Source of the DNA: Ursus arctos
Lineage: Eukaryota; Chordata; Mammalia; Carnivora; Ursidae
NCBI RefSeq assembly: GCF_023065955.2
Contig: NW_026622908.1
Coordinates: 47,775,367 to 47,839,366, forward strand
Length of the DNA: 64,000 nucleotides
Reading direction: 5' to 3'
The translations under genes and the position numbers were made by a program. Positions 1 to 64,000 of the stretch are shown here, in pieces. Each line of letters begins with the position of its first letter. Positions within the stretch are counted from its first letter, which is position 1. Under the pieces are notes generated by a model. It made no database searches. It saw nothing but the letters and a program-made list of their open reading frames with translations, and was not told the DNA's origin.

Positions 1-1424
1 GTGGGGCACCACCTGGGCCCCGCTGGGACCACAGCCCTCTCCCCACCCCCAGCCACTGGAAGGGTTGGCTCTGAGGCTGGACCAGCCCTCCCCGGGAGCA
101 GCCCGCTGCCCCCACAGCCTGCTCCATGAGGGGCACATGGACCCAGCCCCTCGACCCAGCTCTGGTGTCCCCAAGCCCCAGGGCTCCCAGGACGGTTGCC
201 TTGAGGCTTGGCCGGTGCCTCTACCTGCAGAGGCACCCCTCACCCCACAGGTGGTGCTCCCCAGAGCCCCCCACCCCTGCTCTCTCCCCTCAGATGGGAT
301 TTGGGGACTCCTGAGGGACGGTGGTCAGTTGGTCCCTCTGTCTCCAGAGAAAGGTTTGCCTGGCTCCAGGCAGCAGTGACCACTGCCCGACAGGGGTTTA
401 CACCATGAACGCAGAAGTAATTGGAGCAAAACTGGCACATTCTATTTGCTGAACCAGAAGGTGTCAAAGAGCAAACACTCCACAGAGGCCTGCTGGCCAG
501 CAACTTCACCGCTGGGTGTTGTCCACACATGCTGTGGGGCTCCTGGGAGATGTGCTGGTGATCTGGCAGGTCGGGCCAGGGGGGACACCGTCCACACCAC
601 ACTGCTGGATGGGGAGGCTGTCCTCCGGCGAGTCAGACCCAGTTCAGGGTCCAGCTCGGGACGGATCTCTGTGCTTACCACGTGGCGGTACTCGGCACTA
701 CTGGGGGCAGAGCCAGCTGGCCTTGCTGGCCCAAGGGGGTGCTGGGCCCCGGCACCCAGTGGGATTCCCTCCCATCCTGTCTGCCCCCAGGAACAACGCT
801 GTCCGAGCTGACTTGAGGGTGTGTGCTAGGCGCAGCGTCCCCCAAGTGGACAGGCACAGGAAGGTCATGCCCGCGCTCCGCCCGCCCCCACTGCCCATCA
901 CCATGGCCAGCCTCTGTCCACTGCAGGCAGCACCGGGAGCGGCCTGCATCGCCCAGGCCGGCAGACCTCAGCCTTCCTGGCCGGCTGTGGACTGAAGAGG
1001 CCGCGTGCCTCTCGTGGGATCGTTCACTCCTATTTGCCTCCGTGAGCTCCTTCGTTCCTTCCTCTGCATTTATTCCAGTGTTTCTGGGTCCCCGCCCTCT
1101 GGAGCTCGCGGCATCTGGGGACGGACTGTTGGCAGACACTGACACAGCAGTGTGGAGGGGCAGGCTCGGGTCAGCGCTGGGGGCAGTGGGGACCCTGACC
1201 CAGGAGAGTCCTCCAGAGGCTTGAGGCCCAATTCCAGGCCCTGCTCCCTGGGCCCGAGCTGGGGTGGACGCAGCACGTTCGGAAGGACCCCACCCGTGGG
1301 GCTGCTTGCCTGCTGCCGTGGGACCTACCCTGTTCCTTGGGCCTCACAGACCACGCGCACCTGCTTGGTCCAGAAAGTCAGCCCTTTGCACCCCACCCGC
1401 CTCCCTCTTGGGCGCTATGAGCGA
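1..1424. other. MUC2 3' flank, no gene seen
   Basis: GC-rich unique-looking sequence. Short open frames run in all frames but none matches a mucin or other known family. Confidence 0.6.
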
Positions 1425-1510
1425 ACTTAGTGCTGCTGAAATCCACACTTACAAACCGTTAAGCTGGTGAATTTTATGTTAAGTGACTTTTGCCACAATT
1501 AAGAGAGAGA
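1425..1510 (+). mobile_element. Old L1 3' end fragment
   Basis: Reads GGTGAATTTTATGTTAAGTG and TTTTGCCACAATTAAG, the terminal part of old L1 3' UTRs, then a short GA-rich tail. Truncated upstream. Confidence 0.55.
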
Positions 1511-4500
1511 GAGAGAAAGTGAAGGCCGGGCGGCCCCACCTCCTCTGGCTGGGGCAGAGGGAGAGGGCAGGGAAGGAACCCGCCCCGCTCAGCACACGGG
1601 CCTCACACAGGCTGCCGTCGGCCCAGGAGGACAGGAGCATGTGGCTCCACATGGAGACCCTGGGGACTTGAGGGTGCCCGCGGACACACGTCCAGCTGGC
1701 CACGGGTGGAGCCCGTCTTTCCTTCTCTTGTTCAGCAAACACGTATTGAGCTCGACCGCACACCAGGCACTGCTGTGCCCTCCGGGTGTTCACTCCACGC
1801 GGCCTGCCTGGCGCCCTGACCCACCGAGGGGCCACCTGGGGAGCCGTCCGAGGGGGTGCTCTTGGCAGAGGGCACCTGCCTCAGGAGGCCCGGCCCAAAC
1901 CACAGCTCTGTTGTCGCGTCGTGGTGGACTCGTGGGTGCCTCCTCCCCCAAGGGGCATTTGATGACAGCCCACGATGACAAAGGCGAGAGCGCCAGCCTC
2001 GGGGCTAATCCAGGATCTCCACTGGCCCAGGGCGAAGCAGTTCCGGGTTCCCTGGGGAAGCCTGAGTCACGGGTGCTGCAGCCCCGCAGGGTTCACGGGC
2101 CTGTGAGCCATGAACTTGGCACCGGGACAGCGAAAGTCACGTCTATTCAGAGACAAGGAAAATATCGTCTCTGTTCCCCCTCCTCCCTGGGAAAACAAAG
2201 GCCTGGTTCATCTGTGCCTTTGGGAACATGCCCCCAGTCGGAGCGGCCGGGCCCTTGCGTGAAGGAGGGGAGACATGACTCAGCCATGGCCGAACCCCAG
2301 GCTGTCGGAGGTTGACCGATGTCTGCAGCCACTGTTCATGCCTCAGCCAAGGAGGAGCTGGGGGCCCTGGGGGCAACAGCTGAGTCGACGGTCTCCAGAT
2401 GGCCCACTCGGAAGGACCCCTCTATGGTGACACCCGGGCTCTCGCCCCTCCTGTCAGGTGGGGCCCCTGTGGGCAGAAGCTTGCCGTCCAGAGCCAGCTC
2501 TCCGGTGTGGCAGGGCCTCCACGCACCGTCCCTGGGGCTGGGCTGCCCAGCAAAGCACATCCATCGAGATTCTAAGGGCACTTCTGAGCCCATGTGGGAG
2601 GGCCAGCCAAGGCACCGAAGGACAAGGGACAGGCTGGGGATGGGGCTGTCCTCAGCTGTCCTGTGTCCTTCCAACTAGAGAGGCTCGGGGACTCTGTGCA
2701 GCCGCCTGCCCCGTGGGGGTGGTCTCCCATCTCCTTCCTCGTCCCACAGACACATGCCTGGGGCAGCCCCCCCCCGGACCTCACAGCTCAAGGGAGAAGA
2801 TGGCAAACAGCGGTCACACAGGTGGTGACCAGAATGGTCAGCACAGAGTCTCAGGCCACCGCCACCCCGTGCAGCCCCCATGCACGGCAGTGGACCACGG
2901 GACGCTGGGCTCAGGACCCTTGTCCTGCCACCCCCAAGAGTCCCCAGCAGCCACCCCGGTTGGCCCACCAGGAGTGGGGACCAGCCCCTTGCAGCTTAGC
3001 CACCTCTGTGTGGGGTGCTCAAGGCAGAGCTTCCTTCAGGGCACCCGTGGGGCAGGAGGAAGGCCATCGGTGCACCTGCAGGCCTCACGCTCCCCCCCAC
3101 AGAGCTTCCCATGACAAGGCCCATGGGTGGGGCCCGGGAGAGCAGGCCCTCACTGGCCCTGTCCATCGTGCTCAAGGACAGGGAAGCCTGGGGGTCGCCA
3201 GAGCAAGGTTTGGGGTTTGCATAAGCAGTAGAGACAGTGTGGTCTGCCTAGCCTGGGCTTCATTGAGCCCTGCCTCTGCCTGGGGCCCAGAAGCAATGCC
3301 CCAGGAGGGCAAGTGCCCTCTGACGTCAGGTCATGGTGTTCAGGGGCCCGACCAGCTGAAGCCAGCGGGTCTGTGGGAGGAATAGCCCTGCTCGCCTGCA
3401 CCTGTTCCCACCTCGCAGCCGTTAGGGGCAACGTGGAGGGGGCAGACCCTGCCTGCCACAGTGCATCCCCAGCCGGGCTCAGCAGGACGGTGGTAGGGCT
3501 GCTGCCCCACCGTGACCCTTCCCTGCGCCCCAGTCCTCCCCAGCAAACCACGAAGATGAGCCACCCATCGCCCGTGAGGGATGGCGGTTTGCAGGGACAG
3601 GTCAAGGTCGGGGCGTGGCACACAGGTTCCCAGCTACTCTGAACACATTGCTGCCCTCTGTGCCAGGGCAGAGGCGGTCACACAGAAGGACATGCCAACG
3701 GATGGAAGCCCCAGCTGGCAGCAGCCCACTCACGCTGTCCAGAAACCCGGTGGCTTCCCGGCTCTGAGGAGCCTCTGTGCTTTTTTTAAAAAAGGCGTTA
3801 TAAACAGAAACTGGAAAAATGCAAGGACGTCCTCCCTGAGTGTCAGGGTGGGCCACCAGCCCTCTGTCCCCCATAAAAGGCTCCCCGAGTGTCCACAGCC
3901 AAACAGACCGAGGTGCAGGCCCAGGATGGTGGGACACAGGCCACACAGCCCTTCCCGCAGAGCCCCCAACTGCCAGCTCCACCATGCCTCGGGGTTTGGT
4001 GGAGATGCTGTGCAGTGTGGTGTCCGCGGGTCCGACTGTCATCGTGCCCGTGGCGTGTAACCCACGGGGCTGCCGTTCTAGAGTTCCGCCACACGAGCAG
4101 CTGGTCTCCGCAAGCAGACACGTTGCTTGCACACGGCCCCAGCAGGAGCCGGATCTGCAGTGCCCTCAGCTCAAACCGAGCCAGACCCAGGACGGAGCCT
4201 GGCGGGTCTCACCCCTGAAGCACGCTGCCCCCCCCCCCGGCCCCATAGCGTGTCACCCTGAGCGGCAAACCCAAACCACTTCCTCCGGGCCCTGGGGCCT
4301 GACCCCTCCCATGGCCTGCTCTCCCTCCTCTCTGTGAGTCACCCCATGGGCCGGGCCTATGCCGGGTTGCAGGGGTCCCCCGAGCCCCCCACCCTGTCTC
4401 AGGAGCAGCTGGACCCCAGCCAGGCTGGGCCTCTGCCCCTTGCACTTTGGAAGGACACTGGGTGAGGATGTGTTGGTGCAGCCTGGAGGGACTGTCCAGA

Positions 4501-5149
4501 GCTGGCACTTGCTGGGGGACCATCCATCCCCATCCCCAGGAACTGGTCCCCACATTCCTGAACAATGGGGCGGAGGCCACATGGATGCTTCCTGTTTGCA
4601 TACAGGGCTGGCCAGTCTGCCTTATTTAGTTATGAGATTTATGGGGTTTTAATGAAGCCCCATCTAATGACGCAGTCACTGGTCAGCATCAAAGTGGGGA
4701 GTGGTCTGAGAGACAGAGACACAGAGATGCGGAGAGACAAAGCCCAAGGCTGCTTTGCTGGGGGGGCAGCTGAGCAGGGAGGGGCCGCAGGAGGCCACAG
4801 GGACGCAGGCTGGTGAGGACCTTCTGGCTTCTCCCGGCCTCATCCCTCATCAGGCTCCCGGCTGTGGAGGTCAGAGGTCGGAGGTCGGCAGGGTTGCCCA
4901 TGCCCCGCAGGGAGATATGTATCAGTGTGTCATACAGGCAATAACCCAGGCAGGGCCAGAGCCCCCGGAATTTGCTCCTCTCCGCCCCCTGCAAGCACCC
5001 AGGCTGCTGGGTCAGACGTGCAGGGGCTCCTCCTCCCCGGCCGCCCAGCCCAGTTCAGGTGAGGGCCGAGCCGGGAGGGGTCTGCTCAAGGGGACACGTC
5101 CAGGTGGCTGTGAGACCCTGGGCTTGTCCCTCCTTCCTCCTTAAGAAGA
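1511..5149. other. 3' flank, no gene seen
   Basis: GC-rich sequence with short homopolymers (for example C-run at 4230-4240). No exon, RNA gene or clear repeat was recognised. Confidence 0.55.
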
Positions 5150-6110
5150 CCCTGGAATCCTCCAAACAACTGAAAAGGGGCCTCAAACCAGCACATGCCC
5201 CCCTGTGTTCACCGAGCAGAGCTGTGAGCACCCCAAGTGTCCACCGACAGACAAGCAGATAAACGTGGTCCATCCACACACCGGACTGTCACTCGGCCTG
5301 AACACAGAGGGACATGCTGACACTGGCCACAGCGTGGATGGACTTGGGGGACGTGACGTTGAGTGAAACAGACCAGACACGAAGGGGCAAATCCTGCAGG
5401 ATTCACCTGCATGAGGTCCCTGGGGTCTCCAGATTCACAGGGACAGAGAGTGGACAGTGGGCGCCGGGGCTGGGGGAGGGATGGGGGTTGGTGTCTCAGG
5501 GGGACGGAGAGTGGACAGTGGGTGCCGGGCCGAGGGAGGGATGGGGGTCGGTGTCTCGGGGACGGAGAGTGGACGGTGGGTGCCGGGCCGAGGGAGGGTT
5601 GGGGGTCGGTGTCTCAGGGGGACGGAGAGTGGACAGTGGGTGCCGGGCCGAGGGAGGGACGGGGGTCGGTGTCTCGGGAACGGAGAGTGGATGGTGGGCG
5701 CTGGGGCCGGGGGAGGGACGGGTGTCGGTGTCTCAGGGGGACAGAGAGTGGACGGTGGGCGCCGGGGCTGGGGGAGGGACGGGGGTCGGTGTCTCAGGGG
5801 GACAGAGAGTGGACGGTGGGTGCCGGGGTGGGGGAGGGACGGGGGTCGGTGTCTCAGGGGGACAGAGAGTGGACGGTGGGTGCCAGGGTTGGGGGAGGGA
5901 CGGGGGTCGGTGTCTCAGGGGGACGGAGAGTGGATGGTGGGTGCCGGGGCCGGGGGAGGGACGGGTGTCGGTGTCTCAGGGGGACAGAGAGTGGACGGTG
6001 GGTGCCGGGGTGGGGGAGGGACGGGGGTCGGCATCTCAGGGGGACGGAGAGTGGACGGTGGGTGCCTTTACCACAATTAAAAATTTTTAATTTTCATGAA
6101 CAGGAACAAC
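5150..6110 (+). mobile_element. L1 3' end (L1M-like) interrupted by a minisatellite
   Basis: Upstream of the array the sequence follows an old L1 3' region: AAGTGTCCACCGACAGAC, ATAAACGTGG, GCGTGGATGGACTTGGG, GAGTGAAACAGACCAGACAC and TTCACAGGGACAGAGAGTGG. Downstream the L1 end resumes as TTTACCACAATTAAAAATTT. Everything between is the tandem array. Confidence 0.75.
5440..6072. repeat. 58-61-bp minisatellite (about 10 copies)
   Basis: Each unit has GGACAGAGAGTGGACAGTGG, then GCGCCGGGGCTGGGGGAGGG, then GGGGGTCGGTGTCTCAGGG. Landmark spacing is 61, 58 and 60 bp in the first copies. Open reading frames of about 250 codons in three frames are a by-product of the periodicity. Confidence 0.92.
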
Positions 6111-7799
6111 ATTAAAGTAATAATTGGAATAATATCCTGACAGTAAAAGACAAAAGTCCTCAGAAGGGAAGGACTCAGAGACAGATAAGCAAGGCCAGAA
6201 AACCAAGCACCTGGGCTGGATGGTCAGCCACTGGCATCAGGAGGGGGGAGGCTGGCACAGAATGGCTCCCCGGTGTGGACCCTCATGAGAATACATCACC
6301 AAAGGTGAGTCACCTCATTAAAGGGGGGTGGACAGGAGTCTGAGAAAGGTGGGCCTGGCTGGGACACAATCATTTATTTTAAGTGACAAAAGCAAGGGTT
6401 TTCAAATTTTGTTTTATACCCAGCCGAACCGTCACTCAAACTGGAGGACAGAACCAGGGTTCTCGAGGACCCCGAGGGCTCGGTGCCGAGACCCACGGAC
6501 TCAGACCCTAGGAGCAAGCATTGAGCTGCCACAAGTCATATGTAGGGAGGGGAGCTGCCGCTCTCCAGCCGGCCTGGAGAGAGAGCACGCATCTGGGGCA
6601 ACCGGATTGGGGGTGGGTGGGAGAGCCCAGCAGGCCCGTCACCCCTGTGGCTGCGTTCTGATGCCCTTGGGGCCCTTCTCCCACCACGCCACCCCCACTT
6701 CCATCTGTGCAGGACACCCAGAGCCCCGTGCGTCAGCCAGCACCCGGCAGGCTCCCCAGGCAGGGCTGGGGAGGGGACAGGAACTCCCCCACCCCGATCC
6801 CAGCCATCGGAGGGGTGCACCCAACTGCAGTGAGGGCCCCCAGGGTCAACGGTGCAGCCGGCATCTGCCGTGTTCCCGAGAGGCTCCATCCAGCTTCCGG
6901 GTAGACCATGCCAGTACCCCACCTTGGGTGGGGAGGACAGAAATGGTCCCTGTGGCTGGTAAACTTCGAAGCCTGGAGCACGGCCCACCACCCAGGCAAC
7001 AGGTCTAAAAGGGCCCCGAGACAACTGTTCTTTGGGGTCTGGTCTTTTTTGGGCCCTGATTTCACAGACAGGAGGCCACAGTGAACACTGGAGACCCTGT
7101 CCGGCATCCTTCCCCAGGAGGGTCTTGGAGGCCAGCTTTAAGTGGGGGTCACATTGGGGCCCACACTCACTGCAGAGGTTACCCTCCAAGTTAGCACGTG
7201 TCCAGGTCCCAATGGGGCCCTTCAAGCAAAGGTGGGAGTTGACTCTGTCAGGGGTAGGGGCAGTTCGGGCAGTGGAGGGGGGCAGGTACCCAGGGGCCCA
7301 GGCTGCAAAAGGGGCGGCATCCAGGCTTCCCGGGGGAGGGGCCTGGCTGGAGCTCAGGGGCCATCGAGGAGGCATGGCGGCCCACGGTGCAGAGCTTGGC
7401 TGAGCCCTGTCCTTGTTCCTGGACGGACTGGGAGCTCCTCTCAGCCGTGCAGGAAACCGGACGGTGGTTGGACAGCTCGCTGAGCCTGGAGATGCAAACG
7501 GCAGTAAAGCCACCCTGTCACTGCCCTGGGGTAGCCCAGTGATGGCCTCGGGCCGCCAGGAGAAGCCCGCTATCCCTCTGGGGCCCCTTTCTATAAGCCG
7601 GCTGACACTTGAGGAGATCAGAGCTGAAATGCCCAAATTATCCCCTGACAGCGCAGGGAGGAGGAGGCTTGGCTGCAGGGTGCGTAGGAAGAGCGGGAGG
7701 GAGAGCTGAGGGAGAGTTCCGGCCAGGATGGGGCAGGTACTTCCTGCAACGTAACCAGCCCGGGGCCAGGGTGGCGGGGCCATGCTACTGGGCCCAGTG
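6111..7799. other. 3' flank, no gene supported
   Basis: Mostly unique sequence. A 426-codon open frame runs on the minus strand (6536-7816) but has no recognisable domain and looks like a GC-rich chance frame. Confidence 0.5.
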
Positions 7800-7962
7800 C
7801 ATGATCCCAACGTCACTCGCCCTTTTCAGCCAGCTTGCCATCTGTGAAGTGAGGATGAGGACCCCCCTCAGGATCGCCGGGAGGATTAAGCGGTTCTGCC
7901 CTCGGCACCAGGCGCTGAGCTGGTGCCTACGCCCCCGTTATCCCCGCAGAGTTTTAGGACAT
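7800..7962 (+). mobile_element. MIR SINE fragment
   Basis: Carries the MIR core pattern in sense: CAGCTTGCCATCTGTGAAGT, GAGGATGAGG, GGGAGGATTAAGCGG and GCACCAGGCGCTGAGC, diverged as expected. Confidence 0.6.
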
Positions 7963-9124
7963 GGCTTCTCAGCGGAAAACCTCATGGCCCTCTCTAAGCT
8001 TCCCGTCCTGTCCACCTGCTCTCCCTCCCTGTGTAGTCGTGGGCTGGATGAGCCTGTGCGTGCCCGGGGGCAGCCCTGACACAGTCCCCAGAGGAGGCAG
8101 CTCACGCAACGGACACGTATTCTCTCCCGGTGTCTGGAGGTGCCGGGGGCGGGGACCCCCTGAGGTCTCTCTCTTCATGTGTGGACGGCCGTGCTCTCCC
8201 TGGGTCCTCACGGGTTCGTCCTTCCGTGCGTGTCTATGTCCTGATTCCCTCTTCCTGTAAGGACCCTGGTCACACTGGTGACCTCGTGTTACCTTGATGG
8301 CCCCTTTAAAGACCCCCTCTCTAAATACAGCCGTCTTCTGAGGTGTTGGGGGTAGGGCTCCTACATACAAAGTTTGAGAAACGTGGTTCAGCCCAGCATA
8401 ATCTATAGGAAAGTGAATCCGAGCTCACTGCACGAGGGAGGAAATGCCTTCCGGGGCCCAGCAGGCGGGTGGGTGCGGGGACGGGCTGCGGCACCCCTAA
8501 CCAGGGCACTGGATGTGACTCCATCAGCAAGCTCGGGAGCTCCTCTGCTGGGGCCCACGGGCGCTGAGGTTCTCAGAGCTGTCCCATCTGTGCACGCCTG
8601 GTCACCGGTGTGCGGGCTCTGCCTGGCCGGCTTAGGGGACGGAGAGGCTGACCACGGCCCAGGGGAGGACCCGGGACCCGACAGACTGTCTGGGGCGGGG
8701 CTCGGGGCCACAGCTGCTGTCTGCGCACAGCAGGCCTGAGACCCAACGCTGAACAGCACAGAGGATCCCACCTCCCATTCCCTGTAGCAGGAACGACTTC
8801 AAACACACTGAAGGACGGAACACGATCGCACGGGTGCCCGTGTACCACCACCAAGTTCAGCCACCACGGGTGGGGTGCCATTCCCGCTTCACCCACACTT
8901 CCATCAAGAAAGAAAATATTCCCTGTCCCTACACCCGGTCCATGTGGCCTTGTGGGTCGTGCAGACTGATGAGACCAGCCTCCCCACCTTTGAAACGCTC
9001 CTGGTCCTCTGTGGCTCTTTGCCCCCCACGCAGCCCGGTGGAGCAGCCACCTGCGTCCCATGAGATGCTCTCCACAGATTCTGAAGGGCCTTTCACTGGA
9101 TTTATCCGGCTGTTGGCTGAGAAC

Positions 9125-9355
9125 TGACTGTAGTTTTCTTTCTCTCTCTTTTTTTTAAATTTATTTGTTTATTTGACAGACAGAGAGAGACAACGAGAGA
9201 GGGAACACAAGCAGGGGGAGTGGGAGAGGAAGAAGCAGGCTCCCAGCGGAGGAGCCTGATGTGGGGCTCGATCCCAGAACGCCGGGATCACGCCCTGAGC
9301 CGAAGGCAGACGCTTAACGACTGTGCCACCCAGGCGCCCCATGACCGTAGTTTTC
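9125..9355 (-). mobile_element. Can-SINE (SINEC) insertion with target-site duplication
   Basis: Full-length element on the minus strand: head GGGGCGCCTGGGTGGC ends at 9340 and the T-rich tail complement starts near 9139. Flanked by TGACTGTAGTTTTC at 9125-9138 and TGACCGTAGTTTTC at 9342-9355, a 14-bp duplication with one mismatch. This family occurs only in Carnivora. Confidence 0.93.
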
Positions 9356-9639
9356 GAAACCGAATCTGACGTCTCGTGAGCACAGCGTCTCTGTGAACGA
9401 AGACCCTCCTGTTTGCGGTCCGCGGGGCAGAGTGAGCCCCCCGTGAAGGCTGCGGCCTCGTTGTTTGATTTGTTCTTAGGAATCTGCACGGGTTCTGAGG
9501 CTGCTTCCGTTACATTTGCTACTTGGTTTTGTGCAGTTTTTTCCTTTATCGACATTGTATCCAACAAGGTTCCTGAGCTCTCTGGCCTCGGAACGGAGCC
9601 CTGTTCTCTTGGCTGTTGGCGGGTCACAGCATCTTTAAC

Positions 9640-9968
9640 TCAGGGCTTAATCTCTTTGTAGTCCTGGTATTTACTATTTCTTTCTCTTGTTTTATCAATT
9701 TGGCAAGAACCTCCAGAGAGCCGTGGGTGGACAGCGTCCGCTTTCCCCGACGTTCATGGGGACGATCTCGAAGTCCCAGCACCGGTTCCTACGCCTGCTC
9801 CCATTCCGTGACAGAAACCCCCCAACATGCTAGGACTGTTGCTTGTGGCCTTAGTTTTCTTTTTAAAACAGTCGAGACCAGCTGTTTACTTCTGTCAGAT
9901 GCTGCTTTCGCATCTACTGAGAAGAGCGCAGGGTTTTTCTCCTGGAATCTGTGATGTGGAAATCCCCT
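9640..9968 (-). mobile_element. Decayed antisense L1 ORF2 fragment
   Basis: The plus strand resembles the reverse complement of L1 ORF2: GTTTTATCAATTTGGCAAGA, CTGTCAGATGCTGCTTTCGC, ATCTACTGAGAAGAGCGCAG and TTTTTCTCCTGGAATCTGTG. Strongly diverged, with no usable frame. Confidence 0.55.
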
Positions 9969-9974
9969 GGGCTC

Positions 9975-10190
9975 GGAGCGAGCCGCCGGCTCCCCCTTCC
10001 GCTCCCCTAGCGGCATTGCACCTCCCGGCCCGGGCAGCCGCGAGCAGCAGCGGGCGACCTCGGGCTCAGGACTGCATGCCGCGGGGCCTCCCACGGGCAG
10101 CGCACGGCGACCTCAGAGACCCTCGGTCCCGGAGTGAGAGGGTGTGCCGCCGGGCACCCGCCACGCCACAGCTAACAGGAAGCCCGCATG
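9975..10190. other. Short CpG-dense patch
   Basis: About 200 bp unusually rich in CG dinucleotides (for example GAGCCGCCGG and GGCAGCCGCGAGCAGCAGCG) inside flank that is otherwise CpG-poor. It abuts the decayed L1. Could be a small CpG island or a chance patch. Confidence 0.4.
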
Positions 10191-13100
10191 ACCAAACACC
10201 AAGATTCAGGGGCTTTGGTGACGGCCACACAGCGGAGCTCCCTGGCTGGCTCCCATCGCCGGTACATTTTCTCGTGCTGAAGTGTCCTTGGATGCTGGGA
10301 GAACTCGACTTGCTTAGGACTGTTGGGACGTAGGGTGTGGGGGGGGAGGGGGTTCATACATAGCACCCCCCCCCCACCTGAGTGCTTGAACCAGCCAAAA
10401 AACAAGCACGGCCTCAGAGAGGCAGAGGCAGGGCCACACCTGACCTTGTGAATTATAAATTCACAGACTGAAAGCCACGGACTACGGACTACGTTTGCGG
10501 GTATGCTTCCCCCTGGAATTCAACAGACAACCTTCCAGTCGCTGGCAGCACGGGGCCTGGACGAACTCCCCTCCGGTCACCCCTGGGGGAAGGGAGAGAG
10601 AAGAGGCAGGATGCCCGCCCTCTGTTTCCAGTGGCTGCCTGCTGCCTGGGGGAGAGCGAGCAGAGGGCGGCAGCGCCAGGGTGAAGGGGACCAGCCCTGC
10701 GTGGACGGAGAAAGGCGCATGCCCTCGTGGCTTCTCTTGCCCACCTGAATTCGCTATGCTGATGTATTCCCCAGGGTGTCCGTCTCCATGGTACTGAGTG
10801 AGACGTGTGCACAGTGTTCCTTCCTTGGGTGGATCTTGAGCGATTTGGGGACCACGTAATTCCAGTTTCCGAATCAGACGGCCGGGCTTTCCCACGTTTT
10901 CTACCATCTAGTCTGTGTGATGTGATGCCACCAAAGCCCCGGTCGTGCACCCCACCCCGTGGCCTGTCCTCACTGATCTGGGCATGGTTGTGCACATGGC
11001 TTGACGGGGGTGACGCGGGAAGTGCTCGGGCTGGAGCTGTCCTCTTGTCACTCCGCAGACGGTGGGGCACCGTGTGAATTGCCGCCTCACTCTGGAGAAG
11101 AGGACACGTGCTGGGGGGCATCTGTGAGCCCCGCTGCTCCAGCCACAGCCGGCCCTGTGGACCCCCCAGCTGACGGCAGACGCCGGACAAGCCAGCCCGG
11201 GCTGCAGACTGGAATCACGAGCTGAGTAAGTCGTAGTTATTTGAGGCAACTGTCAGACGGCTCGCTCTTGTATCGAGTATGAGTTACCCGCCGTAAACGC
11301 CATCAGGTGATGTGCACAGTCTGGTAAATGTCAGCGTCTGCGTGCAGTCACGTGCCCACCACGGAGCGTGTCCACGCCACTCTGCAGCCGGTCCCCTCCC
11401 CGGGCCCACGTCCCAGGAAACCACGGCTCTGCTTTCTGCTCCCACGCTTTGCCATCTCCAGACGCCTCACTAGGAACCGTGCGGTCGTGTGTCATCCGGC
11501 GCTTTCTAGAAGCCTCCGTGCTGCACAAGTGGGTGCTGGCTCGTGTTCGCCGCTTACACCACAGACTCAGCTCTGACTCCAGACAAGTCTCCCCCAGGAA
11601 AGGGAGGTGGGGAGACAGCCAGGGTGGGGGGCCAGGCCTCCTCAAGTCCCCACCCTGCCTTCCAAAGCCACTGCTCAGGGAAGGCTCTTTCCCGGCTTTT
11701 TCCACGGAGGCCCCGTGATTGAGGGCGAGACCGTGGGGCCCGGGGCTCCCCTAACCCGTGGTGCCTGGCAGAGCCCAGAAGGAGTAGCTCCAGGGTCTGG
11801 ACCGGACCTGACATCACAGCAGGGTGACCCCAAAGCCCCTTCTCTCTCTGGGACCAGGCAGGGGTCCCGATTCTACCACCTTCCCCTGTGGTGAAGAATA
11901 GCATAGCCTCTGGGGGGCCTGGTGGGCAGCAGACTGGCTGCGGTCCGTTCCTTGTAACGGTCACGATCCCACTGTGAGGTGAAGGGCTGGGAGGGCGTCC
12001 CAGGCCCTCAGTAGACCGAGCCTGCCGGCATAGCCAGAGCCTGAGCCAGACTGACCCCTGGAGGCCACACCAGGCCCACAAGGCCCAGCTCCTGAGAGCG
12101 TGAGTGCCCCCTGACCCAGACACTTGGGGTGCGGTGGTGTCTCCAGGAACCGGGCATAGCAGAGCCATGAGGCACACCTCTAATCTAGGGGATGCTGTGT
12201 GGAAAGACAAGGTAGGCCAGTGTGGCCAACACAGGCCATAAGCTCTGGATACCCCGTTGGGCCGTGGGTGGCCTGTCCCCCTGTCCCCAGAGCACCCTCA
12301 GCCAGCAGCAGGGACCATGGGGCCCAGCATCTGAGCTCACAAGGGCAGCTGCCACCTGGCCCCTAACCCAGGTCCCACATCCCCACTGAGCCCCAGGACA
12401 ACGCAGCTCAGGGATGTGGGCCAGATGAGGAAGCCGAAAGAGCTGGACATGACCGGAACGCCTCCCTCGCGGCCCCTCCCCCCTCCCCACCCGCACCCGC
12501 CCTCCTCCTCTGAAAAGGACGCAGAGAGAACCAAGAAGACAGCCCTGGCTGGGCCGACAGGGCGGGTCTCTGTTGGGGAGGGGCACCTGCTCTGCTGATC
12601 TCTCGCTGAGAAGCCCGATTTACAGAAGGGCGCCCAGCTGAGTCCCGCGAACGCGTGATCAAGAACATCTGAGGCCCGTCTCCTGTCATCAGCTGCACCA
12701 GGGGGCAGCCCCGGGAGACGAGGTGGGGGCCGCTTGGCCTCAGGTCGGAGGGCAGATCAGCATCTCCAACTGGCCCCAAGGGTGTCCGTGAAAGCTGGTG
12801 GGCAGCCCAGAGAAGAAGGGACCACGGGGGGAAAGCATGGCCTGCACGCTGGGGTCCCCACGGGAATTCTCCCCAGGTAGAAACCAGGCTTGGACAGGGA
12901 AGGGACATCCACGGGGCAGACTCTGGGCCGGTGGGCTCTCCTCCAGACCCAGCCACTCTGGTGGAGAGCAGAGGCTGGGAAGCAGTGGAGGGGAAGGGTG
13001 GGGAGGGGCACAGCCAAGGCGGTCGCTCCCAGGCGGAGGGGCAGGGTGGCTGCCCACTGCGCGGGTATCCCTAGCAGACCCCTCAGAGCCCTCGTGTGAA

Positions 13101-15239
13101 CAGTGGGAGCAGAAGGGGCGGCCTGTAAGAAGCGAAGGGACCCCCCCAAACGGCCCCCAGGCCAGGCGGTGTTGGTGCCCAGTGTGCGGATCATTCATCC
13201 GTCCCTCCAGAGGGCTGGGCGGGGGCTCTGGGGAGCACCCTTTGCTTCCTCTGGGGCAGTCTCAGCGACCATCTGCCGACGGCCATCAAATGATTTTGAA
13301 GCCAAAAACCTCTTTCCAAACAAAGCCTCATGGAAACCTCCACATGTCAAAGAGAAAACCTTGGCTCTGCTGCTGACACTGGGGGTCTGCGGGCACAGCC
13401 GAGAGAAGCAAGCGGGCGCAGCTGCACCCTCGCCCACCCCGGCGTCCAGAGCCCCCACCTCTCAGCTGCAGAGCCAGGAGGTGGATGAGGACGCTGGCCC
13501 CGAGGCTGACCCTCTTCCCAACCAGATGCAGACCCCCCCCGTTCTTGTCCTGCAGTTGGTCCAGCCTATGCTGGGCTGCCCGCCGGAAGGGCACAGCCTG
13601 GCGGAGCAGAAGGGACCCACTGCCAGGGTGGGCCAGGAGCTCAGCTCCGTGTCAGTGACACACACCGCACACTAAGAGAATTTCTGGAGCTCACAGCCCT
13701 CATGGCCTGGGGGGTGGGGAGGACACCTCGGAACAGGTGAGAGCCACAGGGCAGGCACCTTGACCGTTTTACAGAAAGGCTGGTTCTGAAGCACCCGGAA
13801 AGCCCCACTTGGCCACACGGCAGAGGCCGGCCCCGTGCCCTCAGCAAACCTCCGGCCCTAGGAGGCCACTTGGTGCCTCCAGGGCCACCAGGCCAACTAC
13901 CCGCCTACAGCGTCCTCAGGTCTAGGCCAGGGACAATGTGGGCTCCTGCGATCACCAGAGGGGGCTGTGCAGGGTCGTCTGGACCCCACCAGGCCAGGAG
14001 GGGTTGCACAGACCCCAGGTCCCAGGTCCCAGGGTCGTGCTGGTGTGCAGACTCTTCCTGACTGGCCATCACCGGCCTCCCTGATGTCGGGCGGGGGCAG
14101 GTCAGGGAGGGCTCATGAGGGAGGGCCGAGCCCTCAGCCCAGCCCCGCAGGACACAGAGAATGCAGAGGAAGGGGGTTTCCGGTGCCCCGTGCCAGCCCT
14201 CGCTGGCCCCCAGCACCGTGGAGCCTGCTGTGGGCACCGCCCTTCCTGACAGCCTCCATCCGGTCGGCTGTAAAATGTGGCAGAGTCTCGTGGGAGAGGA
14301 CGCTGTGGGTCCCCGGGGACGTCGGCACCCTCCCCTTAGGCTGCTGAGGGTGCTGGCAGGTAGGGTGACTGCACTCGGGGCTCCGCGGCCTCGCCAGCTG
14401 GTCAGGCCGGGGGTCTGCTGCCTCGGAACAGACAGCTGGCTCCTTGCCCAACCTTGTGAGCTCCGGCTCTGGTCCAGCTGTCCCCACGGCCACCCAGACA
14501 GCCCACCAGCCTGGCACTGTGTGTCATAAAAGGACCAGAGGAGTCCCTTCCCTGAAATTCCCACTTTGGAGGCTCAGCTCACACAACAGCTTCCCAAATA
14601 CATGCGGGCCGGTGGCCACGTGGATGAACGCCCGGGCACAAGCACACGCACACTCACAGGGCCAGCCTCCCGCCTGGGTCCACAGAGCCACCCAGAGCTT
14701 GTGCAAGTGGGTCTGAGGGCGGGCGGCTGTGCGGGCACCCTCAGCAGCCAGGAGAGACCCAGCAGTCAGCCTTGGCAGCAGGAGCTGGCTTGCTGCCTCT
14801 GGTCCGTGGACCGAGAATGTTCTTCTTCTTGCCGGCGGAGAGACCCAGGGTGAGGCATGTTTCACACACACACACGCAAACGTGTGTGCACATTCACACT
14901 CAGGCCGCACATGCTCACACACGCCCACATCCAGGAGCACACGCTTGCCCTGAGCTGTCGGGCCTCACCAAGGCAAGAGCCTGCAAAGCCCCCTGAGCGC
15001 CCTCTTTTGCAAACTCTGAACTGGAAGTCCTCCCGGAAGCGGCCTCCTGCTCTGTGGCCGCCCAGAAAGGGCTTTACACACGCCGAGCGGGGCAGGGCAG
15101 GACAGAGGGGCAGGGCAGGACTGCGCTTTCGGAGGCATCCTACAGGAGGTGGTCACGAGGGACGCTCCCCTCTGAGCTTCCTCCAGCCACTCGCCCCACA
15201 GCAGCCACCCAGACCCTCGGCCACAACTGAAACGCACCA
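10191..15239. other. 3' flank down to the MUC2 poly-A site, no gene seen
   Basis: GC-rich with C or G runs (10365-10380) and a short CA tract at 14863-14880. No exon, RNA gene or well-preserved repeat recognised. Confidence 0.55.
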
Positions 15240-15406
15240 GCACAGCGTCTGCCCAAGTTTATTTTGGAAAGCAAAGAATTGAACAAAGACTCAGAAAATA
15301 AATATCCTCAGAGAGGAGGTCCGCTTAGGTGAGGAAGCTCAGAGGGTCAGCGGGGGGGGGGTGTGTGCGGAGGTCGGGGCGGGGGGGCCTGGACGCGGGA
15401 CCCTGC
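15240..15406 (-). other. MUC2: MUC2 3' UTR
   Basis: About 165 bp between the stop codon and the expected cleavage point below the AATAAA. It contains a run of ten or more C in the transcript sense (G-run near 15351-15361 on the plus strand). Confidence 0.75.
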
Positions 15407-18400
15407 TCATTCCCTCCCCGGATACAGGCCCCTGGGGCTGGCGCGCCGGGCGCGGCCGGGGACACTGCGCTGAGCCCGCGGGAGCTCGCACACGGTGTCC
15501 TGGCACTGGCAGCTCTCGATGTGGGTGTAGGTGTGGTTCCGCGAGCTGCCATCAGGGCAGCTCAGCTCCACCTCCCGCTGGCTGGTGCGCTCCTCCTTGC
15601 AGCAGGAGCACCTGTGGTCCAGGGCCTGGGCCTCGGCCGAGTACCTGGGGGAGGGCCGCGGTGAGGAGCCACTCCCCCCCTCCCCGCTCTGCCACCCCCA
15701 GCAGGGCGCACGCAGGGCCTGGGACTCACATGGCAAAGGTCCCGCAGCTCCCAGAGCAGTAATTCATTGTGACCTTCTTGGTGCAGCCAGAGTAAGAGAT
15801 TTCCTCCGTAACAGGAATGGTGGAGCAGAAGATCCTGGTCTCATTGCGAGGGATGCCTGGCAAGAGGGGGCGGAGGCTCTGGGGTGGGGTCTCCACACCT
15901 TCAGGGGGCCTACCGGATCTTCCCTCACGGCTTCTTCTCTCTCCCCAAGCGCCCCCGGCCTCAGCCACCCCCCAGCAAGCACGACATCCCAGGTGACGCC
16001 CTCAAATTGAGCATCTGGTGGAGAGTGGCAGAGGAGACAGGGATCCCGGGACACCGTCCCCCATGCCTCTTCCCCTCGAGGGTCCCAGCTGGAGCCCCCC
16101 TGCCCGGCTGCGCCTTGGGCCCCGGGAGCCACCATCCCAGCAGCCCCCACTCACATTTCTTGCAGCATCCGTTGGGCATGAGTGTGATGGAGCCCTGGAG
16201 GGAAGGAGAATGAGCCTAGGACTCAGGACGGCCCACAACAGTGAGCAACCCCTTCCTGCCACGGGGTGGGAAGGAACAGGGACCAGCCTGGCCCTGGGGA
16301 CCCCCACTCACCGGGACGCAGATGCTGGGGTCAAAGTCGGGGCAGGTGATGTTGGAGACGGAAGAGATGAGCTGGTTGTGGATTTTCATGCAGCTGAAGA
16401 AGGTGCAATTGTTCGTGGGGTCGTTACTTATGTCCCCGGGCTGCAGGGCAGAGGGCAGTGTGGTGAGGCCCAGCAGGAGGCCCGGCTGGCGGGCCCAGAG
16501 CCACCAGGCAGGTGACACCCAGGAGGGGCCCCGGGACAGCCGCCAGCCTGTAGTCCACAGACACGTCCACATCCTTGCCCCCGGCACCTGCAGACGTGAC
16601 CTTATTTGGAGAAAGGGTGTTTATAGACGGGACTAAGTTGAAGACCTCGAGATGAGACCACCCTCGATTACACAGGTGGCCCTAAACCCAATGACCAGTG
16701 TCCTTAGAGAGAGAGGAGGGGCCACGGGAAGGTGAGGCAGAGAGTGGACAGATGCAGCCACAAACCCAGGGCCTCCTGGAGCCCCCAAAGCTGAAGAGGC
16801 AGGGGGGTCCCCCAGAGCCTTTGGAGGGAGTGCAGCCCGGCAACACCTTGATCTTGGACTCGGGCTCCACGCTGGGAAAGTCAGTCAGTCCCAGTGTTTC
16901 CAGCCCTAGTCTGTGGTCACTTGTCATGGCAACCCCAGGACACTTGCACAGCCATGCCCAGCCCTGGGGAGACTCAGCCATGGCTTCAGGTCAGCCCCTC
17001 CCGTGTCAAGGGATGGGACGTGACAGGTGGGACTCCCCGCTCACCTTTAGGACAATGTTCTCCATGCCGGGTCTCTTGATGATGCAGTGAGTCTGCTGAC
17101 ACTTCCTGCAGCACTCCCCGGGGACGTCCACCAGCTCGAAGCCCTGCAGGACATGCACGGCTCAGGTTGGCATAGGTAGACAGGCACCGGGAGCCGGCCG
17201 AGGGGCGGCCCTGGGGAGTAGGGGAGGCTTACAGGGCTGCAGGAGCTGTTGCAGTGCACGTGGGTGCAGGAGATGATGTTAAGCTGCGTGCTGCTGTCCG
17301 TGCTGTTGGTGCAGACGCAGTCCTGGCACTTGGAGGAATACACTGGGGACCCGGGCTGAGGGCACAGGGAGGGCAGGTGAGGCAGGGCCACCTCCCACAC
17401 CTGCCGCCTGCCTGCAGGACGGCTGGCCCTGCCCAGAGGCCCCCGGGCCTGACACACACCACGGAGGCCCCAGAGCGGGTACCTACCCCCCCCCGGGCAC
17501 CCTGCCCAACCTGAGAGCCAGCCCGGGACCCCCACCCCTCGGCCCAGGGCTCACCTGGTACTCAGCATTCCCGTGAACGCACACACCCTTGGGCACTGGG
17601 AGGAAGAGAATGCGGACATGGGTCAGGCTGGCCTGCCTGGCCCCAATGGCTGACGCCCGGCCACCGGACGCACGGGCACTCAGGCCTGGGGTGGGTATGT
17701 GTACCATGTGGAGCGACCCCACCCACGGTTCCCAGACCCCCAGGCCCACTGACCACAGGAGTAGGAGGGGCAGCACTTCCCAGGTCTGGTCTCGCTGCTC
17801 ACTTCGAAGCCCAGGGGGCACTTGGGCGGTGTCTCCTCGCACAGGCTGGTATTGCACTCTGGAGGGGAGGGGGACAGAGTGGGCAGGGCGGGGCCTGTGG
17901 GCAGAGGCCTCCTCCCACACCCAGCTCGGTGGCCCGCGTCCTGACGGCCCAGCCCCCGCAGGCCCCCAGTCGGAGGCCCCCTGGCTCAGCGAGGAGGTGA
18001 GAACAGCCCCGGGGGTGGCGGGGTGCGCCCCGAGGCCCCAGGCGCCCAGCGCTGCCTGCGGGCGGCCTTACTGCAAGTCGTGATATTGCAGCACGGGTCT
18101 GCGGGGTTGACCTCCGTGAGCGGGTAGGTGCCGTCCTCCGTGCACGTGACCGGCTCCTGGCGGCACTCCTTGGGCTGACAGATGATGCCGCGCCCGCCCT
18201 CCAGGCACACGCAGTCTTTGCAGTCGAACTCAAAGTGCTCCCCGAACTGCAGGGACGAAGTGGGTGGGCAGGGGATCACGGCGCCAGCGCCCCTGCCCGT
18301 GCGCCGGGGCCGTACCACAGCACGCTCGCACTCTGCCCACAGGAGGCGACACGCCGAGGGTCCCGTGGGAAGCCTGGGCCCTCCCCCCCCAGCACACGGG

Positions 18401-21400
18401 GCCACATCCCTGATGCCACAGCGATGACCTGCTCCTAGCGTTTGCCTCCACCGGCCCGGCCCGCGGCAAATGTTCCGCACACGTATGTGGGGTTCGCAGA
18501 ATGGAGCTAAGGAATCGACCACGTGTGGGAGACACGGACAACACTGCAGCGGCCAAGATGCCATCTCGGGTTTAGACGGCATGTGGGTGGCATGAAGGGG
18601 TGGATGCACATGTGGACCCGTGGGTAGATGGATGGACAGTTGGACAGACAAAGGGATAGATGGACAATTGGGTGAATGCTTGGATGAGTAGAAGGAAGGA
18701 GGGGCGGAGAAGGGAGAGAGGAGGGAAGGGGGAAGGAGGTGGACGGGTGGGGGGGTGGGCGCCCAGGGGACACCACTGCTGGCTCAGCCTTCCAGGACTT
18801 CAATGACATGACTCAAGGTTTGAGACTCCCAGGTTCTCATGTGCAACCCTCCCTAGCTCCCCAAATTCCGGGTTTGTGGGTTCCCACCCCAGCACCGAGA
18901 GGAACGGCCCTACCTTTCTAGGCACATCGTCAGGCCCCACACAGCCTAGAAGGGAGAGAACACAAGTCCATTAGCAGAGTCCTGGTGCCGCGGGACTGGG
19001 GTGGGCTTCACAGAGCAACGCGGGTGGGCAGCATACCACACAGCTCCACGCAGACGTCGAATCCTGGGGCGTAGTTCATGGTGCCCTCGGGACAGAAGCA
19101 GCCTTCCACCAGGTGGGTGTTCCTCTGGTGCGGGGGGTCTGGGGGCGGGAGGGCATCATGTGATGGGTGTACACGGGCTGGGGAACAGGCATGTGGGACC
19201 CCGATGCCCGGACAGCGCCCACCACCCCCGGCGCACAGCCTGAGGGGCCAGCCCGCTGTCCCGGCGCACCTTATAGCAACTAAGCTAGACTCGCATGAGG
19301 GCTCGTCTGCAGGACCACAGGCCCGGTACTCCCTGTGAGGTGGGCACGTCACCGCTGCGGGAAGGAGATAGGAATCAGAGGAGCTGGGGTTGGGAGGGAG
19401 GAGCCCGTGGGCCCCCTGGCGAGGGACAGGCCCACCCAGCCTCTCCTGCACCAGCTGGGGGTGACCAGCCGCCTGGTGCTGCCCATCTCGGCCCCCCATG
19501 CCATCCCTGAGCTGGGAGGCAGGGGCCCAGTGGCCTAGCAAGGATGGCCGTAGCCCCAGGCCCCCAGCCCCCCAAGCCCTGCCTTCTTCCCAGCCCGAGG
19601 CCCAGGCCGGCTCTCCCTGTCCTCCCGGCCCTCCCACCCCAGTGTGGCTTCAGGCCGGGCACGGCACCCAGCGGAGCACAAGCCCCTATCCGGCCCGCGG
19701 GACCACAGGTCTGGGGCAGGGGCAGGGGCAGGCAGGCACACACAGCAGATCCCATGGGTGTGGTTCCGCCAGTCGATGCAGATGTTGCCCTGGGCACAGA
19801 GGGTCGCGTAGGCCTGCAGGCTGGCGCACTCCAGGCCGGAGTCGGGCACAAAGCAGCTGTCAAACATGCACGCGTCGTAGTAGTGCTGGGGGGGTACCAG
19901 GGCGTGGCACGGGGCGAACACGCTGTGAGGGAAGGCGCGCGGGTCAGGCTCTGGGCGGCCCTCCCCACCAGCCCAGCACGTCTCCCTGGCCACCCTCCCA
20001 GAGCCCGGCTCAGCCCGTATCCCACTGAACGGGCGCCTGTAGGCGGACAGTGGCAACAGGGCCACCTCGGGGAAGAGGAGCGGGCACAGTGGACGGCCCG
20101 AGGACAGGCTGCTGCAGGCCAGGCTCTCGGGCAGGGGGGAGCTCCATGCTACATGGCTGCCAGCTTTGGGTGTGCCTCCCTGATCCCAGCCCTGAATGCT
20201 AGCTCTGTCCCCGGTCAGCTCCTCTCCCTGAGGCCTCCAGCTCAGCTGACCTTGCTGAGGCGGGAGAGATCTGGGAGGACAGAAAAGGCACAGGGATATC
20301 TGTCAAGACAGCTGAGCCCCGTAGACATCGGGAGCCCCCGTCCTGGGCCCTCCGTGACTCAGCACCTGCCCACTGGCGCCCTGACTTCCCTCTGACACCC
20401 CAGCCCCGTGCTCAGCCCTCTGCCTCGGCTCCCCTTTGCAACGGGGGTGCGGCACGGAAAGGAAGCCGCTCCCCGAGACCCCAGGTTCCCTAGGGACTGG
20501 CGGGGGCACCTGTCTTTGATGAGCTCGCAGAGAGGAGAGGCGCAGCCCTTGTGGGTGGTGGTGCTGCCCCCTGGCGGCGTGCTGGCGGGGGGCTTGGTGG
20601 TCGTGCTGGTGTGGGGACAGTGCGGCTTGGAGGGGTCATTCACCACCCACTGATCAGCTGCAGACTCGCAGTTGGAAACGACCTCCCCGCTGGGCAGCAC
20701 GCAGTCGTCTGCCGTATTGTTGGTGCACGTACCTGTGTCGGGAGGGAGCCCACGTCGTACCAGCACCAGACCCCGGCCTCCCCTTCTCCAGCCCAGGTCC
20801 CCCGGTGACCTCAGGCCAGGGCCGAGGGCACAGACGACACAGGACTCCCATCGGCCTCTTCCCACGGGATTCCGAGCGGGGCGCTCACACCCAGCCTCCC
20901 CCCGGCCCCGAGCCGTCCTCTTCAGGGGTGGGCCCGGGGGCTCACCACACTGGCCCTTGGTGTTGTTGCCAAACAGGTGGTAGGGCAGCCTGATGGAGAA
21001 GGAGAGTCCATTGTAGGAGATGAGGGCGCCCAGCTTGGAGACTTCCACCACGTAGTTGATGCCCGACTGGTACACGTGCACCTCATTCTTCACGTAGGGC
21101 AGCGCCACCACCTGCCTGTTGACCTGCACCTGTGACCAAACCCCTGGGGTCAGGACGGCCAGCAGGCAGGTGCGGTGGCCACTCACCTGGGGCCCCGCCC
21201 TGGCCACCTTGGGAAACAGAGCCCCGTGGGTCTAACAAGAGTGAGTCGGGGCAAGCCGAGTCTTCAGAGAGCACCTGGGATCACCCCGCCCCTGCCTGTT
21301 TTCAGGCCTGTGCGTCCAGTGGGGGACCTCTGCCTGGCCCCTGGCCCTGGCCCACTTCCCACCTCCTTTCCATTGCTCTGGGCCCGACTTGTCCTGGCCG

Positions 21401-24400
21401 GTCCCCAGGGGAGGTCTCAAGGACACTGCGCTCAGAGGCCCCTGGAGACACTGGGGCTCATGCCGAGGGTAGAGCTCCCCAGGCCACAGGAACCAGCAAC
21501 CCCACACGAGCGTGTGCCCAGTGCCTGTGCTCGGGGAGGGAGCTTCTGCCACAGAGGCCTGGGACCAGGGCGGGTGGTGGGAGCACGAGTGGGGAAGGTC
21601 AAGGGACCCCTGCATGTCGCCAAGGGCCTGAGAGAACGGCCCAGTCCCCGCCGAGCGAGGGAACGGGTGCACCTGTGCGCCTGTGTGGGCGCCCTCGCCC
21701 TCGCCACGCACCTGGACCTCAATGGGCATCAGCTGCAGCGTCTTGAGCAGCACCTCCTGGGACTCGTAGCGCACGATGAGCGTGCGGGGGCAGGACACCT
21801 GGTCGTTGACGTCACAGTGGTAGTTGTCGATGTAGACCCCAAAGTTGCCCAGCGTGGGGGCGATCTCCTCCACAAGCACGTACGTGCAGTTTCCCTGGTA
21901 GCTGTAGTACAGCCCGTCGAACGTCACGTAGTGGGGGTCCCCCCAGCCTGTGCAGTAGCCTGAAGAAGGAGCTGCACTGAGCCACACCGAGCCCCGGCCC
22001 GGGGGCTGCACGGGGACAGGCGCCGGTGAAAGCCCAGGGACGGGTGGGATCAGCAAGCAGGAATGGGGAGGGGGGGCGCACATTCCCGCTCCTGGGGCGT
22101 GCGGGGCATCCAAGCCCATTCTGTGGGACAGAGCCTCGCCGTGGAGCCAAAAGGCCTGGGTTCCGAGTCCAGCTCTGCCCCTCCAGCCCCAGGACCAGCC
22201 TCCTTCTGGGAGGTGGCTGTGCCCCACCAGGCAAGCCCCTCCCACGCCCGGACCCCCAGCCCGAGATGGGAAGCAAGCAGGAGGCCCAGCACAGTCGGCC
22301 GGCACATTCAGCCTGCGGTCTGCACCCAAGGACCTCAGGGCCTGCAGCCCCCTGCTCACAGAAGGGAGAAGATGGAGGGCCCTGCAGTGTCAGGGGGCTT
22401 ACAGTCACATTCCCAGTGCTCGCAGCACTCGTGGGGACCCCGGACGAGCACGGGCTGGAGGCCGTTGGAGCAGGTGGGCATGGGCGGGGTTTCGCACTCC
22501 ACCTCCACGAGCTCCACGGTGTTGTTGTACTTGCAGATCGCCATGGTGCAGTTACACAGCCACCACGTCTCGTTCTCCTACGGCGGGAATGGCTCGGCAT
22601 CAGCAGAGGCCAGCCTGGACCCACCCCGGCCCCCGCTGGAGGCTGGGGCACCGGGTGCCCCGGGCAGGAGGCAGCTCACTGCCAGCCACCTCACTGCAGC
22701 AAGGGAGGCGTGGGTGAGAAGGGGGCTCCAGCAGACCTGAGCCCAAAAGTCCACTTGAAGCCTCAGTGGTGGCACAGGGCGTCGGGACAGGGGTGTCTTG
22801 GGTGACCAGCAGAAAGGCAGTGCCTGGGCTCTGGAAGCCTGGCTGGTGGGTGCATGGTCTCAGGGCCAAGAGGACAAAAAGTCGCCCACAGCACACTGAC
22901 CTGTCTGGGAGGATCGAAGTCTGGGCACGCAGGGGGCTTGGTGGTGGCCGGTGTGCTCGATGCCGTGGGCGTGGGTGGTTTGGATGTCGAGGTCGGTGTC
23001 GTCTTGGAGGGGGTGGGCGTTGGGGAGGGTGTGGACGGGCATGACCAGTTGAAGATCTCGATGGCGCACAACACCGAGCAGTTCACGTAATAGCAGGTGT
23101 CCCCGTGCGTGCCGTTGTACACCAACTCGCCTGCGAGGGGAGAGAGACCAGTCCTGCACTGTCCCCCAGGGCTGTCCACCAGGGCTGTCCACCAGGGCAT
23201 GCAGGCAGGTGCCCACGAGGCCACCAACCCCCACTTCCCTGACTCATGGCTACAGCAAAGGGGGGCTGATCACAGGGCAGCCGCCCACACCCAGCATCCA
23301 GCTTCCCAAGCGAGCTCCTGGTTTAGACTGACCACTGGTGAAACCAGAGACCAAAGCCCAACCAGCCTCTGTCGCCTGAGAGCCAGAGTGAAAATCTTGG
23401 GTACCTGGTGCATAGTATGTGCCGTTCAAAAAGCAGCATGTCTCCTGAGGGGAGGAGGCGACTGGGGTCGTGATGCCTGGGCGCGTGCTTATACTGACGT
23501 TTGGAGTGGAGATTGGGGTCGGTGTGGGCGTGGGCACAAAGGAGGTCGTGGTGCTGGTGATCTGTGGCCTGGACGGTGTGGGCGGCGTGGGCGTTCCTGT
23601 GGTGGTCGTTGACACCGTCGTAGGAGTGGGCGTGGAGGGGGTGCCCGTGGTGGTGCTGATGGTGGGGGTTGGGGTCGGGGTGCCCGTGGTGGTACTGATG
23701 GTGGGGGTTGGGGTCGGGGTGCCCGTGGTGGTGGTGATGGTGGGGGTCGGGGTCGGGGTGCCCGTGGTGGTGGTGATGGTGGGTGTCGGAGTCAGGGTGC
23801 CTGTGGTGGTGCTGATGGTGGGGGTCGGGGTCGGGGTGCCCGTGGTGGTAGTGATGGTGGGGGTTGGGGTTGGGGTGCCTGTGGTGGTGCTGATGGTGGG
23901 GGTTGGGGTTGGGGTGCCTATGGTGGTGGTGATGGTGGGGGTTGGAGTCGGGGTGCCCGTGGTGGTGGTACTTGAGGTGGGTGTTGGGGTCTCTGTGCCT
24001 GTGGTGATGGTGATGGTGGGGGTCGGGGTGCCCGTAGTGGTGGTGGTTGGACTGGTAGTGATGGTGGGTGTTGGGGTTGGAGTGCCTGTGGTGGTGGTGA
24101 TGGTGGGGGTTGGAGTCAGGGTGCCCGTGGTGGTGGTACTTGGGGTGGGTGTTGGGGTCTCTGTGCCTGTGGTGATGGTGATGGTGGGGGTCGGGGTGCC
24201 CGTAGTGGTGGTGGTTGGACTGGTAGTGATGGTGGGTGTTGGGGTTGGGGTGCCTGTGGTGGTGGTGATGGTGGGAGTTGGAGTCGGGGTGCTCGTGGTA
24301 GTGCTGATGGTGGGGGTTAGGGTTGGGGTGCCTGTGGTGGTGGTGATGGTGGGGGTCGGGGTCGTAGTGGTGGTGGTTGGACTGGTAGTGATGGTGGGTG

Positions 24401-27400
24401 TTGGGGTTGGAGTGCCTGTGGTGGTGGTGATGGTGGGTGTTGGGGTCGGGGTGCCCGTGGTGGTGGTAGTCGTGGTGGTGCTTGGAGTGGTGGTGATGGT
24501 GGGGGTTGGGGTTGGGGTTGGGGTGCCCGTGGTCGTGCTAATGGTGGGTGTTGGGGTCGGGGTGCCTGTGGTGGTGGTAGTTGTGGTGGTGCTCATAGTG
24601 GTGGTGATGGTGGGGGTTGGGGTTGGGGTGCCCGTGGTAGTGCTAATGGTGGGGGATGGGGTTGGGGTGCCTGTCGTGGTGCTGATGGTGGGTGTAGGAG
24701 TCGGGGTGCCCGTGGTGGTGGTAGTTGTGGTGGTGCTTGGAGTGGTGGTGATGGTGGGGGTTGGGGTCTCGGTGCCTGTGGTAGTGCTGATGGTGGCGGT
24801 TGGTGTTGGGGTGCCCGTGGTGGTGCTGATGGTGGATGTCAGGGTGCCTGTGGTGGTGGTGACAGTGGGTGTAGGGGTTGGTGTGCCTGTGGTGGTGGTG
24901 GTGGTACTTGGGGTGGGTGTCGGGGTCTCTGTGCCCGTGGTGGTGGTGATGGTGGGGGTCAGGGTGCCTGTGGTGGTTGGACTGGTAGTGATGGTGGGTG
25001 TTGGGGTTGGAGTGCCTGTGGTAGTGGTAATGGTGGGTGTAGGGGTTGGGGTGCCTGTGGTGGTGGTGGTGGTGGTGGTACTTGGGGTGGGTGTTGGGGT
25101 CTCTGTGCCTGTGGTGGTGGTGATGGTGGGGGTCGGGGTGCCTGTGGTGGTGGTGATGGTGGGAGTTGGAGTCGGGGTGCCCGTGGTAGTGCTGATGGTG
25201 GGGGTTGGGGTTGGGGTGCCTGTGGTGGTGGTGATGGTGGGGGTCGGGGTCGTAGTGGTGGTGGTTGGACTGGTAGTGATGGTGGGTGTTGGGGTTGGAG
25301 TGCCTGTGGTGGTGGTGATGGTGGGTGTTGGGGTCGGGGTGCCCGTGGTGGTGGTAGTCGTGGTGGTGCTTGGAGTGGTGGTGATGGTGGGGGTTGGGGT
25401 TGGGGTTGGGGTGCCCGTGGTCGTGCTAATGGTGGGCGTTGGGGTCGGGGTGCCTGTGGTGGTGGTAGTTGTGGTGGTGCTCATAGTGGTGGTGATGGTG
25501 GGGGTTGGGGTTGGGGTGCCCGTGGTAGTGCTAATGGTGGGGGATGGGGTTGGGGTGCCTGTCGTGGTGCTGATGGTGGGTGTAGGAGTCGGGGTGCCCG
25601 TGGTGGTGGTAGTTGTGGTGGTGCTTGGAGTGGTGGTGATGGTGGGGGTTGGGGTCTCGGTGCCTGTGGTAGTGCTGATGGTGGCGGTTGGTGTTGGGGT
25701 GCCCGTGGTGGTGCTGATGGTGGATGTCAGGGTGCCTGTGGTGGTGGTGACAGTGGGTGTAGGGGTTGGTGTGCCTGTGGTGGTGGTGGTGGTACTTGGG
25801 GTGGGTGTCGGGGTCTCTGTGCCCGTGGTGGTGGTGATGGTGGGGGTCAGGGTGCCTGTGGTGGTTGGACTGGTAGTGATGGTGGGTGTTGGGGTTGGAG
25901 TGCCTGTGGTAGTGGTAATGGTGGGTGTAGGGGTTGGGGTGCCTGTGGTGGTGGTGGTGGTGGTGGTACTTGGGGTGGGGGTTGGGGTCGGGGTGCCTGT
26001 GGTGGTGGTGATGGTGGGAGTTGGAGTCGGGGTGCCCGTGGTAGTGCTGATGGTGGGGGTTGGGGTTGGGGTGCCTGTGGTGGTGGTGATGGTGGGGGTC
26101 GGGGTCGTAGTGGTGGTGGTTGGACTGGTAGTGATGGTGGGTGTTGGGGTTGGAGTGCCTGTGGTGGTGGTGATGGTGGGTGTTGGGGTCGGGGTGCCCG
26201 TGGTGGTGGTAGTCGTGGTGGTGCTTGGAGTGGTGGTGATGGTGGGGGTTGGGGTTGGGGTTGGGGTGCCCGTGGTCGTGCTAATGGTGGGCGTTGGGGT
26301 CGGGGTGCCTGTGGTGGTGGTAGTTGTGGTGGTGCTTGTAGTGGTGGTGATGGTGGGGGTTGGGGTTGGGGTGCCCGTGGTAGTGCTAATGGTGGGGGAT
26401 GGGGTTGGGGTGCCTGTCGTGGTGCTGATGGTGGGTGTAGGAGTCGGGGTGCCCGTGGTGGTGGTAGTTGTGGTGGTGCTTGGAGTGGTGGTGATGGTGG
26501 GGGTTGGGGTCTCGGTGCCTGTGGTAGTGCTGATGGTGGCGGTTGGTGTTGGGGTGCCCGTGGTGGTGCTGATGGTGGATGTCAGGGTGCCTGTGGTGGT
26601 GGTGACAGTGGGTGTAGGGGTTGGTGTGCCTGTGGTGGTGGTGGTGGTACTTGGGGTGGGTGTCGGGGTCTCTGTGCCCGTGGTGGTGGTGATGGTGGGG
26701 GTCAGGGTGCCTGTGGTGGTTGGACTGGTAGTGATGGTGGGTGTTGGGGTTGGAGTGCCTGTGGTAGTGGTAATGGTGGGTGTAGGGGTTGGGGTGCCTG
26801 TGGTGGTGGTGGTGGTGGTGGTACTTGGGGTGGGTGTTGGGGTCTCTGTGCCTGTGGTGGTGGTGATGGTGGGGGTCGGGGTGCCTGTGGTGGTTGGACT
26901 GGTAGTGACGGTGGGTGTTGGGGTTGGGGTGCCCGTGGTTGTGCTAATGGTGGGTGTTGGGGTCGGGGTGCCCGTGGTGGTGGTAGTCGTGGTGGTGCTC
27001 AGAGTGGTGGTGATGGTGGGTGTAGGGGTTGGGGTGCCTGTGGTAGTGCTAATGGTGGGGGTTGGGGTTGGGGTGCCTGTCGTGGTGCTGATGGTGGGTG
27101 TCGGAGTCAGGGTGCCCGTGGTGGTGGTGATGGTGGGGGTTGGAGTCGGGGTGCCCGTGGTGGTGCTAGTCGTGGTGGTGCTTGGAGTGGTGGTGATGGT
27201 GGGGGTTGGGGTTGGGGTGCCCGTGGTCGTGCTAATGGTGGGTGTTGGGGTCGGGGTGCCCGTAGTGGTAGTGGTTGGACTGGTAGTGATGGTGGGTGTT
27301 GGGGTTGGAGTACCTATGGTGGTGGTGATGGTGGATGTCGGGGTCGGGGTGCCCGTGGTGGTGGTAGTTGTGGTGGTGCTTGGAGTGGTGGTAATGATGG

Positions 27401-30400
27401 GGGTTGGGGTCTCGGTGCCTGTGGTAGTGCTGATGGTGGCGGTTGGTGTTGGGGTGCCCGTGGTGGTGCTGATGGTGGATGTCAGGGTGCCTGTGGTGGT
27501 GGTGACGGTGGGTGTAGGGGTTGGGGTGCCTGTGGTGGTGGTGGTGGTACTTGGGGTGGTTGTCAGGGTCTCTGTGCCTGTGGTGGTGGTGATGGTAGGG
27601 GTCGGGGTGCCTGTGGTGGTTGGACTGGTAGTGATGGTGGGTGTTGGGGTTGGAGTGCCAGTGGTAGTGGTAATGGTGGGTGTAGGGGTTGGGGTGCCTG
27701 TGGTGGTGGTGGTGGTACTTGGGGTGGGTGTTGGGGTCTCTGTGCCTGTGGTGGTAGTGATGGTGGGGGTTGGGGTGCCTGTGGTGGTTGGACTGGTAGT
27801 GATGGTGGGTGTTGGGGTTGGGGTGCCCGTGGTCGTGCTAATGGTGGGTGTTGGGGTCGGGGTGCCCGTGGTGGTGGTAGTCGTGGTGGTGCTCAGAGTG
27901 GTGGTGATGGTGGGTGTAGGGGTTGGGGTGCCCGTGGTCATGCTAATGGTGGGGGTTGGGGTTGGGGTGCCCGTGGTGGTGCTGATGGTGGGGGTTGGGG
28001 TTGGGCTGCCCGTGGTGGTGCTGATGGTGGGGGTTGGAGTCGGAGTGCCTGTGGTGGTGGTGATGGTGGGTGTCGGAGTTGGGGTGCCCGTGATGGTGGT
28101 AGTCGTGGTGGTGCTCGGAGTGGTGGTGATGGTGGGGGTTGGGGTTGGGGTGCCCGTGGTCGTGCTAATGGTGGGCGTTGGGGTCGGGGTGCCCGTAGTG
28201 GTGGTAGTCGTGGTGGTGCTCAGAGTGGTGGTGATGGTGGGGGTAGGGGTTGGGGTGCCCGTGGTGGTGCTGATGGTGGGGGTTGGAGTCGGGGTGCCTG
28301 TGGTGGTGGTGATGGTGGGTGTCGGAGTCGGGGTGCCCGTGATGGTGGTAGTCGTGGTGGTGCTCGGAGTGGTGGTGATGGTGGGGGTTGGGGTTGGGGT
28401 GCCCGTGGTCGTGCTAATGGTGGGCGTTGGGGTCGGGGTGCCCGTAGTGGTGGTAGTCGTGGTGGTGCTCAGAGTGGTGGTGATGGTGGGGGTTGGGGTT
28501 GGGGTGCCCGTGGTCGTGCTTATGGTGGGCGTTGCGGTCGGGGTGCCCGTGGTGGTGGTAGTCGTGGTGGTGCTTGGAGTGGTGGTGATGGTGGAGGTTG
28601 GGGTTGGGGTGCCCATGGTCGTGCTAATGGTGGGCGTTGGGGTCGGGGTGCCCGTAGTGGTGGTAGTCGTGGTGGTGCTCGGAGTGGTGGTGATGGTGGG
28701 GGTTGGGGTTGGGGTGCCCGTGGTCGTGCTAATGGTGGGGGTTGGGGTTGGGGTGCCTGTCGTGGTGCTGATGGTGGGTGTCGGAGTCGGGGTGCCCGTG
28801 GTGGTGGTAGTCGTGGTGGTGCTCAGAGTGGTGGTGATGGTGGGGGTTGGGGTTGGGGTGCCCGTGGTCTTGCTAATGGTGGGCGTTGCGGTCGGGGTGC
28901 CCGTGGTGGTGGTAGTCGTGGTGGTGCTTGGAGTGGTGGTGATGGTGGGGGTTGGGGTTGCGGTGCCCGTGGTCGTGCTAATGGTGGGCGTTGGGGTCGG
29001 GGTGCCCGTAGTGGTGGTAGTCGTGGTGGTGCTCAGAGTGGTGGTGATGGTGGGTGCAGGGGTTGGGGTGCCCGTGGTAGTGCTAATGGTGGGGGTTGGG
29101 GTTGGGGTGCCTGTCGTGGTGCTGATGGTGGGTGTCGGAGTCGGGGTGCCCGTGGTGATAGTAGTAGTGGTGGTGCTCAGAGTGGTGGTGATGGTGGGGG
29201 TTGGGGTCTCAGTGCCTGTGGTAGTGCTGATGGTGGCGGTTGGTGTTGGGGTGCCCGTGGTGGTGGTGATGGTGGGTGTTGGGGTCGGGGTGCCCGTGGT
29301 GGTGGTAGTCGTGGTGGTGGTTGGACTGGTTGTGATGGTGGGTGTTGGGGTCTCTGTGCCCGTGGTGGTGGTGATGGTGGGGGTCGGAGTCGGGGTGCCT
29401 GTGGTGGTGGTAGTCGTGGTGGTGCTCGGAGTGGTGGTGATGGTGGGGGTCGGGGTCTCTGTGCCCGTGGTGGTGCTGATGGTGGATGTTGGGGTGCCTG
29501 TGGTGGTGGTGACTGTGGGTGTAGGGGTTGGGGTGCCTGTGGTGGTGGTGGTGGTACTTGGGGTGGGTGTTGGGGTCTCTGTGCCCGTGGTGGTGGTGAT
29601 GGTGGGGGTTGGGGTGCCTGTGGTGGTGGTAGTTGGACTGGTTGTGATGGTGGGTGTCGGGGTCTCTGTGACTGTGGAGGTGGTGATGGTGGGAGTCGGG
29701 GTCGAGGTCGGAGTTCCCGTGGTGGTGGTCGTGGTGGTCGTGGTGGTGGTGGTGGTGGTGGTGGTGGTAGGGGTAGTGGTCAGGGTGGTGGCAGGAGGAG
29801 GTGTGGAGATACAGTCCTCAGGTCCTGAACAGCAGACGTTGATCTCATAGTTGAGGCAGAAGGGCTGCGGTATGATCCCTCCTGGCTTCTGGTCTTCATT
29901 TCTGCATACCAGCCCAACGGAGAGGTCACACACCACCTTTTGCCCAAGTTCTTCGATGGGAACGTTAGGAAACTGCGTGGCTCTGCAGGAGATGTTGACT
30001 GCCCAGCCTTCTTTACAGATGTTCTCAATTGATTCGATGTCTCCACCCGGTTTGGAAAAGCTTGGTTTACCTGAATCCAGCCAGCCCGTCCAGTTGCACT
30101 GAGGCACACAGGGAGAAATTGTTGGCTCTCTGGTGGTTGATACTGGGGTAGGTGTGGTGGTGGTGGTGGTTGGGGGTTGTGGAATAGGTGTGGATGTTGA
30201 GGTGGTTGTGGTAGTCGGGATAGGTGTTGGAGTTGGGGTCTCTGTGCCCGTGGTTGTGGTGATGGTGGGAGTCAGAGTTGGCGTGCCTGTGATGGTGGTG
30301 GTTGGAGTGGTGGTTGGAGTGGTGGTTGGCGTGGTGGTCAGAGTGGTGGTTGGAGTGCTGGTGGGAGTGGTGGTGATGGTGGGTGTCGGCGTCTCTGTGC

Positions 30401-33400
30401 CTGTGGTGGTAGTGACGGTGGATGTCAGGGTCGAGGTGCCCGTGGTGGTGGTGGTACTCGGTGTGGTGGTGGTCGGAGTGGGTGTCGGGGTCCCAGTGCC
30501 TGTGGTAGTGGTAATAGTGGTTGTCGAGGTTGGAATGCCGATGGTGGTGGTGATTGGGGTGGTGGTTGGAGTAGTGGTGATGGTAGGTGTCGGAGTCTCT
30601 GTACCTGTGGTGATGGTGATGGTGGGGGTCGGGGTTGGGGTGCCTGTGGTGGTGGTACTCAGGGTGGGTGTTGGGGTCTCAGTGCCTGTGGTGGTGGTAA
30701 TGGTGGGTGTAGGGGTTGGGGTGCCTGTGGTGGTGGTGGTACTCGGGGTGGGTGTTGGGGTCTCAGTGCCCGTGGTGGTGGTGATGGTGGGGGTTGGGGT
30801 GCCCGTGGTGGTGGTGGTTGGACTGGTAGTGATGGTGGGTGTCGGGGTTGGAGTGCCTGTGGTGGTGGTGATGGTGGGGGTTGGGGTTGGGGTGCCTGTG
30901 GTGGTGGTGATGGTGGGTGTCGGAGTCGGGGTGCCCGTGGTAGTGGTAGTCGTGGTGGTGCTCGGAGTGGTGGTGATGGTGGGGGTTGGGGTTAGGGTGC
31001 CCGTGGTCGTGCTAATGGTGGGCGTTGGGGTCGGGGTGCCCGTGGTGGTGGTAGTCGTGGTGGTGCTCAGTGTGGTGGTGATGGTGGGGGTTGGGGTCTC
31101 GATGCCTGTGGTAGTGCTAATGGTGGGTGTTGGGGTCGGGGTGCCTGTGGTGGTGGTGACGGTGGGTGTAGGGGTTGGGGTGCCCGTGGTGGTGGTGACA
31201 GTGGGTGTAGGGGTTGGGGTGCCTGTGGTGGTGGTGGTACTTGGGGTGGGTGTCGGGGTCTCTGTGCCCATGGTGGTGGTGATGGTGGGGGTCGGGGTTC
31301 CCGTGGTGGTGGTAATTGTGGTGGTGCTCAGAGTGGTGGTGATGGTGGGGGTTGGGGTTGGGGTGCCCGTGGTCGTGCTAATGGTGGGTGTTGGGGTCGG
31401 GGTGCCTGTGGTGGTGGTAGTCGTGGTGGTGCTCAGAGTGGTGGTGATGGTGGGGGTTGGGGTCTCGGTGCCTGTGGTAGTGCTGATGGTGGGGGTTGGG
31501 GTCGGGGTGCCCGTGGTGGTGGTGACGGTGGGTGTAGGGGTTGGGGTGCCTGTGGTGGTGGTGGTACTTGGGGTGGGTGTCGGGGTCTCTGTGCCCGTGG
31601 TGGTGGTGATGGTGGGGGTCGGGGTGCCTGTGGTGGTGGTAGTTGTGGTGGTGCTCGGAGTGGTGGTGATGGTGGGTGTAGGGGCTGGGGTGCCCGTGGT
31701 CGTGCTGATGGTGGGGGTTGGGGTCGGGGTGCCCGTGGTAGTGCTGATGGTGGGTGTCAGAGTCAGGGTGCCCGTGGTGGTGCTGATGGTGGGGGTTGGG
31801 GTTGGGGTGCCTGTGGTGGTGGTGATGGTGGGTGTAGGGGTTGGGGTGCCCGTGGTCGTGCTAATGGTGGGCGTTGGGGTCGGGGTGCCCGTGGTGGTGG
31901 TAGTCGTGGTGGTGCTCAGAGTGGTGGTGATGGTGGGGGTTGGGGTTGGGGTGCCCGTGGTGGTGCTGATGGTGGGTGTAGGGGTTGGGGTGCCCGTGGT
32001 GGTGCTGATGGTGGGTGTAGGGGTTGGGGTGCCTGTGGTGGTGGTGATGGTGGGTGTCGGAGTCGGGGTGCCCGTGGTGGTGGTAGTCGTGGTGGTGCAC
32101 GGAGTGGTGGTGATGGTGGGGGTTGGGGTCTCAGTTCCTGTGGTAGTGCTGATGGTGGCGGTTGGTGTTGGGGTGCCCGTGGTGGTGGTGATGGTGGGTG
32201 TAGGGGTTGGGGTGCCCGTGGTGGTGCTGATGGTGGCTGTTGGTGTTGGGGTGCCCGTGGTGGTGGTGATGGTGGCTGTTGGTGTTGGGGTGCCCGTGGT
32301 GGTGGTGATGGTGGGTGTTGGGGTCGGGGTGCCCGTGGTGGTGGTGATGGTGGGTGTTGGGGTCGGGGTGCCCGTGGTGGTGGTAGTCGTGGTGGTGGTT
32401 GGACTGGTTGTGATGGTGGGTGTTGGGGTCTCTGTGCCCGTGGTGGTGGTGATGGCGGGGGTCGGAGTCGGGGTGCCTGTGGTGGTGGTAGTCGTGGTGG
32501 TGCTCGGAGTGGTGGTGATGGTGGGGGTCGGGGTCTCTGTGCCCGTGGTGGTGCTGATGGTGGATGTTGGGGTGCCTGTGGTGGTGGAGACTGTGGGTGT
32601 AGGGGTTGGGGTGCCTGTGGTGGTGGTGGTGGTACTTGGGGTGGGTGTTGGGGTCTCTGTGCCCATGGTGGTGGTGATGGTGGGGGTTGGGGTGCCTGTG
32701 GTGGTGGTGACTGTGGGTGTAGGGGTTGGGGTGCCTGTGGTGGTGGTGGTGGTACTTGGGGTGGGTGTTGGGGTCTCTGTGCCCGTGGTGGTGGTGATGG
32801 TGGGGGTTGGGGTGCCTGTGGTGGTGGTAGTTGGACTGGTTGTGATGGTGGGTGTCGGGGTCTCTGTGACTGTGGAGGTGGTGATGGTGGGAGTCGGGGT
32901 CGAGGTCGGAGTTCCCGTGGTGGTGGTCGTGGTGGTCGTGGTGGTGGTGGTGGTGGTGGTGGTGGTAGGGGTAGTGGTCAGGGTGGTGGCAGGAGGAGGT
33001 GTGGAGATACAGTCCTCAGGTCCTGAACAGCAGACGTTGATCTCATAGTTGAGGCAGAAGGGCTGCGGTATGATCCCTCCTGGCTTCTGGTCTTCATTTC
33101 TGCATACCAGCCCAACGGAGAGGTCACACACCACCTTTTGCCCAAGTTCTTCGATGGGAACGTTAGGAAACTGCGTGGCTCTGCAGGAGATGTTGACTGC
33201 CCAGCCTTCTTTACAGATGTTCTCAATTGATTCGATGTCTCCACCCGGTTTGGAAAAGCTTGGTTTACCTGAATCCAGCCAGCCCGTCCAGTTGCACTGA
33301 GGCACACAGGGAGAAATTGTTGGCTCTCTGGTGGTTGATACTGGGGTAGGTGTGGTGGTGGTGGTGGTTGGGGGTTGTGGAATAGGTGTGGATGTTGAGG

Positions 33401-36400
33401 TGGTTGTGGTAGTCGGGATAGGTGTTGGAGTTGGGGTCTCTGTGCCCGTGGTTGTGGTGATGGTGGGAGTCAGAGTTGGCGTGCCTGTGATGGTGGTGGT
33501 TGGAGTGGTGGTTGGCGTGGTGGTCGGAGTGGCGGTCGGCGTGGTGGTCAGAGTGCCGGTGATGGTGGTGGTCGGAGTGGTGGTTGGAGTGGTGGTCGGC
33601 GTGGTGGTCAGAGTGCTGGTGATGGTGGTGGACGGTGTTGTGGTTGGAGTGGTGGTCGGAGTGGTGGTCGGAGTGGTGGTTGGCGTGGTGGTCAGAGTGG
33701 TGGTTGGCGTGGTGGTCAGAGTGCTGGTGATGGTGGTGGACGGCGTTGTGGTCGGAGTGATGGTCGGTGTGGTTGTCGGAGTGGTGGTCGGCGTGGTAGT
33801 CAGAGTGCTGGTGATGGTGGTGGTAGGTGTGGTGGTCGGAGTGGTGGTAGGCGTGGTGGTCGGCGTGGTGGTCGGCGTGGTGGTCGGAGTGGTGGTCAGC
33901 GTGGTGGTCAGGGTGCTGGTGATAGTGGTGGTCAGCGTGGTGGTAGGCGTGGTGGTCGGCGTGGTGGTCGGAGTGGTGGTCGGCGTGGTGGTCGGAGTGG
34001 TGGTCGGCGTGGTGGTCGGCGTGGTGGTCAGAGTGCTGGTGATGGTGGTGGTCGGCGTGGTGGTAGGCGTGGTGGTCGGCGTGGTGGTCGGCGTGGTGGT
34101 CAGAGTGCTGGTGATGGTGGTGGTCGGCGTGGTGGTCGGCGTGGTGGTAGGCGTGGTGGTCGGCGTGGTGGTCAGAGTGCTGGTGATGGTGGTGGTCGGC
34201 GTGGTGGTCGGCGTGGTGGTCAGAGTGCTGGTGATGGTAGTGGTCGTTGTGGTTGGCGTGGTGGTCGGAGTGGTGGTGGGTTTTGGGGTCGGGGTGCCCG
34301 TGGTGGTGGTAGTCGGGGGTCCTGGCGTAGGTGTGGAGGTCATGGTCGTGGTTGAGGTGGAGGTGGTGGGAGTGGTCGTGGGGGCCGTGGTTGTGGACAG
34401 GGGACATTCATTCATCGGCACGCAGCAATTGACGCGTATCTCGTAGTCATAACAGACTGCAAACGGCCCGTTTCCAAACTGGTCTTCATTGTAGCAAATG
34501 AACCCAAAGGAGACATTGCACTGTGCCTTCTGGCCCGCCAGCTCCCAGCTCAGGTGGGGCTCCGTGGCCAACCTGCACTCAATGTCCTCAGGGGCACTGC
34601 AGACGCTGTGGAAGGTCTCCCAGTCTCCACCATCACTCTGCGTAGTGGGGTGGTTCTCATTGATCCAGTCGGACCAGAAGCAGCACAGCTCTGGGGAAGG
34701 AAAACCCGAGATTGGTCTCCACCAGCTTCCAGGGAGCTCTCTGGGGCCCAGAGAGGTCAGAGTCCCCATGACCGCCCTTCCTATCATGGCCAAAGAGCCA
34801 GCTTATAGAGTACAGGGCCAGACACCACTGCACACTGAGCCCCAGAGAAGGAAGAGCCCCTCACGCCACATCTGGGTGACAGACCCTGGCCCCAGGGCTC
34901 CGGCCCTGTGCCCTTTCCTCAGCTGATTTCAAATCCTGGTGCCCAAAAAAGTAAATCCCGGAAGGGTCACCCACTGCAGTGAGGAGGCCCATGGGAAGTG
35001 GCCTGGTCTGGACTCCTGACCGACAGTGCCGTCACCCAGCACCGGTCCGCTCCCCGTGCTGAGCCCAGGGACTGGTGAGAGCACCCTCCCTGCACAAGCA
35101 AGCGGCCCAGCCACCTGGCCCCACAGCTGGGTCTCCTGGAAAGTTCCCTTTCCCTCCTGTCCCACCACCGCCCACCCGCCACTGGGGACGGCCCAAGGGA
35201 CCTACTTGTAGTTACTGGGGCCGAGGATGGAGCTACAGAAGCACGGGGAGGGAAAGAAACCTGTCATTAGATAGTTGGACGTCTTTAAAAATCTTTTTTC
35301 ATTTTAACAACTTCCTCTTTCCTGCGGCTGTCGCGCCCCAGCGGCTTGTCCAGTGGTGGCTTCCACCTCAGCGGGAATGAGCGCATGGGAGTCTAGGGAC
35401 GTTTGTCTGCTTTCTCAAGGACAGCCTCAGGGATATTCTCTTGCTGGTTCAGGAAATATCCCTGGGTCACCTTCCCTGCGGTCTGGGCTCAGGGGTGTGG
35501 TTGTGATATTGGCTGGCATCTCCACTCAAAAGGCCAGGGGCCCAGGGACATCCCCTGAGCCAAGATGCCGGTCGTTGTCACCTCCAGCTAACAGAGGTGA
35601 GAGCCTGCTGTGTCCTGCCCCCCGCCCCCGTCCCCCTTCAGCCCCTGGAAGGGCCACTTCCGCCGGGCTTGGGGGAAGGCAGGCACGCCCTGGCGGTGAG
35701 GGGGGCGTGCCCTGGGGCCTTACTTGTGCTGGTGGTTGGGGTGGTGGTGGTGGTGGTGGTGGTGGTGGTGGTGGTGGTGACGGGGCTGCTGGGGGTGACG
35801 GGGATCGTAGTGGAGGGCGGCCGGGGGGTGGAGACTACACAGATGTTGAAGTGTTTCTCTATCGTCCCGTTGGGGCCACAGATCTCCCAGTAGCAGAAGG
35901 AGCCATCCTGGGTGTAGTTGAGAATCTTCCCTGGGGGGCAGGAGGGAGGCCCAGGTGAGCAGGGCAGGAACAAGACAGAGACTCTCCAGAACCCCTCAGG
36001 TGTCCCCCAGCGTTAACATACACTGGACCAAGTCCCCCTCGGGACTCCACGTCCGGACCCTGAAGGGCACAGAAGCGGGATGGCGGACGGGCGACCTCGG
36101 CTCCCGTCACCAGCGCGGGGGAGACCGCGGCAAGTCGGAGCCGGCTCTGAGCTGGGGAAGGCCCTGGGGGGCCACCGGGCGGGGGAGGGTGAGACGGAGC
36201 CCCGCCCCCGGAGTCCGGACACAGGCCGCCTGGAGGCTCTCCCGGGGCCCCCTCGGGGTGGACGCAGGGGGCAGCTTACCTTCTTCGGGCCGGCAGACGA
36301 CCTCCGAGGTGTTGGTACACACGCTGCAAAGCAAGTGCAGAGTTCAGACCCCGGGGACGGGCCCTCCTGGCCTCCCGCCCTGGCCTCCCGCCCTCCTGTG

Positions 36401-39400
36401 GCTCCGAGTCCGTCGCCGGGTTCGGACTGTGGGCAGAGGAGGAGGACGAGGTGAGGCCGGCAACGGCGGGCAGAGGAGGCTGTGAAGAGAAGGCTCACCT
36501 CCGCCCGTGGACAGGAGCTCGTGCCCCCAAGCCCTGGCTCCTGTGGCGGGCACACGTGGCCGCGTGCGTGCCCTTGCGTGTGTGAGCGCGTGGCGTGCGT
36601 GCGGGTGTGTGCGCGTGCGTACACGTGTGTCTGACCTCCCCCGGGCCTGGCACGTGAGCTTAGGTACCAAGACTGGCAGTCCTTATCGGTGGGGACGGAT
36701 CCTCCAGGCGGGTAGCGGGTGTCCCCGACGTAGCAGCCGCACTTGTCAGCCCGGACACACTGTTTCAGGTCCTCGTCGTAGATGGGCCTGCCCTTGGGAC
36801 ACTGGGGGTAGCAGCCTGACGGGCACAGGGCATGGGGCTTGGACCGCTGCGGAGGGCCCCACGGCCACCACACCCCACCTACCGCCCACATCACAGCAGG
36901 TCCTTCTCTCCAGGAGGTTCCTCTGGGAAGGCCAGGGAACCACAGGACAGAGGCCTGGACCCCCCCCCCCCCCCGACTGGGCCCTGTATGCTGCCATATG
37001 GCCAAAGGGACAGCCAGCTTGACCCAACCATGTCCTTCCCACGGGCTAGGATGCTCCCTCCCAGAGCTGGCTCACTTCATCACGCCCCTAGTTCTCGGCT
37101 CAGAGGCCCTGCAGAGTCCCCCAGACCCGCTGTCTGGGACACCCTGGCTTGTCCCGCCCTGCAGCTTCCTGGGGGCCCTGTCCGCTCCTGGATCCTGTCT
37201 GCCTCTCTCAGCTCCGTGGGCACACTCTGAAGAAAGGTGACCCCGGTCCACCTGGACGTCAGGGCACCAGCTCCACGGGGCATCCCTCGCGGGGACGCCG
37301 TCCCTCCACCCCTGAGGCCCGCTCACCCTCCAGGTAGGACACAGAGATGTTAGAATGGATGCCGTTGATGGTCCTGCAGGTCTCGAAGCTGCGGTTCCCA
37401 CAGGGCTCGTAGTGCCACTCACACTCGTCTGGGGGGTTGTAGTAGTCACAGAATATGGCTGCAGACGGGGAGCGGAGGTGGCCAGATTCAGGGAGGGCTG
37501 AGGCCAGGCCAGCACAGCCCCCAAGGAGCAACACTTGGGCCCTGGGGCCAGGGAGGCAGAAAGGGGACCCCATATGCCCATCGCTTCGAGGGGGAAGGAC
37601 TGCCAGCGCAGCCCCCCGGCCCCAGGACAGGCAGACACTCACGGCACAGGTCTGGCGTCCTCCAGAACACGCAGGCCCCCTCCTTAGTGCACGCCTGAGC
37701 GTAGGAGGCCACGGCGGAGCAGAAGCACTCACAGTCCCCGCCTGTGTCGCAGGAGCAGGAGTCGTGGACGCAGGCCTCGTAGAAGGGCTTGGGGTCCACC
37801 TGGGGGAGAACGCTCCGTGTGCCCTGGGCCCGCACCGCCCGCGTGGGGCCACACCTGCCCAGGAGCTCCGCACCCCGGGACAGGGTGCGGTCACCCAGCA
37901 CTAGCCTCCCCGGAGACAGGCGGCCAACCCTCCACTCGCCCCCCATGGCCGGAGCTGCGGGCGTCCTTCCTCCCTCCCCGGAAGGCGCAGGAGGAGGGGC
38001 TGAGCCAGGGAAGGACAGAAGGTGGAGCTGAAGCCGCAGGAAAGGTGCCGCGTGGTGGTGGCAGGCTGACTACCGAGCGCGAGCCCACGGCCACGGGCTG
38101 GTCACGGGCCTGCCACAGCCCGCCGCACCTTGCTGTGGCAGACGCCGAAGACGGAGCTCTTGATGAGGCTGCACTGCTTCTCGGCCCAGGAGAGGCGGTG
38201 CGGATTCCGGGCGCACGGATCCGGGGTGATGCTCACGTCCGGACAGGTGGGGGCCTCCTTCCAGCTGTTCCCAAAGTCCAGCTCGCTGTCCACCACCATG
38301 TGGTCCCTCGTGGTGAAGTCATTGCTGGAGCGGTGGTCGAAGTTTCCACACAGCCCGCACACCGTGCCCTGCGGAGACAGCGAGCCGGGGGCTCCGTGCG
38401 GGGGCTCCGACAGCACCGGGAGGGGCAGGCGGGGGAGGGCCACCACGCACCTTGTAGGACGGGGCCAACTTGATGAAGATGCTGGTCTTCTTGTCCCAGA
38501 TGACGATGATGCCGATGCTGGCCTCCACCACCAGGTACTGGCCCACCTCCCGGGTGCTGTAGGCCACATGGTGGCCCGTGTCCCGCTGGATCACCACACG
38601 GCGCTTGTCCTCCAGCTTCAGCTCCGTCCTCTGTGCCGGGGCAGAGGCCCCGTCACTGGCCGGTTCCGAGGGTCCCTGAGGGCTCAGGCGTCCCCAGGGT
38701 CAGGCGGCACTCACCCCCAAGAAGATCTTGATGGCCTTGGAGCAGGTGACGCCCGTGGTGCCACAGGGAACGTTCTCGGTGATGATGCTGAAGGACCCCG
38801 AGGAGGAGTTCTGGCCACAGAAGTCCTGGGGGCCACAGGGGGTGTGAGCCGGACCGGCCAGGCCACCGGTGCCCCCTGGCCCCACCCCGGCTGGGCTTTG
38901 CACAGCCACAGCCCTCCTCTGCTAAGAGGGGTGACCACGCGGCAGGAGGACCCTCAACCCCACACGCAAGCCCCTCACTCCCCGCACGGGGTGGATTAGG
39001 GTCACAGAACGGGCGGACCGAGGCAGGGCTGGCCCAAAACACCGACCCCTTCCCTGGGGCCCCCTCAAGGGGCTGACGGCAGCTCCGAGTGTGGCGTGGG
39101 GCCCCGGGACCGGGGCCGGGCAGGTTCTTGGCCTCACCTGAGCCGCCACGTAGGAGCAGTGCCCGTCGAAATCATAGTACTTCCCATCAAAGGTGATGTA
39201 GTGGCCACTGCCATAGACGGAGCAGGAGCCGTAGCACAGGGACTCGGTGCACGCCCAGCGGCCTTGCCGGCAGGTGCTGAGGAGAGGGGGAAGAGGGCCT
39301 GGAGGGGCCGCAGCAGCCCAGGTCCACCCCCACCCCGCTCAGAGGGCAGCCTGGCCGGGCAGTGCCGTGTGGACGGCCCCGCCAGCGGCTCGCACCACAC

Positions 39401-42400
39401 CTCCACACCCTCGGCCGTGTGGATGGTGCCGCCCCCGCACCCCCGCGGCACGTCCCCCGCCAGAGCGCGTGGGGCCAGGGTCCACCGGACCAGGCCACTC
39501 ACCAGGTGTTGCAGTCCACCTTGATCTTGTCCCCGGGGGAGTACAGGTCCTTGTTGTGCACGCACGGGCACTCCTCCTCCACGACACACCCGCCGCGGCC
39601 GTCATCCATCAGCCCGTCCGGGCAGACGCAGCCGCTGACGCACTCCGTCTGGTACTGCAGGGGCCGGAGAGCGGGCTTCAGGCCCCGATGGCCAAGCCGG
39701 CCCTTCCCGTGCCTGCCCCCTCTCCTCACGCTGCAGACACCCTTTTGTCCCTTCCCCGCCCCGACCCCTGCCCTCTCTCCTCTCTCGGGCTCACACCTGG
39801 GCCGGGAGACGGCGAGGGCTGCTGGCCAGGGATCCCTGCACAGGCCCCGAGCCCTCCGGGGGCTGGGCAGGGGCCCCCAGGGACGGGAGGGCCAGTGCGG
39901 CCCAGGCATGTGAAGGACCGGCATCCAGACCCCAGGTCCAGTGAGGAAGCCAGTCCGCGCCCTCCCCCGCGGGCAGCCCCCCACACTCACGTGGCCGGCA
40001 GCCAGTGTCTGGCAGCTGGTAGGCCGTGGGCTCTGGATGGTTAGTGCGGTCAGGTTGCTGCAGTCAACATGGATCTTGGGGGCGGCGCAGCCTGAGGGAC
40101 AGAGAGGGCCACCTCGCCTCAACGGAAGTTGGGGTGGGGGCTGGGCCAGCAGGGACGGGGTGGGCGCAGGAAGCCATACCCACGGCAGCATCTACTTACT
40201 CTGGCCGAGCAGCCGGACCTGCATGCAGTTCAGCCTCCCGTTCCGGCAGACGCTGCGGGGAAGGGGGGGAGGTGAGCGGGCGTGGCTCCAGGGGAAGGGG
40301 GTGGACACGGGGACGCTCCCCACTGAGGCCACCACTCACCAGCGCTCCTCCTGCCTCAGCACCACCTCCCCGGCCTCCAGGTAGAGGCCACGGTGGTAGC
40401 AGGAGCACTTGGCCAGGGGCACACAGCGGCCCTTCTCGTCCAGGAAGGTGTCGTCGGGGCAGCCGCAGCCATCCACGGGCGCGAAGCCCTGAAGGCAGTG
40501 GGTGTCGGCCTCGGAGAGCGAGCGGCAGGTGGGCTGGCAGCTGGTCAGGTTGTACAGGAACACCTGTGAGTTGGGGCAGGAGCCCACGTCCTCATCTGCG
40601 GAGAGCGGAGGGGTCAGCGTGAGGCGTGGAGGGACGGCCCCCAGCTCCCCTCCCCGCAGGCCACCCCAAGCCCCGCTCTGTCCAGGACGGGCATCTGCCC
40701 GCCCAGCCAAGGGGCCCACGAGAGCCCACGGGAGTCCCTCCACGCTGGAGGCCACGAGCAAAGAGCAGCAGAGGGCTGCCGCGGTGGGCTGACCCCTCCC
40801 GCCACGGGGCACACCGGACGCCGCAGAGGATGGCACTCACTGCAGACTTGCTCCCGCCAGCCCCACAGCATGACGCCCTTAGAGGCACAGGCGCGGGCGT
40901 AAGAGGACAGCGCGGCACACATGCAGCCCTCGCTGTTCTGGCAGTTACACGTGTCGTATTTGCACCTCTGGGGGCGAAGGAGGCAGGCAGTGAGGGAGGG
41001 AAGAGGGTGGGCACAGACACCCACCTGCACACACAGGTGTGCACACTCAGACACCTGTGCACGTTCACACACAGGCTTACGTCCCTGCAAGGTGCACATA
41101 CACGCATGCACACACACACACGTGTGCTTGCACAAACACGCCCAGCAGCTTCGAGCGGCAGCCCGGCAGGCAGGGTCAGGCTCAGCCCGGGCACAGAGCA
41201 CACCTTGCTGGCACGGATCAGGTGGTGAGGAGTGCACATGCGGATCCCACCCACCTTGTAATAGTCCGAGGGGTCCACGGCTGAGTGGCACCGGCCGAAG
41301 GGGGTCTCTGCCTTCTTCAGGAGGGAGCACCAGTGCTCGGCATAGTTGGCTGGAGAGGGGGTCAGAGCCTCAGTGGGGGCAGAGCCCTCCAGCAGGTCTC
41401 CTGAGCCCAGCTGCCTGGCCACCCAGGCTCCTCCAGCTCCGTGCAAGACCACGCCCCTTGTAAGGAGGGACACCCACCGCCTCCCCTCGCTCGACCTCCC
41501 CAGACGTGGTGGGCGGCATGGTGGGTGGGAGGGCGTGCGGTCATGGCACCAGACCAGCCCCAGGACGGGAGCCACCACCCAGTGATTAACGAGCAGGCGG
41601 GCCCCTTTGCTGTGTCTCTTGGCGGACAGCCACCAAGGGCCACCATAAACCAGCCATGTGGCAGAAAGCAGCAGGTGAATGGGCTGGCCACCGGGCCTCC
41701 ACCTGCCCCCACCCGCGTGCCACGTCCCCCTGGGAGCCTCACACGCCCCACGAGGCTGAGCCTCACCGCTCTCGATGTTGAGGGAGCAGGGGTCATCCAG
41801 CCAGTCCAGCTTGTCCTGGCAGCTCGACTGGGCCTTCCAGGTGTTGGCGAAGCCGGCCCCCGTGGCCTCCACCAGCCCACCGGCCGTCTTAAAGTCATCC
41901 CCTTCCAGGCCGTTGAAATTCCCGCAGAGGCCTGAGGGGCCAGGAAAGGGTTAGGAAGGGGCAGGGCACTGGGGGGCAGGCGCTGGGGGGCAGGCCCTGA
42001 GCGGGGCCTCTGTGGGGGCTACCCAAGGGCACCACTCACCCTGCACGCGGCCCTGGGCAGCCTGGCCCAGCGTCACGAAGAGCTGCATGACAGGCACGAG
42101 CTGGACCTGCAGGCTGAGGCCGGAGGCAGTGCTCACCAGGAGGTGGTAGGAGGACGGTTGGAAGATGGAGAAGCTGGCTGCAAGGCAGGCGGCAGGGGCC
42201 CCGGCTGGTCAGCAGGGGCTCTCGAGCCGTGGGGCCGCCCTCCCACCAGCAGCCCCCAACCCCGCTGGGCGCCCCGGCGGCGGGGCTCACCTGTCACGTG
42301 GGGCAGGTTCACCTGCAGCTCATTCAGCAGGACGCTGCCGTCCGACTTGAAGACCAGCACCTGCAGGAGGGGCAGAGGGGACGGCCGGGCTGAGAAGGTC

Positions 42401-45400
42401 CCCGGGGACCCTGGGGTACTGGGCGGGGGGGTGGGGGGCACCCACGTTCTTCTTGTCGTCGGCCAACAGCACCACTGTCTTCAGGCAGGTCTGCTTGTCC
42501 GTGGAGCCGCAGGGGGCCAGCTCACCCAGGAGGGCGTAGGAGTCGTTGTGGTCGCCCTGCGGGGGACAGTGGCTGTGGTAGTGACTGACATGGAGCCTGA
42601 CGCGGGGCCAGGCCCCAGCTCAGCCCGCCCGCTGCCTGGCCAGCTACCTTGATCAGCACGTAGTAGCAGTCCCCGTGGAAGGTGTACTTCTTCCCGTCGA
42701 AGGTGGTGATGTGGGAACCACCCTCCAGGGCACAGGTGCCTGGGCACGCCAGGTCTTTGCACACCCAGCGGCCGGCGGTACAGACGCTGTGGGCGGTGGA
42801 GCACAGCGTCAGGTTCAGCTTCCCCAGCAGCCCTGCCCCCCCAGCCCACCGGCCCCAGCCCTGCCCCCCCCAGCCCTGCCCCCCCAGCCCTACCCTCCAG
42901 CCCTGCCACCCCAGCCCTGCACCCCCAGCCCGCCGGCCCCAGCCCTGCACCCCCAGCCTGCTGGTCCCAGCCCTGCCATCCTAGCCCTGCCCCCCCAGCC
43001 CTGCCCCCCAAGCCCTGTGTCCCCAGCCTGCTGGCCCCAGGCCCTGCACCCCCAGCCCTGCCCCCCAGCCCACCGGCCCCAGCCCTGCCCCCCCAACCCT
43101 GCCCCCCCAGCCCTGCCCCCCAGCCCTGCACCCCCAGCCTGCTGGCCCCAGCCCTGCCCCCCCCAGCCCTGCCCCCCAGCCCTGCCCCCCCAGCCCTGCC
43201 CCCCAGTCCTACCACCCCAGCCCTGCCACCCCAGCCCTGCACCCCCAGCTCCCAGCCCCAGCCATCCCACCCCAGCCTGCCGGCCCCAGCCGTGCCACCC
43301 CAGCCCTGTACCCCCAGCCCTGCCACCCAGCCGTGCCACCCCCAAGCCCTGGGCCCCGGACCCACCACTCCTCGCAGTCGCTGCTGATTTGCTGGCCGGG
43401 GGAGTACAGGCTCCCGTGAAGCTTGCAGTGGCACTGGCTCACGGGGATGCAGCCGCTGCCTGCGATGTCATCGTACACGGTGCCTGGACGATGCGGGACG
43501 TGACGTTACAGTCGGCCAGCCTCCGAAAGGCCGGAATCCCCACACCGGGGCTCCCGCTGGTGGGGCCACAGCCCCAGGCCGGCGTGCGGAAAGTGGGGCT
43601 ATCCCCGCAGGTGCCTCTGGTCCTTTGGGCAACACCTGTGACCCCTCCCCGTGCTGTGGGAGCCTGGCTCCAGACCACCTTCCTGGGGGCCTCCAGGCTC
43701 CGTGAGTGGGGCAGCAGGACATGTGCCCACGGAGTGATGACCGGGAAGGTGTCCCCCCAGTGAGACTCCCCAAAGCCACCAGTGTGTATGCTGGGGGGTC
43801 TTCGGCATTCTCCAGGGAAAGGGGCACCGCTCCTCGCTTCCGGCACTGTTGCTGCCCCCACCCCCCACACAGCTGCCCCTGGGTCCCTGGGTGCACCGGC
43901 CTGAGGGGGCCACATCGGGGCAGCGCCCCCACCCCCAGCCCCCGCCCCACGGCCTCCACCGCACACACCTTCCGGGCAGAAGCAGCCGTCCATGCGGTGC
44001 TCCTCACACAGGCTGCTAACCTCCAGATGTGAGCAGGTGTCCATGCAGGGCGAGCCGCTCTCCAGGTAGACCATGTTCCCGGGGCAGCTCTTGGCTAGAA
44101 GGGCAAAGGCAGGCCCCTGAGCGGGCACCGTGGGCACATACACCGAGGGGAGGGGAGTGCAGTGGGCCAGGGAGCAGGGCACAGACGCGGCTCCTCCCGG
44201 GCCAGGGCGCTGGGCCGCCCTGCCCCCAGAGGCCCCCCAACACTCAGGGCCCCATGGGTGCCCGCCTCCCCACCCACCCTGGCAGCAGCGCGGCTCTTAC
44301 GGCAGAGCTCGGAGGTCCTCCAATTGCCGGGCTGCCCGCCCGCGTGGGAGCACTGGCGGGAGAACTCGGCGAGGGTGCTGCAGACGCAGGAGGTGCCCGA
44401 CGGGCACTGGCAGCGGTCCTGCACACACGCCTGCACGTACAGCTCCAGCGGCACCAGGCCCAGGCAGTCCGCGAAGGCCGTGGCCGTCAGCAGCTTCTCG
44501 CACTCGGCGCGCTGCGGACGCACACGGGAGCGCGGTGAGGCCGGCCCATGCCCACCTCTTCTCCGTGTTGTCCATAGACCCCCAGCCCAGGAACGGCTCC
44601 TCCCCCAGGCAGGGGTCCCGGCCAGCGACTCACGTGCTCTGAGCAGGACTCCAGGGCCGGCGCCTCCTCGGGGGTCGTCGCACACGACCTCGGGCTTGTG
44701 GATCTTCTGCATGTTACCAAACTCGAGGGCGCTGAAGAGCACACCTGGGGACACAGCCCGTCAGCGGGGGACGCCCAGAGCCTGCACGCCCGCCCCACCC
44801 GCCCCGCCCGCCATGCCTCCGAGGAGGCCCTCACCGTCAGAGAGGAACTCGGAGTAGGTCTGCAGGCCATTGTAGTCCCCGCAGAGGCCACACGTGTGGT
44901 TCTGGAACTTACTGTCCAGCTCCAGCTGTTGGGGGAAGAGGAGGCAGGTGCAGGTGAGGGGCTGGGGGCCCGCAAGACCACAGGCCGCGGCAGCCAGGGT
45001 GAGCCTCCCACAGCCAGCCTCAGCGCCTCCTCTGAGTGGGCGTCGGGGGTGGCCAGAGGGCTGCGGTCAGCCCGGGCCGTCCTGGCACCAGGGGTCACTG
45101 AGGACCAGGAGGGGTTTGGGACGGGGAAAGGCCAGCCCGGCTCCCCAGGCCCAAGGGGCCGCTCCCTGGGCGGGCTGCACGGCCGCACCTCGGCTGCGAA
45201 TCTGCGCCCCCACGGCACTGCCAGCCCACGGCAGAACCCCTCGTGACAAGGGTCCCGTGCTCTCCCAGGTTCCCAGAGGCCTGGTGGTGGAACCCGGCCC
45301 CCGGGCTCACATGGGGCTGCACCCACCATGAGCGAGTCTTCCCGGTTCCACATGAGCGTGAGTCCAGCTCGGGAGTACACTTTGGTGTAAGCATCGCTGT

Positions 45401-47250
45401 TCTCGATAAGCAGTCCGGAGCTGTAGTGCGGCGTGCTGACCCTGGGGCAGGGGTGCCGGGCGAGAGTCACCCCCCGCGGCAGGCCCTCCGCCATCCCCCT
45501 GCCAGGCGGGCCTGAGTCTGCGCGTCGGGTGGGTGGGGTGGCCTCGGCTCCCAGGCAGCCATGCCGGGGCCGCCGACAGCGTGGCCGCCCTCTGGGCCAG
45601 CTTGGGCCACCTGGGCTGGCTGGGCTCCTTGGGGCCCTCCACCCTCTGCCTGCCTGTGTCCCTGTCCGCAGCCACCCTCAGGGCCCTGTCCTCGGAGCCA
45701 GGCTCTGCCCACCCCTAACCCGGGCTGGCCCAGGCGCTAGCTCACCCCAGCTCTGCTCCGTGGGCCTGTACCCACCCCACGGAGACAGTGGGGGGGGGGG
45801 AGACAAAGGCGCTGGGCAGGAATGCAGCTTAGAGCCCCATTGTTGCAGAGACAATGGGGGACAATTGCCCGGGAGCGGGAGGGGCTCCCGCCTGCTCCCC
45901 CTTCTGTAACTCGAGCCTGGGTAACAGTGGATGCTGCCTGGGGCCCCAGCAGAGGGGCGGTAGCCGCCCCACGGGACCAGGAGTCCCTCGCGCCCACTCA
46001 CGTGGCCCCGTTGACCACAGCCAGCTGGCGGGTGAGGTAGATGGTGTCGTCCTTGATGTTCACCAGGATGTACTCGAGCTGGGGGTGCCCCCCGTCGCCG
46101 CCCGAGCTCCGCCTCAGGTGCACGGCGAACTCCTTGTAGGAGTCCCTGCAGTCGGACGCGAAGTTGTAGTCGCACAGGCCCGGGAAGCGGAAGACGTCCC
46201 CGTCGAAGGTCTTGTAGTGGAAGTCGCCCCAAGTGCTGCAGACGCTGTGGCCGTGGTTCTGGGTCCTGCCCTCTGGGGGAACAGGGGCACGCAGGGGTGA
46301 GCAGCCCGGCCCCCAGGAGGCCCGTCCCACGGCCCCGCCCGGCAGCCGCCCTCCAAGGACCCTCCGTGAGGCCGTCCTGCGGGAGTGGCCCCTGCTGGCC
46401 TTGGTCACCCCGCCCGGGGGGTCTCAGACCCCCGAAAGGACATCACCAGCTGCCACACCCTTGCACCTGAGCCTGGCACAGAATGAGGACATTTGCCGGG
46501 CAGGCAGCGGGGGCAGAGGGGCTTTCCGGAACCCTGGGCACCCTGTCCGCCCGGCCCAGCGTCCCCCACCCTGTCACCGCCAGAATCCACGTACCCTCCC
46601 ACTGCTCCCGCCACCCCACAGTTCCAGTGGGACTGTGTCCCCGCACGCTCAGACGGCGCCCACACCGTGTCCAAACATTGGAGGTCGGCTCCCCTCCAGT
46701 GGCTTTGTCGCCCAACCCCCACGGGATGGAGATGTCCCCATCCTACACTAGCAGTCTTTTCTGGAACGACTCCTTCATCATGTGGCCAAACACCCCACGC
46801 TGCAGAAGGCCGTCTTGGCCTTGGCCCTCCAAGGTCCCTGACACTCGGCCCCTCTTACTTGCCCCTGCCTGCCCCACACGCCCCTGGACAAAGGCTCAGC
46901 TCGGGTGTTTCCAACAGGCACCACCTCCCAGACACGCATTCGGGCCAGGAGATCACCTTCAAAGGGACGGCACGAACCCAAGACCACCTTCCCTCCTTCC
47001 TCTCCTCCACCCAAAGCCAGCAGGGTTTGGGGGGCAGGACGCCCGGCCCAAGTGGTGTACCCCAGAGGCTGGGCAGAGCAGGGCCACCTACTCCCAGGGA
47101 GAACGTCTGCTCCGGGCCGCCCCGGCCTTCCTGCCACCTCTCACCTCTCTGGAGCTCTGCACCCCCAGCCGAGCTCAGGGCCAGGCAGACGGCCACCAGG
47201 CGGGCTAGTGGCAGCCCCATGGTGGCTCAGAAGGGCGGCAGGGAGAGCAA
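15240..47250 (-). CDS. MUC2: MUC2, secreted gel-forming mucin 2 (whole gene)
   Basis: This is the goblet-cell mucin that polymerises into the intestinal mucus gel. Translated exons match mammalian MUC2 along the whole length, including the start MGLPLARL, the D3 motif [11 protein letters not shown] and the C-terminal cystine knot. I read 47 coding exons, all with AG acceptors and GT donors, giving about 5,895 residues (human is roughly 5,200-5,300). Order: signal peptide 1-20; VWD1 about 35-220; VWD2 about 375-590; D' and VWD3 about 740-1160; CysD1 about 1295-1390; PTS-A; CysD2; PTS-B; CysD3; PTS-C to about 5040; VWD4 about 5190-5400; VWC/TIL; CK about 5775-5870. In known MUC2 biology D3 links N-termini and CK dimerises C-termini. 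Exon 5 carries an apparent +1 frameshift. The locus ends are my estimates of the transcription start and poly-A site; coding runs 47220 to 15407. Confidence 0.97.
15258..15263 (-). terminator. MUC2 polyadenylation signal AATAAA
   Basis: AATAAA on the minus strand, followed by CTTGGGC as in other mammalian MUC2 3' ends, 145 bp after the stop codon. Cleavage is expected some 10-25 bp lower. Confidence 0.8.
15407..15644 (-). CDS. MUC2: MUC2 exon 47 (coding part): cystine knot end and stop
   Basis: Encodes [33 protein letters not shown] and a basic tail ending [13 protein letters not shown], then the stop at 15407-15409. The tail is longer and different from the human C-terminus. Confidence 0.95.
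15730..15856 (-). CDS. MUC2: MUC2 exon 46: cystine knot start
   Basis: Encodes [20 protein letters not shown] and [20 protein letters not shown], the first half of the CTCK dimerisation domain. 127 bp. Confidence 0.95.
16155..16194 (-). CDS. MUC2: MUC2 exon 45
   Basis: A 40-bp exon encoding [13 protein letters not shown], ending one base into a Cys codon. Confidence 0.93.
16312..16440 (-). CDS. MUC2: MUC2 exon 44
   Basis: Encodes [20 protein letters not shown] and [15 protein letters not shown]. Exactly 43 codons. The intron before it (16441-17044) holds an old LTR-like repeat. Confidence 0.95.
16585..16935 (+). mobile_element. Old LTR-like (MaLR/MLT1-type) fragment in MUC2 intron 43
   Basis: The plus strand keeps phrases typical of ancient mammalian LTR repeats: GTGACCTTATTTGGAGAAAG, CCTAAACCCAATGACCAGTG, GTCCTTAGAGAGAG and ACACCTTGATCTTGGACT. 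It lies antisense to MUC2. The family name is my recollection of the consensus, not a search. Confidence 0.6.
17045..17143 (-). CDS. MUC2: MUC2 exon 43: VWC2 end
   Basis: Encodes [20 protein letters not shown] and [13 protein letters not shown]. Exactly 33 codons. Confidence 0.95.
17233..17355 (-). CDS. MUC2: MUC2 exon 42: VWC2
   Basis: Encodes [20 protein letters not shown] and [16 protein letters not shown]. Exactly 41 codons. Confidence 0.95.
17555..17595 (-). CDS. MUC2: MUC2 exon 41
   Basis: A 41-bp exon encoding [13 protein letters not shown], conserved in mammalian MUC2; ends in phase 0. Confidence 0.92.
17754..17858 (-). CDS. MUC2: MUC2 exon 40: VWC1/2 linker
   Basis: Encodes [20 protein letters not shown] and [15 protein letters not shown]. 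105 bp. Confidence 0.93.
18072..18246 (-). CDS. MUC2: MUC2 exon 39: VWC1
   Basis: Encodes [40 protein letters not shown] and [12 protein letters not shown], a von Willebrand C module. 175 bp. Confidence 0.95.
18247..18913 (-). other. MUC2 intron 38 with degenerate GGAT tract
   Basis: 667 bp. Its middle (about 18590-18740) is a decayed GATG/GGA-rich simple repeat. The rest shows nothing recognisable. Confidence 0.75.
18914..18945 (-). CDS. MUC2: MUC2 exon 38: micro-exon
   Basis: A 32-bp exon encoding [10 protein letters not shown] with TAG acceptor and GTAGGG donor, matching the same short segment in human MUC2. Confidence 0.88.
19037..19122 (-). CDS. MUC2: MUC2 exon 37: TIL-4
   Basis: Encodes [20 protein letters not shown] and FDVCVELCG. 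The acceptor is ambiguous (CAG or CAGAG); only the second keeps frame with exon 36. 86 bp. Confidence 0.85.
19270..19354 (-). CDS. MUC2: MUC2 exon 36: TIL-4
   Basis: Encodes [20 protein letters not shown] then ESSLVAIR across the donor. The last residues differ from human, but the number of residues to the conserved LVEGC is the same, which supports the junction. Confidence 0.82.
19744..19922 (-). CDS. MUC2: MUC2 exon 35: C8-4
   Basis: Encodes [40 protein letters not shown] and [16 protein letters not shown]. 179 bp. Confidence 0.94.
20510..20732 (-). CDS. MUC2: MUC2 exon 34: VWD4 end
   Basis: Encodes [35 protein letters not shown], a short [20 protein letters not shown] linker and SPLCELIKD. 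223 bp. Confidence 0.94.
20946..21129 (-). CDS. MUC2: MUC2 exon 33: VWD4
   Basis: Encodes [40 protein letters not shown] and KGQCG. 184 bp. Confidence 0.95.
21712..21959 (-). CDS. MUC2: MUC2 exon 32: start of VWD4 with GDPH site
   Basis: Encodes [20 protein letters not shown] and [24 protein letters not shown] at 21931-21942 is the site at which MUC2 is known to cleave itself in acidic conditions. 248 bp, ends in phase 0. Confidence 0.96.
22403..22577 (-). CDS. MUC2: MUC2 exon 31: Cys-rich segment before VWD4
   Basis: Encodes [40 protein letters not shown] and [10 protein letters not shown]. 175 bp; acceptor TAG, donor GTAAGC. Confidence 0.94.
22901..23130 (-). CDS. MUC2: MUC2 exon 30: post-PTS linker
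   Basis: Encodes [40 protein letters not shown] and CPDFDPPRQ. 230 bp, ends in phase 0. Confidence 0.94.
23405..34690 (-). CDS. MUC2: MUC2 giant central exon 29: CysD1, PTS-A, CysD2, PTS-B, CysD3, PTS-C
   Basis: A single 11,286-bp open frame (3,762 codons) from the acceptor at 34691-34692 to the donor at 23403-23404. It opens with [15 protein letters not shown] and ends with [12 protein letters not shown]. Between are Thr/Pro mucin domains, the substrate for dense O-glycosylation, interrupted by three Cys-rich CysD modules. In the minus strand the PTS parts are nearly all A and C. No stop or intron signal was needed to keep the frame. An unseen in-frame intron cannot be excluded but nothing suggests one. 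Human MUC2 has two CysD here. Confidence 0.93.
23450..29812 (-). repeat. MUC2: PTS-C, main mucin tandem-repeat domain
   Basis: About 2,120 residues of 13-residue (39-bp) units of the [13 protein letters not shown] and [13 protein letters not shown] kinds, alternating with [10 protein letters not shown] and GTETPTPTP variants. Units are arranged in higher-order repeats, about 0.87 kb long around 24.3-27 kb and about 0.24 kb long around 28.1-29.05 kb. It corresponds in position to the human VNTR, but the human unit is 23 residues long. Confidence 0.92.
24361..26980 (-). repeat. Three-copy higher-order repeat (~0.87 kb) in PTS-C
   Basis: A landmark phrase that breaks the simple unit (plus-strand GTCGTAGTGGTGGTGG) occurs at 24361, 25249 and 26104, spacing 888 and 855 bp. 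Each copy is followed by the same ordered series of variant units, so whole blocks of about 22 units were duplicated. Confidence 0.8.
29488..30317 (-). repeat. Identical 830-bp duplicated block, copy 2 (contains CysD3)
   Basis: Reads the same as 32686-33515 at an offset of exactly 3,198 bp (1,066 codons). It spans the end of one PTS domain, the whole CysD and the start of the preceding one. The first mismatches are at 29487 and 30318. Confidence 0.88.
29813..30110 (-). other. MUC2: CysD3 module of MUC2 (identical copy of CysD2)
   Basis: Base-for-base the same as 33011-33308 as far as I could read, including the flanking Thr/Pro sequence. Human MUC2 has no third CysD, so this is a duplicated module or an assembly duplicate. 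Confidence 0.9.
30111..33010 (-). repeat. MUC2: PTS-B mucin repeat between CysD2 and CysD3
   Basis: About 965 residues. Most follow a 13-residue unit such as [13 protein letters not shown], mixed with [13 protein letters not shown] and runs of Thr. It opens after CysD2 with a poly-Thr stretch coded by a (GGT)n-type tract near 32935-32967 on the plus strand, and ends at [10 protein letters not shown] before CysD3. Confidence 0.9.
32686..33515 (-). repeat. Identical 830-bp duplicated block, copy 1 (contains CysD2)
   Basis: Partner of 29488-30317. The offset is a multiple of three, so the duplication keeps the mucin frame. Similarity continues beyond the identical core towards lower coordinates with small differences and an extra unit of about 126 bp near 32560-32690. 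Confidence 0.88.
33011..33308 (-). other. MUC2: CysD2 module of MUC2 (first of two identical copies)
   Basis: Starts [20 protein letters not shown] and ends [11 protein letters not shown]. Corresponds to the second CysD of human MUC2. It reads identically to the module at 29813-30110. Confidence 0.92.
33322..34401 (-). repeat. MUC2: PTS-A mucin repeat ([13 protein letters not shown] type)
   Basis: About 360 residues of Thr/Pro repeats with the recurring theme [20 protein letters not shown], lacking the Gly-containing unit of the later domains. It sits between CysD1 and CysD2, as the small PTS domain does in human MUC2. The 5' part has a more varied sequence ([20 protein letters not shown]). 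Confidence 0.9.
34402..34690 (-). other. MUC2: CysD1 module of MUC2
   Basis: About 95 residues from [13 protein letters not shown] through [31 protein letters not shown] and [11 protein letters not shown]. It keeps the W-x-x-W motif and the Cys pattern of mucin CysD modules, which in known biology make weak cross-links in the gel. Confidence 0.92.
34691..35723 (-). other. MUC2 intron 28
   Basis: 1,033 bp, the longest intron, just before the giant exon. Mostly unique; a short AT-rich patch lies at 35285-35325. No coding signal seen. Confidence 0.8.
35724..35930 (-). CDS. MUC2: MUC2 exon 28: end of D3 region and first Thr run
   Basis: Encodes [20 protein letters not shown] and [18 protein letters not shown], then a Thr run coded by an almost pure ACC trinucleotide repeat (about 35742-35780), likely length-variable, then PTTSTS. 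207 bp. Confidence 0.93.
36280..36323 (-). CDS. MUC2: MUC2 exon 27: E3
   Basis: Very short exon (44 bp) encoding [16 protein letters not shown] across its junctions, in agreement with mammalian MUC2. Confidence 0.92.
36324..36667 (-). other. MUC2 intron 26, GT/CA-rich
   Basis: Contains an imperfect GTGTGCG-type dinucleotide-rich stretch at 36590-36635. No gene signal. Confidence 0.75.
36668..36815 (-). CDS. MUC2: MUC2 exon 26: TIL-3/E3
   Basis: Encodes [20 protein letters not shown] and [20 protein letters not shown]. The donor reads TG/GTACCTAA, weaker than its neighbours, but it completes the Cys codon that exon 27 continues. 148 bp. Confidence 0.9.
36816..37326 (-). other. MUC2 intron 25
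   Basis: 511 bp with a 15-base C run at 36960-36974 (plus strand). Nothing else recognised. Confidence 0.8.
37327..37458 (-). CDS. MUC2: MUC2 exon 25: C8-3/TIL-3
   Basis: Encodes [36 protein letters not shown] and their linker. 132 bp. Confidence 0.95.
37643..37799 (-). CDS. MUC2: MUC2 exon 24: C8-3
   Basis: Encodes [20 protein letters not shown] and [20 protein letters not shown], nearly identical to other mammalian MUC2. 157 bp. Confidence 0.96.
38129..38368 (-). CDS. MUC2: MUC2 exon 23: VWD3 CGLCG and C8-3 start
   Basis: Encodes [36 protein letters not shown] and [20 protein letters not shown]. Exactly 80 codons. D3 drives N-terminal covalent assembly in known MUC2. Confidence 0.96.
38451..38630 (-). 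CDS. MUC2: MUC2 exon 22: VWD3
   Basis: Encodes [40 protein letters not shown] and [10 protein letters not shown]. Exactly 60 codons. Confidence 0.95.
38715..38825 (-). CDS. MUC2: MUC2 exon 21: VWD3
   Basis: Encodes [20 protein letters not shown] and [17 protein letters not shown]. Exactly 37 codons. Confidence 0.95.
39138..39276 (-). CDS. MUC2: MUC2 exon 20: start of VWD3
   Basis: Encodes [20 protein letters not shown] and [20 protein letters not shown], the start of the D3 assembly. 139 bp, ends in phase 0. Confidence 0.95.
39503..39654 (-). CDS. MUC2: MUC2 exon 19: D' (TIL') and E'
   Basis: Encodes [40 protein letters not shown] and VDCNT. 152 bp. Confidence 0.95.
39991..40091 (-). CDS. 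MUC2: MUC2 exon 18: D' start
   Basis: Encodes [20 protein letters not shown] and SCQTLAAGH. 101 bp, ends in phase 0. Confidence 0.94.
40200..40252 (-). CDS. MUC2: MUC2 exon 17: E2 end
   Basis: Short exon encoding [18 protein letters not shown]. 53 bp; phase 2 in, phase 1 out. Confidence 0.93.
40340..40595 (-). CDS. MUC2: MUC2 exon 16: TIL-2 and E2
   Basis: Encodes [40 protein letters not shown] and the [14 protein letters not shown] stretch. 256 bp, ends two bases into a Cys codon. Confidence 0.95.
40841..40967 (-). CDS. MUC2: MUC2 exon 15: C8-2
   Basis: Encodes [20 protein letters not shown] and [12 protein letters not shown]. 127 bp, ends one base into a codon. Confidence 0.95.
40968..41254 (-). 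other. MUC2 intron 14, CA-rich
   Basis: Interrupted CACA/ACGT-rich tract at 41030-41145. No coding signal. Confidence 0.75.
41255..41349 (-). CDS. MUC2: MUC2 exon 14: C8-2
   Basis: Encodes [20 protein letters not shown] followed by [12 protein letters not shown]. 95 bp, ends in phase 0. Confidence 0.95.
41767..41931 (-). CDS. MUC2: MUC2 exon 13: VWD2 GLCGNFNG and C8-2 start
   Basis: Encodes [19 protein letters not shown], the CxxC-bearing end of VWD2, then [20 protein letters not shown] and [10 protein letters not shown]. 165 bp. Confidence 0.95.
42040..42177 (-). CDS. MUC2: MUC2 exon 12: VWD2
   Basis: Encodes [20 protein letters not shown] and [20 protein letters not shown]. 138 bp. Confidence 0.94.
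42291..42360 (-). CDS. MUC2: MUC2 exon 11: VWD2
   Basis: Encodes [20 protein letters not shown] then HVT. 70 bp, ends one base into a codon. Confidence 0.95.
42446..42556 (-). CDS. MUC2: MUC2 exon 10: VWD2
   Basis: Encodes [20 protein letters not shown] and [15 protein letters not shown]. Exactly 37 codons, phase 0 on both sides. Confidence 0.95.
42648..42786 (-). CDS. MUC2: MUC2 exon 9: start of VWD2
   Basis: Encodes [20 protein letters not shown] and [20 protein letters not shown], the opening of VWD2. 139 bp, ends in phase 0. Confidence 0.95.
42830..43345. repeat. GC-rich minisatellite in MUC2 intron 8
   Basis: Roughly 500 bp of degenerate 14-17-bp units of the form CAGCCCTGCCCCCC (plus strand), with some units ending in GCTGGCCCC or CACCCC. 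The transcript-sense strand is therefore G-rich with many GGGG runs. It fills almost the whole intron between exons 8 and 9. Confidence 0.92.
43366..43483 (-). CDS. MUC2: MUC2 exon 8: TIL-1/E1 to VWD2 linker
   Basis: Encodes [20 protein letters not shown] and [14 protein letters not shown]. 118 bp. The following intron (42787-43365) is largely a GC-rich minisatellite. Confidence 0.95.
43969..44094 (-). CDS. MUC2: MUC2 exon 7: TIL-1 module
   Basis: Encodes [19 protein letters not shown] and [17 protein letters not shown], the trypsin-inhibitor-like module that follows C8. 126 bp. Confidence 0.95.
44301..44511 (-). CDS. MUC2: MUC2 exon 6: C8-1 module
   Basis: Cys-rich C8 module after VWD1, with [31 protein letters not shown] and [16 protein letters not shown]. 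211 bp, ends one base into a codon at GTAAGA. Confidence 0.95.
44634..44744 (-). CDS. MUC2: MUC2 exon 5: end of VWD1, with apparent +1 frameshift
   Basis: The frame starts as [14 protein letters not shown] and VVCDDP, matching MUC2. After a run of five C (minus strand; G at 44670-44674) the frame is off by one: the expected [12 protein letters not shown] is read only in the next frame. The exon is 111 bp, while its entry and exit phases require 110. Exon 6 continues correctly as RAECEKLL. The cause may be an assembly error in a homopolymer or a real allele. Confidence 0.85.
44835..44925 (-). CDS. MUC2: MUC2 exon 4: VWD1 CGLCG segment
   Basis: Encodes [20 protein letters not shown], carrying the CxxC (CGLC) motif common to VWD domains, then the YSEFLSDG stretch. 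91 bp, ends one base into a codon. Confidence 0.94.
45327..45441 (-). CDS. MUC2: MUC2 exon 3: VWD1
   Basis: Encodes [20 protein letters not shown] and [14 protein letters not shown], the middle of VWD1. 115 bp, ends in phase 0 at GTGGGT. Confidence 0.94.
45442..46001 (-). other. MUC2 intron 2
   Basis: 560 bp, GC-rich, with a G-run at about 45790-45800. No other feature seen. Confidence 0.85.
46002..46272 (-). CDS. MUC2: MUC2 exon 2: start of VWD1
   Basis: Begins VWD1 with [20 protein letters not shown], followed by DYNFASDC and the [10 protein letters not shown] strand. 271 bp, entered in phase 1 and left in phase 2. Acceptor CCCCCAG, donor GTGAGT. Confidence 0.95.
46273..47144 (-). other. 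MUC2 intron 1
   Basis: 872 bp between the signal-peptide exon and VWD1. I see no repeat or second gene in it. Confidence 0.85.
47145..47220 (-). CDS. MUC2: MUC2 exon 1 (coding part): start codon and signal peptide
   Basis: The start codon at 47218-47220 opens [20 protein letters not shown], a typical secretory signal peptide with a Leu/Ala/Val core, probably cut near residue 20. The exon ends after one base of the next codon at a GTGAGA donor. It lies about 50 bp below a TATA box. Confidence 0.95.
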
Positions 47251-47268
47251 CCGGGGCAGGGGTCCGGG

Positions 47269-47278
47269 CCTTATATGG
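47269..47278 (-). promoter_or_regulatory. MUC2 TATA box inside a CArG element (CCATATAAGG)
   Basis: The minus strand reads CCATATAAGG, a TATA-like core that is also a perfect CC(A/T)6GG CArG sequence. It lies about 50 bp above the start codon, which implies a 5' UTR of roughly 20-30 nt, as in human MUC2. Confidence 0.8.
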
Positions 47279-47310
47279 CCCAGCAGGACCGGCAGAGGCG
47301 GGGAGAGCAG

Positions 47311-47336
47311 GGGAGGGGCGAGGGGTGGGTGGGGCG
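47311..47336 (-). promoter_or_regulatory. CACCC/GC-box cluster (Sp1/KLF type)
   Basis: The minus strand is C-rich with CCCACCCACCCCTCGCCCC, offering overlapping CACCC and GC boxes just above the TATA box. Human MUC2 has a CACCC box at a similar place. Factor binding is inferred. Confidence 0.55.
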
Positions 47337-47344
47337 TTTGCCAG

Positions 47345-47427
47345 GTTATCAAGAAAACAGCTGCGGGGGCTCCTGAGGTGCCACCTTGGAAATATTGATT
47401 CAAGTTATCTGCGGTTAATCTTTATTG
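47345..47427 (-). promoter_or_regulatory. Proximal intestinal module: two GATA motifs, HNF1-like and CDX-like motifs
   Basis: On the minus strand there is GATAAC at 47345-47350 and AGATAA at 47405-47410. A GATTAACC half-site next to AATAAAG (47413-47426) resembles HNF1 and CDX2 sites. GATA4 and CDX2 are known MUC2 activators; use of these copies is inferred from motif and position only. Confidence 0.5.
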
Positions 47428-48629
47428 AGCCCTCGGTAAAGGTAGCCCTCTTCAAGATGCCTCAGCACCAGTGACCCCAGTTCCGACACACGCCCTCCCA
47501 GCGACGAGCAGGACCGGGCCCAGCACGGAGGTCCTGTGCCACCACACCCTGGCAGGCGCGTGCCCCTCCCGGCCCCAGCCCACCCTGCCCAGCGTCCCCA
47601 CAGAGCCAGGCTTGAACGAGGCTCTTCCCCGAGGGGGGCTCCCAGACAGGACCACTGCCCCATGTCTGCTCCTCTCTCCCACTCTGGTCCCCCAGCCTCC
47701 CCTCCCAGGGGCCCGAGGCCCCCAAGCCGGGGAACGTGTGGGCTCCTGGGAGGTCCAGGGGCTGCCCCATCTCGTGTGGACTCTGCCCCTTGGCCCGTTC
47801 CCACTGGCAGCCCCATGTCCGGCCCCCAACCCCGGCACACCCTCTAATCCCCTCGCGTTCCCAGGCAGAGCCAGTCTCTGGAATTAGCTGTAATTGGAAC
47901 TTGGGAAGCCCAGCCAGGGGACGCTTAACTGAAACACACCCTGTGGGGCACGGAAGGCCTGGCTGGAGGCTGGGAGCGGACGTCCCCGAGGGGAAGTGGC
48001 CCAGACACAGCCCCAGGCTGGCGCCTCCCTTGTGGGCCCAGAACTTCATCTTCTGGGAAGTTCGGGGAGAACGGAATGCTCGGACTCCTCAAATCATGAC
48101 CTAGTGGTTCCCAAGCTTCAGGGCAAGTGGGCAGCACTCATCTCGACAATCACTGAGATCCTGGGCAAGGTGGACACCGAGCGGACGGGGGTGTGGGACC
48201 CCCTGTTTCCCTGAGCCAGGCTCCCCTCAGACGTATGACCAGAGCAAGTGCCCGGCAACAGTGAGCACCTTGGCCAGCACCTCCCTGTGGGCCTGGGATG
48301 TAGTCCCTTCTCCCACCCCGCTGCACCGTGAGCCCCAGGCCCAGCAACTGTCCTCTCCTCCAGAGCCCAGGGACCCAGGCACGAGTGGGTGGCCTGAGCC
48401 AGGAGCAAGAGGGATTAGGAAACCAGAGCCAGATGGGCCCACGGGCCCATTGTCCACTTCCCTGTGGGGCCAAATAGGCTGGCACCGAGCCCTGGGGAAA
48501 CCCAAGGACGGGGGCCCCCTTGCAGCCCCCAGAGGCATTGATTTTCCATGACAGTCTTCCTCTGCCCTGGTGGGGTTCAGAGAAATTCTGGCGCCACACT
48601 GGACACCCAGTCCAGCCTCTCCTGCCTTG
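47428..48629. other. MUC2 5' flank, no gene seen
   Basis: Unique-looking GC-rich sequence between the proximal promoter motifs and the 27-bp minisatellite. No gene signal found. Confidence 0.55.
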
Positions 48630-48644
48630 AGTGTGACAGGCGAG

Positions 48645-49325
48645 AGTCCTCCCCTGGGATGGAGAAGGTGGGGTCCTCCCCTGGGACGGAGAAGGTGGGG
48701 TCCTCTCCTGGGATTGAGAAGGTGGGGTCCTCCCCTGGGATGGAGATGCAGTGTCCTCCCCTGGGACTGAGAAGGTGGGATCTTCCCCTGGGACTGAGAA
48801 GGTGGGGTCCTCTCCTGGGACTGAGAAGGTGGTGCCCTCCCCTGGGACTGAGAAGGCGGGGTCCTCTCCTGGAACTGAGAAGGCGGGGTCCTCTCCTGGG
48901 ACTCAGAAGGTGGGGTCCTCCCCTGGGACTCAGAAGGTGGGGTCCTCCCCTGGGACTCAGAAAGTGGGGTCTTCCCCTGGGACTGAGAAGGTGGGATCTT
49001 CCCCTGGGACTGAGAAGGTGGGGTCCTCTCCTGGGACTGAGAAGGTGGGGTCCTACCCTGGGACTGAGAAGGTGGGGTCTTCTCCTGGGACTGAGAAAGT
49101 GGGGTCCTCTCCTGGGACTGAGAAGGTGGGATCTTCCCCTGGGACTGAGAAGGTGGGATCTTCCCCTGGAACTGAGAAGGTGGGGACCTCCCCTGGGACT
49201 GAGAAAGCGGGGTCCTCTCCTGGGACTGAGAAGGTGGGGTCCTCCCCTGGGACTGAGAAGGTGGGGTCCTCCCCTGGGACTGAGAAGGTGGGATTCTCCC
49301 CTTGGATTGAGAAGGTGGGAATTCA
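48645..49325. repeat. 27-bp minisatellite (about 25 copies) upstream of MUC2
   Basis: Units contain GGGACTGAGAAGGTGGGG followed by TCCTCCCCT or TCTTCCCCT. Translation repeats every nine codons (GSSPGTEKV in one frame), so the period is 27 bp. Open frames on both strands are products of the repeat. Confidence 0.93.
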
Positions 49326-50318
49326 CTACTGGGGTCTGAGGTCAGCCCTATGTCTCCTATGTATGGGGCAGCAGTGCTGACCTGAGGCCCAGAGGTCTGA
49401 ACCTAACACTCCCAGCCCTGTCACAGGGTCTCAGGTAGGGCCCCGAGGAACAGTGACATCAGGCTGCCAGGCACGGGGTGGAGACTCAGAGCGCGTGGTG
49501 GGAAGGAGCCCGTAGAAGGTGGTGGTGAAGGCTCCGTCAGGCCGGGGTGACCAGCGTCGCCCCACCACCCCAGCAGAGTCTGGGTCAGCTTCCCATGCTC
49601 AGTGCTCCATTGCACCCCTGGTCAATCCCCACAGCCAGCTGGTCTTTCTCACTGTGGTCATGGGGCCCCTTACAGGTGAGTCAGTGGGGTGCAGGCTCTG
49701 CTCCGTACCGGACGGAAATGCCCAAATAGGGCAACAGACGCCTGGTACACTGAGACACGTACCCCCATCACCTTTACCACGTGGACGGACGTGGGAAGAA
49801 GAGTGTCTGCCCTGGAAGTGTCCCTTCTGCAGCTGGAGCATGTTCTCCCCCTGGACCCCACGGGGACCCCCCACCCCTGGTCCCCAGTGGAGGACACAGC
49901 CCTGCCTAGCAGCAGCCGGGAGGCTGTTGAGGAGACGATGACCCCATCCCTGACAGGCGGACCCCCAGCACAGGGCCCAGGACACCCGGAGCCTCCCTGC
50001 CAGACCCCACACCCAGCAGTGTTTACCCTGACAAGACACTGTTCCCAAGGACTACACAAATTTACCACAGGGAGGAGGCCACAAAGACGTCATGAAATGG
50101 CCTAAAGTGACTGTCCCACTGCTTTCTGTCCACAAACCTGACTCATCAGGAAGTGGAGGGGTTGTGGGGGAGGGTGTAGGGGAGGGAATGGGGGAAATGG
50201 GGATGGGGGTTGTGGGGGAGGGGAGGAAGAAGAAAGGAAAGAGGAAGCCTCACACCTGCCAGAGAGACCTGAAGATAGCAGGTGCGTCCCCAGCCTGCCA
50301 AGTCCCCGTTTTGAGTCA
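49326..50318. other. 5' flank, no gene seen
   Basis: Contains a G-rich stretch at 50155-50245 (GGGGTTGTGGGGGAGGG). No exon recognised. Confidence 0.5.
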
Positions 50319-50319
50319 C

Positions 50320-50640
50320 CTGGTGTGAAGGTTAATTTCATGTGTCAACAGGGCTAGGCCATGGTACCAATAAAACACCAGTCTACATGTTGCTGTGAAG
50401 GTATGTTTTACATGTGAATAGATCACCCTTCATAATGTGGGTGGGCCTTATCCTACCAGTCGAAGGCTCTAAGAGGAAAAAGACGGAGGTCCCCCAGGAG
50501 GAAAGAATTCTGCTTCCAGATGGCCTTTGGTCTGCAGCCGCAACATCAGCTCTTCCCTGGTGTCCAGCCTGCAGGCCCACCCTGCAGGCTTCAGACTTGC
50601 AGCCCCCACAATTCCTTAAAATAAATCTCTCTCTCTCCCT
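50320..50640 (+). mobile_element. Old LTR-like fragment
   Basis: Keeps GTGAAGGTTAATTTCATGTG, AATGTGGGTGGGCCTTATCC, GGCCCACCCTGCAGGC and a closing AATTCCTTAAAATAAATCTC, a layout seen in ancient mammalian LTR repeats with an internal AATAAA. The family assignment is not certain. Confidence 0.5.
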
Positions 50641-51394
50641 CCGACCCCACGCCCAGCCCCAGCTCCACAGCTCGGCAGAGCCTCGTCAGGCAGATGGAGG
50701 GTGCGCCCAGAGAAATTATGGGTTCTCAGCCCATGGACACCCAGGGAGACTCCAGCCCCAGCCAGCCACAGGGACAGAGTCCCTGGCAAGCGAGCATCTG
50801 AGGACTCAAGAGCAGGCAAACAAAGCAGCAGCCATGCCCACCTCCTCCCCATGTCCTCCCCAAGACAACAGAAGGGAACTCGGACATCGCAGCATGTCCA
50901 CTTCCCACACCTTCAAAGATGCTGAAAGATCTGGGGTGTGCAGTTCCAGGTCCCACATCATCTGCCCCTGGACTGCAAGGATTTATTAGTAGGATGTTAA
51001 CTTACCCTCCCCCCAGACGGATGTAAAGGGTGGGCAGGTAAGCGCACAGAAGTATTTAGTCTGGGTGAGAATGGGGAAAGGACAAGTCAGCAGTTTGGTC
51101 TTCTTGGCCTGGGCTCCACCGCACAGGTGTTCACTGGGCTGGCCTCCCCATGAGGAAAGGGCCACTGTGCTTCAGAATACCAGCCACCTTTGGGTAGTCA
51201 CCCCCACCTTGAGATCTGCCCCAAATGTCATGCCCTTGCCCTGACCATTGTCTTCACTACCCTGGACACAAAGTGTACCACTCCTGGCCTTTTTGCCTTA
51301 AGTGCCTCGAGGGCAGCAGCCTATGTGGGCTCCTCCATGGACCAGCTTCACAGTAGATGTGTTCAGTAACTTTTCTTCTGGGTGGTGGTTGAGG

Positions 51395-51835
51395 GAGGGA
51401 GGGAGGGATGGGGGAGGATGGGGGATGGGTGGATGATGAGTGGACGGATGGATGGTTGGATGGTAAGATAGTGGATGGATGGGTGGATGGATGCATGCAT
51501 GGATGGATGGATGGACAGATGGATGGATGGACGGATGGATGAATGGATGAATAGGTGGATACGTAGGTAAAGAGATGGATGGATGGGTGGGTAGATGGGT
51601 GGGTGGGTGGATGGGTAGATGGCTGGGTGGGAGGGTGGATGGATGAATGGATGGGTGGGTGGGATGGATGGGTGGAGGGTTGGATAGTGAATGGATGGGT
51701 AGGTGGGTGGGTGGGTGGATGTGTGAATGGGTGGGTGGATGGATAGTGGGTGTATGGGTGCATGGGTAGGTTAATGGATGGATGGATGAGTGGGTGGGCA
51801 AATGGGTCTGTGGCTGGATGAGTGGGTAAAGAAAT
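51395..51835. repeat. (GGAT)n tetranucleotide array
   Basis: About 440 bp of GGAT, GGGT and GATG variants, imperfect but continuous. Confidence 0.93.
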
Positions 51836-51959
51836 GAAATCTCTTGGGGTGATGGGGTATGCCTTCTGTACCAACTCCTCAGAGCTCACACCTTATGAGG
51901 GCGTATCTGCAGGCAGTGGCCAAGTGCTGAATTGCCCCACCTCATTAAAGCCCTCCATA

Positions 51960-52090
51960 GCTCTGGGAAGCAGGTGCTCACATTACTCCATTCTAGAGAT
52001 GAGGAAACCAAGGATCAGGGAGGGTAAAGGAGCACCCTGAGCTCACTAGCCAGAGAATGGGAGAGCCATATAGTGGACCCCAAGAGTCCT
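51960..52090 (-). mobile_element. MIR fragment, antisense
   Basis: The plus strand has TCTAGAGATGAGGAAACCAA, GGATCAGGGAGGGTAAAGGA and CTCACTAGCCAGAGAATGGG, the reverse complement of the MIR core. Confidence 0.65.
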
Positions 52091-52949
52091 CTCTGCCCTG
52101 AGCCCATGCTGTCCACTGACTGACGGTGGTGTGACCATTTTTCACAGAGGGTTGACTGTTGCTCTTTGGAGAAACCCAATATGAGTAACAGGAAATCAGA
52201 TGTTCCCAGGTGGTATTGAGTCCCAGGGGAGGGCTCCTTGTGGAGCCCCCAAGGACAGAACCCTGCACCTTCCCCAGCCCCCAGGGAAGTCACTTCATGT
52301 ATTTGTAACACAGTTGGGTTGCCTGTCACATTTCTGCATGCCACCCTGGAATCCCCAACTTCCTCACTCACTTTTTCCTTTTGCATATAAGCCTCACTCA
52401 CGTAAAGTTCTGTGAGATGTAGCAGATGCACCGTGCTGCATGGATCCCACTGCCCCAAATCACCCTGCTCCACTGATTCAGCCCTCCCCCAAAACCCCTG
52501 CAAACACTGACTTTCTAAATTATCATTACAGTTTTGCCTTGAATACGTTTTTATGATTAATTTTAAATCTTTAATTGCTAAAATAATTCGAGAATGTTAT
52601 GTTCCTCTTATAAATTATGGCTATGATTTTATGTTACAACAAGGAAAACACTCATGATTTCTTCTCTGAAAAAATCAGGACAAAATTTCGTCTAATAGCT
52701 GCAATTCAAAATATTTTGAAATGGCCTGAGGGGTCACTCAGACACAGCACAGTGAACATGTTTAAGGGTCCAGATCACCAGTCTGACATAAACACACACC
52801 TGCGATCATCGCCACAGTTAGGATGGTGACCTTACGTACAGCCATCACCCATGAGAAACTTCTCATGGCCCTTCCCTGCTCAAGAGGTACCTCTGATCTC
52901 TTTTCTGACCCTACAGATTAGTTTGCATTTCCTGGGGAAGGAAATCCAT

Positions 52950-54515
52950 CAAACATTTAAGGAAGACAAAAGAGCCTGCTAGGATTTTGGCTGAGATTGC
53001 ATCCTATCTACAAATGAGTTTGGAAAGAATTGATCTTAGCAATATCACGTCTTCCAACCCACAGACATGGTCCATCTCTCCTCTGACTATGTCTTTAATT
53101 TTTCCCAGCAATGTGTGGTGTTCATTTGCACGGGACTTTCACATCTGTTGTCAGGTTTTTCTCTCAGTATTTCATGTTTTTCATGCTTTTGAAAATGGTG
53201 TTTTTATTTCATTTTCTGATTGTTGCCAGTTTATAAAAATAGAGTTGATTTTTGTACATTGATCTTATGGTACTTACAACCTTGATAGACTCACCCATTA
53301 ATTATAGCAGGTTTTTGTAGATTCTAGATTTTCTACATAGAAGATCTTGTCGCCTGTGAATAAGTGTTACTTCTTCCTTGCCAGTCTAGATGTTTTTTAT
53401 TTATCTCTCTTCCTGACTGCACTGGCTGTGGTTTCCAGCACAGTGTTGCCCGGACAAGGTATGAGCCTGTATCCTGGTCATGTTCCCACTTTCAGGGAAA
53501 AGCATTCAGTCAGCTGTGGGCTTTTTATAAATGCCCTTTATCAGGAAAGTCTTTCTATTTTTAGTTTGCTGAGAGTTTTTATAGGAATGGGTGTTGAATT
53601 TACTAAATTTTTTTTTCTGCATCTATTGAGGGGATTATATGGTTTTTCTTCTTTAGTCTGGTAATATGGTGAATTACATTGATTTTGAATGCTCCACAAC
53701 ACTGCGTTCCTGGAATAAAACCCAATTAGTCACGATTGTCATATGTTACTAGGTTTGATTTACCAAAATTTTGTTTAGAATTTTTGCATCTATGTTCATG
53801 AGGGATGTTGGTCTATAGTTTTTCCTCTATTGTGTTGTCTTTCTGTGGTTTTGGCATCAGGGTAATTGACATGGCCTCAGAGAAAAGGGTGGGAAATGTT
53901 TCTTCCTTTTCAATTTTTCTGGAGGGTTCTGTGCACCATTGGTGTTACTTCTTTCTTAAATGTTTGATGGAAGTCACTAGTGAAGACATTTGGGCCTAGA
54001 GCTTTCTTTGTGGGAAGGTCTTTGATTTTGTTCTTTCTTTAATATAGAGAGCTTTTCAAATTGCTTCTGCTTGAGCGAGCCTTGGTAAATTATGTCTTTT
54101 CAAGAAATCTGTCCATTTCATTTCAGTTGCTACATTTATTGGCAGAAAGCTGTTCATAACATTTTATTATCATTCTAACATCTGTGGGATCTATAGTGAT
54201 GTCTCCTCTCATTCTTGATGTTCATACTTTGTGCCTTCTCTTTTTCCTACCAGTTTATCAATTTTATTAATCTTCTCAAAGAACCGGCATTCCAATTATT
54301 GATTTTCTTCTGGTGTTTCATTTTGTTTTCTGCTTCCTCTTATCTGTGATATTCTTTTCTTACTCCCGGTTTAATTAGCTCTTCTTTTTCTTTTCTAATT
54401 TCTCAAGGTGGAAGATGAGGTCATTGATGCGAGACCCTTCTTTCTTCTCTATTGTAACTGTTTAATGCCATGCATACCCCCAGTCCTGCTTTTGTGGCAC
54501 CCCACAAGTTGTGAA
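52950..54515 (-). mobile_element. Decayed LINE-1 ORF2 segment, antisense
   Basis: The plus strand follows the reverse complement of L1 ORF2 for about 1.5 kb: GAGATTGCATCCTATCTACA, CGTCTTCCAACCCACAGACA, TCATGAGGGATGTTGGTCTA, GTGAATTACATTGATTTTGA and CTCATTCTTGATGTTCATAC. AT-rich against its GC-rich surroundings. Many stops; no intact frame on either strand. Confidence 0.85.
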
Positions 54516-55080
54516 GCCCTTCCTCACTGTGGATCTGTCTCTGGGGACCCATGTGCCCCCTCACCTGCTCTGTAGTCTCTCTCCAGCCCTTGGACCCTGG
54601 ACTGAGCTAAAAATCCACCCTGTAATACTTACTGTCCCAACAGAAAAAGGAAACCACACTAGGTGTTTCAAACAGACAGAATTCAGAGAATTGGTTACTC
54701 AGGTGCTGGAGGCTGGAAAAGCAAAAGGGAGTCCTGAGGCACTGACATTAGGAGCAGCAGACAACAGCTTCCACTCCTGTAGCAGGGGGGTGGGGTGGGG
54801 GTCAGAAAGGGGCTCTGAGGGGTTTGGGCACAGCTGGTGGTGGGAGTGCCCAAGAGAGCTAAGACAAGTGGGAACCATCCTCCATGACTGAAGGGGCTCT
54901 GAAGAAGCTGGAAAAAGGGATGGAAATCCATTCCCCTCCCTACCTTTCAAAGGTGGCTTCCAGGAAGCCAGCTGGCCAGGGGGCCTGGAAATATAGTTTG
55001 CAAAGTCCCAGCCACATGTATCACTGAGCTATTGCTGTGTAACAAAACACCCCAAGCCCAGTGGCTTAAAACAATATGCA
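54516..55080. other. 5' flank with weak LTR/DNA-repeat traces
   Basis: AGCTATTGCTGTGTAACAAA and GTGGCTTAAAACAATA at 55026-55075 look like an old interspersed-repeat end. The rest is not assigned. Confidence 0.35.
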
Positions 55081-55084
55081 TTGG

Positions 55085-55220
55085 GTAAATAATTGATAGA
55101 TGATAGATAGATATAGATAGATAGATAGATAGATGATAGATAGATAGATAGATAGATAGATAGAAAGATAGATAGATAGATGATAGATGATAGATAGATG
55201 ATAGATATACACAGATAATA
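55085..55220. repeat. (GATA)n microsatellite
   Basis: Near-perfect GATA repeats with short GATGATA interruptions, likely length-variable. Confidence 0.95.
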
Positions 55221-55341
55221 GAAGTAGATAAATGGATGGACGTGTGTATGTAGTTAATACACACACATGTATTTTTCTAGTGTAGCCCACTGAGAGACCC
55301 TACACCCCAGGAGAAGTTGACCACACCCAGTGCCCAAGTCA

Positions 55342-55460
55342 TGGTTTTTATTATTTTTTTTTAAGTAGGCTCTACACCCAACGTGGGGCTTGAACTCATG
55401 ACCCTGAGATCAAGAGTTGCATGCTCCTCCGACTGAGCCGGCCAGGCGCCCCCAGGTTTT
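55342..55460 (-). mobile_element. Can-SINE, shortened
   Basis: On the minus strand: GGGGCGCCTGGCCGGCTCAG at 55434-55453, the tRNA-like part with CATGCAACTCTTGATCTCAG, then a short tail. The usual CT-rich middle is missing. GGTTTTT flanks both ends. Confidence 0.85.
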
Positions 55461-56002
55461 TGTTTTTAAATACCATTCTCCAATAAAAGGAACTGGGTCT
55501 CCTTGGAGAAGTAGTTGAGCTTTTGGACAAGGAAATTATGAGATAACCCTGGAGTGTTCTGTGGTGGCAGGAAATAAGGAAGTGTTCAAAAAATGATGGA
55601 GGTGTGTCAGAAGGGCCCAGGAGGCTACCTGAGGCCGCACCCAAAGGCCAGAGCAATTTAAGCAAAAAAATTAGTAGCTGTAAAATGAGATTATAACCCA
55701 GAGAACAAAACAAACACCAATGAGTCCGTCGTAACACACATGACTGGACAGTAAACACATGAGAAGGAACAGCTCATCGTAGAGAGGAGTCCCGATTCAT
55801 TAACATAGGTGGAGAGAGGGAAGGAGGAGTCAGCAGCACACGCTGTGGGATGAGTTGCTAGGCAGTGTCTACTGACGGATGCTGCAATCAGCGGGCCCAT
55901 GTTCGAAGAGAAACAAGTTATGTGTATAGACTCCAAGCACCTTCCTACAGATACTCACCAGTTAAAAAGCAGAAAAATGGTAAATTAGTTAAGAAGTAGA
56001 AG

Positions 56003-56240
56003 AATAGTAAGAAGTAGGGGTGCCTGGGTGGCTCAGTCGGTTAAGTGGCTGCCTTTGGCTCAGGTCATGATCTTGGGGTCCATGTGGGGCTCCCTTCCCA
56101 GAGGGGAGCCTGCTTCTCCCCCTCCCTCTGCCCTGCCACCTGCTCGTGCTCTTTCTCTCTAATAAATAAATAAATAAATAAAATCTTAAAAAAAAAAGAA
56201 AAGAATAGAAAAGAAAAGAAAAATGGTAAGAAGTAGAAGG
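56003..56240 (+). mobile_element. Can-SINE with target-site duplication
   Basis: Head GGTGCCTGGGTGGCTCAGTC starts at 56018. A CT-rich middle, repeated AATAAATAAATA and AATCTTAAAAAAA follow. GTAAGAAGTAG occurs on both sides (near 56008 and 56226). Confidence 0.93.
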
Positions 56241-59200
56241 AGTAGTAGAGAAACCTGGCAGACACCCCCTCACCCAAGCAAGGGAGGTCAGCCCCGCCAG
56301 GAACCCGGCATCGCCACAGCACGCATCCTCAGATACGGTGCACTAAGAGGGGCACCTCGCTTCTGCAAAACTTCCGCTCGGTCATGACACAGCATCCAAC
56401 AGACTCAAACTGAGGGACATTTTACAAGATAAAATGACCAGGGCTGTTCCAGAGCGTCAAGGTCAGAGGAGACACGGAAGGAACAAGGAGCTGCCGCCCA
56501 GCAGAGGAGACGTGACCAAAAAACGGCAGAGTGGAGAGCCAGAGACGTCCGGACACAGTCCGCAGGTGGTCCACAGCAGAACCGGTATTAGGCATGTGGC
56601 TGAGGGCGGCACCATCAGGCGAAGCTGGTGGAGGGCACACGCTACGTCTCTCTGCCATTTCTGCAACTATCTGTAAACCAAAAATTACTCCAAGATAAGG
56701 TTTGTGAAAACAAGCCTTTATTACTGCTGAGGGCCATAGTCACCCAGCCTCAGTCCTGGTCTCAATGGATTCCTCATTTCCTCCCATGTTCGGGCCGCAA
56801 GAAGCAAGGACCCACCGCCCCAGCCGAGACAGCGGCTCCCAGGCAGGAGAGACCACCGGGCCACTCCCAACCCGTGGTTCGAACGGCCAGCCCTGTGTCC
56901 GTGGGTGGGAGTGGCCCTCCCTTCGGAACCAAGACCTCCAAGCTGGAAGAAGGGCCACATCCTAAGAGCAGGAGGTCAGGTGTAACAGAGGGCATAACCC
57001 CTGGACCCCGTGGACGTCGCTGCCCAGCACGCAGCCCCTCGGTGGGAGGGCGCCCATCCCTCCCCAGCCAGTGCCCCAGCAGACACCAGAGCTGACTCTT
57101 CACGGGCCGTCCGCCTTGATATCAGACCAGCGCTGATGGGCGCTGTGTGGCTTGAAGCCCGGCTGCCCTCACTGCCCTGAGATAAAAGCATCAGCAGGGA
57201 GCCGTGGGGGTGGGGGTCGCGCCGTTGTCAAGGACGTGCTGCTGGGTGTATGAGGTGCTGACAGCAGCTCTGCGGGCAGGAAAAGCAAATCCATGCCCGG
57301 AAAACCTGCGGACCCGCTGCGGGCTGTCCATGACGGGTGAGGCCCCGGGGCTGGCCTGTCTGCTGGCCGCCGGGGAGCGTCGCCGTGGTCAGCAGAGACA
57401 CTGCGTGTTCATCCTGCCACGAGTGCCACTTTGGTCATGGGCCACGGAGCAAGCCCCAGAGAGACCCGAGAAAGAAGTCCTGGGCGCCTCTGACCTGGTC
57501 ATCTCTCTGTGGACTCCTAGGCGGCACTCCCACAGGACACCGAGGGCTCTGCCCCCTTGCAGAGGCCCATCCAGCCCCTCCTCCCAGACCTCTCGGCCTC
57601 ACAGCCCTGGGTTCTAGGCCCGGGACATTCAGCCAAGTCTTCAGACACTCTCTGGGAATCAGTGCAGATCCAGACCTCTGGCCACGTCGCAGTCCAGACA
57701 AGCAGCCAACCACGACCCAGGCCAGAGCTCGGTCCTTAGGGACCATCACCCCCCAGAGTCGGCAGGCCCGACACACCACTGCTGGTCTGCCGCGCAGCCG
57801 CTCTGGGTGGCCTCCAGTGGCTTCCTGCAGACACACCCTAACAGCCTCCCCTCCCGCCCAGGGCTTCCCCGGCACCCACGCAGGCACACCCTGAGTGACA
57901 TTCTGGCCCGTAGGGGAGGGTAACCAGAGGGCAAATCCTACCCTCCCCCCCCCAACCAACGGACCATGAAGAAACAGTCGGTGCAGCTCCGTGGACAGCC
58001 CCCAGGGCGAACGGACCACCCATGCCCCCCCCCAACCCGCTCAGCACCGAGTCTGCACCGTGCCCCCTCCCCGCCCCGCTGTTTCATCCCTGAAAGACAG
58101 TGAGGCTTGAGTCCTGTGCCTCAGACTCTGCTTTCTGGCGGCAAGCTTCCTGGGGACCCTTCTGACCGAGGCTGTACACCTGCACAACCCCTGGGAACCA
58201 GGCCCCAGGCCTCTGCCAACGGGCCGCAGAGGACCGCTCGGGAGGCCACGGCTGTGGACGGAGCCAGGGGCACTGCAGCGGCTGCTGCCCTCCCACAGTC
58301 TTCCCCAGGCCTCCAGGAGCTGCTCCCCCGCTTCTCCTCCTCGGCCTGTCAGAGCTCCACGGGGCCCTGCAGCCTGCCCGCAGTGTGGTGGGCCACGGAC
58401 CCCGCTCACGGGGCAAGAGGGCTCAGTCCTGTGCCAGGCCGCCCCAAGGGGCCCGGGAGCGAGGCAGGACCCACTCTCCAAAATCAGAGCAGTAGTCTGC
58501 AGAAATGCCTGGGCCCCTCCAAACACCCAGGGCCCTAAGCTGTGACCTCCCACAGAGCCGAGCGAGCCTGGCTAGAACGTCCCTGTCCGCCACAGACTTC
58601 TACCACGTCGGACAGACCTGACCCGTGACAGGTGACTCAAATGCAGGTGAGTTCCACGGGGTTGCCACTCGGTGTTGGAAGGCGGCAAGTCCCGAGCGGG
58701 ACCCGGGTGTTAGTACATGCAGGCTCCAGAGAACAGAAAGGGAGAGGTGGGGTCACCGGGACACAGGCGCTCACACACCCAGCGGCTGCTGGAGCTGGTG
58801 TGTGTGTGCGAGGCTGGAAGGGGCAGGAGGCCCTCTGCCCCGCCGACGACCCTAACCCCCCGCGATGCCCCCCATGCTCCCCCACGCACCCCCACCACCA
58901 ACCTGATGCGCCCCCCCCCCCCGCGTGCTCCAACACATCCCTCCAAGCCCCTCCCTCCTGCCCCGGCCGATGCCCCCTCCTCCAGGAAGCAGCTGGAAAG
59001 GGGTCTTGGAGGGGCCCCACAGAGTGAGTGCAGAGGGGGGCTGGAGGCTGAGAGGCAGGAAGAAGGCAGTCGCCCAGACACAGGTCCGTTTGGGGAACGG
59101 GGGGGTCATAGCCCCAGGTCTGTCCACCTCCCGACACCCAGCACAGATCCTGGTCCCAGAGGCCAGCCCGCAGAGCTGGGGATGCGGCTTCCCAGCTAAA

Positions 59201-59479
59201 CTGAAGCGATACAGCCGAGACCACAGGCTGCGTCACCATGGGGCCTCCTCTCGGAGGCAACAGGGACATGAGCAGGACCGTCCTCTGTCCTCTGCAGGCC
59301 CCCGGGCGGCACCAACCGCCAGTCACAGCCAGCCCGCAGCAGCCGGGCCAGCAGGGGACAGGCAGTGTCCCCTCCCTGCCCCCGTGGCTCTCAGCCAGCG
59401 TGAGGATTGTCACCTTCTAGCATGTTCCTTCCGGCAGGACACTCACACGTGTCCTATCGCCCGGCAGTGGTTCGTGATG
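56241..59479. other. 5' flank, no gene seen
   Basis: GC-rich from 56.7 kb on, with a C-run at 58911-58922. Many short frames on both strands, none with a recognisable domain. Confidence 0.5.
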
Positions 59480-59770
59480 CCCCCAAAAGACGTGTCCACC
59501 CGAAACCTCGAGTGTGACCTTACTTGGAACAAGGTTCTGAAGGACCATGAGACGAGACCGTCCAGAGTTTAGGGCGGGCCTAAATCAAAGGACGGTGTCC
59601 TTAAAGAGACAGGAAGAGACACAGGGAAGAAGGCCACGTGACCACGGCAGCAGAGGCTGGGGTGCTGTGGCCACAAACCCAGGGCCAGCAGATGCTGGGG
59701 AGGCAGGACGGGTTCTCCCCGAGCCCCAGAACTGTGAGAGTCACTCTCTGTTGTCCTCAGCTCCGGGGTC
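59480..59770 (+). mobile_element. Old LTR-like (MaLR/MLT1-type) fragment
   Basis: Same phrases as the intron 43 fragment: GAGTGTGACCTTACTTGGAA, GGACGGTGTCCTTAAAGAGA, AGGCCACGTGACC and GAACTGTGAGAGTCACTCTC. The family is inferred from memory of the consensus. Confidence 0.55.
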
Positions 59771-62730
59771 CGTGGCCCTCTGGTGTGGCCAGCGGGGGAC
59801 CCGAGTAGCTCTGGGCAGTGGGCAGGGAGGCGGGACCACAGGCCGGGAGCCCTGCTTCCACGCACTTCTCTTCATCTATTCAAAAAAACAAAGGAAACAA
59901 TTTTAAATTTTAAAAATACTGTTCAGTAAGAATCTTTGATACCATGAGCAGGGCTTATATGGGAAAAATAAAAAGAAGACGGCGCATCACATGTTGAGCT
60001 GACCTTTAGGAGCAAGCTCTTCTCTGAGCGGGAGAGTGAGGGAAGCCGCCCTGAAGGGGGACCTGAGGGTTGTCGCTGAGAGAAGCCCCTCGGCTGATTC
60101 CCCGCGGACTCCGGGGCTCGGGCTGTGGACGGCGGAGGAGGGAGCGTCAAGGGGGTCAGGCCAGATTTGCGGGCGTGAATTCACTCCCACTGAGCAGACA
60201 CTCTGCATTTCTCGCACGCAGGGTGGCGGTGGCGGGTTGGCTGAAACACCGGCCAGGGAGGCGGGAGAGCCAGAGCCGCCTTGGCTTCCGTGGAGGGGCA
60301 ACCGGAGGGTTAAGGAGATGGATGCCAGCGTGGGTCTCTCGGGAAGCCTCTGCCCGCCCCGAGGGGTCCCGACATGCGCGTGTCACCACGACGGAGAGGG
60401 GCCCGGGGCAGGCTCTTCTCTGCAGGCGCACCTCTCGGGGGAACTGCAGCCTCTGACCTGGGAGCCTAAAGTCTGTGAGAGCGATTGGGTCCCGGGGGTG
60501 CGGCCCGTGGCCACCAAACACAAGCCGGACGTGGTCCCCGGGATGGATGGCAGAGTCCAGGCAGCAGGCAGCCCAGTCTGGCTCGCAGACCCCCGCGGGG
60601 ACGGCTGCTGGATCACGGCATTCCTAGAGGGAAGTCGATGGGGCGCCCCGGATCTGTACTCCGTCTGTAGGAGCAGACACGTCCTGGGTAGAGCGAGCAA
60701 ACATCCCCCTTGAACCCCGACAGCAGAGACACACGGCCCCCACTCCAGTCAACTCTGAGGCTCGAGCCAGTTCGCGGACCCAGACCTCTTGCTTGGAGGG
60801 AGGGCCTGGGGGCCCTGCTGGTCCCCTTCTCCCCGCCTTCCCCAAAGGACCCTCAGCGTTCACCAGGGCGACTGTGTCCCCCGGGAAGTGGGGGGGGGGA
60901 TAAGCGGACTTTGGGGACCGCGGGACCCCGGCTCTGAACTGACCCCGATCCCCAGAAGCCGCAAACGCCCCTGTCCCCAGCAGGTGGGGCGGGGCTCGTG
61001 CAGGCCGGGCCATCGATGCAGCCCTAGCCCAGGGCCCCCTTACACCGGGGGCGGGTCCCGATCCCACCGGGCGGCGGCCCCTCCAGCTCCAACTGCACAA
61101 CGGGACCCCAATCTGTGCTGAGCCTCACCAGCCTCAAGTTGTCAAAGGGCCGTGACGGAACGCACGAGATCTCGTCTCCAGGAAACGCACAGGAAGTGAC
61201 CTCGGCGTGGCTCGCGAGGGCCCCGAACGCTCCGGCTAGTGGGGCGCTGAGCATCGCAGGGGCCTCAGGGCACAGACACAGCCACGCCCTGTAGCCGGGC
61301 TGGTTTCTATGTTCACCATCAGGACACCCACAAACTCCCCAAACGCCAGAGCGGCCAGCCTCCCACCGTCCCCCCACGGGGGCCTGGCTAACTGAAGGGC
61401 GATGAGGCTGGGCCATCAAACATTTCACGGCCATTAAAAATGATGTTCTCGGCAAATATTTCATGTTAAATTCAGTTAGTGCCAGGGCAGGAAGACCCAG
61501 AAATGCGGCGGGCCTCGCCGCGCCCCAGTGACAGCAGCGCAACAGCCAGTCCGTCGTGGGTGAGCGTCTGTGTCTCCAGCAGGACAGGTCCACGCCACAC
61601 CCCCGGGCAGAGACCCTCGCCTGCCTCCCCCCGTCGTGCAGCCCAGACGGTGTGCACCTGTGGTTCTGAGGGGCCCGCGCGTCTTCAGCAGGGACACCCC
61701 CACGGGTGGGGTGCCCATGGGTGGCCAGTGGTCACCCCCGTCCTCCCAGCCTCTGGCCCTGCCCCTCACGTCACTTCTCTGCTCACTGTAAGGGCAACAG
61801 CTGGTGGGCACGGCTACCCCGTGTCCGGGGGTCTGGGACTCGGGGCTCTGAGGGCAGACGCAGGGAGCCCTGTGCCTCGGGACTCCTGTGCCCCAGAGGC
61901 CTGTCTGTGGGAGTGGGACGGGACTGCCAGGGTGCTGACAATGGCACCTCGGTGGAGGACTCCTCACGTTTCTGCATTGGTCACGTCCCTCTGGCACACG
62001 CGAATGCCTTCTACACAGAGAAGTTCACGTTACGTAGTAAAGACAATCAGGTACAAATCGTCCCCAGGAACGTCCAGAACGGAAACACTGTGCAGCACCT
62101 CCTGGGGCCCTCTGCCCGCGTGTCCCCGCTCCCCTGATGACGGTCCAGGACGGCGCTGGGCACCACTCCTGCCACGGGCGACGGGGCTTCCGAGCACCTG
62201 GCTGGCCAGCAGAGGGTAGGGCTGACGCAGGCACTACTCACAGAGCAAACATGGAAAGAGGCAGGCCAGCTCCAGGCTCACCCGAAGCCATAAATTCCTG
62301 CTTCCGGCACTTCAGGCATCACCGTAACACAATTACACAGCACGATAAAGAAAGAAGACCATAAAGATGCAAATGTCAACCCCGGGACTCACATCCGGAG
62401 TCCAGCCCACTGGGCTGGGGCCTGGGCCACGGGTTACAGCCGGACAGGGAGACCCGGGCCCACGTCCCAGCCAGACGTCCAGGCCTCGGTGTTGACACTC
62501 GAGACACACGGACACGCCGGGCCTTCCAGGGGCAGGAGGCCGCGGGGTGCCCCAATCCCTGGGTCAGTTCCCCCAAGACAGGCACGTGGCTCAGCCCCCT
62601 CTGACCAGACAGGAGCCAGGGATGGGGGCTCCCCAGGGATGAGAAGGGCAGCAAGCACGAGGCGCAGAAGCCCGGCGTGGCCTGAAACTCACCTCGGGCT
62701 CCACGGCGTCCAGGCCAAGCCCCACGGTCT
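59771..62730. other. 5' flank, partly CpG-rich, no gene seen
   Basis: 60.0-60.5 kb has more CG dinucleotides than its surroundings. No exon of MUC6 or another gene was recognised. Confidence 0.5.
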
Positions 62731-62734
62731 GTAA

Positions 62735-62974
62735 GAATAGACTTCAAGGGGGCGCCGGGGTGGCTCAGTCATTAAGCGTCTGCCTTCGGCTCAGGGTGTG
62801 ATCCTGGGGTCCTGGGATCGAGCCCCACATTAGGCTCCTCCGCTGGGAGCCTGCTTCTTCCTCTCCCACTCCCCCTGCTTGTGTTCACTCTCTTGCTGGC
62901 TGTCTCTCTCTCTCTGTCAAATAAATAAATAAAATCTTAAAAAAAAAAAAAAAAAAAAAAGAATAGACTTCAAG
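62735..62974 (+). mobile_element. Young Can-SINE with perfect target-site duplication
   Basis: Head GGGGCGCCGGGGTGGCTCAG, tRNA-like part, CT-rich middle, AAATAAATAAATAAAATCTT and an uninterrupted poly-A of about 20. GAATAGACTTCAAG is present identically before (62735-62748) and after (62961-62974) the element. Confidence 0.95.
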
Positions 62975-63039
62975 CCAGAAGACCCGCGCTCACACCCTCC
63001 AGGCTGCACGTTACCAAAACAAACAGAACAAAACAGAAA

Positions 63040-63525
63040 ATGACAAGTGTTCTCAAGGATGTAGAGAGACGGAGCCCTCCTGCCCTGCTGTGGGAAGTAA
63101 AATGCGGCAGCCGCTCTGGGACACAGTGCGGGGGGTGGGGGCGCTCAAACAAGAACACAGAGCTACCCTGTGATCCCGCCACGGGCTGTTTACCCAGAGT
63201 ACGTGGACAGGGACTCGAGTGGACGCTTGCACACGCACGTTCACAGCAGCCGACGCATGGAAACAGCCCGAGTGTCCACCGACGGACACGCGGATAAACA
63301 TGTCTCACAAGGACAGAGAGTGGCCGGCGGGCGCCGGGGCCGGGGGAGGGACGGGGGTCGGTGTCTCGGGGGGACAGAGTTTCCCTTTGGGAAGATGGAA
63401 AGTTCTGGAGACGGACGGTGGGGACGGCTGCACAGCATCAATGAGCTTAGTGCCCGAGCTGTGGGCTCAGAGGTGGTGAACACCGTACGCTCCGTGTTCT
63501 GTGTGTTACCACGATGAAAAACTAG
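63040..63525 (+). mobile_element. L1 3' end (L1M-like), with unexpanded minisatellite unit
   Basis: Reads as an old L1 3' region: CAAGGATGTAGAGAGACGGA, ACACAGAGCTACCCTGTGAT, GAGTGTCCACCGACGGACAC, GGACAGAGAGTGGCCGGCGG and GGAAGATGGAAAGTTCTGGA, ending GTGTTACCACGATGAAAAAC. The part at 63311-63381 matches one unit of the array at 5440-6072. Confidence 0.75.
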
Positions 63526-64000
63526 GAAGAACTGGGAGTGGCCTTGCTCGCTGGGTGGTGCTGGGTGCGGGCCCTGAGGCCACATCCTTGGCAGGCTTGA
63601 CTGGGGCAGGCGTCACTCCATGCTGTCCTCCCCGCGTGGCCACAGCAGGAGGCCCCTGTTTGCAGCCGTGTGTGCCTCTCCGCACGTGGCCTGCCCTTGT
63701 CTGCAGCCGTGGCCTGGGGCGGGTGAGACTCGCCTTGAAACCTGTTTTGCAGTTTAATGTAAAGTTCCTGCTTAAAGACACACGCAGCGACCGTGAACTG
63801 CGTTTGGGGAAACGCACACAGGTTGTAAAAGCATCGACATGCTCGTCAGAAGGACAAACTCCACGTTCAGAACAGCAATTACTTTGGGGAGCAGGCGGAG
63901 ACATGACCGGGGACGGTCACGGGCACTCGATTTCATAGGTCAGAGGGCGTGGATTTGCTTGTCCGCACAACTGTACGTTACCTGCTCATTTTCCTCTCCT
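63526..64000. other. 5' flank, no gene seen
   Basis: Unassigned sequence to the window end. Confidence 0.5.

What the first reader, a model, noticed from the sequence alone, without database searches (positions are those of the whole stretch)
29488..33515. Third CysD module in MUC2 created by an in-frame duplication with two identical 830-bp blocks
Seen: 29488-30317 and 32686-33515 read the same base for base, 3,198 bp apart (1,066 codons), each with a complete CysD (CVPQCNWTGWLD to CCSGPEDC). Known: human and mouse MUC2 have two CysD. Inference: a recent unequal exchange or gene conversion gave a mucin with an extra cross-linking module, which could change mesh size. Perfect identity also fits an assembly duplication, so it needs a direct test.
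Basis: partly seen in the sequence, partly recalled or inferred. Interest (0 to 1): 0.78.

Follow-up and report, generated by a model that had tools for sequence, protein, structure and literature searches.

The report
Duplicated CysD module in MUC2
The main gut mucin gene of this mammal carries its second cross-linking module twice in one open exon, a real-looking and recently homogenised duplication; gene models of several other mammals show the same kind of change, so the two-module human and mouse protein is not the only design.

Summary
Confirmed: 29488-30317 and 32686-33515 are identical over 830 bp, in frame, in the central exon of MUC2 (minus strand, 34690-23405, no stop). The exon encodes three CysD: CysD1 and two identical CysD2. 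The block is the unbroken part of a longer near-identical tract: past one 120-bp unit indel, 262 bp more with one mismatch. A PTS1-type repeat array precedes the second copy, the mark of an unequal exchange between PTS2 and PTS1 repeats.

An artefact is not excluded without reads, but is unlikely: unique sequence lies between the copies, the frame holds over 11 kb, and gene models from other assemblies show the same architecture. Of 59 mammal labels with a complete MUC2 CysD1, 16 (15 besides the window) have two or more CysD2, up to 7. In 16 of 17 proteins compared, copies resemble each other more than any other species' copy.

So the finding is real but no first: a CysD gain with homogenisation, of a kind that mammalian MUC2 models show repeatedly. 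I found no paper saying so for mammalian MUC2; chicken MUC2 and human MUC5AC/MUC5B alleles are in print. A tighter gel is inference. New member of a known kind.

The parts
15410..46333 (-). MUC2 gene, span of exons matched by ferret MUC2 (N-terminal part 46333-34404, C-terminal part 22556-15410)
   Evidence: tblastn of ferret P0033 residues 1-1400 (1,345 covered) and last 760 (740 covered)
23405..34690 (-). central exon, 11,286 bp, AG acceptor before 34690 and GT donor after 23405; open throughout
   Evidence: edges by sequence inspection, no transcript seen
34404..34685 (-). CysD1 (MUC2 type, FGNGPF loop, 10 Cys)
   Evidence: Pfam PF13330
33309..34403 (-). PTS1, TTTP-type 12-bp repeats
33009..33308 (-). 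CysD2, first copy (10 Cys, WTGW)
   Evidence: best PDB match 8s03, named Mucin-2
32686..33515 (-). exact 830-bp block, first copy
32588..32707 (-). extra 120-bp PTS unit present only after the first copy (2 mismatches to its neighbour 32708-32827)
32326..32587 (-). C-terminal extension of near-identity, 262 bp, 1 mismatch to 29248-29509
30360..30860 (-). PTS stretch between the copies, 451 of 451 51-mers unique in the window; degenerate units like those at the ends of the PTS arrays
30291..30350 (-). PTS1-type (TTT[P/L/I]) array at the start of the second copy; 27 bp lie in the exact block, 33 bp beyond it; the only array of three or more such units outside PTS1
   Evidence: TRF 30295-30374
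29488..30317 (-). exact 830-bp block, second copy
29811..30110 (-). CysD2, second copy, identical protein and DNA
29248..29509 (-). C-terminal extension of near-identity, second copy
23405..29810 (-). PTS2 after the second CysD2, to the exon end
24320..26894 (-). three higher-order PTS2 repeats (offsets 855 and 888 bp) with exact stretches of 556, 542, 496, 353 bp

Best explanation
A genuine MUC2 central exon with the order CysD1-PTS1-CysD2-PTS2a-CysD2'-PTS2b. An unequal exchange between a PTS2 repeat and a PTS1 repeat put a second copy of [PTS1 tail-CysD2-PTS2 head] downstream, in frame because the repeat units are multiples of three. The CysD2 segment (about 1.1 kb) has been made identical very recently, by the exchange itself or, more likely, by a later gene conversion or exchange, while the repeats between the copies turned over. 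The protein gains one more globular, ten-cysteine knot in the glycosylated rod, a further site for chain-to-chain contacts. Shown: sequence, frame, copy structure, PTS1-type array. Inferred: the exchange, its date, expression, and a stiffer or finer-meshed gel.
For: Exact block and frame; one open exon, no frame switch; three PF13330 domains; CysD2 best match in the PDB is Mucin-2 8s03; PTS1-type array before the second copy and in no other place outside PTS1; near-identity beyond the block with a whole-unit 120-bp indel; other exact repeats up to 556 bp in the exon, all 45 listed pairs spaced by multiples of three; 16 of 59 labels, window included, with two or more CysD2; copies more alike within than between species in 16 of 17 proteins; identical blocks reaching into the PTS in other species, e.g. 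ferret 178 aa, cheetah 157 aa.
Against: No reads, second individual or cDNA. Other species' proteins are database gene models, some with frame-switched PTS (cheetah, sea otter). Close carnivores stoat, sea otter, wolf and leopard cat show one CysD2, jaguarundi none. Horse P0053 copies are only 77% alike, less than to donkey; pig copies 82%, with next to no identical block (0 and 9 aa). In cattle, buffalo, sheep and hare the identical blocks are 80-122 aa, the domain and little more. The 32325-31576 segment does not pair best with its expected partner.
Confidence: 0.78

Rival explanations
1. Assembly artefact: a false duplication or a chimera of two haplotypes put the CysD2 block in twice.
For: Perfect identity; a repeat-rich exon, of a kind wrongly assembled in human MUC2 references (PMC6269512, passages); no reads here; the distal PTS2 has few unique 51-mers (242 of 2,601).
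Against: 451 of 451 51-mers unique in the window in 30360-30860 and 1,839 of 2,318 between the blocks, so the second copy has its own context; PTS1-type array; frame intact over 11 kb; own assembly of 2.42 Gb in 362 sequences, window at 47.8 Mb of C148 and free of N, which suggests long reads; same architecture in models from other assemblies.
Confidence: 0.12
2. One recent duplication alone (under about 1 to 2.5 My at assumed rates), no later conversion; the differences between the copies' flanks are later repeat turnover or differences between the two recombining alleles. (A sub-case of the best explanation, so the odds overlap.)
For: 0 of 830 and 1 of 1,070 aligned columns differ; turnover of 0.5-kb units is visible elsewhere in the exon; segment 31575-30826 does align best near its expected partner (1,023 at 28950-27951 against 972 for the best distant place).
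Against: Segment 32325-31576 aligns best elsewhere (994 at 26800-25801; 982 and 964 for the listed windows 28750-27751 and 29050-28051 that overlap the expected place). The PTS before the second copy is as degenerate as true array ends: 26-46 mismatches per 150 in all six steps from 30775 to 30400, median of the exon 5, which suggests an old junction.
Confidence: 0.33
3. An old duplication whose copies stay alike by purifying selection on the CysD protein.
For: CysD2 is conserved between species, about 66-97% to the nearest other species.
Against: Silent sites and about 530 bp of PTS are identical too, and PTS is otherwise fast-changing.
Confidence: 0.02

Closest known systems
Human and mouse MUC2 (two CysD)
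   Same: Gene, CysD1 type, CysD2 type, PTS1-CysD2-PTS2 order, one large central exon in human
   Different: One more CysD2 and a second PTS2 segment in the window
Chicken MUC2 (PMC3549977, passages; PMC1552070, passage)
   Same: More than two CysD in MUC2 (four; at least three)
   Different: Chicken repeat region spans exons 32-45; here one exon and two identical copies
Human MUC5AC P5/P6 and elongated MUC5B alleles (PMC11344006, passages)
   Same: Gain of CysD with PTS by structural change inside one VNTR exon, within a species
   Different: Paralogous genes; alleles shown with long reads in many people
Ferret and cheetah MUC2 gene models (P0033, P0032)
   Same: Two CysD2 with identical sequence and identical PTS flanks on both sides
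   Different: Block limits and PTS repeat types are species-specific; spacing 666 and 501 aa against 1,066
Donkey and hare MUC2 models (P0004, P0002)
   Same: Repeated CysD2 with PTS between
   Different: Six and seven CysD2; hare copies only 83-98% alike

Membership tests
MUC2 (gel-forming mucin) | N-terminal and C-terminal parts colinear with MUC2 | tested here: met
   tblastn with ferret MUC2: 1,345 of 1,400 N-terminal and 740 of 760 C-terminal residues covered
MUC2 (gel-forming mucin) | MUC2-type CysD1 with the two-Phe, one-Pro loop (PMC11912381, passages) | tested here: met
   QFGNGPFAVC in CysD1; the CysD1 region retrieves mammalian MUC2
MUC2 (gel-forming mucin) | CysD2 of MUC2 type | tested here: met
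   Best PDB match 8s03 Mucin-2, E 6.3e-48, against 5.7e-19 for the best MUC5AC chain; that 8s03 is human CysD2 is recalled
MUC2 (gel-forming mucin) | Exactly two CysD, as in human and mouse | tested here: not met
   Three PF13330 stretches; the number is not fixed in mammals, so it does not decide membership
CysD / Mucin2_WxxW (PF13330) | WxxW motif and ten cysteines | tested here: met
   WSDW and WTGW; 10 Cys in each of three domains
CysD / Mucin2_WxxW (PF13330) | Non-covalent or isopeptide cross-linking of mucin chains | not testable with these tools
   Needs protein; TGM3 and CYS-domain work in PMC8752817 (passages) and PMC6861317 (abstract, introduction, one results section)
Carnivoran genome (arctoid) | tRNA-derived SINE of carnivoran type; CysD2 nearest to mustelids | tested here: inconclusive
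   Three carnivoran-type SINE hits (motifs recalled); CysD2 grouped with mustelids 97/88; species not named

The most novel reading that the evidence does not exclude
In mammalian MUC2 the [PTS-CysD2-PTS] stretch is an evolving cassette: its copy number has changed in many lineages (1 to 7 CysD2), copies are kept alike within a species by repeated exchange, and the number may vary among individuals, so gel cross-link density would be a fast-evolving, possibly polymorphic trait. The human and mouse count of two CysD would then be one state among many.
Probability: 0.55. Interest if true: 0.6.

Novelty: new member of a known kind. Interest (0 to 1): 0.42.

Why it matters
CysD domains are the globular knots between the glycosylated rods of gel-forming mucins. 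Colonic mucus of mice that secrete a protein of twelve CysD had a 20.3% smaller mean mesh size than wild type (PMC6861317, section read). If MUC2 of many mammals differs in CysD2 number, cross-link density of the gut barrier differs between species by gene structure, and human and mouse are not fair stand-ins for all. It also gives a natural series (2 to 8 CysD in the models) to test what CysD number does.

Tried and rejected
Chance repeat: rejected by length. A third copy of the CysD2 block in the window: none among the blastn rows shown, and only three CysD in six frames. Purifying selection as the cause of identity: rejected, PTS and silent sites are identical too. Frame as proof against artefact: not used, since the PTS units are multiples of three and joins between them would stay in frame. 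Exact-match end as breakpoint: rejected on the C-terminal side, where it is a 120-bp unit indel. A full 3.2-kb tandem unit: only the 1.1-kb tract is clearly copy-specific; of the next two 750-bp segments one pairs best elsewhere and one weakly as expected. The own-genome search with the 830-bp block listed 85 weak matches, none of them the window's own two copies (one lies in its PTS1), because the tool skips repeat words; so it says nothing on further copies or a second haplotype. Literature: searches gave no paper on extra CysD in mammalian MUC2; listings were capped (e.g. 20 of 87, 10 of 127) and most subscription papers are not held.

Own weaknesses: one search used 1,092 columns for the age bound, counting 22 bp twice; the right number is 1,070 with 1 mismatch. 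The 2.2e-9 rate is assumed. In one search the 'best other species' printed for the window is its own second copy through a label error; the correct value, in the same call, is 81% to ferret. The protein searches start from the window's own sequence and are limited to 2,117-6,737 aa and 880-2,800 aa, so the census is not a random sample; the CysD1 search alone gives 14 of 57 labels with two or more CysD2. Domains under 80 aa were not counted.
Full report
OBSERVATION. 29488-30317 and 32686-33515 are identical over 830 bp and not extendable at either end; offset 3,198 bp, a multiple of three. The coding strand is minus. A 3,850-codon stop-free frame (23253-34802) holds an exon that I place at 34690-23405 (11,286 bp) from an AG acceptor and a GT donor. 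In that frame the PTS part is rich in T/P/S/A/G/I, and H/D/N/Q/Y are at zero in the 100-residue windows outside the CysD and the exon end, so there is no frame switch; the cheetah and sea otter database models do show such switches.

IDENTITY. Pfam finds three Mucin2_WxxW stretches. Coordinates: CysD1 34685-34404, CysD2 33308-33009, second CysD2 30110-29811, ten cysteines each. A profile search of the six frames of the window gives these three and no more. The CysD2 best matches PDB chain 8s03, named Mucin-2. Ferret MUC2 matches exons from 46333 to 15410, covering 1,345 of 1,400 N-terminal and 740 of 760 C-terminal residues. So this is MUC2. Three SINE hits look carnivoran, of the bear-seal type rather than dog (motifs recalled), and the CysD2 groups with mustelids (97/88), so an arctoid carnivore is likely.

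ANATOMY OF THE DUPLICATION. In a gapped alignment the first copy has one extra 120-bp PTS unit (32588-32707, itself a copy of its neighbour with 2 mismatches), after which 262 bp match with one difference; in all 808 + 262 = 1,070 aligned columns with 1 mismatch. On the N-terminal side identity ends inside a TTTP array. Of 10 arrays of three or more TTT[P/L/I] units in the exon, 9 lie in PTS1, in front of the first copy, and one (30350-30291) at the start of the second copy, 33 bp of it outside the exact block. That is the mark of an exchange between a PTS2 repeat and a PTS1 repeat. The 45 longest of 372 exact repeat pairs in the exon are all spaced by multiples of three; besides the 830-bp pair there are pairs of 556, 542, 496 and 353 bp at 24.3-26.9 kb, so recent long duplication is a habit of this exon.

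ONE EVENT OR TWO. At an assumed 2.2e-9 substitutions per site per year, 0 of 830 bounds the last common sequence of the blocks at about 1.0 My, and at about 2.2 My with 1e-9. But the PTS just before the second copy is degenerate: 26 to 46 mismatches per 150 to its best match in the six steps from 30775 to 30400. Of 145 steps over the exon (median 5), the eleven worst lie at the start of PTS1 (2), near the end of PTS2 (4: 23603, 23678, 24053, 24203) and here (5) (its steps include the CysD2, whose other copy is a match). Repeats at array ends are known to degenerate more in MUC2 (PMC13345508, passage), so this place looks like an old array end. Also, the 750 bp after the near-identical tract of the first copy do not pair best with the matching place after the second copy; the next 750 bp do, weakly. 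I read this as an older duplication with a later homogenising exchange, at about 60 to 40 over a single recent event.

ARTEFACT. Against: 451 of 451 51-mers in 30360-30860 and 1,839 of 2,318 between the blocks are unique in the window; the own assembly is 2.42 Gb in 362 sequences with the window at 47.8 Mb of C148 and no N in the window. For: the distal PTS2 has only 242 of 2,601 unique 51-mers, so its repeat number may be wrong, and no reads were seen.

RELATIVES. Two full-length searches, with the CysD2 region (96 proteins) and the CysD1 region (81 proteins), and one with a shorter frame (15 proteins) gave 136 different proteins. I put 80 of 137 sequences (136 plus the window) in the census: those named or looking like mammalian MUC2, chosen by name and identity; MUC5 and non-mammals were left out. 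69 of 80 have exactly one complete CysD1. They make 59 labels (hybrids and one alpaca 'like' gene counted apart). By the highest count per label, 20 have no CysD2, 23 have one, 11 two (window included), 3 three, 1 six, 1 seven. Those with two or more besides the window: hare, donkey, horse, bilby, sheep, alpaca, cheetah, ferret, cattle cross, buffalo, pig, kangaroo rat, squirrel monkey, and the bats Hipposideros and Sturnira. The CysD1 search alone, which does not favour CysD2 number, gives 14 of 57 labels with two or more. Counts differ within species: sheep 3, 3, 2, 1, 1 in five proteins; pig 2, 1, 0, 0 in four. That may be real variation or assembly and model error. The zeros may be models cut short.

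CONCERTED PATTERN. For 17 of the 25 census proteins with two or more CysD2 (left out: an isoform, further horse, donkey and sheep models, reindeer, one Rhinolophus), the lowest identity between copies in a protein exceeds the best identity to any other species in 16 of 17; the exception is horse P0053, 77% within against 88% to donkey (for the window 100% within, 81% to ferret). The tree (96 columns, weakly resolved) mostly groups copies by species, with the pika inside the hare set at low support and the two horse copies apart. Longest identical stretches through a CysD2 pair, 18 proteins: donkey 724 aa, bilby 282, window 282, alpaca 277, kangaroo rat 199, ferret 178, cheetah 157, Sturnira 153, squirrel monkey 151, Hipposideros 126, sheep 122, 105 and 94, cattle cross 95, hare 94, buffalo 80, pig 9, horse 0. 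So either duplication has recurred or old copies are homogenised; within Bovidae, where cattle, buffalo and sheep all have two or more yet copies cluster by species, homogenisation is the simpler reading.

FUNCTION. Human and mouse MUC2 have two CysD, human MUC5AC nine, MUC5B seven (PMC6861317, introduction). CysD1 of human MUC2 docks in the beaded filament through a loop with two Phe and a Pro (PMC11912381, passages); the window's CysD1 has it, and the duplicated module is of the other, CysD2, type. TGM3 cross-links MUC2, and what survives degradation without it is the PTS-CysD2-PTS core (PMC8752817, passages). A twelve-CysD protein secreted into mouse colonic mucus reduced mesh size by 20.3% (PMC6861317, section read).

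NOVELTY. Chicken MUC2 has four CysD and its authors already suggested smaller pores (PMC3549977, passages). CysD gains within one exon are known as human MUC5AC and MUC5B alleles (PMC11344006, passages). I found no paper on CysD2 gains in mammalian MUC2 (openly licensed PMC papers only, capped listings). The bovine mucin paper (PMC3056801, passages and one section) built a bovine MUC2 mRNA; the text I saw gives no CysD count. Verdict: real, new member of a known kind; the comparative pattern is the more interesting part.

Noticed in passing
24320-26894: Three PTS2 higher-order repeats at offsets 855 and 888 bp with exact stretches up to 556 bp; few unique 51-mers (242 of 2,601 in 24300-26950), so repeat number there may be unreliable.
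   Followed up: partly
P0112, P0119, P0120, P0122 (database proteins): MUC2 models of pygmy sperm whale, orca, dugong and common dolphin (3,285-4,731 aa) have CysD1 but no CysD2: loss in aquatic mammals or models cut short.
   Followed up: no
P0003, P0034, P0039, P0087, P0097 (database proteins): Horse and donkey have MUC2-like proteins in which I found only CysD2-type domains (up to seven), beside ones with CysD1: maybe a second MUC2-like gene in Equus.
   Followed up: no
P0004 (donkey MUC2-like): A 724-aa identical block holds CysD2 copies 1-2 and again 3-4 of the six, a cassette duplication larger than the one in the window.
   Followed up: partly
P0032, P0078 (database proteins): Cheetah and sea otter MUC2 models switch frame inside the PTS (H/D-rich stretches), a sign of assembly or model errors.
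   Followed up: partly
48646-49319: 27-bp tandem repeat, 25 copies, beyond the 5' end of MUC2.
   Followed up: no
23449-29847: Antisense frame open for 2,133 codons on the plus strand, probably a by-product of the GTG-rich repeat.
   Followed up: no
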